64,000 bases of DNA from Symbiodinium sp. CCMP2592 (taxonomy: Eukaryota; Sar; Dinophyceae; Suessiales; Symbiodiniaceae), in assembly GCA_905221615.1 (NCBI GenBank), contig CAJNDT010000009.1:1-64000 (forward strand), read 5' to 3'. The notes below the pieces were generated by a model. That model was not told the DNA's origin, searched no databases, and was given only the letters and a program-made list of their open reading frames with translations. Numbering within the stretch: the first letter of the stretch is position 1; each line of letters starts with the position of its first letter. The translations under genes were made by a program, and so were the position numbers. Below are positions 1 through 64,000 of this stretch, in pieces.

Positions 1-1
1 G

Positions 2-856
2 GACAGCCTGAGAGTGCAGGAGTTTTTAATGAACGTGCAGGCCATCCAGACCACCGGCGATGCTTTTGCGGCAACATGCACAGATGGCTCTGTCGTGACG
101 TGGGGAAGATGTGTACACGGAGGCGACTCCAGTGGAGTGCAGAAGCAACTGAAAGGCGTGCGGCAGATTCAAGCGTCACTAGAAGCCTTTGCGGCGCTGC
201 TCGACGATGGATCTGTCGTTACTTGGGGCAAATGCAGTTCTGTGCCTGTGCAAAACGTCACCGCCATCCAATCCTCATCGAGGGCTTTTGCAGCCATTCT
301 GACCGACGGCTCCGTTTTTACATGGGGTGAAGACTTCAGCGGAGGCGACTCTAGCGCGGTGCAGGAACAGTTGTGCAATGTATCGGCCATCCAATCGACG
401 ACGCATGCGTTTGCAGCGATCCGCACAGATGGTTCAGTGGTTACATGGGGTGGGGGTCGATATTCTGGTGCGGACAGCAGTGAAGTGCAGAAACGGCTGA
501 AGGACGTTAGAGAAATCCAAAGTAACCGCGGAGCCTTTGCAGCGCTTCTACGCGATGGCTCCGTCGTAACCTGGGGCTGTGGCCTTCATGGTGGCAACAG
601 CAGCAAAGTGCAACATCAGTTGACAGATGGGGAGCAGATCGCAAGCAACTTCAATGCTTTCGCTGCCATTAAGGCCGACGGCACGGTTGTATCATGGGGC
701 TTCCCAGAGCGCGGTGGCGACAGCAGTGCCGTGCGAGATCAGCTCAAGAATGTGCGGGGTATCGCAGCCTCCGCTCTTGGTTTTGCTGCCGTTCTTGACA
801 ACGACCAAGCCGTGAGCTGGGGCGACTGGGTGGCGCGGCCCTTGACTCCACGGTGA
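2..856 (+). CDS. RCC1-like repeat protein, 3' part (5' end beyond window)
   Basis: The reading frame is open from base 2 to a TGA at 854-856 and clearly continues off the left edge, so only the C-terminal 285 or so residues are seen. They form about six units of roughly 50 residues, each with the pattern VQ..L..V..IQ, then AFAA...DGSVVTWG, then GGDSS. This is an RCC1/HERC-type beta-propeller blade pattern, in the version (GDSS.VQ) that I remember as a large dinoflagellate family, often labelled HERC-like E3 ligase. No HECT domain follows: the frame stops directly after the last, weaker unit (NDQAVSWGDW). The role is probably protein binding, but no partner can be named. No intron is evident. 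Confident on the repeat family, not on function. Confidence 0.8.
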   Translation, partial: DSLRVQEFLMNVQAIQTTGDAFAATCTDGSVVTWGRCVHGGDSSGVQKQLKGVRQIQASLEAFAALLDDGSVVTWGKCSSVPVQNVTAIQSSSRAFAAILTDGSVFTWGEDFSGGDSSAVQEQLCNVSAIQSTTHAFAAIRTDGSVVTWGGGRYSGADSSEVQKRLKDVREIQSNRGAFAALLRDGSVVTWGCGLHGGNSSKVQHQLTDGEQIASNFNAFAAIKADGTVVSWGFPERGGDSSAVRDQLKNVRGIAASALGFAAVLDNDQAVSWGDWVARPLTPR

Positions 857-897
857 GCCGTGCGGGCTGTGAATTCTTTGCTCTGGCTAGCTTCCAC

Positions 898-953
898 CGT
901 TGCTTGCTGGCTTCGACGCTGTCTTGCGAAAGAGCAAGCAAGCAACAACGACG
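898..953. repeat. Hairpin repeat, left copy
   Basis: Inverted repeat with a GTTGCTTGCT arm and an AGCAAGCAAGCAAC arm around a loop reading cgacgctgtcttgcgaaag. A second copy lies at 5612-5664, so the two copies bracket the 1.75-kb tandem array. It could fold as a hairpin or be a small MITE-like element. Confidence 0.7.
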
Positions 954-1013
954 CCGCCACGAGAAGAAAATCGCTTGTTTGTTGTTTCTTCTGCTCGTGG
1001 CAGAATGACGCTG

Positions 1014-4000
1014 TCTTGCGAAAGTTCGACTGCGTGGGCGGGGCAACCCTGTTGCCCAGGTTGCCTGCGCTGCCCGGTCGCTTTGGATTCGTCGAGGCTG
1101 GGAAGGTCGGTCTAACAGAAACCTGTTCACTGTTCATTTCCTGAGATCCCGACTGCGGACTGCTGGGCTTGGTTGGTTTGATTTCAGAATTTCCGTTGTG
1201 GGGCTGGAAGGTGTTCGGGGTTCTCCTCAACCCGGTGTCCCGATTTAGGTTCGTTGCCTGCTGCTACTGTTTGGATCCTTGGATGATTTGTTCTTCCTCT
1301 GGAGAAGTTTCCATTGAGATGGCACACTTTGCAACCCTTCAGACGAGCTTAGTTAGCACTCCTCCCAATGCGCGGCTTGTCTTGGTGGGACGGTGCCTGC
1401 GGCCTGTGCAAGCAACCTGCGAGTCCACTGTGCCCTGCAGTCATCTGGCGCCAAGATCTTCATGGAACTCTGGTGGTATATATACCACCTCGACGGCTTG
1501 TGCCCCGCAGTCATCTGTCTCGGTCCCGTTCGCGAGGAGTCTAGGTGCCACGTCCCCGGCCCCCCAACAAAATGTGGCCAGGCTGGGGCTCTGGTGGTAC
1601 GAAGACCAGCAACACGACGACAGCGACGGCGGGCGCAACAAAAGCCAGAAGCCAGCGCCGCCGCCACAAGGGGTGGCACCTTCGTCGTCCATCGGGAGTG
1701 CAACCCTTCACAGGGATTGGCCACCGTCGAGACGCAGGAGCTCCTCGATTGCTTGGCGGATTAAATACTTTGCGGCATCTGGCGGGTTTCCTAGTGAAGT
1801 GGGGTGTTTCACTTCGGAACGGTGTCTTCCAAAATCCCGAATGGCTGCACTGCCTTTCGCTGCTGGACTCCCGGTGCCACGAGTCGCGCAGCAGCTCAGC
1901 GAGGTGGACCCGTTTGTGGTATAGGATAGATCATAAATCCCTAATCATCCTTTGAGAGACCTGTGTTGTGACTGCCGCTTGGGAATGTTTGCCAGATGCC
2001 GCCGGATTTCTTCGTCTGAGATAGTATACCTTGGGTTGATACACAGGGTGTCACCGAAGCCTGGGGCTCTCGATGAATGTCTGCAGCTAGAATCAATCTT
2101 TCTAGAGGAGGCTCTGGACCACCGTGATCCCTGCATTAGTCCTACTAGGCCCTCGTGGATTATCCGGGGTGAGTAGACACGAAATAAGGACCCCTAAGCC
2201 CGTGGCGTTCCCCTGGAGTCTGTTGGGTCGGCTAAGAAACATACGCTGGCCTGTTGTGATTTGAGATAAAGAGCGAAACCCTAATTCCCTACTCCTTTCA
2301 GAGACCAGTGTTGCGACTTCCCTTTGGGGATGTTGGTCGGCTGCCGCTATGTTTCTTCTTCCATGATACTATACGCTGGGTTGGTATAATGCGTGCTATG
2401 GAGGCTCGGGGCTCCCGATGAACCTTTGCAACTACAATCAGCCGTTTTCACGAGGCTCCGAACCGCCGTAACTCGTGTATGACCTCTCCCAGCACCTCAC
2501 CAGGCCACCTCTCCGATGCTGACGACGAAGGCCGGGGAGGGTCGCCTGGGAAGAGTAATCCGGTCTAGGTCCAGGTTCCTCCCGCGCTGGCTATCCACCC
2601 CCAACCCGACTCCGAAATGCTTCGTGATGCAGTGTAAGGTCTGTTGTTCTGCATAGATCGAAGTCAAATCGAAGGCTTCTGTGGTCTCACTTGATCTTGC
2701 GACCTCCCACGAACCAGTTGTATGTGTGTATGTGTGCTTGTTTGTTGTTTCTGGCGCCGCGACTTGCGAAAGTGCGGCTGCTTGGGCGGGGCAACCCTGC
2801 TCCTGAGGTTGCCTGCACTGCCCGGTCGCTCTGGATTCCTCGAGGCTGGGAGGGTCGGTCTAACAGAAACCTCTTCATTTCCTGAGTTTCCCACTGCGGA
2901 CTGCTGGGCTTGGTTGGTTCAAGTTCAGAATTTCCGTTGTGTGGCCGAGAGGTCTTCGGGGTTCTGCTCAACCCGGTGTCCCGGTTTAGCTTCGTTGCCC
3001 ACTGCTACTGTTTGGATTCTTGAATGATCCGTTCTTCCTCTTGAGAAGTCGCCGTTGAGATGGCACACTTTGCAACCCTTCAGACGAGCTTAGCCAGCAC
3101 CACTCCAAATGCGCGGCTTGTCTTGGCGGGACGGTGCCTGCGGCCTGTGCAAGCAACCTGCGAGTCCGTTGTGTTCGCCTAGGCAGCACTACTCCAAATG
3201 CGCGGCTTGTCCAACCCGCGAGGCCGTCGTGCTGGCCAAACGAGAAGCTGGCTCTTGACGTTCTGCCCTGCAGTCATCTTGGCTGCCTCGCCACAGAATG
3301 TGGCCGCTTGGAGGCTTGGACCTGCTCTGGTGGTATCAGAATGATGACAGCCGCGATGGCGCGGATGATGGTTCCTGTGGAGCGCCGCTAGCACAAGGGG
3401 TGGCACCGTCTGCAAGTCTCCACAGGGATTGGCCATCGTCGAGACGCGGGAGCTCCTCGATTGCTTGGCGCGTTAAATACTTTGCGGCATCTGGCGGGTT
3501 TCCTAGTGAAGTAGGGTGTTTCACTTCGGAACGGTGTTTTTACCAAATCCCGAATGACTGCACTGCCTTTCGCTGCTGGAATCCCGGCGCCACGGATCGC
3601 GCAGCAGATCAGCGAGGTGGACCCGTTTGTGGTATAGGATAGATCTTAAATCCCCAATCATCCTTTGAGAGACCCGTGTTGTGACTGCCGCTTGGGAATG
3701 TTTGCCAGATGCCGCCGGGTTTCTTCTTCTGAGATAGTGTACCTTGGGTTGATACACAGGGTGTCACCGAAGCCTGGGGCTCTCGATGAATGTCTGCAGC
3801 TAGAATCAATCTTTCTGGAGGAGGCTCTGGACCACCATGATCCCTGCATTAGTCCTACTACTAGGCCTAAGGACCCATGAGCCCCTGGCGTTCCCCTGGA
3901 GGCTGTTGAATCGGCTAAGTAACATACGCTGGCCTGTTGTGGTTTGAGATGAAGAGCGAAACCCTAATTCCCGACTCCTTTCAGAGACCAGTGTTGCGAC

Positions 4001-5610
4001 TTCCGTTTGGGGATGTTTGTCAGCTGCCGCTATGTTTCTTCTTCCATGATACTATACCCTGGGTTGGTACAGTGCGTGCTATGGAGGCTCGGGGCTCCCG
4101 ATGAACCTTTGCACCTACAACCAGCCATTTTCACAAGGCTCCTACAGTCCGCACACATTCCCCCCACACCCTTCCCCACCTCCCCACAGCCCCCCACAAC
4201 CCCCCCACATTCCCGCCACCCAACCCCGTCCCACCCCACGCTCCCCCCCGGCACACCACGCCACACAGTACGCCGTGTATGACCTCTCCCAGCACCTCCC
4301 CAGGCCACCTCTCCGATGCTGACGACGAAGGCCGGGGAGGGTCGCCTGGGAAGAGTAATCCGGTCTAGGTCCAGGTTCCTCCCGCGCTGGCTCTCCACCC
4401 CCAACCCGACTCCGAAATGCTTCGTGATGCAGTGTAAGGTCTGTTGTTCTGCATAGATCGAAGTCAAATCGAAGGCTTCTGTGGTCTCACTTGATCTTGC
4501 GAACTCCCACGAACCAGTTGTATGTGTGTATGTGTGTGTGTGTGTGTGTTTGTGTGCTAAAGAGACAACGCATTGCACGAAGCGTGCATTTATGAAGAAC
4601 ATGGATCCGTCAACGGAGCAGGAGTGCACCATGAAGTTGTGAGGTACCGTGGGCGTCTCAGGCCGATTGACAATCGAAGGCTGCCGAGCGAGAACTATGA
4701 TGGGCGAACCGTCAACGGCAACTTCAAGTGCTCGCATTGGTACATTGGTGCGGCGGAAGCGTAGTGATTCCCAATGCCTCGGTGTTCTCCTCCTGGCCGA
4801 GACGTCCTGTGAGCAGACAAAGGCTCATCGAGACGCAGGAGCTCCTCGATTGCGTGGCACGTTAAATACTTTGCGGCATCTGGCGGGTTTCCTAGTGAAG
4901 TGGGGTGTTTCACTTCGGAACGGTGTCTTCCCAAATCCCGAATGGCTGCACTGCCTTTCGCTGCTGGACTCCCGGTGCCACGAGTCGCGCAGCAGCTCAG
5001 CGAGGTGGACCCGTTTGTGGTATAGGATAGATCTTAAATCCCTAATCATCCTTTGAGAGACCCGTGTTGTGACTGCCGCTTGGGAATGTTTGCCAGATGC
5101 CGCCGGGTTTCTTCTTCTGAGATAGTATACCTTGGGTTGATACACAGGGTGTCACCGAAGCCTGGGGCTCTCGATGAATGTCTGCAGCTAGAATCAATCT
5201 TTCTAGAGGAGGCTCTGGACCACCGTGATCCCTGCATTAGTCCTACTACTAGGCCTAAGGACCCACAAGCCCCTGGCGTTCCCCTGGAGTCTGTTGAATC
5301 GGCTAAGTAACATACGCTGGCCTTTTGTGGTTTGAGATGAAGAACGAAACCCTAATTCCCGACTCCTTTCAGAGACCAGTGTTGCGGCTTCCGTTTGGGG
5401 ATGTTTGTCAGCTGCCGCTATGTTTCTTCTTCCATGATACTATACCCCTATACCCTGGCTTGGTATAATGCGTGCTATGGAGGCTCGGGGCTCCCGACGA
5501 ACCTTTGCAACTACAATCAGCCATTTTCACGAGGCTCCGGACCACCGTAATCCCTGGGATGACCTCTCCCGGCACCTCCTCAGGCCGCCTCTCCGATGCC
5601 GGTCTTTGGG
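1014..5610. repeat. Tandem array of a ~1.75-kb repeat, about 2.5 copies
   Basis: Copy 1 runs about 1014-2760, copy 2 about 2762-4550, and a third copy lacking its 5' part about 4822-5610. Offsets between matching landmarks are 1.69-1.75 kb. Matching blocks: the cttgcgaaag...gggcggggcaaccctg start (1014, 2766), block A (1738-2143, 3453-3860, 4840-5245) and block B (2299-2735, 3984-4540, 5370-5605). Blocks A and B are themselves diverged relatives: both carry gagacc.gtgttg, gggatgttg.c-type, tcttc.tc.gaga/ccatgata.tatac and ggctctcgatgaa/ggctcccgatgaa words in the same order. I see no conserved protein frame; every frame is broken between copies. Confidence 0.8.
4144..4270. repeat. CCCCACA-rich low-complexity insertion in repeat copy 2
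   Basis: A pyrimidine-plus-A strand bias (ccccacacc, ccccacaacc, ccaccc) interrupts block B of copy 2. Copies 1 and 3 have no such stretch at the same place, so it arose in this copy alone. Confidence 0.75.
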
Positions 5611-5611
5611 A

Positions 5612-5664
5612 CGTTGCTTGCTTGCTTCGACGCTGTCTTGCGAAAGAGCAAGCAAGCAACGACC
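5612..5664. repeat. Hairpin repeat, right copy
   Basis: Second copy of the element at 898-953, with a longer stem: TTGCTTGCTTGCTT pairs with AGCAAGCAAGCAA. The loop sequence is the same. It closes the tandem array on the right. Confidence 0.7.
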
Positions 5665-5944
5665 CAAACACGAGAAGAATGTGCGTGTGTGTAAAAAAAG
5701 CCAAGTCTTCAGGAAGATTTTAAGATGTGCCATGGCTGATCAGAGACCAGTCAGTCACCTGTGACTCTGTCCTCATTCGCAGCTCTATTATTGTGAAGTC
5801 AGTGAAGCTTCTTGCAATAACGCCATTTTCTGCAGCTGGTGTTTCCGCTGGTACAATGAGGACGATGTGAGGCGTTCCACCCTTCATAACTTGAGAGGCA
5901 GGAATGCCAAGGACGAGTGGCCAGTTCTTGGCCAGGCACATTTC

Positions 5945-5949
5945 CATAT

Positions 5950-5984
<35 letters not shown>

Positions 5985-5992
5985 TTATATGT
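5945..5992. repeat. (TA)n microsatellite
   Basis: Nearly pure TA repeat with one break. No coding frame crosses it. Confidence 0.9.
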
Positions 5993-6149
5993 ATAGTATC
6001 CATATATTATGCATTTGCCAATCCCTCTGACAAGTTGCCACTTGACCTGTTGAGTCAGGCTCTGAGCCCTCACGCTAGGCGGATCTTGATTAAGCGTTCC
6101 CACACACAGGGCATAGAGTGAACTACATCGAGTCAAGTGTATGGTACAA

Positions 6150-6380
6150 AGATGACTCCACGACTCCGTGACTCTATCTCACTACAACTCTATGACTTTA
6201 TGACTCATGACCCATGGACTCTATGACTCTTGATTCTGTGACTTTACGATCCTATACACTGACTCTATCTCACTACGACTCTATGACGCTATGTCACTGC
6301 AACTCTATGACTTTATGACTCATGACTCATGGACTCTATGACTCTTGATTCTGTGACTTTACGATCCTATACACTGGATC
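6150..6380. repeat. Two-copy minisatellite built on gactctatgact words
   Basis: Two adjacent copies of a ~110-bp unit, each ending ctatgactcttgattctgtg then actttacgatcctatacactg. Within each unit, short ctatgact/actctatg words recur. No frame stays open through it. Confidence 0.75.
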
Positions 6381-7600
6381 TATCACATAGCCCCACACTC
6401 TTCGCTGATGATGCTTTCGGGCCAATTGTCTTCTAGTTGAGTACTGGGTACAGTACAGGCTGACGGCTTACATGTTACTTACTTCTGTCGCAGGATTACA
6501 GAGCCTGCATTTTGGTGCTATATTGGGTTTACATGGTAGTAGGATCCATAGTACACGCTCAATAAAATAATAAGACAGCAGCACATGCTACGTTTCAGGT
6601 CGTGCTGCCGCTTGGCTTGTTTTTCTGGGCTCTTTGACCCCTGGAATATGGTTGTGGGGTCCCTCTTCCTCTTGAAGGGATTGAGGGCTCAGGGGTTAGC
6701 TTAAGCTTTTGAGATTTGGGTAGAAGGCGACACGGGCTTCAAGGAGAAATTGGGGGTGTGATAGTTCACGGCATAATAAAGTGTCTTTATTTTTCTTGAA
6801 GCTTCCTTAGACTATTAGAGCCCGCATTGACAGACGGGGTGCACAGGTAGGAGTAAATAAAAGGAGTACCTCCAAAAGCCAGGACGAAGGCAATAGCAAA
6901 AAGAAATAACAGCGGCTAGAGAGTATAAAGTACACGATAAATATCATTCGACCTGTCGCTCGTCCTTACGGACGACGTCCTGTCGGACGACTGCATAATA
7001 CAGACTTCGACCCCATGCCGGTCGCGTCCTTACGGACGACGTCCTGTAGGACGACTACTCCAAAACATTGACTCTTTATTATTTCCGGACAAACGGCAAG
7101 AGAGGTGTAAGGACCGCACCAGCAGCAAGCAAGCAGAGGAAGACACTGAAACGCACGACTCCCACCCTCCCCGCCCCCAAGACACATCCCGACTCCCACG
7201 GCTGCTGCTGGCTGCTCGTCTGCTGCCACTCCGGATGAATGTCTGCGAGGCCTGGCGCAAAGTGAACGTGCCATGCTGCAATCGGAAGACATCTAGCAAG
7301 CAATCAATATGTAAGCGAGTGCCGGCATGCATCTGGCGACTAGCTCCGTCACTCATGTCAGTAGTCAGTTTCAACGTGCCGGCTTTTTCCTCCCGGGCGA
7401 CTGACTGGCGGGTTCACAATAGGCAGCAGGGGTCCCAAAAGAGCAGAAGCAAAAGCATCTTGCGAGGAAGCATATCCCTACTACTCTTCGGCTCACTTAG
7501 GAGGGAATTAGTGTCCTAGTTGTTGTCTCTTTTGGGGGGCCCAGACGACTACAGCTCTGCTTGGGCGACTCGCGGCTGGGACGGGCAGGTGTCGACTCGC
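6381..7600. other. Intergenic stretch without a recognisable gene
   Basis: I see no conserved coding frame here on either strand. The only structure is a pair of small compound hairpins at 6959-6993 and 7022-7055, in which gtcc-ttac-ggac is followed by gtcc-tgtc-ggac (gtcc-tgta-ggac in the second copy). Confidence 0.5.
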
Positions 7601-7802
7601 CAGTTTGAGCGACTTGTCACAAGTCTCGAACCCAGCACTCCTCGCCAGTGAGATCGCGGTGCAGGCCCCAGACATGCTTCAGGACGTAGCGAAGAGCCGC
7701 ATCGTCGCTGCCTGGGGTCATTTAGTCTCAGTATCAATGCCCAGAATTGCGAATCCACTCCGAGTCCTGTTCTGGTTGAGAAAGCACGATGAAGTAACTG
7801 AT

Positions 7803-8215
7803 CTATTCCTGAAAGTAGTACTGAAGTCTATGTTTGCAATGTACCCTTTTTCCGTCCCAGGTCCCACCTGCGATGCCCCAGGAGCGGGATTTGGACCAGC
7901 GCTCAACCGCTGGTCCAGTCCCGTAAAAGACCTGCCACCGGCCATTGAACTTGTCGCGGCGGATCGAAGCATGTGGTGGCAAGAGCACCTTGGCCTGTTC
8001 TTCGGTCCACTCCTGATGAACGGCAATGTTCACCGCCTTGCGAGGCTTCTTGGATGGGGCCGGCTTCAACTTGGATCTGGTCGCCAAGATCGCCGATTTG
8101 AGCGAGTCGAGGACCTGCGTCGCTGGCTTAAGCAAATAGTGTGCCAGGATCAATTTCTTGCTTGGTTGCTGATAGCACGGCCTTGGGCTCAGAAGTGCAT
8201 TAGGATATAGGCGCC
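7803..8215 (-). CDS. Exon(s) of a dinoflagellate-type hypothetical protein
   Basis: Minus-strand open frame running from about 8215 to a stop at 7803-7805. It reads ...KPAPSKKPRK... followed by LPPHASIRRDKFNGRWQVFY and then KSRSWGIAGG. The pattern LP..A.I.RD.FNGRWQ.FY...SRSWG is one I remember as a recurrent module in Symbiodinium predicted proteins of unknown function. No start codon is visible, so this is probably an internal or terminal exon. It may belong to the same gene as the exons at 9385-9726 and about 10,090-10,715, which lie upstream on the same strand. The opposite strand is also open for about 200 codons but shows no recognisable motif, so I treat it as a shadow. Confidence 0.5.
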
Positions 8216-8354
8216 TTCAAGGCCTCATGTACGAAACTTAGAAGAATTTGCGCGAAGGGCAGGTGCAGTCGCTTTTCAAAACGAAGCGAACCTATTCATT
8301 AAGTAACCGTCACCCCAAAACCCCCAAGAGCTGAAATCCGAAGACCAAAGAGTG

Positions 8355-8442
8355 AGTGGTAGTAGCAGTAGCAGTAGCAGTAGCACTAGTCCTCCGTCGT
8401 CGTCGTCGTAGTTATTATTAGTATTAGTATTAGTATTAGTAT

Positions 8443-8495
<53 letters not shown>

Positions 8496-8562
8496 ATAGG
8501 CAGTCGTAGTAGTAGTAGTAGCAACAGTAGTAGTAGTAGTAGTAGTAGCAGCAGCAGCAGCA

Positions 8563-8596
<34 letters not shown>

Positions 8597-8935
8597 CAGT
8601 ACCAGTAGCAGTAGCAGCAGTAGTAGCAGTAGTAGCACTAGTAGCAGTACTAGCAGTAGCAGCAGTAGCAGTAGGAGCAGTAGTAGCAGTAGTAGCCGTA
8701 GCAGTAGTAGTAGTCGTAGTCGTAGTCGTAGTAGTGGTAGTAGTAGTAGTGGTAGTAGTAGTGATAGTAGTAGTAGTAGTAGTAGTCGTCGTAGTAGTTT
8801 GTTGTTGTTGTCCTTGTTGTTGTCTGTTGTTGTCGTAGTAGGTCAAGTAGCAGTAAGTAGCATCAGCAGCAGCAGGAGTAGTAGCAGCAGTAGTAGTAGT
8901 ACGTTCAGGAGTTCCAGGAGTAATCGTAGTATTCT
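8355..8935. repeat. (TAG)n trinucleotide tract, imperfect
   Basis: About 580 bp of gta/tag/agc triplets with ATT, CGT and TGT variants. It is open in several frames (poly-Val, poly-Tyr, poly-Leu), which follows from the repeat and is not evidence of coding. Confidence 0.9.
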
Positions 8936-9384
8936 TCAAACGCCACAAGCCAGTGCAAGTCTAGTAGGAGTACTGTAGGACTATTTCAATTTCTGCTCGG
9001 GCCTGCCACTCAATGAAAGGCGCTGGAACCCAGATTTGCTTGGGGACGCCGTAAATAGCAGCAGACGGAAAGCAGCCCCGAATTTAAAATGAAATCAGTC
9101 AGCACACAAATGATACTATTTGTCGCTAACTGGGGACATGGCAACCACCAAACTTTTCAGGTCATTGCCCTGCTATCTTCACCCTGAGTCCAAGGGTTGG
9201 CAGGGTTGTGGGCTCATGTCTTTCCACTGAACTGCTACGCACCTGGGAGCTTCGACCTAAACACAAGAAGCTCTAACTATAGTTTAATTTAAAAGGAATG
9301 GCAATTATAATTGTTAGTCTTTATTAGTATTACTTTGCTTGCAGGGTCCAGTCTCTGAACAACCCTGTCACTGTGAATAAACCC

Positions 9385-9726
9385 CTAGCTCGTGAACCAC
9401 CGGAAACTTTGCCACTTTGACCGCTCAGCCTTCTGGCGACTCTCGACTGTCTCGAGAAACTTCGCCATGTCCTTGTAGTCGTCGTCCTTGAAGGCATCTT
9501 GGACCTCGTCGCAGCACAAGAGGTCGAAGTACTTGCTGTCTGGACCTCGCAGCGCAACCGACTTTTCCAGAATTGCAGCCGCTCGAGCATCGTCGCACTC
9601 CAGTGCTCCCGTCACGGTGGCCCAGACATTCTCGCAAAGCTCATCAGCCGGATCAGCAGCTGCTTCTGCCTCCTCATCCGCATCCCCCTCGCCCCCGTCG
9701 GTGTCGACTGCATGGCCCAGGAGCTC
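9385..9726 (-). CDS. Terminal or internal exon of hypothetical protein
   Basis: On the minus strand an acceptor-like ttccggaatacag precedes an open frame of about 114 codons, ending with TAG at 9385-9387. It begins ELLGHAVDTDGGEGDADEE, an acidic linker. Then come CENVWATVTGALEC, an Ala-rich helix (DDARAAAILEKSVALRG) and a charged C-terminus (KDMAKFLETVESRQ). High third-position GC and the acidic/helical composition support coding. I do not recognise a domain. It may be part of one gene with the neighbouring minus-strand exons. Confidence 0.55.
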   Translation of the reverse strand, partial: ELLGHAVDTDGGEGDADEEAEAAADPADELCENVWATVTGALECDDARAAAILEKSVALRGPDSKYFDLLCCDEVQDAFKDDDYKDMAKFLETVESRQKAERSKWQSFRWFTS

Positions 9727-10089
9727 CTGTATTCCGGAAAGGACGGAAAATCATTCAGTTCTCAGACATGCGGACTGACCGAGACTTAATTATTCTGAGA
9801 AAAATGACACGCTGCCACATATATTATATCCTAAAATAAGCGCCGAATATCCAACACCCCAGGCTAGACGCTGCATGCTGCTGCTTTTCACGTCTGATTA
9901 TTCTTTATCGTTCTCTTTTGATCTGACTATCAGAAGTCAGTCTTTCCTATTTTATTTTATTTTCAGTTGGAACTGTATCAAGTATCTTCCCCGACAACTT
10001 ACGAAGACTCTGTCTCAATTTATTTAAGTAAGTGGTCATGAGGTCCCTACCTAGTTGTGCATAGATTGTTAGACCTGCAAATGATTTAC

Positions 10090-10715
10090 ATGACGCTACA
10101 GGACCAAGCCCAAAGTCTGTAAGTACCAACCAATGTTTATGGACTGTCGCTGACAGGACTTGGCATTTGAAACTCCAGCCTTTCGGATCCGCTTGACCAA
10201 CCGCAGCGGCAGTCCAGCGAAGCCTTTGTTGGCCAAGTAGGTGAGGAGGGGCATGGTTCCATTCTGCTTGATCAGCACACGGCCTTGCAGATCCGCCCTG
10301 GATCGGAGCGCCCTGTCCGTAAGAAACATGTGCAATGGGCTCATGATCTCGTGTTCGACTGCTTGCCAGTCCAGCACATTGAGGACACACTGCCAGGTGA
10401 ACTGACTCTTGTGGGTGATCGACTCGGGCGCCAAGACCTTGTTGGTCAACTTTTTCAGAGGCCAAAGGCACGCAGCAGCTCGATCGGGATAACGACCGGC
10501 AACCATGAAAAGGTCCGCCACGCCTTTCTTCTTGACAACCATGCCCGGGAGCAGAAGGGCGGTTCTCCACCAGCGGGTGTCGTACTGGTCGCACGAGGTC
10601 ATGACCTGGATGCCTTCGACTTTCACTGCAAGCGACTGTGCATTGAAGCTTGGCCACTTGGGTCGACTCCCCGGCTTGCCGACTATGTCTTTGAACCTCG
10701 GCTGCTCCCCGAAGA
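10090..10715 (-). CDS. Large exon of hypothetical protein
   Basis: About 200 codons on the minus strand, entered from the (TAG)n tract at 10,720. Readable segments include FKDIVGKPGSRPKWPSF, then DTRWWRTALLLPGMVVKKKG, then MVAGRYPDRAAACLWPLKKL and LLTYLANKGFAGLPLRLVKR. Coding is supported by Trp/Arg-rich non-repetitive composition that stops abruptly at the triplet repeat. The upstream poly-Tyr frame is repeat-derived and should not be taken as protein. The exact acceptor is unclear (an ag at about 10,700-10,710). No family with known function recognised; the exons at 9385-9726 and 7803-8215 may follow it. Confidence 0.5.
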
Positions 10716-10716
10716 T

Positions 10717-10719
<3 letters not shown>

Positions 10720-10747
<28 letters not shown>

Positions 10748-10911
10748 AAGTAGTAGTAGTAGTAGTAGCAGCAGCAGCAGTAGCAGTAATAGCAGTAGTA
10801 GCAGTAGTAGCAGTAGTAGCAGTAGTAGCAGTAGTAGCAGTAGTAGCAGTAGTAGCCGTAGCAGTAGCAGTAGTAGTAGTAGTAGTAGCAGTAGTAGTCG
10901 TAGTCGTAGTC

Positions 10912-11002
<91 letters not shown>

Positions 11003-11630
11003 AGTAGTAGTAGTAGTAGTAGTAGTACAGGTGGTACTAGCTTAATACTAGTAGATCGACTAGTAGTATTTGTACATACAACCAGGAACAACAGAAGTAG
11101 AGGTAGCAGTAGTAGTACTCGTATGTACGTACACCAGTGATAATAGAAGTGTTAGTTATTATTAGTAGTAGCAGTAGTAGCAGTAGTAGTAGTAGTAGTA
11201 GCAGTAGTAGTAGCAGAAGTAGTAGTAGTAGCAGAAGTAGTACTAGCACCAGTAGCAGTAGTAGCAGTAGTAGCAGGTTTACTAGTAGTGTAATAATTGT
11301 AGTACAAGTGCTAGTTTGATTCATCAGCAGCACTAGCAGTGGTAGTTGTTGTTGTTGGAATCTTGGTAGCGACTGGCAATACGAGTAATACGACGACCAG
11401 TAGTACTCTTTCTATTGCTAGTACTCCTAGTACCAGCACAAGTACAAGTACTAGCAGCAGTAGTTGTAGTAGTTGTAGTAGTCGTAGTACTAGTGTAGCA
11501 TTAGTATTTCACAGAATCCAACTATAATTCGTACTTGTACTGTACTAGCATGACTACTAGTACTAGCTAGTACTAGTAATGGTAGGAGTAGTAGTAGTAG
11601 TAGTAGTAGTAGTACTAGTAGTAGTAGTAC

Positions 11631-11698
<68 letters not shown>

Positions 11699-11740
11699 AT
11701 AGTAGCACTACTACTACCACTGCTACTACTAGTAAGTCCT
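10720..11740. repeat. Cluster of (TAG)n tracts
   Basis: Three long imperfect triplet tracts (10,720-11,032; 11,155-11,500; 11,580-11,735) separated by short unique DNA, with AGC, AGA and CTA variants. They are the same repeat type as 8355-8935. Together these tracts make up more than 1.3 kb of a 3.4-kb interval. Confidence 0.9.
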
Positions 11741-11744
11741 ACTA

Positions 11745-14050
11745 AAAACACTTGTAAGTAAGAACTAATACCAATACTACGACTATAATAGTAGCTTTTC
11801 ATTAGTCCTTCTACCCCGATTTCCATTACCACTGCTGCTATCACAGCACAAGTAATAAATTCATTAGTAGTCGCAGTATTAATTAGGGCTGCTAGGTCAG
11901 CACATGCGGATCGAAGAATTTTACGTGAGTTGTATGCACGGTTTTGACATGACCTACCCCTCTAAAATTACGACAGTACTTTTTGTTTTTGATTCTCACA
12001 TTAACGAGCACTGACATGTAATCACTTCAATCTTATCATATATAGAGAACAACTGAACCCTCCCCCGAACCTTCAATGGCTTATACTCAAAGCCCCAACT
12101 CAAAATTAAAGCCGGAACTCTAAATCCCGAACCCTACCAGCCCAAACCCGCCTGGAGCCGAAGCGCTCAAACCGCAAAATGGCCGAAACCGTGCAGAAAA
12201 ACTCTTAGACTACATCCTCAAGACTTCGAAACCTAAAAAAGCTTTCAAACCCCTAAATAACTAAAGGCGAAAGCCTGCGGTCGCTACCACAGCCGAAACC
12301 CCAAAATCATTCCCCCGCATTGCTAAAGCACAAATCCTGCAGACGAATAAAGCTTCAACGCCCAAGGCCACAGCCGAAACCGTAAAACCGAAACCGTACC
12401 AGGACGGGCTAATCGGCCATGTGCCGCGGCACGTGGCCGGTGACACGCGGCCGGGTAAGGGCACGTGGCCGCAGACACGTTTGGACACGTTTTTGGCCGC
12501 TGCGAAAGTTAACGAACGTCGGTGATGCTTTGAAAGCAACAAATTTGCAATATGAAAAACTTTTTTCACAATATCGGCATGACAAAGCCGCGCTTGTTTC
12601 GAGGGTTGCTGCACGTGTTAAACACCGGTCGCGAGGTTTGCTCAGAGGCCAGACAGTTGTCCGGAGGATCCGTGTGCAAAGCGAACAAACATTTCGAGGA
12701 TTGCTGTCGGAATGTTCACCTATTTAAAGCATTGAATGAAGCTTTGGGATCCATTCATAGCCATGCAGTACGGCAGTTGAAAGCCCAATTCTATAGAACA
12801 GGATCTGGGAACGAAACTACTTTGGATATTTGATTTCACTTTTGGAGCCCGTACAAGCCTTTGACAGGGCGTTCGAGAACAGGGTCCAGGCTGCAGAACT
12901 GTTTACACATGTTCCTGGGACGAGGTTAGGGTTGTGGAGGGTCTGTGACACATACACCGAACCACGGAAACCTGCCCACCAACATCCTTGGCCCCCAGCC
13001 TCAAACCATGAAATCAATGAAAATTATACAATACTCTGGCAGCTGCTTGCGCGGAGGGCGAGCAGAACGATCTTCATTTAGGGTTGGAAAGTTTATAGAC
13101 TATTGGGCTTTACTACTGGTTCTTTTGTTTGCTTGTGACAGGGTCGCGTTCCGTAAGGGTCTGGAGGATGCACTTGTTTCCTTTACTCCTAGAAGCTGAG
13201 CACCGAAAGATTCCAATCTTCAACCCTGTTCCCATACCCTAAACCCCCATTCGCAATCCGTGAGAAAACATCACTCAAAAGGATCCGTCCAGTATCTATC
13301 TCAGGATGCACACAACGAGAATGAGTACTGAAGCCCGACAACGCTGCAACCAGAAAGTTCTGAAGCCCTGGACGGTTGAACCTTGATACTTTGGATCCTA
13401 GGTTCATGCCCCGGGAACAACTCAGAATTTCTTTAGTTGCCCCCCATCTCGAGCCCCATGATCAACCCACACGAACAGCCGTGGAGGATTGGGCATATGT
13501 CTAGGCTCGGCAAGGGAAGTGCCTCGGGCACGCGATGCAGCAGTCTAATCTTCACACACATCATCGCCACTCTTCCTCACCACCAACACAAAACCACCAT
13601 CTCCACCACCATCATCATCACGTCCCCTTTGCGATCTTATCACCATCACTCTCGCCACCCGCAGTCTCAGCACAAAGACGTTTCTAGAAGTGCAAGCGCC
13701 GCGACAACGCTTTCGGGCTTCATGACGGGTTCAAACTGCTGCCGTCTGGCAGCCTGAAGGATTTGAGCGCTAAGAACTCAGTGTCAAAGTGCTTGCAAGG
13801 ATCGTTATGATCAAGCGTTTGTTGCAGCGTAGAAGTCTTAAAACGAAGGGTATTGGATGCCTGCGTAGATATGAAGAGGATTCAAGTAGGTCGAGCCCCG
13901 ATCATTAGCTGGTGACCTTGAGATCTACAACTTACGCAAACGGAAACCTAAACCCTATTATAAACAGGGCTACAGCAGCTATGGCTATGATCGCTGCTGC
14001 GCCTCTGGATTTTGGTCGCGAGTGATCAAAGCTTTTTTCTGCAGCTTGCT
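11745..14050. other. Gene-poor stretch
   Basis: No convincing exon. From 12,090 to 12,400 the plus strand is rich in CCGAAACC/CAAACCC words without a fixed period. 12,397-12,500 holds a dispersed CACGTGGCC repeat, listed separately. 13,590-13,660 is a CACCATC-rich tract. Remaining open frames are short and lack recognisable motifs. Confidence 0.5.
12397..12500. repeat. Dispersed CACGTGGCC repeat, copy 1
   Basis: Contains ggcacgtggccg twice, then agacacgtttggacacg. It starts with accaggacgggctaatcgg, the reverse complement (with changes) of the sequence bordering the truncated copia element at 52,440-52,463. A third relative lies at 25,230-25,275. Confidence 0.65.
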
Positions 14051-14054
14051 AGCA

Positions 14055-19467
<5,413 letters not shown>

Positions 19468-20154
19468 TCAGATATTTGGTAGGGTTGAACAATTATAGGG
19501 CCGATGGCACGGGATCAGATAACACCCTAGCAATAGAAATAAGCTACCGGCTGCTTTTGTATACAGCTACACCGAGTGTACCTACGAGTACCAAAAAACG
19601 AAGATGAATGCATGTATACATATGTACATATAATCATGCATGTGTATGTATGGGAGGACATTTGTAGTATGTGCATGTACATGCGTGTAAAAAGATGTAT
19701 GCCATGTATATATGTCCGTATGCCTGCCTTCATGTTTCAGTTGTATGGGTGCCTGTTTGATCGGGTCTTCCGCTAACTTGTGGAAATCGAAGTATCACAA
19801 TCTATCACTTCAGTTCGTCTATGGCAGGCTTGTGCCCGAAGCGTGGACTCCAGCCTTTTATATCCTGCCTGTGTATATGTACATGTATGCCTGTGCATTA
19901 TTCTATTGACTTGCTAATACATACCTAGCAATATCTGATGGCGGACAGGATGATGGGTTTACATCGCAAAAAGGTTGAATAACCGAGCTACAGGGCATAC
20001 GACCTCTAGTCATCCTTAGCTGAAGAAACGGAAGTAGTTCAAATGAGGCAACGACATACAGATTGAACCTAGGGGCAGGCTAGGTTGGGTGGTTTGGTCC
20101 ATGGATCGTACCGATCGCTTCGGCTGCAAAACTTCGGAAAAAACGCTCACTCTG

Positions 20155-20378
20155 CGGGCCCTTTGGTCATCCGGCGTCGCTTGCTCCCTTCCGCGTTGGA
20201 GTGTGCATCATGAAGCAGCTTCCATGCGGCTTCCTTTTGCTTAGCCTTCTCCTTTTCCTCCTCCTCCTTTTTTTTCTTCTCGGCCTCACGTTGCTCCAGC
20301 TTCTCGGCGTCGCGTTTCACTTTGTCTTCGTCTGGGCAAGTCGGAAAATCTTTAGCGCCAAAGCACGATACATATATT

Positions 20379-20430
<52 letters not shown>

Positions 20431-23400
20431 ATCCATCACCTAAGGTGCGTGCGGCGCTTCTTCGACTGAATGAAGGCGTTGGCATGGTCTGTGGCGGACT
20501 GGCAAGCCTCTTCGGGACGCGGCAGCACGGGGGTTGGTTGGTTTGCGGTCTGGGCTTACGTCGCGGCTGGGCGGGCGGGTTTTAGGGATCAGGGTTTAGG
20601 TAGGGTTCGGGATATTCCTTTTTGAAGCTTTAGGGTTTGATGACCATAGAGTTTGATAAAGGCTTAGAGCGTCGTTGTCGGGCATAGGGGGTGGATTCTG
20701 TGACAGCAATTCTGTGTTTCCCGCGCGGCTGCTGCACCGTCGCTTCCCTAGTTAGACTATATAGGGTTTAGGGCATCTAGTCGAGCATAGCTGTAATCCA
20801 CAAGATCGAAACCTTTCTGAAGAGCTGTGTTGGTACTTTTCGGGCTCCTATAGATTGGAACGCTCCTTGGTTTGTGGACGCTTGATCAGCGGGAAGTGCC
20901 TGGAACCTTCTTCCCAAATCCCTGAACCCCTCGCTTGTATGTACTAGTATGAATGCATGTATATAATTTTGCATGTCTGCGTGCCCGACTGTATGCATGT
21001 GTGTACTGTATGCATGTATGCGTGCAGGTTTAGATATGTGTGTATGCGCAAATATGTATATAAGAGCACATGGCTAGGCCGGTGTGGGTGTGCGCGGCTG
21101 CACGTGGGTAGGTAGAAAATAAAGTTAAACTAATGATTAGGTAGGTGGGTCTATAGTCTGGCCTGGCAACCTGCGATTAAAACTAGGATCCTCGGACCAA
21201 TCTAAATTGGGCGTATACGTATGATCGATGTGCTTATAAATGGATGCCATGCGGGGTTTCCGGTGTGTAACTTCGAGACTCGGGAACAACTCTCGAGGTC
21301 GGGGGAATCAAACATTGTTTGCATCCCCACACAGTCTATATGGAACGCCTCGAAGTCGCTCTTGCACTTCATGATGTACTCACCGATCTCGTCGGCTTGC
21401 CTTATTGGCCGGTGACGCACACTTTCGTACTGGTAGCTGGTACCGGCTGCTTTCCAGGGTTTCAACATGATCTCAGGTTTGCTAAGTTTCTGAGAAATAA
21501 CGATTACTGTGATGAGTGCTGGCTTAAATTGCTGGCAAGGGACTTCTTTCCGAAAACCATTTCCTCAATCTTGTCTTGGTGCTGCTTAACCATCACGATT
21601 TTCTCCTTGAGATCGCTCTGTAGCTCTGCAGTGCATGGCATGGCGGAAACCGCCATTGAGGCTGCTCTACAGTTGCTCATCAAGTTTGTGATGGCCGTGA
21701 GATCTTTGTTGAGCTCTTTCCGCACGGCCTCCTCTTCAGAGACCTGGTAAAATAAGCATGATCTGGTGCAAATCATTTAGCTATCGCACCCACCCGTGAT
21801 CACCCCGGAATCACCCCTAGCCTGCCGCGGCGTCTTCGACTTGCCTTTGCCACCCTTCTTGCCCCCACCATGCGAGCCCTTGCTCGAGTCGGTGAAGAGA
21901 GCTCCCTGTCCCGTGATCGTCTCGCTCAGGAGCTGTCGTGCTGCGAGGCCAGCATCACCATCTCCAAGATCAGAAGATGCACCTACTCCTGATGAAATAT
22001 CTGTTTTGGTTTTGTTCTTGTCAGCATGCTTCACGAAGTGCCCGTAGACTCTTGCCCGCGGATTTGTCGGATCCTAGCAAAAGAGTTAAGGCTTATGTCT
22101 CGCATGCTACAAGCACAATCATTGAGCAACATGATCGACTGGCAGCGCACAGATGTCCTGTGGGTGGGGTTTGCCCTCCTGGCCTTGTAGAATCAATCAA
22201 TATGATGAACAGATTGTGACTTGGGCTATTTACTTCGATCTGGGGCTGTGACGGGCAACGATAACGTCTTTCAGCCACTGCTTTTGTTCTGGAGTCTTGT
22301 AGATGTCCTCCAGCATGAAGAGCGGCAGCTCCTCGTACACATCCTCCCCTGACCGCTGATGGGATTCTTTGAACTCTGTGGTCACAGCACAGCTCTGCAT
22401 CGAGGGGTCCACCATGAATGACTTCCTGAGCATCATATGTGTGTGCGTATGCACGTATGTCTGTATGTATGTAAGTACGTGTGCACGTAAGTATACTCAT
22501 ATGTGTGTATGTATGTACGTATGTATGTGCGTGTATGTGTGTTAGATTTTATTACATGCAACTGAGGCACTTAATTGCATGTATTCATTTGCTCGGATGT
22601 ATATAATGTTATGTTGTGCTATGTTATGTATGCATATATGCACTTATGTATGGATTTATGTATGCACATCTTATCTGCATGTGCACGTACCTGGGTATGT
22701 ATACAAGCGTGCATGTGTTAATGTATTTGTGTGTACGTATGTACATAGGTATTCCCACATGTATGCGTGTATGTATGTAAAAAGTATGTACGTGTGCATG
22801 TTGACGTATATGTCTATGCATACGTATAGGTATATACATTCGAACTTACATATGTTAGTAAGTGTATCTATGTAAACATGTTTGCACGCATGTAAACTGT
22901 TTATACACGTGTTTAGTTATACATAGAAAATTATGTATGTGTGTAGGTAGGAATGTATGCATGTATGCATGCATGCATGTATGCATGCATGGTGCGTATG
23001 TATGCATTCAGGATCATACAGAGTTTTCTCGTCATGCCTGCATGTACACCTGTAGGCTTGTGTTGCCCCACATAACTTCGATAATGAGCGAATGGTGGCC
23101 TCGCGGATCTACACAAGCCTGACCAGAAACTTAAAGCCTCTAAGGAAAGCTATTAGAATCACCTGACCCAACCCGAACCATGCATACTCATATTCCAACA
23201 TCCCAGGCTCAGAAGTTCGAATTTCCTATCGGAGGATCCGAAGGCCGCTTGGTACTGCTCAAGTAGTCCCGGAGGTAAGGTGGAGTGGTCCTTGAACCGC
23301 CGGTCTAAGGCAGCAAACTGCCTCTTGCGTTCACTCTTGTCCATCTGCCGGTAGCTTGTCATATTCGACACAGCCTCCTTCTCCTCCGGTGTTAAGCAGC

Positions 23401-24641
23401 GCACACGAGCAACTCTGCTACCCTTTCCCTCCGATATGCCCAGTGGAGCGAGGGCTGGAGCTTCGCCCACCCCATCGGACCTTGGGTAGATGACTCAGGG
23501 CTTTAGAGAGGAGATCGAAAGCTGGGTTAGCCAAGATCCGAGGCACTGGCCTCACCGACAACGAAGTCATCTGCCGGATGAGATTGTGGTCTGCAGGGGC
23601 ACCCCTGGCATCAATAGAAGCGGTACTTCAGCTTTGCAGCTAGAAGGTGGTTGCAGCTTGCGATTGAGATTCCGGCGTTGGGGAAGGCGTAGTGGGGTGA
23701 CCTGGCGGGTATGATCAGGTATGCACACTCTATAGGGGCTAGTGGTAGGATGAAGAAAACAGGCGCCAGGTGGACTCGAGGCTGCAAAGGGAGAGGCAGG
23801 GCAATCCGTAGATGTCGTGGAAGCATTACCCGCTGAGGAAGCACCTTCAAGGGGTGCATCACATCATATGTCATCACACACTCAACTCTAATCCGACGGG
23901 ATCCGAAAAGGGGTTTCATGTGCCACGACGTGTAATAAGAGCATGTCTGTACTCACCCCACACATGTTCGTGACACACACATACACACACACACATCAGC
24001 GGGCCTTTGGAGAGCAGGCTTCGGTAGGGGGCCTTGGGTTTGGGTGTCTGCGGGGCTTCATCACCCTTGTGCTCCTCCTGTTCCGCTTCCTCATCACCAT
24101 ATTCATCCTCTTCGTCATCATCGCCGTCCTCCTCATCTGTGGCTGCTTCTTCGGCCTCCGGCTCCTCCTGCCATTCATCTCCATCATGATCATCTGTGTC
24201 CTTTGCTTCCACTATGGCCCCATCGGCCTTGGCGTTGCTAACCTCCGGCTTGGAAGCCTCCGATGGAGGCTTTTTGCGCAGAGCCGCCCCAAACAGTTGC
24301 TCCACACCTGCTTTGGTTGTCAGACCGAACCGCATGTCCGTTTTGCTCGCCTTGCCCGTGTCCCCAGCTCCTTTACCCTTCTCCTTTGACTTCTCTCCTT
24401 TCCCGTTACCCGTAGTCTGCTTCTCCCCCTTGGCCGGGACCGTTGCCTGCCCCTTCTTCGCGCTCGCTGCGCGAATCTCTTCCGTACCGGGCCGGTGCTC
24501 GTCCGCACCCGACCCAGCACGGCCCTGGGAGCCCCAGTCAGGCTGGGACCACCAATCCTGGTCCTTCGAATCCCAGGACGTCCAGGAGCCCCACCCATGA
24601 CCATTCCATTGGTCATCAGACCAAGAAGCCTCGTGTGCCAT
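20155..24641 (-). CDS. Multi-exon hypothetical protein, Trp-rich N-terminus, dinoflagellate family
   Basis: The start is at 24,641 (caccATGG context). Exon 1 (to about 23,990) gives MAHEASW, a Trp-rich stretch, Lys/Gly-rich linkers and a long Asp/Glu run. Exon 2 (about 23,215-23,475) holds SERKRQFAALDRRFKDHST and ends FELL. Exon 3 (22,250-22,435) resumes KSFMVDPSMQ with GEDVYEELPLFMLEDIY. Exon 4 (about 21,800-22,075) holds DPTNPRARVYGHFVKHA and GGGKKGGKGKSK. Exon 5 (about 21,510-21,750) is helical. Then come about 21,390-21,460 and a last exon at 20,155-20,340 with a Lys/Glu coiled coil ending RRRMTKGPAE. The series RKRQ...LKD...LLK.W..DP is one I recall from many Symbiodinium models of unknown function. 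Later exons are less certain than the first four. The gene shares a Trp/Asp-rich segment style with the gene at 29.7-32.7 kb. Confidence 0.65.
20379..20426. repeat. (GA)n microsatellite
   Basis: Pure GA repeat just upstream (minus sense) of the last exon of the 20-24.6 kb gene, so probably intronic. Confidence 0.9.
22440..23010. repeat. GTAT/GTAC-type simple repeat region
   Basis: Irregular tgtatgta, cgtatgta and gcatgcat words over about 570 bp, lying between exons 2 and 3 of the minus-strand gene. Intron-filling repeat; frames through it give Met/Tyr/Cys/His strings only. Confidence 0.85.
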
Positions 24642-24984
24642 GGTGACAGATCGGTCACGCAAACACAGCACTGCCTTGAGCAGCTAGGGAAAACAAATAA
24701 AGTCCCGATCCGCTATGTTCGTGGTGCAAACGGCATGACCAACTGCGCCAGGGCTAACCTGTTAAGGCAAGCCTGCACTTTGCGACCAGAGAGCAGCTTT
24801 TTCTGCTTTAGCCGATCTTAAGTCGACCAAGCAGTCAAGCAGCAGTGCTTATGTGGACACTGCCAATGTGCGATCGCAGGCATCGACTCTTAAACCCCAG
24901 AATCCGGCCTATCAAAAACGACCCCATCAGCACACCGATCCGAAGTACACTGTGCAGTACATAGACGCCGGCACCTATACTCGT

Positions 24985-25275
24985 ATCAGAATACCAGAAT
25001 ACTAGGACCCGAACTTATACCTAGTACCAGGACACGCCGAGGACATGGCCCAAGGACACGCCAGGACACGCTAGGACACGCTAGGACACGTTAGGACACG
25101 CCACGATCGGACACGCCAGGACACGCAGGCACCTAAATATTTATTTGTTTAAACTTTTTAAAATAAATTATTTGATGACACGACACGACACGGCACGGCA
25201 CGGCACGCAGTGTACATTGAATGCGGCCGGTTGGTTTAAGGCACGTGGCCGGTGACACGTTTGGACACGCACCAA
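24985..25275. repeat. AGGACACGC decamer array and CACGTGGCC repeat, copy 2
   Basis: About eight aggacacgc(t/c) units at 25,020-25,135 begin just after gtaccaggac. Then come an AT-rich stretch, cacgacacggcacgg repeats, and at 25,238-25,270 ggcacgtggccggtgacacg followed by tttggacacg. This last part matches 12,434-12,490 almost base for base. Confidence 0.65.
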
Positions 25276-25377
25276 CAAAATAATAATTAAATAAATAAAT
25301 ATTTTATATATTATATATTCCGGGTTACAGACGAAAATAGTTTAGGGTTGGGGATTGTGACGTACCGGGGTTGTGGG

Positions 25378-25380
<3 letters not shown>

Positions 25381-25411
<31 letters not shown>

Positions 25412-25590
25412 GTATATATATATATATATATATATATACGTATGAGTGTGCATATATATATATATATATATATATCCATGTACATATAATATACATACAC
25501 ATATGTGTATATATATATATATACATATACGTATATTGGTAGCTATATGGATCTATATATATATATATAGATATATTTTTTTATCTATTT
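25381..25590. repeat. (TATC)n and (TA)n compound microsatellite
   Basis: Eight or so tatc units pass into several (TA)n blocks. Non-coding. Confidence 0.9.
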
Positions 25591-26629
25591 ATCTAATGGA
25601 GCCTACGAGTGCGACTAAACCTTTGCTTTTTTTGTGTACGAGAGCAGTACTGCTGTGTTGAACTTTCAGCTTCCTAGGGTGGCTGAAACCTGTAGTGTTC
25701 AAACATAACAGCTTCCTGATGTATCGATAAACGGGCGAATGCCTAGCACATACCCTGAATTTCAGAGGACGTCTCCTAGGCCGGAATCTGAGGAGTCATC
25801 GCCCTCATCTCTGAAAGACATACCTTCGTCTGGCTCAGCTACACGCAAGTCCTGTGTCGTCGTGTTGAGCATATAGCGGCCAACCTGCAGCACACCGGCC
25901 ACGGCATTAATGGGTTACGAATCGTACACATCACATGCCGGGATCACAGCAAAGCCCAGGCCGGCTGGGTATGCTTCGGTAGCTCGTAAGTCTCGGCCCC
26001 CATCCTCAATCATCGACAAAAACTATCCTATGCTTCGTCCTGAGCACCGATCAACGCCAAGCCCCCGGCGACTCGAGCCTTTCCTCTTTTATCTTTGTAC
26101 CGCCGAACCGTGTCGAGTTTTAGCCAGCTTCTGATCCGGCGAAGTTTTTTCGACCTCAGCACGATAAAGCAGGCCAACCCATCGATGGGTTCGATCGAGA
26201 CTAGCGAAATATCGCGGTAGAGACCCTTCCCATAGCACCCAAATGCCAACCGACTTGCGTCCGACCCGATAGGAACAAACCCCTTGCGATTCTGTTGGCC
26301 CGTTACACCCTCTTGCTGATTTGTTTGATCTCTCTTGTTCTCTCTCCCTCTCTCCCTTCCCGGGCCTCCCTCCCTCCGTGGTTCGTAAATACATATATAT
26401 TACTGCACGAGTACACATATGGAGACACACACGCACACACGCACATATCAACGGACTCTTGCTTAGTGCTTCACATACATGGCTGGGATGTAATAAAGGA
26501 ACAGATTCCAGCTGTTTCCTGTTCCGCTGCTGGTGTAAACGGCTACTGTAAGGGCAACAAGTTAGTAGCTGTTGTTTCACTATGTAAGGTAATACCTCAA
26601 GTTGTACTCGTTGTTCATCCGTCGGGCTG

Positions 26630-26880
<251 letters not shown>

Positions 26881-27056
26881 TGGAGTAGGGAGGAGGAGAT
26901 GGGCGTGCACACACATACGTACACGTGTGCATGGCACGTTGATAAACTAACTATGTTGACAGAGCCAGCTCACTGTACAACTTAAAGAGAAATCCATAGA
27001 TAGTACTATATGCATGATGCTGATCGTGAAACTAAAAACCCACACAATATGAAACT

Positions 27057-27345
27057 ATATATATATATATATATATATATGTGTATATATATGTCTCTAG
27101 TAGCATATGTGCATGTGTATGCATGCATGTATATATGTATGCATGTATGCATGTATGTATGTATGTATGTATGTAGATATGCATGTATGTAGGTCTGTAT
27201 AGACCGCTGGGCATATAGTAAGTACGTATGCACGTATGTATGTACGTATGTACGGGTGAAGGAAGGAGGGAAGGAAGAAAGGATACAAACGTGTATGTGT
27301 GTGTGTATATATATCTATATATATATATATACATATGTGTATGTG
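27057..27345. repeat. (TA)n, ATGT and GTATAT simple repeats
   Basis: Successive (TA)n, gcatgtatgtatg and gtgtatatat blocks, followed at 27,350-27,410 by a ggctggttggt-type repeat. Confidence 0.85.
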
Positions 27346-27559
27346 ATGTCTGGCTGGCTGGGTGGTTGGTTTCGTGGCTGGCTGCTGGTTGGTTTGTTGG
27401 TTGGCAATTGACATACACAAGTAGTGTTACAGATCACATGGACACACGATACATACCAAACACTAGGTAATTGGAATTATGCATGCAAGTGAATACCTGC
27501 AGATGTGCCCCTACGTACACACCATGACAAACAAAAACTGCATCAGAAACTGAGACATG

Positions 27560-28472
27560 CACACATGCTGACAGCTGAGAGTTGAGATCCCGGCAAGACG
27601 GGGCCAGACCTTTTGCGACTCTCGTGAGCCAGCTCTCCGAGCCCCGGCCAAGTCCCATACAACTCCACGTGTTTCTGGGTAAGAGAGCCGAAAGCTCCCA
27701 AGGATATCTTCACCGTCGTGGCCCGGTGACGTGCCAGCAGAGCCTTGTATGGTCAAGGTATAGGGGATCAACTTCTGATAAAGACTATGTTAAGCACCGA
27801 GCACGAAGTGGCTTGTAGCACCACATGAGGCTTGAGGAAGGATTCTCGAGAACGTAGTACACGTTCTTCTGGTACATGTACTGCAGCCTGGATTTCATGT
27901 ACGGGTGACCGTCGCAACAAAGGCTACCTGTTTTCTAAGGTTCAAGCAAATAGACAATTCGCCGTACGAGTCGGTTGGCCCGGGCAACCTTCTTGAAGCG
28001 TGTGTTGCCTCGTCAAGCCATATGAGATGGAATACAAGTTGTGTACACACTCCGCGCTCTGTCCGAGGCCTTTGGGGGAAAGCCGCCGTCTCTTTGTGCT
28101 CGATCGAGACCTGATTGGCTGGAGGATGTGGGCTTTGCGGTGTAGGAAGCTTAGGGTTCGGGGTTTGGGGTTAACGGGGTTCGGGGTTTAGGCCCTCGGG
28201 TTATAGATTAGTTGGTTAGCATGATTTGGTTGTAGTTGAATCTAGGCTATAAGGAGTTGATTAAAACGAACAGCCATCTGGGACTGCTGCATCCAGACCC
28301 AAGAGGAGCATGGCAATGCCACCCAATGAAGCCCATACCGCCTCGTTGCGCGTACCTCAACCCCAACATAATTTCGGGAAACGAACACTATAGTCACTAG
28401 ATCGACACAGTGCGCTGAGGCTAAAGCTGAGTTCATCGCAAGCAAAAAGCCGTACGATGATAACAAATCCAT
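27560..28472 (-). CDS. Multi-exon gene, PCSSW/ENP family of dinoflagellates
   Basis: Four minus-strand pieces read in order. About 28,395-28,472 gives MDLLSSYGFLLAMNSALASA. About 28,275-28,350 gives YGLHWVALPCSSWVWMQQ. About 27,795-27,885 gives MKSRLQYMYQKNVYYVLENP then SSSLMW. About 27,580-27,735 gives RATTVKISLGAFGS and KHVELYGTWPGLGEL. A weak piece between (near 27,950-28,020) may give HTLQEGCPGQPT. I remember this module order (PCSSWV, then ENP.SSL, then GAFG..K...L) from many Symbiodinium predicted proteins. A Pro-Cys loop followed by an ENP box is loosely like motifs IV and VI of cytosine-C5 methyltransferases, but the S-adenosylmethionine-binding motif is not seen, so no enzyme is claimed. 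Borders approximate. Confidence 0.55.
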
Positions 28473-29696
28473 CTTCCTTGAGTATTTGACCTGTCGCGAG
28501 AACCACCGTCATTCGTGTGCATATGTTGTAGCCACCAAAATGCTTCCCATGAAGACACAATATTAACCACTCACACTGCTTTTTATGCATACGTATGGCC
28601 ACTTGCATGCGCACACATACACACATGCATACCTAGATTGAGGGCAGCACATCGGAAGCTCGGACCCGGTAGCCAAAGGAGAGAACCCCGTTCGTGAGTC
28701 GGTGTTGGCCTGTTCGAGTTGCTCGCATATGCAGTAGCAAGGCAAGCAGCTGTTGTTGTAGACGTGCCTGCACAGTGTTCGTGCCAATCGGCCAAGTCCT
28801 CTTCGGACAGGACACCGAAACCTGACAGCTTCTAGGTTTATAATGGTTGATTGAGTTTGCGGTGTTTAATCGTCTGCCCAGGAGCTACCAACCAGAGCAG
28901 TGATGATATGGGCGAGGCGGCTGAACTTCATTACTGCTTTCTGCTTAAGACAGCGAATCGATCTTCAGAAACTTCAGTACACCTTGATTTGACAGTCCGT
29001 GCATCGTGGTCCCTGGGAGCCTTCTGCAAGCTGCGCAAAGAGTTTGCGCAGAACAACCCATACAAGAGCAAATCTCATGGCTGGAAATTAAGGGTCAAAG
29101 CACACAGCGACACGTGAATTTCTAGCGACCAGCAAGCATCGATCGATTGAACACGGGCAAGCCCGCGCACTGCAACTATGAGGCCTCGCAGCTTGCGCCT
29201 GGAATGAACGTAAATAAGCCTTAGCTGCTAAGCCTAGGCATAGACTTTCAACTTCGGCTGCCTGCAAAGCCTTAGCCACGTGCCCGCGCTTAAAGGTCCC
29301 CTCAATCAGACTTGACTTCGTATGAAGCCACCCCACAAAAATGCCCCAAAAGTGCGGAAGCTCGCGAAAGTTCAAGTGATGCAAAGCAATTAGAGTGCAT
29401 GTCTATATGGATGCGCACAAGTAGCTGACTTCAAGCCAAGCAGACCAGGTTCCTCTATATTGCACACTGATACACAGCTCATTGTAACTGCCTATTGCGA
29501 GGCTCCACTCCCTACGATGCTCCGCACGAGCATCTCGCGGCAATCAGTCTCAGTACCTACGTTTCTTGATTTCGGCAGGAGACAGTGCTGCCAAAACTTT
29601 AGAGCGCGCATCGCTAGCCTTCCAAAGCTTCTCAGTATCAGCATTCTTCAGATGCTCATCTTGCCTTGCATGCCCCACGCACAGAGATTGACTTAC

Positions 29697-32600
29697 ATGT
29701 TGTACACAGAAGGAACGGAACCAACAGTGCCACCAAGCTTCTTCGCAAAAAAACTCCTCTTGCGTGCCATGTACTCGGTCTTGGGTTCCTTTAGTGGCTG
29801 GCCTGTTTTCTTGCATTTGGGGGCTTTGTTTGGCTCCTTTGCAGGCTTCTCTTTCTCACCGGGCTCGGCTGCGCTGTCTTCTTCACCCTTCTTCTTCTTG
29901 GATTTCTTCTTCGCCATCGCAATTTCCCGCTTCTCAGCAGCCAGCAGCTTTTGCTTGAAAGCATGCGCCTGTGGCGTACCGTCATCCTGCAGACACGCCT
30001 CGGCCACTTCCGGCGCCACGTCGGGAATGTCCTGGCAGTGTAAGCACCCGTCTAGACAAGAGTCTTTGAGCCTCACCACATCTGTTATTCGAGTGAGCCT
30101 TGGGCTTCGTAGAATGGCTGGCCTGCAACACAGTTGTAATCTTCTGCGAAAACGACAGATAGAGACCGAATTTTTGGATTGATCACAGAAAGCTGGGACT
30201 CTGGCTTCACTCCCAGTAGACATCTTATTCTCAACGTCCGTAGCCTGCGCAACCAACACAGAAACAAGAGACAAGAATGGACACAACGATTTGGCAAATC
30301 ATGGGTGCCTCGCGATCGGAAGGCGACGAGTCCTCGCACTTCTCCCATTTTTGTGGTTCCTCCCACCGATTGGCCCAGCTCTTATCCCACCAGCCTGAGT
30401 TCCAGCCCCAATCAGGGGAGTTCCAACCCCAATCCTGCCATCTCCCATCCTGCTTCTCCTTCCTCCAGGCGTGCCAGGCATTGGGCACCGGATCTGTCCA
30501 AGTTTTGTCCTCTTGGTCATTCCCCCACTCGGCCTGATCCCAAGCACCGCTTGTGCCAGGACTCCAAGTCTTTTCCTGGGACGCCTGCTCAGAAGTCTCA
30601 GCAGCCACGTCCTGAAAGGGTGCAAATCTCTCGGCAAGAACGGTCTTCTATGCATGCCAGGCAGTCCGACTGCCAGTTCGATGAAATTGTTCATGTGAGT
30701 GTGTAGTGTGTGTGTGTGTGTGCGCGTGCATGTTGGTCTCCTCTGGCCAGTCGTACTCGTCATCATCATGGGGCTGCTCTTTCCAGCACTCTTCATCAAT
30801 CCACTTTCTCTTCTCCTCATCACTCATTTCCCTGATGAGTGCAACGACATCCGGATTTTTGTCGAGGTAAGCTTGCATAGCTTGCAGTGCGTCAGCGCAA
30901 AGCTCCATGCTTTCATCATCTTCACCCTCAGCAGTACTGAACACTAGATAGGGCAACTGTGCTAGCGCAATGGTGATCCGCGCGAATGCAAAGCATGTTG
31001 GACTCTATAAGCTTGCCACCTCCTCTTCGTCCGAAGTGTCTTTGACCTCAGTATACACTTCGTGGCCACAGGACCCAGCGATCTACCACATAAGGGGTTC
31101 AGCGAGCTTCGGGCGCTGCTCCAGTGATTGGCATTGGTGCGGTAGTAGTCGTGCCTGCACATATAATCGGTATTTACACAAAGGATGTAGTTCATGTGGG
31201 CGCATGGCGCATGATGCCTCGAAGCTTCCAGGTCCTCCTTCTCACGATCGAGTTCATGTGCCTGTGTACTAGTCTTGGCTGCTATGACACATGAACAACA
31301 GAACGGGAAAGCAAGGCCGCCTTCAACTCCTCTTCCTGCGCACAAGCAATTTACAGCACCGTTTAACCAGCGACTATTCAAGATGCACAGCTGGGAAAGC
31401 CGGTCCGTGGGAGGGAGCTGGCTATCCTCCATCGATGCCGCGATCGGCTTGTTCCTTCCGAGGCACTCTCAAACACATCTCCGATCAAAATGTGCTGCCA
31501 GTCCTGGCCCACCCATTCATGAACTCGTGCGCAGCCGCCTGCTTGCAGGCTTAAAGACATGAGCCGGACGGGGGGCAAGGCTCTACACTACACACCGTGC
31601 AGACACAATAGCCGACATCGTACACATACAAACTAATGCAAACACGTACAGACGCACGCACCGTAGGCACCTCGGAATCATAGGCCAGTGTGTCGTCCAC
31701 CATGGCTTTATTTGGCGTTCGGCTCACGGATCGGGCTCGAGAGTTCTTCTTCATACGGTAACACGTTTTTGAGATTCGTAGGGCTTGGTCTTCGCGCCAC
31801 GAAGCAACTGAAACACCGGGTATGATAGGAAACCTCAAGTGGAACTTGTTAACAAGGATTGCGACAGCTCGCCTAGCAACTGCTAAAGTTACGAACTTGT
31901 TATCCAAGGTTTCGACCCACTGGAGCTGCTGCCGAAGGCTTCTCGACTTTAAAGACCCGTAGGGTACTATGGCACCTGTAAGCGCAACCCTTCGGCCACC
32001 GTCAGCACGCACAAAAGTGTCCCAAAGCCGTTTCGCTAGGTACAGTGCACGTTGGTGCTGACTCATCTTGAAATGGGCTGCGAATGTGAAGACACTTCCC
32101 TGTTATAATTTGGATAAACAAGACAGCTTTGCCGTCGGAGGCTTCGGGCTCCTCGATCTCGCTGCCGCCGGCTGCGAGGGATCGTGCGTTCCGAACTGGG
32201 TGGATAAAAGAGTTGCGGGGCGAGCCTGGCTCGATGTGCACTGTGAGGTCCGGGTGTGCGAAGAGGCTGAAGCCTGGTCGAAACGTGTGGGAGTTGAGAG
32301 GCTGATCTCTAAGCTACGAATTTCGGAAAGTTGTAAGATTGTAAGCTACAGGCCATCGTCGACGACCTCGTCGCCGTTAGCAGATAATTGAGCACGGCAA
32401 TCCTGCCATAACGTACACGAGCTGAAATCAAGAACCACTGTAGGAAACATCGAACCGAATATCCTGAGTGTAAGTGCCTACATCAAGACACCGCTGCACG
32501 CACTAGCGGTCCTCTTCCATCCGACTTCCGGGAGCAGGCCGCAAAAGTTTGCGGATGCATGCCCCTGTCCCTGTACCGACGGATACGAAAGTCTTGGGTT

Positions 32601-32739
32601 CGGTTTTCACTTTTTTTGCCGGTGATTTCTCGGGCTGCCCGCTATCCTGTGCAGAACGTTTTGGCCAATTACTTTTGCCAGACTTGCCAGACCTAGACTT
32701 CGACGACTCAGACTGCGCAGGGCGCTTCTTCACGGCCAT
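29697..32739 (-). CDS. Multi-exon hypothetical protein with Lys-rich N-terminus and Trp-rich segment
   Basis: The first exon starts with ATG at 32,739 (MAVKKRPAQSESSKSRSG, Lys/Ser-rich). Candidate exons follow on the minus strand. They are about 32,130-32,200; 31,950-32,066 (SQHQRALYLAKRLWDTF); about 31,860-31,910 (LDNKFVTLAVARRAVAIL); about 31,690-31,800 (EDQALRISKTCYRMKKNSRA); about 31,015-31,060 (EVKDTSDEEEV); 30,752-30,956 (LPYLVFSTAEGEDDESMEL, KNPDVVALIREMSDEEKRKW); about 30,290-30,615 (Trp-rich, WGWNSPDWGWNSGWW); and about 29,700-30,190 (SCLDGCLHCQDIPDVAPEVA, then a Lys-rich tail). Between the 31.0 and 30.9 kb pieces a GC...AG intron joins them in frame. No function recognised. The Trp-rich stretch resembles the N-terminus of the gene starting at 24,641. 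Whether all exons form one gene is uncertain. Confidence 0.55.
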
Positions 32740-32744
32740 TGCCG

Positions 32745-33951
32745 GGAGCCCTTCTGAGCAAAATTGCCCGCGGCCTGATGTAGGAAATTTCAGAACTGAA
32801 CCCTGTTTGTGGATTACGTATATTTCCTGCCCTAGCTATATAGTACAAACCAAATACGATAGCAACGCTCTATATAATGAGCTAGTCCAAACCGTATTAT
32901 AAAGGACTAGGCCCAGGCTACTTGCCACCCAAACGATGCTAGCGATCGATCACATGCGCTGGCTTCTCGAAGAGATCAGTACTATAGAGTCGTGAATACG
33001 TTAAGAGTTCGGGATCTCCCTGTGATCCCCAAATCACCGGCGATCTTGTAAGATACAGGATCGATCGATTGGCTTTAGAGAATAGTACTTATTAATGGGC
33101 GTATATATTGGGAGGATCGTAGAGGAGCTGCACTCCCGCGCAATGAGCTGTGCTGCAAATCCTCCAGCTCGGCATGGCAGATCGATATTGTTAGCACAAT
33201 TGCGCTGTGCTGTACGAAAGTTGTCTGGTTGATCATCGAGATCGAGAGATCGCAACTGCTCCAGATCGCGAGATCGAGGGCAAAAGAGATATGATATCGA
33301 GATCGAGGACTCGATCGAGAGGAGAGAAGTCGAAAAAATTAAGAGAGAAAGATAGAAAGAAAACTACCAGGATAGAGCCATCGGAGTGGCAGCTCGAACG
33401 AGTGCAACCACTCATATCGGTCACCAGCGCAGCCCTGCGCTCCAAGCGATGTATATGTTGTTTATGTGATCCAGATGAGAAGTTTATATGCACACGTATA
33501 TAATTGTAGTATATGTATGCAGAGAGGAAGCGACCCCTATTGGGGCACTGCCTCTCCGCATGTATATGGGTTAGGGTTCAGGTTTTTTCTCCACACAGTT
33601 GAGCCAATCTACAGCTTAGGGCCTTAGGGTTTTTCTCGAAACAGATTTGAGCCGTATCTGTACAACGCATGCAGCGCAAAGGCGAATTCGAAGCAAGCGT
33701 GCTTAATCTTGCCACTAGTTTCTTTGCAAAAGGCAAGAGACAGCATGCAGGAACCGGCCGGCCCATGCCAGCAAGATTGCGGTTTGAGCCAAATCAATAA
33801 GCAATTATCAAACGTACTATCCGTCGATCGCAGATGTTAAATTTTAATCAGCATAAGTGCCTACGTACATCTTGCCATGTATGCTATTTATCACAAGATC
33901 ATCAGCTGCATCTCAAGTTTGGGGGGGAGCCACACATGTTTCCGAGCGCGC

Positions 33952-33988
<37 letters not shown>

Positions 33989-34100
33989 GTTTTTGTATAT
34001 GTATATGAGCAAAAAACGATCGGTCTCCATATATGGATGTTGTTTACATATTTCGCGGTGAGTTAATTCAGGAAGCTCGGTTATACATTTATAATATATG
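32745..34100. other. Gene-poor stretch with GATCGA-rich and (TA)n DNA
   Basis: No conserved frame. 33,230-33,320 is rich in gatcgagatcgaga words, 33,955-33,985 is a (TA)n run, and 33,570-33,640 has two imperfect gggttagggtt/ttagggttt stretches. Confidence 0.5.
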
Positions 34101-34660
34101 TATGCACCGCCGTGGTGTGGCGTGTCATTAAGTGTGCCGTATATAGTGTGACATATCGTGGCAGTCGATCGATATAGCCATGTCGCGTATACGTCTATGT
34201 CTATATCGACCGTATTATAATTACAATATATATCGCCGTGGCGTGGCTTGGCCTGCTGTGCCATTCGACTGTACTAGCTATATATAGCGTGCCGTGGCAT
34301 GATCGAATTCGACCGTGTGTATATATACCACAGTCACATAGCGTGCCATGTCCGGCATGTGGCACGTGTAGATCGACGTGCGTGGTATGTATGGCATGGC
34401 GTGGTACATATATATAATACACCGGTCGAATATAAATATATATTTATACGTATATAGGCGTGTCGTGGCGCGGCGTGGCGCATGTCATCCGACCAGATCA
34501 TGTACGTAGGTGTATACGTGGCGTCGACGTGTCGTACGTGGCATAAAGTGGCGTGTCGTGTCCGTATATATCATTCGACTATAAGGCCATGCATGCCGTG
34601 GCGTCATTCGACCGTATAATATGCAGACGTTTCGCGTCGTGTCGTGTCGTGTCATTCGAA
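34100..34660. repeat. Degenerate flank of the 46-bp satellite
   Basis: Scattered gtggcgtg, cgtgtcgtg and attcgaccgta words without a fixed period. They look like decayed units of the array that follows. Confidence 0.6.
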
Positions 34661-35930
34661 CGTAATATATACACGTGCCGTGGCGTGACGTGTCGTGTCA
34701 TTCGACCGTATTATACCATAGTGTCGTGACGTGACGTGTCGTGTCATTCGACCGTATTATACTACAGTGTCGTGTCGTGACGTATCATATCATTCGACCG
34801 TATTATACTGTAGTGTCGTGTCGTGCCGTGTCGTGTCATTCGACCGTATTATACTATGGTGTCGTGCCGTGACGTGTCGTGTCATTCATTATACCATAGT
34901 GTCGTGTCGTGACGTGTCGTGTCATTCGACCGTATTATACTACAGTGGCGTGTCGTGACGTGTCGTGTCATTCGACCGTATTATACTATGGTGTCGTGCC
35001 GTGACGTGTCGTGTCATTCGACCGTATTATACTACAGTGTCGTGCCGTGACGTGTCGTGTCATTCGACCGTATTATACTATGGTGTCGTGCCGTGACGTG
35101 TCGTGTCATTCGACCGCATTATGCTATAGTGTCGTGTCGTGACGTGTCGTGTCATTCGACCGTATTATACCATAGTGTCGTGTCGTGACGTGTCGTGTCA
35201 TTCGACCGTATTATACTACAGTGGCGTGTCGTGACGTGTCGTGTCATTCGACCGTATTATACCATAGTGTCGTGTCGTGACGTGTCGTGTCATTCGACCG
35301 TATTATGCTATAGTGTCGTGTCGTGACGTGTCATGTCATTCGACCGTATTATACTATGGTGTCGTGCCGTGCCGTGTCGTGTCATTCGACCGTATTATAC
35401 TATGGTGTCGTGCCGTGACGTGTCGTGTCATTCGACCGTATTATACCATAGTGTCGTGTCGTGACGTGTCGTGTCATTCGACCGTATTATACTACAGTGG
35501 CGTGTCGTGACGTGTCGTGTCATTCGACCGTATTATACTATGGTGTCGTGCCGTGACGTGTCGTGTCATTCGACCGTATTATACCATAGTGTCGTGTCGT
35601 GACGTGTCGTGTCATTCGACCGTATTATACTACAGTGGCGTGTCGTGACGTGTCGTGTCATTCGACCGTATTATACCATAGTGTCGTGTCGTGACGTGTC
35701 GTGTCATTCGACCGTATTATGCTATAGTGTCGTGTCGTGACGTGTCATGTCATCCGACCGTATTATACTGTAGTGTCGTGTCGCGACGTGTCGTGTCATT
35801 CGACCGTATTATGCTATATATAGAGTCGTGTCGTGACGTCGTGTCATTCTACCGAATTACATTGCCGTGCCGTGCCGTGGCGTGGCAATATTCGACCGTA
35901 CTATGTAGGTCGACGTGTCATTCGACCGTA
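34660..35930. repeat. 46-bp satellite array
   Basis: About 25 units of cgtgtcgtgtcattcgaccg followed by tattatac(t/c)a and tggtgtcgtg.cgtga. Adjacent full units counted at 34,965-35,100 are exactly 46 bp. Some units are shortened. Divergence rises at both ends, and the right end abuts the CG-rich arm of the large element. Frames through it repeat every 138 bp and are not genes. Confidence 0.9.
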
Positions 35931-35952
35931 TTTCGCCGTGGCCTTGGCGCGC

Positions 35953-36658
35953 GCGCACGCGCGCGCGCGGGGTTCAAGATCCGTTATGCTTAGTATAAGT
36001 TATTTATCATGCATGCATGATCAATTTATAAATGTTGGCACGTATTAGGTACACTATATTTGTATTCATACAATTAGTTTTTAATAGACAGTTATATAGA
36101 CTGGCGCGCGCGCGCGTACAGCGCGCGCGCGCAATGGCTAATTGTTGATGTACTTAAAAGCAAATAACGTTGTGTATATTTATAAATATATATATATATG
36201 TCATTGCAAGCCTTAATACCTGCAATGGCACGCGCGCGCGCGGGGCGCGCGCGCGCCGCCAATTACTAATTAGTATTCTAATTCGAATGTAATTATATCT
36301 ATATAATTATACTGAAATATGTATATATATATATATGGCGCACACGTCGGCGCGCGCGCGCGGAAACGCGCGCGCGCGCCAGCGATGCAGTAAATGGAAT
36401 TATATTGTTATACATTTAGCTTTACACATATTGAATACATATATGGATTGTGGCATATATCCGCGCGCGCGCACGCGCGCGCGCACGCGCGCGCGCATGC
36501 GGATATATTCCACAATCCATATATGTATTCAATATATATGTGTAAAGCTATAAGTATATAACAATATAGTTAATTCAATTTACTGCATGGCTGGCGCGCG
36601 CGCGCGTTCCCGCGCGCGCGCGCGCCGACGTGTGCGCCAGATATATACTTGAAGGATC
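35953..36658. repeat. Left inverted arm
   Basis: Alternating-purine-pyrimidine (CG)n blocks of about 10-26 bp (35,947; 36,103; 36,230; 36,350; 36,463; 36,594) alternate with AT-rich stretches. The inner end is TATACTTGAAGGATC. Relative to the right arm, it carries an extra palindrome at 36,332-36,646. Confidence 0.75.
36332..36646. repeat. ~310-bp near-perfect palindrome with (CG)n centre
   Basis: Arms of about 150 bp. The left arm reads ggcgcacacgtcggcgcg, ..., tgcagtaaat, ..., tttagctttacacatat, ..., catatatggattgtgg; the right arm is the reverse complement with few changes. The centre (36,462-36,497) is a CG/CA alternating tract. It could extrude as a cruciform. Confidence 0.9.
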
Positions 36659-37061
36659 TTGGTGGTTAGTATTTGGTTACAGGGGATATGGGGGATATAA
36701 GTGGGGTTATATAACTTGTGTAAACGGACTTATCTATGTAGTTAACTAGAGTTACCTAAGTGAACTTATTTGGACTTAGCTAAGTGGGATAAGTTGAAAT
36801 ATCAGCAAATATTCACATACATAGATGAACATAAAATGTATATATCCTCCAGCAAAAGCACAGAAGGAGAAGTGAGGCCACCGAGGACCTACATGACAAT
36901 AAGCACGAGTGAAGCCGTCCAGAGCCTGATAAATCAAGCAATATATCGCCACAGAAAGTATTGCATGCATGCACATATTTCTGCAGTGCAAGCATGAGGA
37001 AAAGGCATGTGCATGATTCATGCATGCATGCTTGCAAGTATATACAGCGGTGACTTCAAGA

Positions 37062-37142
37062 CTCGCATGCAGGGCACACTGCTCGCATGCAGACATGCAC
37101 TCATGAAAGAGACTCGCATGCAGGGCACCTTGCTCGCATGCA
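37062..37142 (+). promoter_or_regulatory. Two GCAGGGCA...GCTCG motif copies, left end of element
   Basis: Copies at 37,062-37,092 and 37,112-37,142. Each has the form ctcgcatgcagggca, then 3-5 bases, then tgctcgcatgca. They lie just past the stop codon of the 671-residue gene and about 400 bp inside the left boundary, in opposite orientation to the copy at the right end. Confidence 0.6.
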
Positions 37143-37159
37143 TTTTTTTCGGCTAGCGG

Positions 37160-39175
37160 CTAGACCAAAACGATCGCTTTGCCATCCTTCTCCGAATAGA
37201 TGCAGCACGATTTGATGCTGTCCGTTGTCGTGATAAAGGGGTCGAGGTCTGTGCATTCAAACATGTGCTCGTACACATGCTTCCATGGTGTGACACAAGT
37301 CCAGACTTGGCCTGCAGCTTGGAAGTGAAACTGCACTAGACCCACAGTCGTAGCATCCAAAGCGACGATATCACCTTTTGTGCAAACGAACCCGCCGGCA
37401 TGCATGGCCCGCAAATCATGCAAAATGGGCCCCGTTGCAAATGGCATGACCTGGCCCACGAGATCAACGAGCTTCTTCGGGGCCGGCTTGGGGTTCATAA
37501 GCCGCACCTTTGAGGATGGAAGCTCTGCAGATATGCAGTTCAACTGCACTGCCAAGACATCCTTCAGGACACTCTCCTCGAAGCCCCTGGAGCCATCCAG
37601 CTTTTGGTTCGCAAACCGCTTGACGACTTTGTGTTTTCGCTCGTGGGTGAAGCACCACACCAAGTGGCCAAACTTTGCAAGAAATTCACCTAGATGAAGT
37701 GACATATGGTTCTTTGGAACCCATATATCTTGGCCATAGGTCTCTAGCAAGCAGTTCGAATGTTTCACGATCGTGTCGTGAAGGACCGCCGGGTCAACAG
37801 CACGTCCTCGCACAGCATCATGAAGCATGTCTACGACCTTGCACAGCATCAGGAAGCACATGCATGCCTGGACCGTGCCCGGGCTGATCGCTGTTGTCAT
37901 GACAAACTTCAAGATAAAGATTCGCAAAACAGGAAGAGCATTGAGGAGCTCAGAAGCCTCAGCCTTCACAGGAGATGTTTTCTTTTCCCGTTTTGCAAAA
38001 ACTCTTTTTGCATCGGGTGAAGCGAACTGCTTCGGCCACCGAAAGCTGGACACAAAATCCATGAGTCGATCCTCGCCGAAACCTGCATCGCGAAGCTCGG
38101 CAAAGAAGCAGCCCAATTCATTTCCAACGATGCCATGGACGAGGTAGATGTGAAAAAAATCGAACATTATGGCCTCAGGCACCTTGTGTCCTATGATGTC
38201 ATCCATGAGCAACCCGTGCACTCGCAGATTGAATCCCAGGGCTGTTTCCAAGGCCTCGAACTGTGCTTTGCTAACAGTGCCATGCTGTGCATCCAAGAAT
38301 GCCAGGAAATCCCGAGTCGTGGCATTGGTGTGTAAACGAAATTTCGAATAATCAGTGCACAAGCTGGACACGAACTCAGATCGCATGTCACTCACCGTGC
38401 TTCTGGCAGCAACGACATTGCTGCATCGGCAGCAGAAGACGGTGCCTGAGGCACCTTTTCCCTCGATGGACTGCTTAATGGCCGCTTCATCTGCGACTAA
38501 GATCTTCAAGTCCAAGAAGATGGGGAAATGGTCTCCTTCCGGAGTGTCCACCACCATGCCTTTTCGCATGTCGTGATCTGTGAAAAACAGTCGAAGCATG
38601 AGTCGCCACAAACACGTCAACCCGCCGATGGAAGAACAATGGTGCGACCGTAGGCAGGTCAGTGGAAACCATAATGCCTCAGACGCCAAACCGCGACTTC
38701 CAAGTTCGGATATACTCCAGTATATACATTGGATTTTGCGGGAATTGTTGGCTTTGAGTGTGTTGCCAGGGGTCACTTCATCAGCATAGAAAATGAGACC
38801 CCATGGCCGAGCATAGGATGGTGTCTCCTTGTGTGGCAACACCTCCTGTCGCAGAAATTCCCACAACGGAGCAAGACTGAAGATGTGCTTCAGGAAGGCA
38901 GCCGGGTGGATGTATGGCACCGTCACCGTCTTGTTGCACTGGCCCTCCACCGGGACCTCCATCTTCTGCACCAAGGGCCCATAAACACCGGTAAGAGATG
39001 CAAGGTCCTCCTCCCGAGCTCGCTTGATGGAGCTTCTGGAAGATGTAACGTCGTCGGCAAGCAACCCAGACTTCTTTAAGTCTGTCAACACACTCTCTAT
39101 GCCGTGTTGTGACACATATGCCTTGCGGCCCAACATAGCCAACGGAGCCTTGGAGCTGCTTGCAGTCTCAGTCAT
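37160..39175 (-). CDS. 671-residue transposase-like protein of the large element
   Basis: Single uninterrupted frame, 671 residues. Visible marks: LIFYADEVTPGN (about 128-138), HFPIFLDLKILVADEAAIKQ (about 216-235), a Gly/Cys cluster KGASGTVFCCRCSNVV (240-255), MFDFFHIYLVHGIVGNELG (337-355), and near the C-terminus WVPKNHMSLH (485-494) and CFTHERKHKVVKRFANQ (508-524). Acidic residues followed by a Cys cluster, a D..H helix and a late H-rich/ERKHK block recall, in outline, TNP2- or KDZ-type DDE transposases. This is inference from layout, and I cannot assign the catalytic triad. A GCAGGGCA motif lies 55 bp upstream of its ATG. It is the last gene of the block, nearest the left arm. I remember relatives with YADEV.PGN in several Symbiodinium genomes. 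Confidence 0.7.
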   Translation of the reverse strand: MTETASSSKAPLAMLGRKAYVSQHGIESVLTDLKKSGLLADDVTSSRSSIKRAREEDLASLTGVYGPLVQKMEVPVEGQCNKTVTVPYIHPAAFLKHIFSLAPLWEFLRQEVLPHKETPSYARPWGLIFYADEVTPGNTLKANNSRKIQCIYWSISELGSRGLASEALWFPLTCLRSHHCSSIGGLTCLWRLMLRLFFTDHDMRKGMVVDTPEGDHFPIFLDLKILVADEAAIKQSIEGKGASGTVFCCRCSNVVAARSTVSDMRSEFVSSLCTDYSKFRLHTNATTRDFLAFLDAQHGTVSKAQFEALETALGFNLRVHGLLMDDIIGHKVPEAIMFDFFHIYLVHGIVGNELGCFFAELRDAGFGEDRLMDFVSSFRWPKQFASPDAKRVFAKREKKTSPVKAEASELLNALPVLRIFILKFVMTTAISPGTVQACMCFLMLCKVVDMLHDAVRGRAVDPAVLHDTIVKHSNCLLETYGQDIWVPKNHMSLHLGEFLAKFGHLVWCFTHERKHKVVKRFANQKLDGSRGFEESVLKDVLAVQLNCISAELPSSKVRLMNPKPAPKKLVDLVGQVMPFATGPILHDLRAMHAGGFVCTKGDIVALDATTVGLVQFHFQAAGQVWTCVTPWKHVYEHMFECTDLDPFITTTDSIKSCCIYSEKDGKAIVLV

Positions 39176-39229
39176 GATGATTCAGAAGAGGTGCTCGACG
39201 AGTCAGTTCGTGAAAATGGAAGAAACCCT

Positions 39230-39261
39230 GACCACGAGCAAGTGCCCTGCAGTCGAGCAAT
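39230..39261 (-). promoter_or_regulatory. GCAGGGCA...GCTCG motif upstream of the 671-residue gene
   Basis: On the minus strand: ctcgactgcagggcacttgc then tcgtgg, ending 55 bp before the ATG at 39,175. Same orientation as the gene. Confidence 0.6.
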
Positions 39262-39754
39262 GGCTGGATGCATCCGTGGTACCGGATGACTGTCTGTATA
39301 TAGTCTGAACTTGTGCATGAGAACCATGTCTGAACATGAAGCATCTATATACATATGTGTATAAATTTACGATACGTAAAAGCAATATATACCTATATAA
39401 ACCCATATATAGATACCATATAGTACATACGAGGGAAAACCCTTTATATATAAGCCGACAGACCTATATATATATATATATACACATCCCCTATATAATA
39501 TATAAACCTATATAACCGTAAACCCTAAAACCCTATAACCCTGAAAACCCTATGTATTTATAAACCTGAACCTACAGTGTATATATTATATATTTATGAA
39601 CCTATATATGCACATGGCATGCATGCCTCAGCACTTGGAGCCTGCACACACTGCAGGCACAACACACACACACACACACTCGCCTGCCAACATACACATC
39701 CGGAAGAAGCTGGCAGCACGGGCTTCACACATGGTTGCATGGCATTCATGCATG

Positions 39755-39960
39755 ATGCAAGGAAAGCTCGCGAGCAGCTTTTGCCGACTTTCCTCAAAAT
39801 CCTGTCGCGATGGAGTGCATTTAGCGAAAGCAGGGGCTTCAGACATGGCATTGCATGATGCATGATGCATGGAAAGCTCGCGAGTATAGCTTCTGCCGAG
39901 AATCCTCAAAATCCTGTCGCGATGGAGTGCGATGGAGTGCATTTAGCGAAAGCACGACGG
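39755..39960. repeat. ~110-bp tandem duplication
   Basis: Two copies of a unit containing ggaaagctcgcgag, then tcctcaaaatcctgtcgcga, then tggagtgcatttagcgaaag. They sit immediately downstream (minus sense) of the 477-residue gene. Confidence 0.85.
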
Positions 39961-41376
39961 AGTGCAGCCAGGGCTTCGTCGGCATTTGGGGCAACCAAAA
40001 GGCCGGTAGGGCTTTCGGGCTTCTTTGCTCATCGTTTGCATCACCTCCTTCGAGGGCATGGCCTTGGCCTTCGCATGCGACTTGGCTTTGGCCTTCGGCT
40101 GCGATTTGGCTTTGGCCTTCGGCTGCGATTTGGCCTTGGCCTTCGCCTTTGATTTGGCCTTGGCCTTCGGATTCCCGTGCCCCACTGCGGCATCGGCAGC
40201 AGACGGCTTCTTCATGGCCGGGCCCTTGTCCGATTCCAGCTTGCGACTCTCCCATGCCGCCAGCATTGCATTAGCTTGCTCGGCTGGTTGCAGGGGCGGC
40301 TTATTCTGGTCGTTGGTGGTCTCGGACTGCAGCCCCCAGTTCTCAATCTGCTGCTGTTGCCCATGCGGATCTGATTGATGTCCTTGCGGCTCCGATCGAT
40401 GTCCTTGCCCCGCCTGGTTGGAAGGAACGATCTGTGCATCGGTCGGCTTTCCCTGACTCTGATGTCCTGCAGGCTGCCCCGGTTGATTGAACAGAACGAG
40501 GTTCGGCAAGCCTTGGGACTTCGGGGTTGGCGGTGCCATCCACTGCTGCTGCATATGATTGTATGCCTGCATCATCTGCTGCATCGTCATAAACTGCTGC
40601 CCATGACTCGGCAACAGCGGCACATGACTCGGCAACATATGACTCGGGAACATGCCCGGCTGATGCTGCCACGAGCTGGCAGAAGTGGAAGGCGAAACAC
40701 TCTTGTGCGACTTCCTCACGGGTCCAGTGATGCCCACTGGGCCACTTCGCACCGAAGCCTGAGGGCTGTCTTTGAAGCAACGTTCGGCCAGGTCCTTTGG
40801 CAACTGGTCGGGAGTGCTGAATGTCTGGACATGCACTGAAGCAGGCAGCATCTTCTTCACATGTCCTTTCAATGCCGCCTTAAAGTCTTGAACAGACTTC
40901 AAGAACTCGCCCGGCTCCCCCAATTCTGCTACCTGCATGTGTTGCTTGAGGAAGCTGATGGCCCTCCCGCATGACTGCTCGGTTGGGTTGCTGCACCCCA
41001 CTCGAGAGAACACCATGCTCAGCCGTGTGACCTTTGCGAGAACGTTCAGATCGGGATTGCTCAGGCAACTGACATCGTCTTCCGAGAGGAACGGAGCAAC
41101 ATCAGGCAGTTCTTGAGTGCATTTCTTCGTCCTCTTGCTAGCAGCTGCTTTTGCAATCTTCTCGGATACGATGGTGATCAGCTGATCTTTTTGCCCCGGG
41201 GAGAAAGGGGAGTCGGCGATGGTCTTCATGAGGGGTTCCATGTCTTCGTTGCCCAAGTCCATCGCCTTGAGCTGCTGCTCCAAGCTGTGAAGCTGTGCCG
41301 TCAAGACATGTTGGCGAGCCGTGTCATCCTGGAGGGTCCCGATGATGGCTTTCACCGCCGCAAATTGCTGCATCAT
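39943..41376 (-). CDS. 477-residue basic-tailed protein with Cys cluster
   Basis: Single frame starting MMQQFAAVKAIIGTLQDDTA. Residues 1-200 are helical, with a recognisable segment LPDVAPFLSEDDVSCLSNPD and VTRLSMVFSRVGCSNPTEQS. Residues 220-400 are Gln/Met/Pro-rich and probably disordered. A basic tail follows, built on KAKAKSQP repeats. The C-terminus reads RPFGCPKCRRSPGCTPSC, a compact Cys cluster of the GC.KCR...GC..C type that I have seen in many dinoflagellate proteins. The composition points to nucleic-acid binding (a Lys/Ala tail like histone H1 plus a zinc-knuckle-like end), but no activity is shown. The frame is open 12 codons upstream of the chosen Met with no other Met. Belongs to the leftward gene set of the large element. 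Confidence 0.75.
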   Translation of the reverse strand: MMQQFAAVKAIIGTLQDDTARQHVLTAQLHSLEQQLKAMDLGNEDMEPLMKTIADSPFSPGQKDQLITIVSEKIAKAAASKRTKKCTQELPDVAPFLSEDDVSCLSNPDLNVLAKVTRLSMVFSRVGCSNPTEQSCGRAISFLKQHMQVAELGEPGEFLKSVQDFKAALKGHVKKMLPASVHVQTFSTPDQLPKDLAERCFKDSPQASVRSGPVGITGPVRKSHKSVSPSTSASSWQHQPGMFPSHMLPSHVPLLPSHGQQFMTMQQMMQAYNHMQQQWMAPPTPKSQGLPNLVLFNQPGQPAGHQSQGKPTDAQIVPSNQAGQGHRSEPQGHQSDPHGQQQQIENWGLQSETTNDQNKPPLQPAEQANAMLAAWESRKLESDKGPAMKKPSAADAAVGHGNPKAKAKSKAKAKAKSQPKAKAKSQPKAKAKSHAKAKAMPSKEVMQTMSKEARKPYRPFGCPKCRRSPGCTPSCFR

Positions 41377-41580
41377 CTTCGCTGGCGACAGCGGATCTTC
41401 ACTATCGTGCTAGACAACGTGATATGTCCTGAGAACCACAACATGAGTACATGCATCATGTGTGCAAAGGTGTTGTGTGAATGTCCATCTTGTGAATGCA
41501 TCAATGAGCATGCAGGACAGCATGCAAGCGACTGCATGCAGGCTTTCTTTTTTCAACATGTATTCCATGAAACTTCGCCA

Positions 41581-41666
41581 TGCTTCTGCATGGGCATCAA
41601 AACTGTGCCAGATGCTTGTGCAATGCTTCTGCATGGGCATCAAAACTGTGCCAGATGCTTGTGCAA
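41581..41666. repeat. Exact 43-bp tandem duplication
   Basis: Two identical copies of tgcttctgcatgggcatcaa, then aactgtgccagatgcttgtg, then caa. It lies at the 3' end of the broken gene copy described next. Confidence 0.9.
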
Positions 41667-41855
41667 AGCCACGAACCTCGGGTCGGTGTTGCCGATGATC
41701 CTCTACTTCGGCAGCCGCCGCTCGAAACTCGCCTTGCTGCTGTTCGCATTCGCCAGATCTCCCGTGGATCGCATGATCTCTTGCTCTGCATGCTGAAGCT
41801 CTTTGGCCAGACAACCCGGCCGGAGAGCATTGCCCGAGTGGTTCGGATCCACACA
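41639..41855 (-). pseudogene. Broken tandem copy of the 3' end of the 206-residue gene
   Basis: The minus-strand frame ends LPK-stop-RIIGNTDPRFVALHKHLAQF-stop. The intact gene at 42,098-42,718 ends LPKRRMVGKTDPRYLALGRH then MAPF, so the two align residue for residue except for a TAG in place of Arg. Upstream, QEIMRST matches QNIIRST of the intact gene, with a deletion between. Flanking DNA is duplicated too: ccacaacatgagtacatgca at 41,438 and ccacaacatgaatatatgca at 41,911. This is therefore a tandem duplication remnant and not a separate gene. Confidence 0.75.
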
Positions 41856-42097
41856 CTGGGCGACTATATAATAGCTAGAAACTATATATAATAGGCACCC
41901 TGTCTTGAGGACCACAACATGAATATATGCATCATGTGTGCAAAGGTGTTGTGCGAAAGTCTGTATGTTGTGAATGCATGCATGAGCAGGACGAGCGACT
42001 GCATGATTTCTTTTTCAACCGATGCAGCTTCTTGTGCATGTGCCACACGAAACAAAACTCAAATCAGAGTGCATGGGCACAGTAAACAACACTGAAA

Positions 42098-42718
42098 TCA
42101 AAATGGGGCCATATGCCTCCCTAGAGCCAGGTAGCGAGGGTCGGTCTTTCCGACCATTCGCCTTTTAGGCAACTGCTTCTGGTATTGCGACTTCTTCACA
42201 TGTGGGGACCACAGCTTCGCCGTCTTGCTCAGGATGCGTGTGTGTCCCATGAAGACCACCTTGTTGGTCGATCTGATGATATTCTGCCGCAACAAAACGG
42301 TTCTGACTCTCGCCGAGACAGTATTCATCCTGATGTCAAGGGTGGCCAGTTGTCTCCCTTTCCATGCCACTCGGCCCGACAGCATGGTGCCCTGAAGCCA
42401 GACAAATCCGTCCTCGAGGCGGGCTTGAAGGTTGATGTAGAGGGTGCCAGCAGGGGCCGGGCGAATGATCATGGGTCTCACGTTGCCGTTTTGTATGGCC
42501 CGCCATAGACTCCCATCCTGATTCGCCAACGGTCGAATCATGTGGCAGTGCCATCCACGAAATGAGATCACGTCATAACCCTGGGTGAGTCTGTAGTTCG
42601 ACACATAACTCAAAGCCTCAAACTGGCCATTGTGAGGAAAGTCGCCAGAAGACCACTTATCAACGAAGGCAGCCTCGTGTGTTCGGATGTCGGGGTGCAA
42701 CACTTGATGCACTGCCAT
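42098..42718 (-). CDS. 206-residue hypothetical protein of the large element
   Basis: The chosen start is MAVHQVLHPDIRTHE at 42,718; the frame is open further upstream but that part is His/Cys-rich spacer. Readable segments: FVDKWSSGDFPHNGQFEAL, SFRGWHCHMIRPLANQDG, FVWLQGTMLSGRVAWKGRQL, VLLRQNIIRSTNKVVFMGHT and the basic end QLPKRRMVGKTDPRYLALGR. Mixed beta-strand-like composition with a basic C-terminus. I do not recognise a domain. A GCAGGGCA motif lies 79 bp upstream. A damaged second copy of its 3' end follows it at 41,639-41,855. Confidence 0.7.
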   Translation of the reverse strand: MAVHQVLHPDIRTHEAAFVDKWSSGDFPHNGQFEALSYVSNYRLTQGYDVISFRGWHCHMIRPLANQDGSLWRAIQNGNVRPMIIRPAPAGTLYINLQARLEDGFVWLQGTMLSGRVAWKGRQLATLDIRMNTVSARVRTVLLRQNIIRSTNKVVFMGHTRILSKTAKLWSPHVKKSQYQKQLPKRRMVGKTDPRYLALGRHMAPF

Positions 42719-42796
42719 GATGGATGCGGGTTGTGGCAACTGGCTCGTGACGTGCTCTGCTCGGCAACTCAAAACCTGCGGCAATGCATGACATGT

Positions 42797-42824
42797 CTGC
42801 TCACGAGCACTGCCCTGCGAGCGA
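42797..42824 (-). promoter_or_regulatory. GCAGGGCA...GCTCG motif upstream of the 206-residue gene
   Basis: On the minus strand: attcgctcgcagggcagtgc then tcgtgagc, 79 bp before the ATG at 42,718. Confidence 0.5.
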
Positions 42825-43661
42825 ATGGTGCATGCTCGTGCATGCACAAGCACACATCTGTGATTGACGTGCATGGCTGTCGATCATGCAGGGAATATAC
42901 TTCCGTGTCATGTCACGTGCTGCCCTCCAAAGGAAAGGGCTCGGCGGTCGAGTTTGTTGGTTACGATTGGCGGCTTTGGTTGTTTCTCTGTACCTTCTCT
43001 CACCGTCTCTGTCTCTTTCTGGCTGCAATGTATGCACACACTGCCGGGCTGGACCTGGCACCTTGCACATGCACACAAACATGCATGCAAATATCGCTCT
43101 CTCTTTCTGGCTGCACTGAATGCACACACTTCCGGATAGACGTGGCACCACCCCACCGCCCCGCCACCCCACTGCACCCCACCATGGGCTGCAGGCTTTT
43201 CGCTTGTGGTTTGGGTTGCTGTCTGCATGGGGTTTGGGATTTCGTATTGTGGGACTGTATATATATATATATATATATAACAGTGTTTTGGTGTTTCTGG
43301 GTTAGAAGTGTTTTGGTGTTTCTGTGTTTTCGTGCTTCCTGGTTGTGTGGCTTTGTTGTTTGGGGTGTTCGAGTTCTGGTGTTGTGGGCTGCCTCTGGCT
43401 TCTCTTTCGCTCTCTCTCTTTCTCTCTCTTGCACAGAACACATGGAAACTTCGCGAGGCTGGTACACACTCCCTGTCCCAAGGTGCACACAATCTCAGGT
43501 GCATGCAGCCGATGCAGCCAGCTTTTTTTCTTCCTTCTTCAAACAGTGTGTTCTGTACAAGAGGCAAAATGCCTGAGGTTCCGAACGGACAGCACACGGA
43601 AGCGAGGCAAAGGATGCCAGCCTAGAGGTTGCCAAGCTAGCTAGAGCCTAGGCACGAAGTT

Positions 43662-43881
43662 TATCAATCTATAAAGGGTTTTTAAAACCACAACCCAAAC
43701 CATATCAATCTATAAAATCGCTGGCAATATGGAGCCCACAATTTATCAATTTATAAAGTTGTAGCCTAAAAACACAGACAACCATATCAATCTATAAACT
43801 TTCAGGGTCCAAGGCACACACAACCATATCAATCTATAAAGTTATGTGGTTCCTGGACCCAAAACCATATCAATCTATAAA
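43662..43881. repeat. Iteron-like array: six TATCAATCTATAAA boxes at 41-42 bp spacing
   Basis: Boxes at 43,662; 43,703; 43,744 (one mismatch, TATCAATTTATAAA); 43,785; 43,827; 43,868. Start-to-start distances are 41, 41, 41, 42 and 41 bp, about four turns of B-DNA. Spacers of 27-28 bp share only a short AACCA (or similar) just before the box and are otherwise different. The array lies in non-coding DNA near the midpoint (43,857) of the 36,644-51,071 unit. The pattern fits protein-binding iterons; the binding protein is unknown. Confidence 0.85.
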
Positions 43882-44664
43882 ACCTGTGTTCTAGCCCCTA
43901 TGCACTAGAACGGCCTACTTCCGAGTTTGCCCCGGATGTTCGGACCTTACATGAAGCCTTTTTCCTTTGGCCCCGCTGCCTGTGCCGTCAATTTCCTAGC
44001 TTCTTTGCCGCAGCCGGTGCACGAGAAACGGGCTTGGGTCTATGCTGCTGTGCTGTGTGCATGAGTCTGTGGCTGCTGTGTTCTGTGTGTCTATGGCTGC
44101 TGTGTTGTGTGAGTCTGTGGCTGCTTTGCCGTTCGTGGCTGCTGCTTTTCTACCTGACAACCTATAAGCCCTTAACCCTTTCTCATGCACTCGACCACAG
44201 CCTCGGACAGATTGTGCACGGATTCCCATGCCAGGTTCATGGGTCCTGCCATTGTGCACAACCATGCATGTCTTTCGCAATGTGTTGTTCACGTGCACTC
44301 CCCGGCCTTGACCGCGAGATCGTGGCCGCGATCGCCCTTCACCAGGCCTATGTGCCACGAGACATGCATCATGATCCGGTTGCCACGAAGTGCTGAGCCC
44401 CCAGCCCGTGCCATTGGCCAGTGGTGGGGTTCATCCACCACTCCCCAATCCTCCATCCTTTTCCATCCCACTTCGGCACCGGCCCATTGGCCACCGCCCC
44501 AGGCGGTGGGACCGGCCCATTGGCCACCGCCCCCGCCGGTGCAATGGGGGGGGGGGGAGTCTGGGGCGCCGGTGGTGGTGGGGGAGGGGGGGCATGGCCT
44601 TTCCCACCCCCTGCAGGGGGTGGTGGTGGCGGTGGCCACCACTTCCTGGAGTCCTGTCAGGATT

Positions 44665-44665
<1 letters not shown>

Positions 44666-44697
<32 letters not shown>

Positions 44698-44702
44698 GTG
44701 TG

Positions 44703-44788
<86 letters not shown>

Positions 44789-44930
44789 CGTGTGTGTGTG
44801 TGCTGTGTCTCGGTGTCTCGGTGTGTGTGTGTGTGTGTGTGCCTCTGTGTCTGTTTCTTTTTTTTTTTTTGTGTGTGTGTGTGTGTGCCTGTGTGCTTGT
44901 GTAGTGTGTGTGTGTGTGTGTCTCTCTGTG
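44666..44930. repeat. (GT)n microsatellite with interruptions
   Basis: A long GT tract, then tctcggtg and poly-T interruptions, then further GT. Preceded at 44,460-44,640 by a G-rich ggtggtgg/ccaccgcc tract with two ccggcccattggccaccgcc copies. Non-coding. Confidence 0.9.
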
Positions 44931-45182
44931 TTTGTGTGCCATGTTATCAGTGCACCCACGACATCATGCATCAGCGAATCAGGCCTTGGAAGAGGCTCCC
45001 CCCGATCCGGATGCCCTCTGCTCCTCACCACATGTTGCATGCATTCGTGCTTACAAACCACTGCACCCCATGCATGACCGCATCTCCTTGCCCTTCGGCG
45101 GATGCTCTGGCTCCCGGGGCTTTTTCGAAGTCTCCACCTGCGACAGCACATGCATATCACATTGTATCCAAGAATCTATCGC

Positions 45183-45238
45183 CCTAAACCCTATAAACCC
45201 CCTATAACCCTTATAAACCCTAAACCCTTATAAACCCA
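45183..45238. repeat. Degenerate CCCTAAA-like tract
   Basis: ccctaaaccctataaacccc, then cttataaaccctaaaccc and similar. Resembles the CCCTAAA telomere type with TATA-containing variants; a similar stretch is at 39,519-39,560. Confidence 0.5.
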
Positions 45239-45570
45239 CGGACCCTTGCCTTCGGCATCTTTGTGGTCTGCCAACCCTGTCGGGTGAACACTAGAAATGT
45301 TATCCAAAATGAAGATGCTTGCGATCTTGGGCACCGGCTCCCTTTCGTGCCTTTTTGTTGCCACTGCCCTCCTGCAAACGGCAAAGGAGGAGTGGGTTAA
45401 ACAAAGAAACAGAACATTCTCCTCCGAAAGCAGCCACTTCCTCTTGGGCACCGTGGGCATTTTCTTCTCCTGCACCCAGAACTATATATAATTGTGTTAT
45501 ATATAGTTAGGGTACCGGGGCTTGGGTTTGGATTATACACTCAGATACACACACACAGAGACATGACACT

Positions 45571-45600
45571 CTCGTGTGCAGGGCGACAAGCTCGCATGCA
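45571..45600 (+). promoter_or_regulatory. Divergent GCAGGGCA-type motif copy
   Basis: ctcgtgtgcagggcgacaag then ctcgcatgca. Orientation opposite to the surrounding genes; lies at the 3' end of the 45.6-46.5 kb gene. Confidence 0.45.
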
Positions 45601-45609
45601 GGGATCTAC

Positions 45610-46041
45610 CAAGGCGGGATGGAAGCCTTCGGCTTCAGAACCACGGGGCCCATCTCCATCTCCACTTCGACCTCCTGCCAGAACACATATAAGAAAGGTT
45701 CAATATATAAGCGAGTATACATGCCGGCTCCTCGAAGCCTGAACTGTCTGATGCCTGCCAATCTGCATGCAAAAACAGGGCTCGACACTTCGCGGTTTTC
45801 GAGTTGGTGCCTCTGCAGCAGGCACCAAGTTGATCGGCTCCCGTGCCTGCATGCAGGGCTGAATTGAGTACTTCGTTATAAGCGATGGATTCGGCACCTC
45901 CGGCGGCTCTACATCGAAATCCCCCTGGCAACATGCATGCATGCCTTATATATAAGCTTGGTGTTCCAAGAGGTGTCCTCCAACCGCAGTGTGCTGGGGA
46001 TCCACGTGTTGTCGAAGTCGAGGGCTTCCCAGCCTGCAGAT

Positions 46042-46078
<37 letters not shown>

Positions 46079-46500
46079 TATACGAAACTCCGAGCAAATG
46101 ACCTTCCGGGGGTGGCTTCTCGGCACTTTTGTCCGGGTGCCGGAAGAGGCACATGCCTGCAAGGGATATTGTTCTAAAAAAACAACACAATGAATTCCCA
46201 GACGGAAAGCCCGACCTCCGTCCTTGATCAGGATCCTCCACCCCTTGCCCTTGGTCCAGCGAAGCTCCCCGGACTGGCTGGTCCACATTCCCTGCAATTG
46301 TACAAGTATATACCGGCACTCAGCAAAGTGAAATACAACAAGCCTCCTCCGTCTCCTCCATGCCCCCCAGCAGCTCGACCTGCATGAAGGAGCTCCAGTC
46401 CACGGACTCCTGCAACAAAAAATCATTTATAAGGTCCAAGCGAACGAACAAGGCCGGTCGATCCTCGGTCACATCTCCGATGGAGAACCGCATCATGGCG
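45610..46500 (-). CDS. Hypothetical gene with several micro-introns
   Basis: Coding pieces on the minus strand: RFSIGDVTEDRPALFVRL (about 46,440-46,497), ESVDWSSFMQVELLGGMEET (about 46,345-46,410), GMWTSQSGELRWTKGKGWRI onward to KVICSEF (about 46,085-46,287), WEALDFDNTWIPSTLRLEDT (about 45,975-46,045), DFDVEPPEVPNPSLITKY onward (about 45,735-45,925) and EVEVEMEMGPVVLKPKASIP (about 45,612-45,680). Gaps between them begin with gt/gc/ga and end in cag. They often contain TATATA: one is gtatatga, a (TA)n run and then ctgcag; another is gtatactcg...ctggcag (46 nt). No function recognised. Exact splice sites and phase are unresolved at two junctions. The gene lies between the 195-residue gene and the iteron array. 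Confidence 0.5.
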
Positions 46501-46966
46501 ACCCCCTATGAAGCTGCCAGCAGGGTCTGCATGACATGTGCATGTGCATTGCATATAGTGCACTGCTGTGTGCATTGCCTGGTGCATTGCTGTGATGGCA
46601 TGCGAGCATCATCTATCACATGTGGCACGTGTCTGTATATGTATACACACAGCACACCATGCCCTCGGAAAACAGGCGAAGCCATGCCTACAAAACCAGC
46701 TCGGAGCCTGCACCATGCATTGCACAAGACATTGTATCCTGACATGATCAACAGCCATCAGTCAAGCTTGCAGGACAGTTGCGAATCGCAAAACCAAGCA
46801 CAACCCCCCTATAAACCCAACTGCTGACATGGAGCTGGTGATATAAAGACTTTTCTTTCTATGAATATAGAAAAACATAGAAAAGACAGCAGCACTTTTC
46901 TTGATTTCCAGCATGCACATGAGCTACGAGTCGGGATTGCATCATGTTCGTGCTTATATGTTCTCT

Positions 46967-46992
46967 GCCGACGAGCATTGCCCTGCCGGCGA
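46967..46992 (-). promoter_or_regulatory. GCAGGGCA...GCTCG motif copy
   Basis: On the minus strand: tcgccggcagggcaatgctc then gtcggc. It is nearly identical to the copy at 50,628-50,655. It lies just after the stop codon of the 195-residue gene, thus upstream of the next gene leftward. Confidence 0.55.
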
Positions 46993-47005
46993 AAAAGCTA
47001 GCCGC

Positions 47006-47593
47006 CTATATCTCTTTCTTTCTCTTGGCTCCTCGGGGCTGCCGGTCCTTGCTCTCCGAGTTCACAAAGCCAGCTTTCAAGTGTCGCAAGTTCGCCTTTG
47101 TAAGTTCAAACCACAAAGTATGACTGCCAAGCCCTTCGAAGAGAACCTTTGCTGTGGGAGTCGGGCCACCTTCCTCGATGGCAGGCAACTGCATGTCGAT
47201 GTAATACGGGGCATATTGTTGATGTTTGGCAGCTGTGGCTTTGAAACTCTTGAAGACCTTCTTGTTTTGGGGCGGGGTGTCCTCTTGGTCGTCGTCTTCG
47301 CTTTGCAGGCGCTTTTGGATGACTTCGTTGAATGTCGTCTGTCTCTGGGTCATCAAGTCATCGAAGAATTTGCTGTTTAACGACCGGCTATCCTTGTCCT
47401 TCCGGAGATCTAGGGCCTTGCCGAACACAAATTTCGTGAAGCCTCTGTCCCACCTGCCGTTCACCGAAAACCACACCATGCCCTCTTCGTTCTTCTGAGT
47501 CGGGATCCACTGCTCGCCCTTCCCATACATGACCACGGTCTTTGTGCATAGTCGAACGTCACGATCATCTTCATGTTCAAAATCATCAGCCAT
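47006..47593 (-). CDS. 195-residue hypothetical protein of the large element
   Basis: Starts MADDFEHEDDRDVRLCTKTV. Then WIPTQKNEEGMVWFSVNGRW, DRGFTKFVFGKALDLRKDKD, a charged helix (DDLMTQRQTTFNEVIQKRLQ), an acidic break, YYIDMQLPAIEEGGPTPTAK and a basic end (GAKRKKEI). A compact, hydrophilic protein with an acidic N-terminus and basic C-terminus. No domain recognised; I recall similar predicted proteins in Symbiodinium. A shortened relative of its N-terminus lies upstream at 47,895-47,970. Confidence 0.65.
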   Translation of the reverse strand: MADDFEHEDDRDVRLCTKTVVMYGKGEQWIPTQKNEEGMVWFSVNGRWDRGFTKFVFGKALDLRKDKDSRSLNSKFFDDLMTQRQTTFNEVIQKRLQSEDDDQEDTPPQNKKVFKSFKATAAKHQQYAPYYIDMQLPAIEEGGPTPTAKVLFEGLGSHTLWFELTKANLRHLKAGFVNSESKDRQPRGAKRKKEI

Positions 47594-47894
47594 GTCGACG
47601 GGAGGTGTGTGCACACAAGAGCTCAACTACACATACAAGCTGTAACATGTCATGCAAGGATTCGCTCATGCACATGCAAGCACCTCAAGTGAATGCGGCT
47701 TTGCCAATGACAGCACACCACAACAGCGATCACGAATGGCATTTTTTGCACAGCTGCATGCTGCAATGCTGCCATCCTCGCGGTGTCATGAAGATCGTTG
47801 TGTGGCCCAAGCAAGCATATATGCATGCATGTGCCAATGCTTCCCCAAAAACCATCGTGGCATGTGCATGATGGTGCATGTGATATGCTGTGGG

Positions 47895-47970
47895 TCTGCC
47901 GGAGCCAAACCACAGTCTTTGTGCAAAGTCGCAGCCCAGCATCTTCTTCGTGTTCGGAACCAGATGCCAT
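47895..47970 (-). pseudogene. Duplicated 5' fragment of the 195-residue gene
   Basis: Starts ATG and reads MASGSEHEEDAGLRLCTKTV then VW, against MADDFEHEDDRDVRLCTKTV then VM in the intact gene. After about 25 codons the match ends in tgcatgcatg-rich DNA. Either a remnant of tandem duplication or an alternative first exon. Confidence 0.6.
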
Positions 47971-48284
47971 GTCCGTGGAACAATCTCTATAGGACTCGAG
48001 AGCTCATGAGCTACACAGCAACCGGCAACATCCGAGTTCTTGCACCGATTCACTCAGGCATGCACGAACACTTCAAAACTGACTGGGCACTGTCATGTGC
48101 CAACTACGAAGAGCAGCTGAAGCAAAGTTTGCACATGCAGCATTTTGCACTGATGCTCGAAAGCACCCATCCTGCCAGGCGCTCAGAATCGATATCTATG
48201 CCAGTGCCAGCACAGAGGCTGCATGCATGCAAGTGCCAATGCTTCCACGAAACCTCCTGTGCATGTGCATGAGATGTGCATGCC

Positions 48285-50575
48285 TCACTGTCCCGGACCC
48301 TTAGTGCGGAGTCTCTTCCCGGGTCGGTTCGGGGAATCTGCATCCAGAGGCACAACCTGCTTTTCAACCTTGGGCTTGTAAATGAAAAGGCTCTCACCCT
48401 CTGCGATTTCCCGTGGATTCTTCAGGACCGGCAAGTGCACCTTGCTGTCCCTGTGACTCTTGATGTAAGAGAGCTCCATGTTGCCGACCTCCTCGTCGTG
48501 TGTGGTCTGCACCATGAAAGCCGGGTTGGCAAACCCGGGGTCCCCTTCGGCCTTGGGCAGCATCAACATGGGCTGGGACCAAAAGTGAACCCCTGCCAAA
48601 GGCTGCATGATCTCGATGCAATCATCCGGCAGCTTCGTGCCACTCTTCACCTGGAGAGAGCACGGAACCACGATCAACTTGTTCTTGGGAATCTTGCTCA
48701 CGGCTAAGACCTTCTTCTGCGGCTTCAAGTGCATCTCAAGCCGTGAAAGCATAGTGTTTGCTTCATGCTTAGCCTGCAACTCCAACATGTCGAGTGTGAT
48801 CATGGCTTGCATTCGCTGCTTTTCAAGATCAGGATGCTTGCTTGGGGCATACTGCAAGATGTCTTTGAGAAGCACCGGCTCGGGCTTGGGAGTGTAGGTC
48901 ACCCAATCTCCACTCAGAAACACATCCATCACGACTTTGCCTAGAGTGCCATCGATCTGCTTGAGCTGAACCTTCCCAGCTTGGCACCCCGCGATCTGGC
49001 CGGACTGGCCATCGCTCTTCCTCCTATCCGATGGTGAAGCCTGCATCTTGCAGAAGGGTCAGGCCATCCTTCACGGTCCCATCGGGATTGAGTTCCCGCA
49101 TCGTCGTGACTTTTGGGCTTGGGCTACTACCCGACTCGCTTTGCACTGTCATGGCATGCTGCTCCCATGGCGATTCGATGTGCCGGTGGCAGATGCCTCG
49201 CATGATCACAACCACATCGTGTGCCAGGGCCTCTTTCGAAGTGTACTGCTTCACTTCCAGTGGCATCTTCAACACGAAACCGATGAGATGAATGTCTGCC
49301 AAGCTGAGAGCTGTGGAAAGCTCGGGCATTCTCAGAAGATCCGTGCCTTCTGGGAGCTTCTCTACCAACGATCGCCACTGGTGCATGAACCCGTCCGCCG
49401 TGCGAACCTCGCTCAGGAGGTCTTTGTGTAACAGCCTCTTGACATCAGCTGCCTGAGCAATCTCTTTGGCATATGCGAGCTTCACCTGGGCTTCTCGAAA
49501 TTAAATGTCAGATAAACATATATGTGAAAATGTGTGCAACATGCAACAACAAAGCTCAACATGTTCTGTTTCGGAATCACGGGGCAAGTTAATGCCTGGC
49601 CCTGGGGAATTGGTTTGTGCCCTTCACCTCCTGGGAAATCTTGTCCCAGAACTCAGCACCTAGGCTCCGAGTGCTGGGGCTGTGCCGCCTCACGAAGGAT
49701 TCCGTCTCGTCCAACAAGAACGGGATGCGACCGCCCCCGAACTTCAAGGCGAAAGTGTAGAGGTGTGGAAGAGACTTGTGATGCACAGTCTTTCCGGTCG
49801 TCACTCGCTTCTTGATCGTCATGAAGTCAACGTGTTGGTGCTGGGTTGCTTCGAGCATCCACATGCCGTGTAGGCGACGCATCAGCTGCAACTCGTGTTC
49901 GTGGCGTTGAAGAGTGGCGTTTCCCATTCTTTGTACCATCGACATCAGATGTGGCAGACTTGCTGCAGCTTCCTTGGTGATAACTTTCCACGTCACCCCA
50001 TTTTGGGCGGCTTTGTAAAAGCTTTCATCCTTCTTGCGGAGCAGTTCCATGTTGAGACGTCCATCGTGACAAATGCTCTCGTCTCCCTCGTGCTGGATCT
50101 CTTGGGACAGGATCCGCAACACACAATTTGTGTGCGAGCCAGCCAAGCTTAGACACTTGATGGCACTGGGGTCAAAGGTACCCAGCATTCCGTGTGTGGC
50201 TTTGAAGAACTCCACGTTCCAAGTCACTTCGGCTGCAGACTGCACCTCCACCCCGATCGCGGAGACCCGGTCCTCGAGAAAGCCTGCGGCCAAGATATCC
50301 GAAAGCAAATCGTGGACGTCCACGGCATTCACGCCGCTCCCGTCGCGGTTGAGCGGCGATATGCCGATCATCGACGGGTGCAAAGCCATTTTGTACAGCA
50401 GCCCCCGGGACTCCAAGAGTGTGAGGCACTCGTGAACATTCTTCACGAGCCCCTCGCCGTCCTTGGCGGAGTCAAGGATGCTCTCGCACCTTGCGAGAAG
50501 AGCGGCATCCATCGCACCAGCTGGATGGCAAACACCGAAAACCGTGCGGACACACTTGAGCAGCTGATGTGCCAT
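48285..50575 (-). CDS. Three-exon gene at the right end of the large element
   Basis: Exon 1: 50,575 (MAHQLL...; alternative Met MDAALL at 50,512) to 49,628. Exon 2: 49,485-49,075. Exon 3: 49,040-48,285. The introns are 49,486-49,627 (142 nt, gtgaaggg...agcccag) and 49,041-49,074 (34 nt, gtgaaggatg...gatgcag). Both keep frame and remove the apparent overlap of two reading frames at 49,024-49,046. Exon 1 contains ALHPSMIGISPLNRDGSGVN and CLSLAGSHTNCVLRIL, a pattern (HPSNRDG.G.N..DVH) that I recall as a dinoflagellate family. Exon 2 has LRMPELSTALSLADIHLIGF; exon 3 has KIPKNKLIVVPCSLQVKSGT and VHLPVLKNPREIAEGESLF. About 700 residues in total. Function unknown. A GCAGGGCA motif lies 53 bp upstream of the first Met. 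Confidence 0.65.
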
Positions 50576-50627
50576 GAATATAAAGTGCATGTGATTCATG
50601 AATCATGAGGAGCATGCACATGATTCT

Positions 50628-50655
50628 GCCGACGAGCATTGCCCTGCCGACGATC
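50628..50655 (-). promoter_or_regulatory. GCAGGGCA...GCTCG motif at the right end
   Basis: On the minus strand: atcgtcggcagggcaatgct then cgtcggc. It is 53 bp upstream of the ATG at 50,575 and about 400 bp inside the right boundary. Confidence 0.6.
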
Positions 50656-51056
50656 ATGTTTGCATGATATATGCAGCACCCATGCATGCAAGCAGTCTGT
50701 CGCATGTCTCCAAATGCCGCTCTCGCACGTGTTTCATGCAAGTTTGCTCTTTGTCTGGCCAGCTTTCCTGTGTCTTTTCAACACAGCATAAATCCACTTA
50801 CTTGACTTATAAGTTGTCATCCAAATAAATATATTTCATGCATAATCATTTACTAATTACTTATGAACCATTTACCTAAATGTTGTATTTGAAAACGAAC
50901 CATGACAAATATTTATATGTGCTTGATTGCACTTACTATGATATATAAATCACTTACCAAACTTGAAGGAGTTATAACTTGATTTACAAAACTTATATCT
51001 TCAGTTAGCCAACATAATATCTTCTTCAACTGGCATATCCAAATAGTAAACGACAC

Positions 51057-51515
51057 GATCCTTCAAGTATAATATACATATATTTCAACATATACATATA
51101 TATAATATTACATTCGAATTAAAATACTAATTAGTGATTGGCAGCGCGTGCGCCGCGCGCGCGCGCCAACATTTGCAAATAAATTATGAAATAGAATTAA
51201 ATTTTGGTATACATATATTTAATTTGAATACCACTGTGCGCGCGCGCGTGCGCGCGCGCGCGCGTGCGTCCCAGTGCATGGTAATTACGCGTATACAGCA
51301 TTAAGTGTAGAAATATGTAGTGTGTGCATATATGTGCATAATGTATTTGATATACAAATTCGAATCTTAAACCCAGAGCGCGCGCGCACACGAGCGCGCG
51401 CGCGCGAATCCCCGCGCGCGCGCGCGCGCACATATCCCCACGCGCGCGCGCGCAAGCGCGTTCCCGCGCGCGCGCGCCGACGTGTGCGCCAGATATATAT
51501 AATACACATATTTGA

Positions 51516-51546
<31 letters not shown>

Positions 51547-51965
51547 TACATTCGAATTAAAATAGTAATTGGCAGCGCCGCGCGCGCGCGCGCGCCAACA
51601 TTTGCAAGCAAATGATAAAATAAAATTGAAATTTGGTATACATATATGTAATTTGAATACTTATATACGTCTATAGTGCCACTGTGCGCGCGCGCGTGCG
51701 CGCGCGCGCGTCCCAGTGCATATTTACGCGTATAGCATTCAGTGTAGAAATATGTAGCGTGTGCATATATGTGCAGAATGTATTTGATATACAATTTCGA
51801 ATCTTAAACCCAGAACGCGCGCGCGCACGCGCGCGCGCGCGAATCCCCGCGCGCGCGCGCGCGCGCAAATCACACGCGCGCGCGCAACCCCGCGCGCGCG
51901 CGCGCGCAAGCGCGCAAGCGCAAGCGCGCGCGCGCCATTGCGCGCGCGCGCGCGGCGTGCGTGCC
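51057..51965. repeat. Right inverted arm, two tandem ~430-bp units
   Basis: Begins with GATCCTTCAAGTATA, the reverse complement of the left inner end. Unit 1 (about 51,076-51,490) and unit 2 (about 51,500-51,960) each contain attacattcgaattaaaata, gccaacatttgca, tttggtatacatatat, a (CG)n block, cccagtgcat, tgtagaaatatgtag and cgaatcttaaacccag, then more (CG)n. The (CG)n runs reach about 20 bp. Confidence 0.8.
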
Positions 51966-52002
51966 AGGATCGATACTATATAGTTTTAGTACATATAGTA
52001 TA

Positions 52003-52037
<35 letters not shown>

Positions 52038-52354
52038 TATGCACATGCTGCACCACAACTACTATCGCGTGCGCTTTCCCTGCGTGCGTGCACGTGTATA
52101 CGTGCTCGTTGCATGGACTGTGCGCACAGGATACAACACGAATACCACAGTTGATGGCGGATGCGTGCCGCTTGATGTATAGCTGCACTCCCTGGAGTCG
52201 ATGGAAGGCAGAAGTATATCGGCTGCAACACGGACGCAAGTGCAAGTTGTATACGCTTTACTGGAAGCGCACGTGCTTTCAAGTCTCGAATTGTATGCGC
52301 GAAGCACCATTTCTATCGCTAATTAACAGCACTACAGCGTTTTTTCACCACCCG

Positions 52355-52456
52355 AACCGAACGGCACGCGGCCGGATGACACGCGGCACGCGGCCGGATG
52401 ACGGCACGCGGCCGGATGGACACGTGGCCGCTGCCACGTGGCCGGTTAGCCCGTCC
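52355..52456. repeat. CACGTGGCC repeat, copy 3, at the copia truncation point
   Basis: Repeated ggcacgcggccggatgacac and cacgtggccg words, ending gtggccggttagcccgtcct then ggt. This terminal sequence recurs, inverted and slightly changed, at 12,397-12,425. The copia frame starts to match the reverse transcriptase family right after it. Confidence 0.65.
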
Positions 52457-54062
52457 TGGTGATGTTTCTGTTGCCTTCTTTCATGCGGTGGCCACGGGCA
52501 AAATTGCGGTCGTCCCTCCGAAAGATCTCGATCAATCGAAGCTCTGGTACTTGCTCAAAGCCATGAATGGCACACGTGAGGCTTCGCGACAGTGGTCAAA
52601 GCGCGTGTGTGAGGTCATGACGGAGGCAGGTTTCTGGGAGGTTCCAGGAATCCCTGGCCTCTTCTACCACGACGAGTGGTGCGTGACCTTGAGCTGCCAC
52701 GGCGACGACTTTATCGCTGAGGGCGAAAGCGACGATCTGGATCGACTGGATGCGCTGATGATGCAATCCTTTGAGAGCAAGATATTGCCACGGATTGGCC
52801 CTGAGGAGTTCGGAGGCCAGACCACGCATGGCGATCATCTGCACCGCATCATTCGATGGAGCGAGCGCGGGTTCACTTGGGAAGCTGATCCTAAGTACTC
52901 GCGGCAGATCGTTGAGGAGCTCGGGCTTACGGACGCTAAGAGCGCAGACGCCCCATGTTCTACGGAATGTGGGAAAGGCCGCAGGGATCTCGAAGATCCT
53001 TTGGACGCTGAGGCTGCAGCGAAGTTCCGGAGACTCGCTGGTACTGCGCTTTACCTGTCCCAGGATCGCCCGACGATCCAGTATGCCTTGTCGGAAATCA
53101 CCTCTGGCATGGCAAAGCCTACGGTTGAACACGAGCTCAAGCTCAAGCACCTAGGCCGTTACCTTCTGAAGTACCCGAAGGAAGTTTGGCACTACGAGTA
53201 CCAGGAGCAGCCTGAGGAAGCTGTGGTGCTTACGGACTCAGACTGGGGAGCGTGCAAGCGCACGCGTAAGTCTATGTCCAGCTACGCTGAGAGATTTGGG
53301 AAGCATCTCATCGATGCTTCGTGTGCCAAGCAATCGGTGATAGCGCTCAGCTCTGGAGAAGCTGAGTTTTACGCGTTGGTGCGAGGAGCTGCCGCCGGAC
53401 TGCTGACAGCGCAGATCTGGGAACGGATTGGGTTTAAGGGTTTGAAGCTTACCTTGAGAACCGATTCGAGCGCAGCGAAGGGAATCGCGACACGCAAGGG
53501 CTCGGGCAAGGTGAAGCACTTGTCCATGAAGGAGCTTTGGATACAGGACTGTGTTCAGAGAAAGCAGCTTACGGTGCAGAAGGAACCTACGAAGAGTAAT
53601 TGGGCCGACTTGGGCACGAAAGCTCTTTCAGGCTCAAGAGTGACAGAGCTAGTCAAGGGCATGCCTCTCACAAGGGGCTTGGTCATGGCGTGCCTGTTCG
53701 CGTCCTTTGGCGTGGCTACGGGGCAGCCGAAGGAGCGCCAGCTCGAGACTGAAGACGTTTCCTTCTTCATCTACATGCTGATCATCCATATCTTGGCGAT
53801 CCAGACCATTTGGCGATGGATCAAGTTTGCGTTTGTGTGGTGGACCACGCCACGTGTTTCAACGAAGCCGGCCCCTACAGCTGGAGGCCGCGTGGACCGA
53901 CGAGGTCTAGAGGCGAATGCGGGTAGCCCCGTCTACGTCACCCGTAAGGGCAAGAAGTTTCATAGGAGACACTGTAGACACCTGGGCCAAAACCCGTACA
54001 CGTTGCAGAGGGCTGAGGCTACGCAAAGAAGCTTTGGTCCTTGTACAGACTGCAACCCGTGA
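52457..54062 (+). CDS. Ty1/copia-type pol, 5'-truncated (reverse transcriptase end, RNase H, C-terminal extension)
   Basis: A copia polyprotein fragment that lacks gag, protease, integrase and the first part of reverse transcriptase. Seen in order: GDVSVAFFHAV (catalytic Asp of the palm); LWYLLKAMNGTREASRQW; the YVDD position as SCHGDDFIAEG; RRLAGTALYLSQDRP; RNase H with LTDSDWGACKRTRKSMSSY, IALSSGEAEFYAL, LRTDSSAAKGIATRKG and VKHLSMKELW. A typical copia pol would end here. This one continues with a hydrophobic segment FFIYMLIIHILAIQTIW and a His/Cys module FHRRHCRHLGQ...AEATQRSFGPCTDCNP, which looks like an Ada-type zinc-binding fold. Upstream the frame runs into the CACGTGGCC repeat, so the element is broken there. 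No LTR was identified on either side. Confidence 0.9.
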
Positions 54063-55001
54063 GTAGTGCAGGTCAGCTGTCCAGCTCAAGGATTCAGCTG
54101 GCCATGGAAGGGTGTCAGGATATAAAGCATGTTCTGACTACTGCCGTTGTATAGCTGTACTTGGTAGCCCCTTTTGGCACGAGGTGAGTAAAATAAGTAG
54201 CCTGTGCCTGCGGTGTGTGTGGTTTGAGGGTTAACCTAAACCCTTGCATACCTGCTCTAGCCGCCTCGAAGTCTTTATAGAAGGTAGCTACCCTGATGCT
54301 TGAATGGCCCCGTCCCGCCCACCCGGGTTCTGGAAAGCACGAGTTCGTCACTGGGTTCCTTTGCTGCATAGTTTTCTCGTGAATTCTGAACAGAGCGACG
54401 GCTCGCCTGGAGGCAAGCTGGGGAGAGTGGGGCTGAAGCAATGCTTATCGTAGGGCGACTGTTGACCAAACATAGAAATTTCGAAAGTTCACAACAACAA
54501 CAACCTTTAGGGCTAATTATATTTTCGCACGTTTTCTGAACTACGTGACTGCTGGGTCTAGATTTTCAATTCAACACAAGTACATCTTGCTTGGAGCACT
54601 CGGTATTTCGGCATGGCGGCCCAAAATTGTGCAAAACTGTTTCGTTTCTTTTGTCTGGGCGACAGCAACAGCACAGCTTTTTGTTTGGTTTATCGAGTGA
54701 TTCTTTGTTCTTTGGTGGTTTGTTTGTGCCTGGCGAACCTGTTTACAAAAGGCATCACCAAGATCAAGCCGGATGTTCTGTTCGGGCAGGGAGATGACCT
54801 GCATCGAACGAGAAAGTCCCGATAACAAAGACGACGACTTACAGACTGCTGTGAAGCGCCTTGGGGAACAGTTCTGGGTTGTTCAAGTTGGCGGTCACGT
54901 GTCAAGCTTGTTGGTTGGCATGTTGAGATGCTTGTTCGCGCGCTTGCAGCAAGCTCCAGCTCTTGTTCAGTTCGACGATCGTGGTTGAAGCACTGTGAGC
55001 C
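54063..55001. other. Spacer and probable 5' leader
   Basis: I see no coding exon. It contains ttttctgaact- and tttgtttggttt-type pyrimidine-rich DNA upstream of the deubiquitinase start codon, probably its promoter and leader. No spliced-leader relic was found. Confidence 0.4.
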
Positions 55002-58000
55002 ATGGCACACGATGTCCAGCAACTCGTGGACATGGGGTTTGCTTATCCTGAAGCGGAGGTTGCCCTGCGCGAAGCGGGTGGAAACATGGAGCAGGCACTT
55101 GAGCTATTGTTGACCGGTGCGCAGCCAGAACCGGAAGTCGAGGCAAAGCCGGAAAAGGTGGATAAGACAAATCGTTTCAGCCCGTTGGCGGGAGACGCGG
55201 CTCCCACTGACAACGAATGGCCCGAATTGCCAAAGCAGCCCACATCCGGCTATGCGAAAGGGTCTGACAGGCCGCCTGGATTAGATCGTGCTAAAGATGA
55301 CCTCTGCACAGCTTGGGACTTGTCAATGGAGGATTTCTCAACACTTCATGTCTTCTTTGCAGTGCCAGTCTCATGCATATGTAAGCCTCGAACGTAGCAA
55401 TTCAGGATGGACGGCTCGTTTTACTCTTGTCAGTTCTGTCCCTGAAGGACATGGTGCCAACTCCGCAAATGCCGCGACCGCCTGGGCTTCCGTGCGGATT
55501 GTTGAACGTCGGGAACACCTGCCGCTTTTCAGAGATTTTTGTTTGTCAAGTGTTCGTGATGCTTGAGCACTCTGTCGGCATGATGTGTGCGTGAGGTTAC
55601 GTCAACTCACTGCTTCAAACACTTTTTCATGCCGAAGAATTTCGGGATCAACTGCTGCATTTTCGGCCTCTGAGCCTTCCGAAGCCTGAAGAAAGCTGTG
55701 GCGAGGGTGCTTGGATGCAACTCTGCAATTTTGTCGTGTCTCTGTTTTGCTGCAGATGATGTTGGGATGCGACTCAGCCGTGTTTTCTGCGAGGCACCCC
55801 AACTGCTGAGAGTATGGCTGCCGAACGCCGCCGTGAACATGCTTTGCAGCTTGTGCTCGAGCTGAGAAAGCTCTTCGCATACTGTCCCAAGCTTGGAAAT
55901 CTTCCTTCTTTATGTCACGCTCAATGGACGGAACAGAGATGATGTGAGTCAGGTCGTCTGTCTGATCGAAGCTGCGTCAGCCCATCTCAGCTCCTGCACG
56001 AGCTGGTGGATTTACAGGGCCACCAGCTTCCGGTGGGTGGCCAAGAGGACTGGTTCTGCTCTCGACTCTGTCATTGGCATTCGCGGCCGTTTGCAGGATG
56101 TGAGCGAGTTCATGTTGAAATTCGTCGATCAGTTGGAGGAGTGCGGTAGACTTGCAACTGTTATCTTCCCGCTTTCTGGATGATTGCCCGCTGTTGGCCA
56201 GGAGGGAATTGCGTCAGATGCGACCACACAGAAGGAGAGTGCAAATTGGGGGGAGCTACGGTCAAGCCTGCCAAACAGACTCGAAACTCAAAGCTTGACA
56301 AGTGCTCGTGCTACCGAAACTATGCCCCCGCGCCTCCCCCAGCTCTGCAAACAGAGCCTCAGATGAGAAATGAGTCAATGAGCATCACGCGAAGCCCACT
56401 GGTCCCCCTTGTTGATGAGAGCGCAACGAAGCCTCCACCCTACTGCCGTGAAGCTGTCTCTGATTTGAGTTTCTGATCAAAGTTGCGAGGAGGATGACAG
56501 CTCAAGAAGTTCGAAGGCCATCCATGAGCTGCTCTACGGGGAACAGGTGCAAATTTTCTCCTACATCGAAGCGCAGCCCGAGGGTACGGCATCCCCCACT
56601 GGCAAAGTCGCTGCAACGGCCAACACGAAGCCCATCGTCAGCTCAGAACAGAGCGACTTCCTGCAGATCTTCCTGGATGTGAAGCACAAGAATTTGTATG
56701 CAGCTTGGGCAGCGGCGAATGAACAGAGCGTTGACTACACCACGCCGGCGGGCAGCAAGGCGCAGTTCCGAGTCGCTTCTCATCTGCTGTTGGCGGATGC
56801 AGCTTCTGTGCCAGGCACGAGGCCGAACCCGCGTGTGGATCAGAAGACTTCCGAAGCTTCTTTTCTTTCAGCTGCAGCGCGTGGCCTTCGACCCAGAAAC
56901 CAAGGACGGTGAGAAGTGATGCGTGATGTGTGTTCTCTGCCCGTTGCACATGCCTGCAGATGCCAGCAGGAACAGGTCAAGCTCGAGGATGAGTTCGACT
57001 TCGAGACCACGATCTTTCCGGATCGTTTCATGCAGAGGATTCCCCAATCTCGCGTGGTGTGATTCAGTGTGGCTGTCAGAGCCAGTGTGTGTGTGTGTGG
57101 GCAGGAACGAGGCCACCGTGCTGCAGGTGGAGGAGACCGTGCAACGACTCCGTGAACGGAAAGATGAGAAACAGTCGGCTTTGCAATCCTTCCAGCAATA
57201 TCAGGTCGGTAGTCGGCAGCATGATGCCTGATTTCGGTGTAGATCTGTGTAGGTTGCAGATATGATGATCTGGTGTTACTTTGTCTAGACTCGACCCTGG
57301 AGGCTGGAGCAGGTTCAACACATCTACTTCCGGTGACCCAGGTGCTTCGAAGTGCCGCAAGCTGTTTGGAAGCCAATGCTGCCACCCTTCGATCGGGCGG
57401 CAGCCCGCCGGGAGAGCCCAATCCCGGCGATCCTGTTCATTGTGCAGCTCTCACCGCCCTGCGATCAAAACAGGCAGGAGAAGATGCACAGCTTGCTTGG
57501 ATTGAGGCTTGCCAGGCTTCCGAGATTCCGGTGCAAACTCTCCGGGCGTTGGCAGACGAGTGCCAAAGACAGGAGGAACGTTTGCAAGAGGAGATTTGCA
57601 AAATTGACCAAGAGCTCTTGGAGGCCTATTCTGCGTTGCAGAAGGAGCCCTATCATCTCTTCGGCATTTGGGTCCATCAAGGCCAGCAGGCCGAAGCCAG
57701 GTCGGGTCATTACGTGGCCTTTCTGAAGGACTGGCGCCAAGACCGGTGGCTTCGCTTCAGTGACTCCTTCGTTTCGACTGTCAGCTGGGAGGAGGTACGG
57801 AGAGCTGCACTGGGTGGAGAAGGCCAGGGCGATGTCGCAGGGACAACGGGGGCTCAGGCGAAGTCTCGATCCTCTGCTTATGTCCTCGTTTACATGGAGG
57901 CCAAGTTGGCAGAATCTCAACAAGATGCAGACAAAGACATTGAGATCCCTGGCGAGCTTCTGGAGGAGATCCAGAAAGACAACCGAGCACTCCAGAATGA

Positions 58001-59476
58001 ACGCGGCAGCTGGGAGGAGCAGGTCAAGGCCGGGCAGGAGACGCGGTTTGGGAAGGGGATGGGGTGCTGACGGAGTGGCCCTGACAGGCCCGTGAGCTCC
58101 GGCAGCACGCACAAGCCATCTTCCAAGAGTACGCGATGCTTCTGCACCACTGGGAACCCAAGAAGCCTCTGGGAGATGCCTCTGGCAATCCGCACTCGCA
58201 GGACCCGAACCATCGGAAGCAGCTCAACGATCCCGTGCCGCGGTTCAACGACTTCTCGTCGGTTCTAGTCACAGTCTATATAGCTTCCTTTTTCTGCTTC
58301 ACTGCTAGTCACTGCTAGTCTGCTAGTCCTCTCGACTCTTCCGAGGCGTTGATGTGCATCGAGCTCTACATCTACAAATCTGGTGGTGAGCAGGAGGTAT
58401 TCCATTACCTTCTCAAGAAGAGCTTGGATGCGCAAAGGCAGGTTCGATGCTGGCCGTCGGAAGATGAGGGCCGAATACTGTCCTTCCTTGCAGAAACTTT
58501 GCGAAGCCAAGATTGCTCCTTGCCTTCACCTGCTGCACCGTCACGCTCTTGAGGGCAAAGGGATCCAAAACTATCCCTGGAAGAAACCGTGGTCTAGGTG
58601 ACATTGACGCTCTTGCAAAACATCAATGCGAACAGCCTGTAGTGACAGTGGGGACCGGTGTTTTATTGCAGCACTCGCGAACAGGACACTTGGCATGTTC
58701 ACCGAAGCTCCTGCACCCCTGTCGCAGGTTATGTGAAGATGCTGAGAGAAAAGGTTTCCGATGAAGAGACTGAGCCAGAAGCGAGCACGACAAAGAGAGA
58801 GCGGGAGTGTGAGCTCCTGGAGCTGGACTTGGAAGCGTTGACGGAGAAGTATGAAACCGTGCTTCTGCAGGCTCAGATTCTCGACGAGGCCTTGCAACTC
58901 TTGAAAAAAATGGGTGGCCCAGCTCTGCCGCGAGCCATCGGCTTGCTTTCGACCTTGTGGGCCCATTTCAACTTGGACGTGGACTATCAGTTCAGGCACA
59001 ACGAAGTCCTTTTGGTCCTAAGTGCTCTGATGTACAACACGGTGACCTGCATTGAGGATCAGGACGTGCTGCTGCAAGAGAACTATCGGGAGCTTGGGGA
59101 GTACTTCTACATAGTCCTAAGCTGTGTCGAATGGCCGCGAAATTGGAAGCACCCGCTGCAGCAGCGAATCTCCAAGATGTTTCCCAGTGCCCCCGAGATC
59201 ATGGAGACGGCGCTCACCGCGATCCTCAAGGAGAGAGGCGAGCGCGAAGGCGCCTTCGGGGTTGCCTCGGCGGCCAGTGCCACGCATGCCGACCACAAAG
59301 AGCTCGTTCTGATGCAGTCGATTCCGTATCTCGAGGGAAGGAGCTTGGAGGACTTCAAGGAGCATCCGCCGGCCGGTGAAGCGTTTTTTGACCGGCATCG
59401 GGCACTCTGGTCCTGGGCAATGCAGAATGACAAGCTGTTGGCGAAGGAGTACGTTTCTCTGGCTTCTCTTTCCTAG
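55002..59476 (+). CDS. Ubiquitin carboxyl-terminal hydrolase with N-terminal UBA (USP25/28-like)
   Basis: A cysteine deubiquitinase of the USP family, at least 13 exons. Exon 1 (55,002-55,380) starts in gccATGGcac and encodes a UBA domain (VQQLVDMGFAYPEAEVALRE, then NMEQALELLL). Exon 2 (55,434-55,520) brings the Cys box, GLLNVGNTC, whose Cys codon is completed by exon 3 (from 55,596: YVNSLLQTLFHAEEFR). Later pieces: ERRREHALQLVLELRKLFAY (about 55,815-55,880), QDVSEFMLKFVDQLEE (from 56,097), HELLYGEQVQIFSYIEAQ (about 56,485-56,770), FFQLQRVAFDPETKDG (to 56,908), LEDEFDFETTIFPDRFM (about 56,960-57,030), a coiled coil (57,105-57,204), the long exon 57,289-58,022 with the His box SGHYVAFLK and FSDSFV, then 58,088-58,258, 58,345 onward, and a last exon 58,728-59,476. 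The helical insertion before the His box and the UBA argue for USP25/28. Exact borders of exons 3-8 are approximate. Confidence 0.85.
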
Positions 59477-59989
59477 CCGAGGAGCTTCGAGGTTCCATCG
59501 CCTGCCCAAACGCCTGCCACGCCTTACCGCGCAGAAGCAAGAGGACGCGATCTCGGTACGACTGGACGAGCTGCAACTCTGGGAAGCCCCACGGGCCGCC
59601 TCAAGGACATGCGAGGTGTCACCTCCCGCGACAGAGACATGACGCGTACATGCACAGCAAGAGAACAGCAGGGAATTCGAGGGGATCGGGGACATCTTTG
59701 CTGCTCATGAGGTCTTGCTCGAGCATGAATGCCTGTGTTGGCCCCCCTAAGCTATCGTTTGGGTTTGCAGCTGATTGATGACACCACATCCTAAGCCCGT
59801 CGGTGGGATTTCGGAGCCCAAAACCATTGAGGTTCAGTCCTGCGATAGCGAAAAAAGACAAGCTGTTGTGCCGCCGTATGGACCGTCGCCATGCGAGACT
59901 TCGTCGATCGATGGGCTCGCAACCGCTTTCTGCTGGTGCCACGAGCCAGTTCTTCGTAGCGTCTGGCAGTCTACATGCATTTGCAATTG

Positions 59990-62681
59990 CCAGGTGGTTA
60001 TGCTGATGGGGTCGTATTCCGTCCAGAGGCGAGAATACAAGAAAATTGCTGCCTGTGTGAGACTTTTGCAGCTTTTCCCGGCCAGCTTGCTCATCACCGC
60101 TTCGAAGAAACGAGTAACGTGCCCCTCGTGGTGCATGCCTTTTGTTAGCGGCCTCCTTTCAGCTGACAGTGGGAGGTACAGCGCAGATGTTGCAGTCCTT
60201 TTGGCTGAGTTGACGAAGCTGGTCTTTGCTGCAGCCATGCTGCCTCCAGAGGCCTAGCATGTTATGCGTTGTGGCAGCATGGCTTTTGCTGTTCTTTTTG
60301 TCCAGGTGCGTGCCTCTATGTCTTTGTCAGGGCGGTGGCTATATGCTATCCCTGCGATGCTGTACACCTTGCAGAACCGCCTTGTGTGAGGGACTTAGTG
60401 CCGTCTCCTGAGCCGCATCAGAATTCATCCGTCAGAACTGCTTGGGTTGCGTGGCTTTCCTTCCAGCGCAGGTTTGAGGCCTTGCAGAAGATTTCCCCTC
60501 CGGAATACCAGCTGCTGAATAACATCAAGCTCTTCACCACCTCGCTTGTATTCCGTGTTGTCGCTTTGCTGCCACCCAGTAAAGAAGTCACGTCTTCGTG
60601 TGCTTTGCTTCTTGTTGGTATGCCAAAGGTGATGCGGCGACAACTCCGTGTGCTGCAGTGGAAGCTCTGGCATGTTTACATCTGCGAGATGTTGTTCGGC
60701 TCGGCGACACGTCAGGGTGGCACTTCTCCTGCTGGTTCTGGGTGTGTGACTGAGAGTTTGCCCAAGAAGTGCGCCGGGTTTTTTCAAGCTCCTCTCGTTT
60801 CGCCTTAAGGCATGGCCTTGGCTACGGCCCCTTGTGGCGAATCCGCGTCGGGACAGGCCCAGGCGAAGGCCCAGACCCTGCGACCGTTGTGCCATGTTGT
60901 CCTCATTGCGTCACTGGATCACTGCGGTGTAGTCGCAGGATGCTCGTACGGGAGTCTTGATCATGCTGGCCGTCTCCTGGCCCTTTGCTCTGAATGTCTG
61001 ATGCATCGTGGAATGTAGCAACAGAGACACTGGTCGTGGGTGCTGGCAGAGAGCAGCAGCAGTCGACTGTGAAAGCGACCGGACCTATGCAAACTTGACA
61101 GACGCGCGAGCTGCCTCAGCGGTCCCAAGTCCGGCGGGTCACGCGAGCTGATGCAGAAACCAGCATGGGCAAGCCTGGGGTCGAGCATGTCGACGCGAGC
61201 AGTCTTAGAGTCTTGGGGTTACGCCTTGGAAGGTGGGTCGAGGGATCTGTCAAACGACCGGGCACTTGCAACAGAATCTCGAGTCCTGATCTGAATCCGG
61301 CAAGTCCAGGGTTCCTTTGCAGTTTTTCCCAGGCTGCTGCCGGATCACGCAAGTCAACAGCGCTATGCGCGTTTGTGGCCTGTGTCGCCCATGTCGCAAC
61401 TGTGGAGCTTCTGAGGTGCTCAGCTGTGGCTGGGGTGCTCAACGAGTGGCTTATCAAGAAGAGTCAAAATGTCTTGGAGGCAGTGGGAAACCCCCGAGTG
61501 CAGAGAGGGATTCTGTAGTAATACTGTCACATCCAAAAGTCTCCTACAGGCAAATATTTGGCTTTACGGATTCGGCGTGGCAGCCGCTGTCTTTCAGCTG
61601 TTGGTGGTGGATGGTTTCTCGGCTGTGTCATTCAATGTGTGCCGTGTAGGACCGTCGGCTGGAAGCCTTCAGTGTCTCTGAGTCTCAGGTGAAGGCGTGC
61701 GTGATCCGTTCGCGGGATTTACGTCTTCGCTGCTGCCCTGGAGTGCAGCTTTCCTGCACATGTGCCAGGGGTAGAAGGATAAGCTGTGCATTCGCATGCA
61801 CCAAGCGCAGTGATTGAGGTTGTGCTATGCAATGCTATCCTGGGCCAGTCTATCGCTTTTCTGTTTAGGCCGCCGGGTTGGTGCTGCATGTCTCTCTCAG
61901 CTGAACAAGTCGATACATGCACTTCGTAGCGTTCGGCAAGCGTGCTCCTCGCAACAGCATGTCGACCTTCGTCCTTGTGACCGGAGCCTCGCTGAGCCTG
62001 GAGTATCTGCCCGGAGCAGTCTCGATGGGGATTCCTGGCCACGAATCGGAATCCTAAGCAGGATTTCCACCCGTGCACAACCCATAGCAATTTAGAATTC
62101 AAAACTCTCAAGACGAAACTTGGAATCAGCTCCAAAGATCAGCCAAAGGCACTTCATTGGTAGCTTTCACCCACATCAGGTACGCTTAGATTAGGGACAC
62201 CAGTCAGGTATGTCAAAATGTCACAATGCATCCAGCATCCCCTGGCTGACTTCTGCCAACTCCCTTGGAGCCCCTCCAAGCTAGGCTTCGAGATAAGCAG
62301 CTTTGCAACGAGATGCGAGCTCAACAACGTGTCTAAGCAGCTATTGTTCACGTTTCCGAGTCCTGGCAGGTATGCGGATTCCATTGTTAAGCTGTATGCC
62401 GTCAGCGCCGTCCTCGCCCTAGACTGGGTGTCCTGGAATGTGTTTGCATCAGAGGTGCGCTTGGATAGTTAGCCGTTGGCACACTCAAGGCCATGGCCTT
62501 CACTGCGTTCTTCTCTGCAATCTTCCTTGACTTTAGCATGGGCTTTCACAGTGCCGCTGGCTACCTCGTCAGTTTTCTCTCGATGTGCTTGTACTACACT
62601 CCCAGCCAAGTGCTGCTCTCGACTGATGTGGAGTTCATAGAGCAGCTCGCATCTAAGACGGAGAAGGAGAAGGCCAAGTAG
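59990..62681 (+). CDS. Nucleotide-sugar transporter (SLC35A type), multi-exon
   Basis: A Golgi or ER membrane antiporter family that imports activated sugars. Exon pieces, in order: a possible first piece near 60,000 (VVMLMGSYSVQ); 60,162-60,240 (RYSADVAVLLAELTKLVFAA); 60,333-60,385 (LYAIPAMLYTLQNRL); 60,472-60,560 (FEALQKISPPEYQLLNNIKL then FTTSLVF); about 60,630-60,665 (RRQLRVLQW); about 60,805-60,870 (GMALATAP); 61,331-61,485 (LLRCSAVAGVLNEWLIKKSQ); 61,551-61,625 (NIWLYGFGVAAAVFQLLV); 62,371-62,405 (YADSIVKLYAVS); and a last exon about 62,490-62,681 (transmembrane helix, GFHSAAGYLVSFLSMCLYY, then a Lys/Glu tail). These match the family order: the Y...Q/N..KI/LTT helix, the SG.AGVY.E..LK segment and the YADNI.K segment. 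The start codon was not found. Substrate cannot be read from sequence. Confidence 0.75.
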
Positions 62682-63056
62682 GTTCAGCAGGAACTCGAGA
62701 TGAAGCGGAAGCGAACGTCAAGACCTCGGAAAGGATTCCAAGGCCAACATGGAGACGTGCTTGAGCACTACCCGGACTATTTGTGGGGCATGGGGATGCG
62801 CGGGTTGGATTCCGACATGTCCAGCAGACTGCGTGACCACTGCGCGACTGCATCTGTCAGCCTCAGCATTTCAGAACTTGGCCAAGAGCACCAGGCTCTT
62901 CCAGAGAACTGCGGAGCATCCTGCCGAACGTGCAAACGCTCACAAACAGCACGAATGCTACTTGCACATTCCGTCACGGTTTGATGTGTTTACATGCAGA
63001 TGACACAACTTCTCGTTGTTTTTGGAGCACTTCTGGGCTCAAACTGAACCCCGACT

Positions 63057-64000
63057 TTGAATTCGGGCTACGTGTCTCAGGGCGATTTACAGGGCATGCA
63101 GCATCCCACGAGTCATGCTGGTGAGACGAAGGACTACCCGACCGTGGAAATAGTGCAAGATGCAAGCCACCACCCGGAGGCCCAGGCAGGTGGATTGACT
63201 AGGTTTGTTTCGCAGTTTTGCTTTAAGGACGAGACCTCGCAATCTTGACCCTCAGGCAGGTGACTCCCCACATGGACAGACACTGAAGCTCTCCGAGCAT
63301 CTATCTCCCTCTATGTTCGGGCCGCCACCAGGACTTGAGAATGCATCTTTGCCCACCCTCCTGTCTGGCAAATCAAAGTCGAGGCGAGCCAGAAGGGAAT
63401 CAGATCCAAAGGTACCCAAAGTGGACTGTGCTATCTGCACAAAGGAGGGTACACAGGCACTTTGTGCCCAGCTTGCGGGTCTTCAAGCACCGTACCTCTC
63501 CAACTTCCGCTCGGAGTTGGTGTTGTCCTTGTTACCAGACTTGCCAAGCCTTGCGTGTGATCCACACGCCTCGCAAGTGATCCTGCAGCTCATCACTCTT
63601 GATGACGATTTGAGCCTGGAGCTCTGCAAGAAAATCGTCCGACGTCTTCGCGGTTCTCTTCTGAAGCTGACCAAGGTGCAAGAGCTGAAAAGTCGTTTGC
63701 ATTGTATGATTTTCTCTGAGAGAGCGCTAGAATCACTGCATCAACTCAGGACAAGCATGGCTGCTGGATTGTACAGCAAGCACTCCAGTGCGTACCAGCA
63801 GAACTCCATCCTCTGCTAGCTTTCGAGTTACGAGGCAAAGTCTTGGCCTGCAGTCAGCATTTGCATGGCAATTTCGTTCTACAAAAATGTGTCGAGTTGT
63901 TAAGTCACGGTGATGTGGGCTTCATCGTGGAGGAGCTGAAGAATCACGCAGTAGATGCTGCATCACATATCTACTCGTGCCGTGTCTTGCAGCGGATCAT
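63057..64000 (+). CDS. Pumilio-family (PUF) RNA-binding protein, 5' portion, cut by window end
   Basis: Coding pieces: about 63,057-63,189 (VSQGDLQGMQHPTSHAG, then EIVQDASHHPEAQA); 63,260-63,787 (MFGPPPGLENASLPTLLSGK, then LACDPHASQVILQLITLDDD); and 63,820 to the window edge (LRGKVLACSQHLHGNFVLQK then C, later SCRVLQRI). The HGNFVLQKC and SCRVLQRI segments are diagnostic PUF repeats (a five-residue RNA-contacting helix, N..Q- and CR..Q-type). Introns: 63,190-63,259 (70 nt, GT-AG, inside a 10-bp direct repeat) and 63,788-63,819 (32 nt, GTGCGT...CTGCTAG), which removes an in-frame TAG. The true 5' end may lie in 62,690-63,000. PUF proteins bind mRNA 3' UTRs and repress translation. The remainder of the repeats lies outside the window. 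Confidence 0.8.

What the first reader, a model, noticed from the sequence alone, without database searches (positions are those of the whole stretch)
36644..51071. Possible new class of large inverted-repeat mobile element with six to seven leftward genes
An exact 15-bp inverted sequence (36,644-36,658 and 51,057-51,071) lies at the inner edge of longer inverted arms, and every gene between reads the same way. The cargo is a fixed-looking set: a transposase-like 671-residue protein, a Lys/Ala-tailed Cys-cluster protein, a ~700-residue three-exon protein and smaller unknowns. A common intergenic motif and a central iteron array add to the impression of one unit. I know of no described transposon with this gene set. 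Inference: a giant DNA transposon or virus-like element of dinoflagellates.
Basis: partly seen in the sequence, partly recalled or inferred. Interest (0 to 1): 0.88.

Follow-up and report, generated by a model that had tools for sequence, protein, structure and literature searches.

The report
RAG1-like multigene transposon in Symbiodinium
A 14-kilobase jumping DNA element in a coral-symbiont alga carries its own gene set, including a cutting enzyme predicted to fold like the antibody-gene recombinase RAG1 with a chromatin-reading tail, and it appears to have moved recently.

The parts
36648..51067 (-). complete transposon, 14,420 bp, genes leftward
   Evidence: same unit with the same ends at eight loci
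36646..36647 (.). target-site duplication TA, left copy
   Evidence: TA/TA at 7 of 7 copies with both ends read
51068..51069 (.). target-site duplication TA, right copy
36648..36671 (+). left terminal inverted repeat, two boxes: CTTGAAGG, 10 bp, TTAGTA; first 11 bp exact inverted
51044..51067 (-). right terminal inverted repeat, two boxes: CTTGAAGG, 10 bp, TTACTA
36698..36794 (.). left subterminal repeats ACTTA/TAAGT, 7 copies
50796..50995 (.). right subterminal repeats ACTTA/TAAGT, 7 copies
37160..39175 (-). transposase, 671 aa, RAG1-core-like DDE fold plus C-terminal BAH-like domain (predicted)
37163..37513 (-). BAH-like domain of the transposase (residues 555-671)
39943..41376 (-). Lys/Ala-tailed protein ending in a Cys cluster; possible accessory DNA-binding protein
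   Evidence: fused to the transposase in gene models P0005, P0007, P0008, P0091
42098..42883 (-). 261-residue open frame, found in family A copies, not detected in the 39% family
43653..43882 (.). central array, 6 copies of about 24 nt at 41-42-nt spacing; its core string is absent from the 39% family element
47006..47593 (-). small protein gene (206-residue open frame from 47626), relative in the 39% family
48285..50512 (-). three-exon gene (exon 1 about 49589-50512, exon 2 about 49024-49500, exon 3 48285 to about 49025); boundaries inferred
   Evidence: P0063 gene model; one 805-residue frame in the 39% family
36232..36645 (.). host target: palindromic CG/AT-rich repeat, left part (not part of the element)
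51070..51166 (.). host target repeat, right part, continuous with the left part before insertion
51446..51808 (+). uninterrupted neighbouring copy of the target repeat (empty-site paralogue)
   Evidence: joined flanks align across the junction, 82% over 373 columns

Best explanation
It is an autonomous, recently mobile DNA transposon, and one of several related families in this genome. Shown by sequence: defined ends, TA target duplication, empty-site paralogues, near-identical copies at unrelated loci, mostly intact genes. Inferred: the transposase binds the two-box terminal repeat and the ACTTA subterminal repeats, probably helped by the basic Lys/Ala-tailed protein; its RNase-H-like DDE site cuts both ends and joins them to a TA dinucleotide with a 2-bp stagger, in the cut-and-paste manner of the CACTA-Mirage-Chapaev-Transib/RAG1 group; the C-terminal BAH-like domain tethers the complex to chromatin. 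The small protein and the three-exon protein travel as constant companions and are probably needed for assembly, regulation or escape from silencing. Confidence by step: mobile element about 0.98; DDE/RAG1-type cut-and-paste about 0.85; a lineage distinct from the named superfamilies about 0.7; BAH tethering about 0.6; roles of the companions about 0.3-0.5.
Against: No excision product, transcript or protein was examined, so cut-and-paste is inferred. In the 36-sequence alignment that includes fragments only the second D and first C of the motif set stay invariant. Of the 10 non-A copies, 2 lack TA next to the end read (C1112, flanked by a 26-bp direct repeat, and C198). 4 of 66 transposase places lack an exon-1-like place within 40 kb, 6 more have it beyond 15 kb, two share one, and 11 of 72 exon-1 rows used have no transposase partner. 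RAG1 and Transib may top the fold list only because they have been solved. No Pfam family matched the main genes above its cut-off. Some copies have a stop or frame break in the K/A-tailed protein (C3414, C103, C5216).
Confidence: 0.85

Rival explanations
1. It is a divergent member of an already named CMCT lineage with 2-bp target duplications (fungal ESTA, or Mirage) rather than a new lineage.
For: ESTA makes TA duplications and its transposase resembles RAG1 by HHpred (PMC12730594, section 16); motifs C(2)C and H(3-4)H are shared.
Against: The ends are CTTGAAGG..CCTTCAAG, whereas most CMCT lineages end CA..TG. No TET/JBP domain in the nine element frames scanned. The rows that carry an organism name are dinoflagellates, though only 7,997 candidates were scored and most rows are unnamed. 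None of this excludes deep common descent.
Confidence: 0.25
2. A host gene cluster copied by segmental duplication, with a chance short inverted repeat.
For: Unidirectional gene blocks and gene duplication are common in Symbiodinium (passages).
Against: Homology stops exactly at the CTTGAAGG ends with TA and unrelated flanks at eight loci; empty-site paralogues at 100% identity.
Confidence: 0.01
3. The long inverted arms are the real ends and the element is larger (36234-51166 or more).
For: 95-nt arms at 82% complementarity.
Against: The flanks of the copies at other loci are unrelated to the arms; the arms join into one uninterrupted host repeat.
Confidence: 0.01
4. A virus-like or Polinton-like element.
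For: Multi-gene, 12-14 kb, unknown proteins, central array.
Against: No viral hallmark domain in the nine element frames scanned with Pfam; a RAG1-like transposase and short ends with 2-bp duplications.
Confidence: 0.03

Closest known systems
[quoted passage not shown]
   Same: TA target duplication; RAG1-like transposase; C(2)C and H(3-4)H motifs
Transib and RAG1/RAG2 (ProtoRAG)
   Same: overall RAG1-core fold of the predicted transposase; C(2)C and H(3)H; two-box terminal repeats are reminiscent of a heptamer-spacer-nonamer signal (recalled)
   Different: 2-bp TA rather than 5-bp duplication (5 bp recalled); different end sequence; about 10% identity; BAH-like domain; extra genes
EnSpm/CACTA
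   Same: large, several genes, short subterminal repeats near both ends (recalled for CACTA), CMC-type motifs
   Different: ends not CACTA; TA rather than 3-bp duplication
Mirage and Plavaka
   Same: 2-bp duplications (Mirage recalled; Plavaka), C(2)C and H(3-4)H
   Different: ends differ (PlavakaA TGT..ACA, PlavakaB CATCA..TGATG); companion genes

Membership tests
[quoted passage not shown]
   D134, D231, C250xxC253, H492xxxH496, E514 in 24 aligned sequences; definition
[quoted passage not shown]
   TA in 7 of 7 family A copies with both ends read; exceptions in other groups C1112 and C198
[quoted passage not shown]
   CTTGAAGG..CCTTCAAG or CTTAAAGG
ESTA | TA target duplication | tested here: met
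ESTA | transposase groups with ESTA in a tree | not testable with these tools
   no ESTA sequence was at hand
ESTA | TET/JBP dioxygenase gene (in the three families first described; some ESTA lack it) | tested here: not met
   no such domain in the nine element frames at E up to 1
Transib/RAG | RAG1-core fold | tested here: met
Transib/RAG | 5-bp target duplication (recalled) | tested here: not met
   2-bp TA
Transib/RAG | RAG2-like partner | tested here: inconclusive
   no Pfam match above cut-off in companion proteins; their folds could not be predicted
EnSpm/CACTA | CACTA-type ends and 3-bp duplication | tested here: not met
EnSpm/CACTA | subterminal short repeats at both ends (recalled) | tested here: met
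   ACTTA/TAAGT 7 and 7 in terminal 300 bp, 3 in the rest of the element
Polinton/virus-like | protein-primed polymerase B, retroviral-type integrase, capsid genes (recalled) | tested here: inconclusive
   none found by Pfam in nine element frames; plus-strand frames not scanned, folds of companions unknown

The most novel reading that the evidence does not exclude
A previously unrecognised major lineage of RAG1-type transposons in dinoflagellates, sister to or outside the named CMCT superfamilies, in which a RAG1-core transposase has a built-in BAH chromatin reader, recognises two-box ends with a fixed 10-bp spacer (a recombination-signal-like layout), depends on a conserved four-gene set, and is still moving in Symbiodinium.
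Probability: 0.45. Interest if true: 0.88.

Novelty: new variant of a known kind. Interest (0 to 1): 0.78.

Why it matters
RAG1-type recombinases are known mainly from animals, and their CMC-type relatives from plants, fungi and animals (recalled). A transposase with a RAG1-core fold and a BAH-like domain in alveolates, in recent multi-copy families that Pfam does not recognise and that gene annotation labels UBC6, would widen the known range of this enzyme class and give a natural comparison for how end recognition and chromatin targeting evolved. It is also a candidate starting point for gene-delivery tools in coral symbionts (inference).

Tried and rejected
Rejected: long arms as element ends; host segmental duplication; left ends genome-wide without genes. 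Same-strand genes as evidence: dropped, because it is normal in this genus.

Led nowhere: Pfam at loose thresholds on the transposase family (36 members), the exon-1 family (33 members) and six further proteins gave only scattered weak rows. PDB sequence-profile searches gave no transposase match and no row at all for the exon-1 family. A viral-contig scan with the transposase alignment matched nothing, using one peptide pattern. Contig lengths as fingerprints between the protein tables gave no shared contig. The 28% match of the 206-residue frame to P0077 (E 3e-4) hints at linkage in S. microadriaticum but is weak. No CACTA, Mirage, Chapaev or ESTA entry is among the rows, which excludes nothing.

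Empty-site queries for C1, C2112, C3414 and C5011 gave no row, but only 40 of 1557 candidates were scored there, so that is no evidence. A third row spanned the junction of the window's joined flanks weakly (77%, 87 query bases). In one search I used 66 of 72 transposase rows (six C-terminal fragments dropped) and 72 of 119 exon-1 rows (47 rows, all at 41% identity or less, left out). One search was the same script, stopped by a formatting error. Both tables are capped (66 of 764 and 119 of 483 candidates scored).

The two-box pattern was derived from the same ends it then found, so its presence at ends is not independent; it found nothing else in the window or in the other sequences scanned there (12 loci plus the ten copies). 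It misses the left end of C2112 and the end of C630 by one base.

The RAG1 residue numbers used for the spacing comparison (D600, D708, C727, C730, H937, H942, E962) are recalled; no residue-level structural alignment was available.
Full report
What is there. The window is the first 64 kb of contig C9 of a 1,098,105,373-base assembly. Two contigs of that assembly (C3224, 754,862 bases; C4896, 1,767,994 bases) have the same lengths as the contigs of database proteins P0005 and P0007, named Symbiodinium sp. CCMP2592, so the genome is very probably that strain, called S. tridacnidorum in PMC8045281 (passages).

The arms are the target. Joining the sequence left of the element to the sequence right of it gives a string that aligns, across the junction, with 51446-51808 (82%, 373 columns) and with the reverse complement of 36232-36631 (85%, 416 columns); a third row is weak (77%, 87 query bases). 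Homology to the uninterrupted copies ends at 36647 on the left; on the right it begins at 51068 against one copy. So the element split one arm of a pre-existing palindromic repeat.

Other loci. The transposase (P0001) gives 72 matches in the genome: 66 main rows and six C-terminal fragments; 66 of 764 candidates were scored, so these are lower bounds. Eleven places are 99.7-100% identical. The ten outside the window were fetched and compared. Where both ends were read (C1, C2112, C3414, C3224, C5011, C2019 and the window) the unit runs from CTTGAAGGATC to its complement and is flanked by TA on both sides, 7 of 7. Lengths are 14,358-14,526 bp, and 15,874 in C5011, whose fetched stretch holds 2,340 N. 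C3414 shares its right flank with C103 and its left flank with C2348, and C2019 shares its right flank with C5369, so the eleven places are eight loci. C5216 shows only its left end in the fetched stretch; its exon-1 gene lies 21.6 kb away, so that copy carries extra sequence.

Empty sites. With one TA kept, the joined flanks of C3224 match three other places over 301 query bases and those of C2019 match 37 other places over 298 bases, all listed at 100%. The other four queries gave no row; only 40 of 1557 candidates were scored.

Age and constraint. Coding differences from the window copy are 0.06-0.33%. Most frames are intact; C3414 and C5216 have a stop in the K/A-tailed protein, and C103 and C5216 show frame breaks there. 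Of the 66 main transposase rows of all groups, 63 list no internal stop. Between the window transposase and the 89% copy at C4896, dN is 0.060 and dS 0.335.

Left ends only with the gene. The first 300 bp of the element match 13 places: nine family A ends, C103 (63 bp, because the contig begins there), C630, C4896 and C3235. The first twelve lie beside transposase rows. C3235 is a relic with an altered end and a 123-residue piece of transposase. So I saw no swarm of short non-autonomous copies with this end; the right end could not be queried.

Groups. Main rows fall into 11 at 99.7-100%, 2 at 88-89%, 15 at 49-54%, 32 at 39-40% and 6 at 41%. I read the transposase-side end of ten copies from the other groups (C4896, C630, C624, C4902, C340, C5151, C1258, C1112, C198, C1324): all ten end in CTTGAAGG or CTTAAAGG, 8 of 10 next to TA, and each has 5-10 ACTTA/TAAGT in about 300 bp inside the end, counted in nine of them (C1112 was not counted apart). 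C1112 is instead flanked by a 26-bp direct repeat (read); C198 has no TA at the end read. The 39% element at C1258 was read end to end: about 11,987 bp, with transposase, K/A-tailed, small and three-exon genes in the same order and orientation, the three exons there being one 805-residue frame. The 261-residue frame gave no match there, and the core strings of the central array and of the telomere-like repeats are absent.

Gene linkage. 62 of 66 transposase places have an exon-1-like place upstream on the same strand within 40 kb (56 within 15 kb); two of them, on C4896, share one exon-1 row. Distances cluster by group (mostly 8.1-8.5, 8.5-8.9, 10.1-10.2 and 10.3-10.5 kb). Chance gives about 0.0008 per place within 15 kb. 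Two opposite-strand pairs occur, both on C3224 between neighbouring copies. Without partner: C2348 (contig begins inside the element), C1580, C549, C4912; and 11 of the 72 exon-1 rows used have none. Independent gene models fuse neighbours: K/A-tailed protein plus transposase in CCMP2592, KB8 and S. microadriaticum, exon 1 plus a 48-residue piece of transposase in a eukprot entry.

Ends. The two terminal repeats agree beyond the 11 bp as two boxes, CTT[AG]AAGG and TTA[GC]TA, 10 bp apart, across groups. ACTTA/TAAGT occurs 7 times in each terminal 300 bp and 3 times in the rest of the element. None of 62,502 other 300-bp stretches of the window has more than 4; dinucleotide shuffles of the two ends reach 7 in 1 and 0 of 1000. 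The 39% element has 7 and 9 of 20.

Mechanism. Shown: TA duplication, defined ends, empty-site paralogues, intact recent copies. Inferred from fold and motif: DDE strand transfer as in CMCT transposases. Inferred from analogy with CACTA (recalled): binding of subterminal repeats, perhaps by the basic K/A-tailed, Cys-cluster protein. Inferred from the fold: chromatin tethering by the BAH-like domain. Companion roles are open.

Known or new. PMC12730594 (passages and section 16) defines the CMCT clade; this element meets its motif and duplication criteria and misses the usual CA..TG termini. ESTA is nearest by description (TA, RAG1-like), but no ESTA sequence was at hand. Relatives of the transposase with an organism name are all dinoflagellates: Symbiodinium sp. 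CCMP2592 and KB8, S. microadriaticum, Effrenium voratum; most rows have no name and candidates were capped. The rows shown by searches include no title or abstract start describing such an element; the lists are capped and the library lacks most subscription papers. Beyond listings I saw passages of PMC9860276, PMC7789003, PMC8110479 and PMC8045281.

Noticed in passing
L031:1719-1744 and L032:2707-2732 (C1112 copy of the 39% family): This copy is flanked by a 26-bp direct repeat instead of TA (read), as if it had used another insertion route or landed in a tandem repeat.
   Followed up: no
window 39501-39553 and 45182-45237: Degenerate telomere-like CCCTAAA arrays lie in two intergenic stretches inside the element; the exact strings are absent from the 39% family element.
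   Followed up: partly
window 34603-35884: 28-copy tandem array of a 46-bp unit just left of the target palindrome.
   Followed up: no
window 52380-54062: Copia-type reverse transcriptase fragment (RVT_2, E 1.1e-6, 28.9 bits, below Pfam's cut-off of 31.6) just right of the target repeat.
   Followed up: no
window 36428-36535: A 54-bp inverted repeat with no spacer, 91% complementary, at the centre of the target palindrome.
   Followed up: partly
database proteins P0005, P0007, P0008: Public annotation calls the fused K/A-tailed protein plus transposase UBC6, apparently wrongly.
   Followed up: no
C2019 insertion flanks (L021/L022): The element sits in a repeat with at least 37 other copies listed as identical over 298 bp, itself a recently amplified sequence.
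   Followed up: no
G000:C5216:9089-34275: This copy's exon-1 gene lies 21.6 kb from its transposase rather than about 10.4 kb, so it seems to hold an inserted stretch.
   Followed up: no
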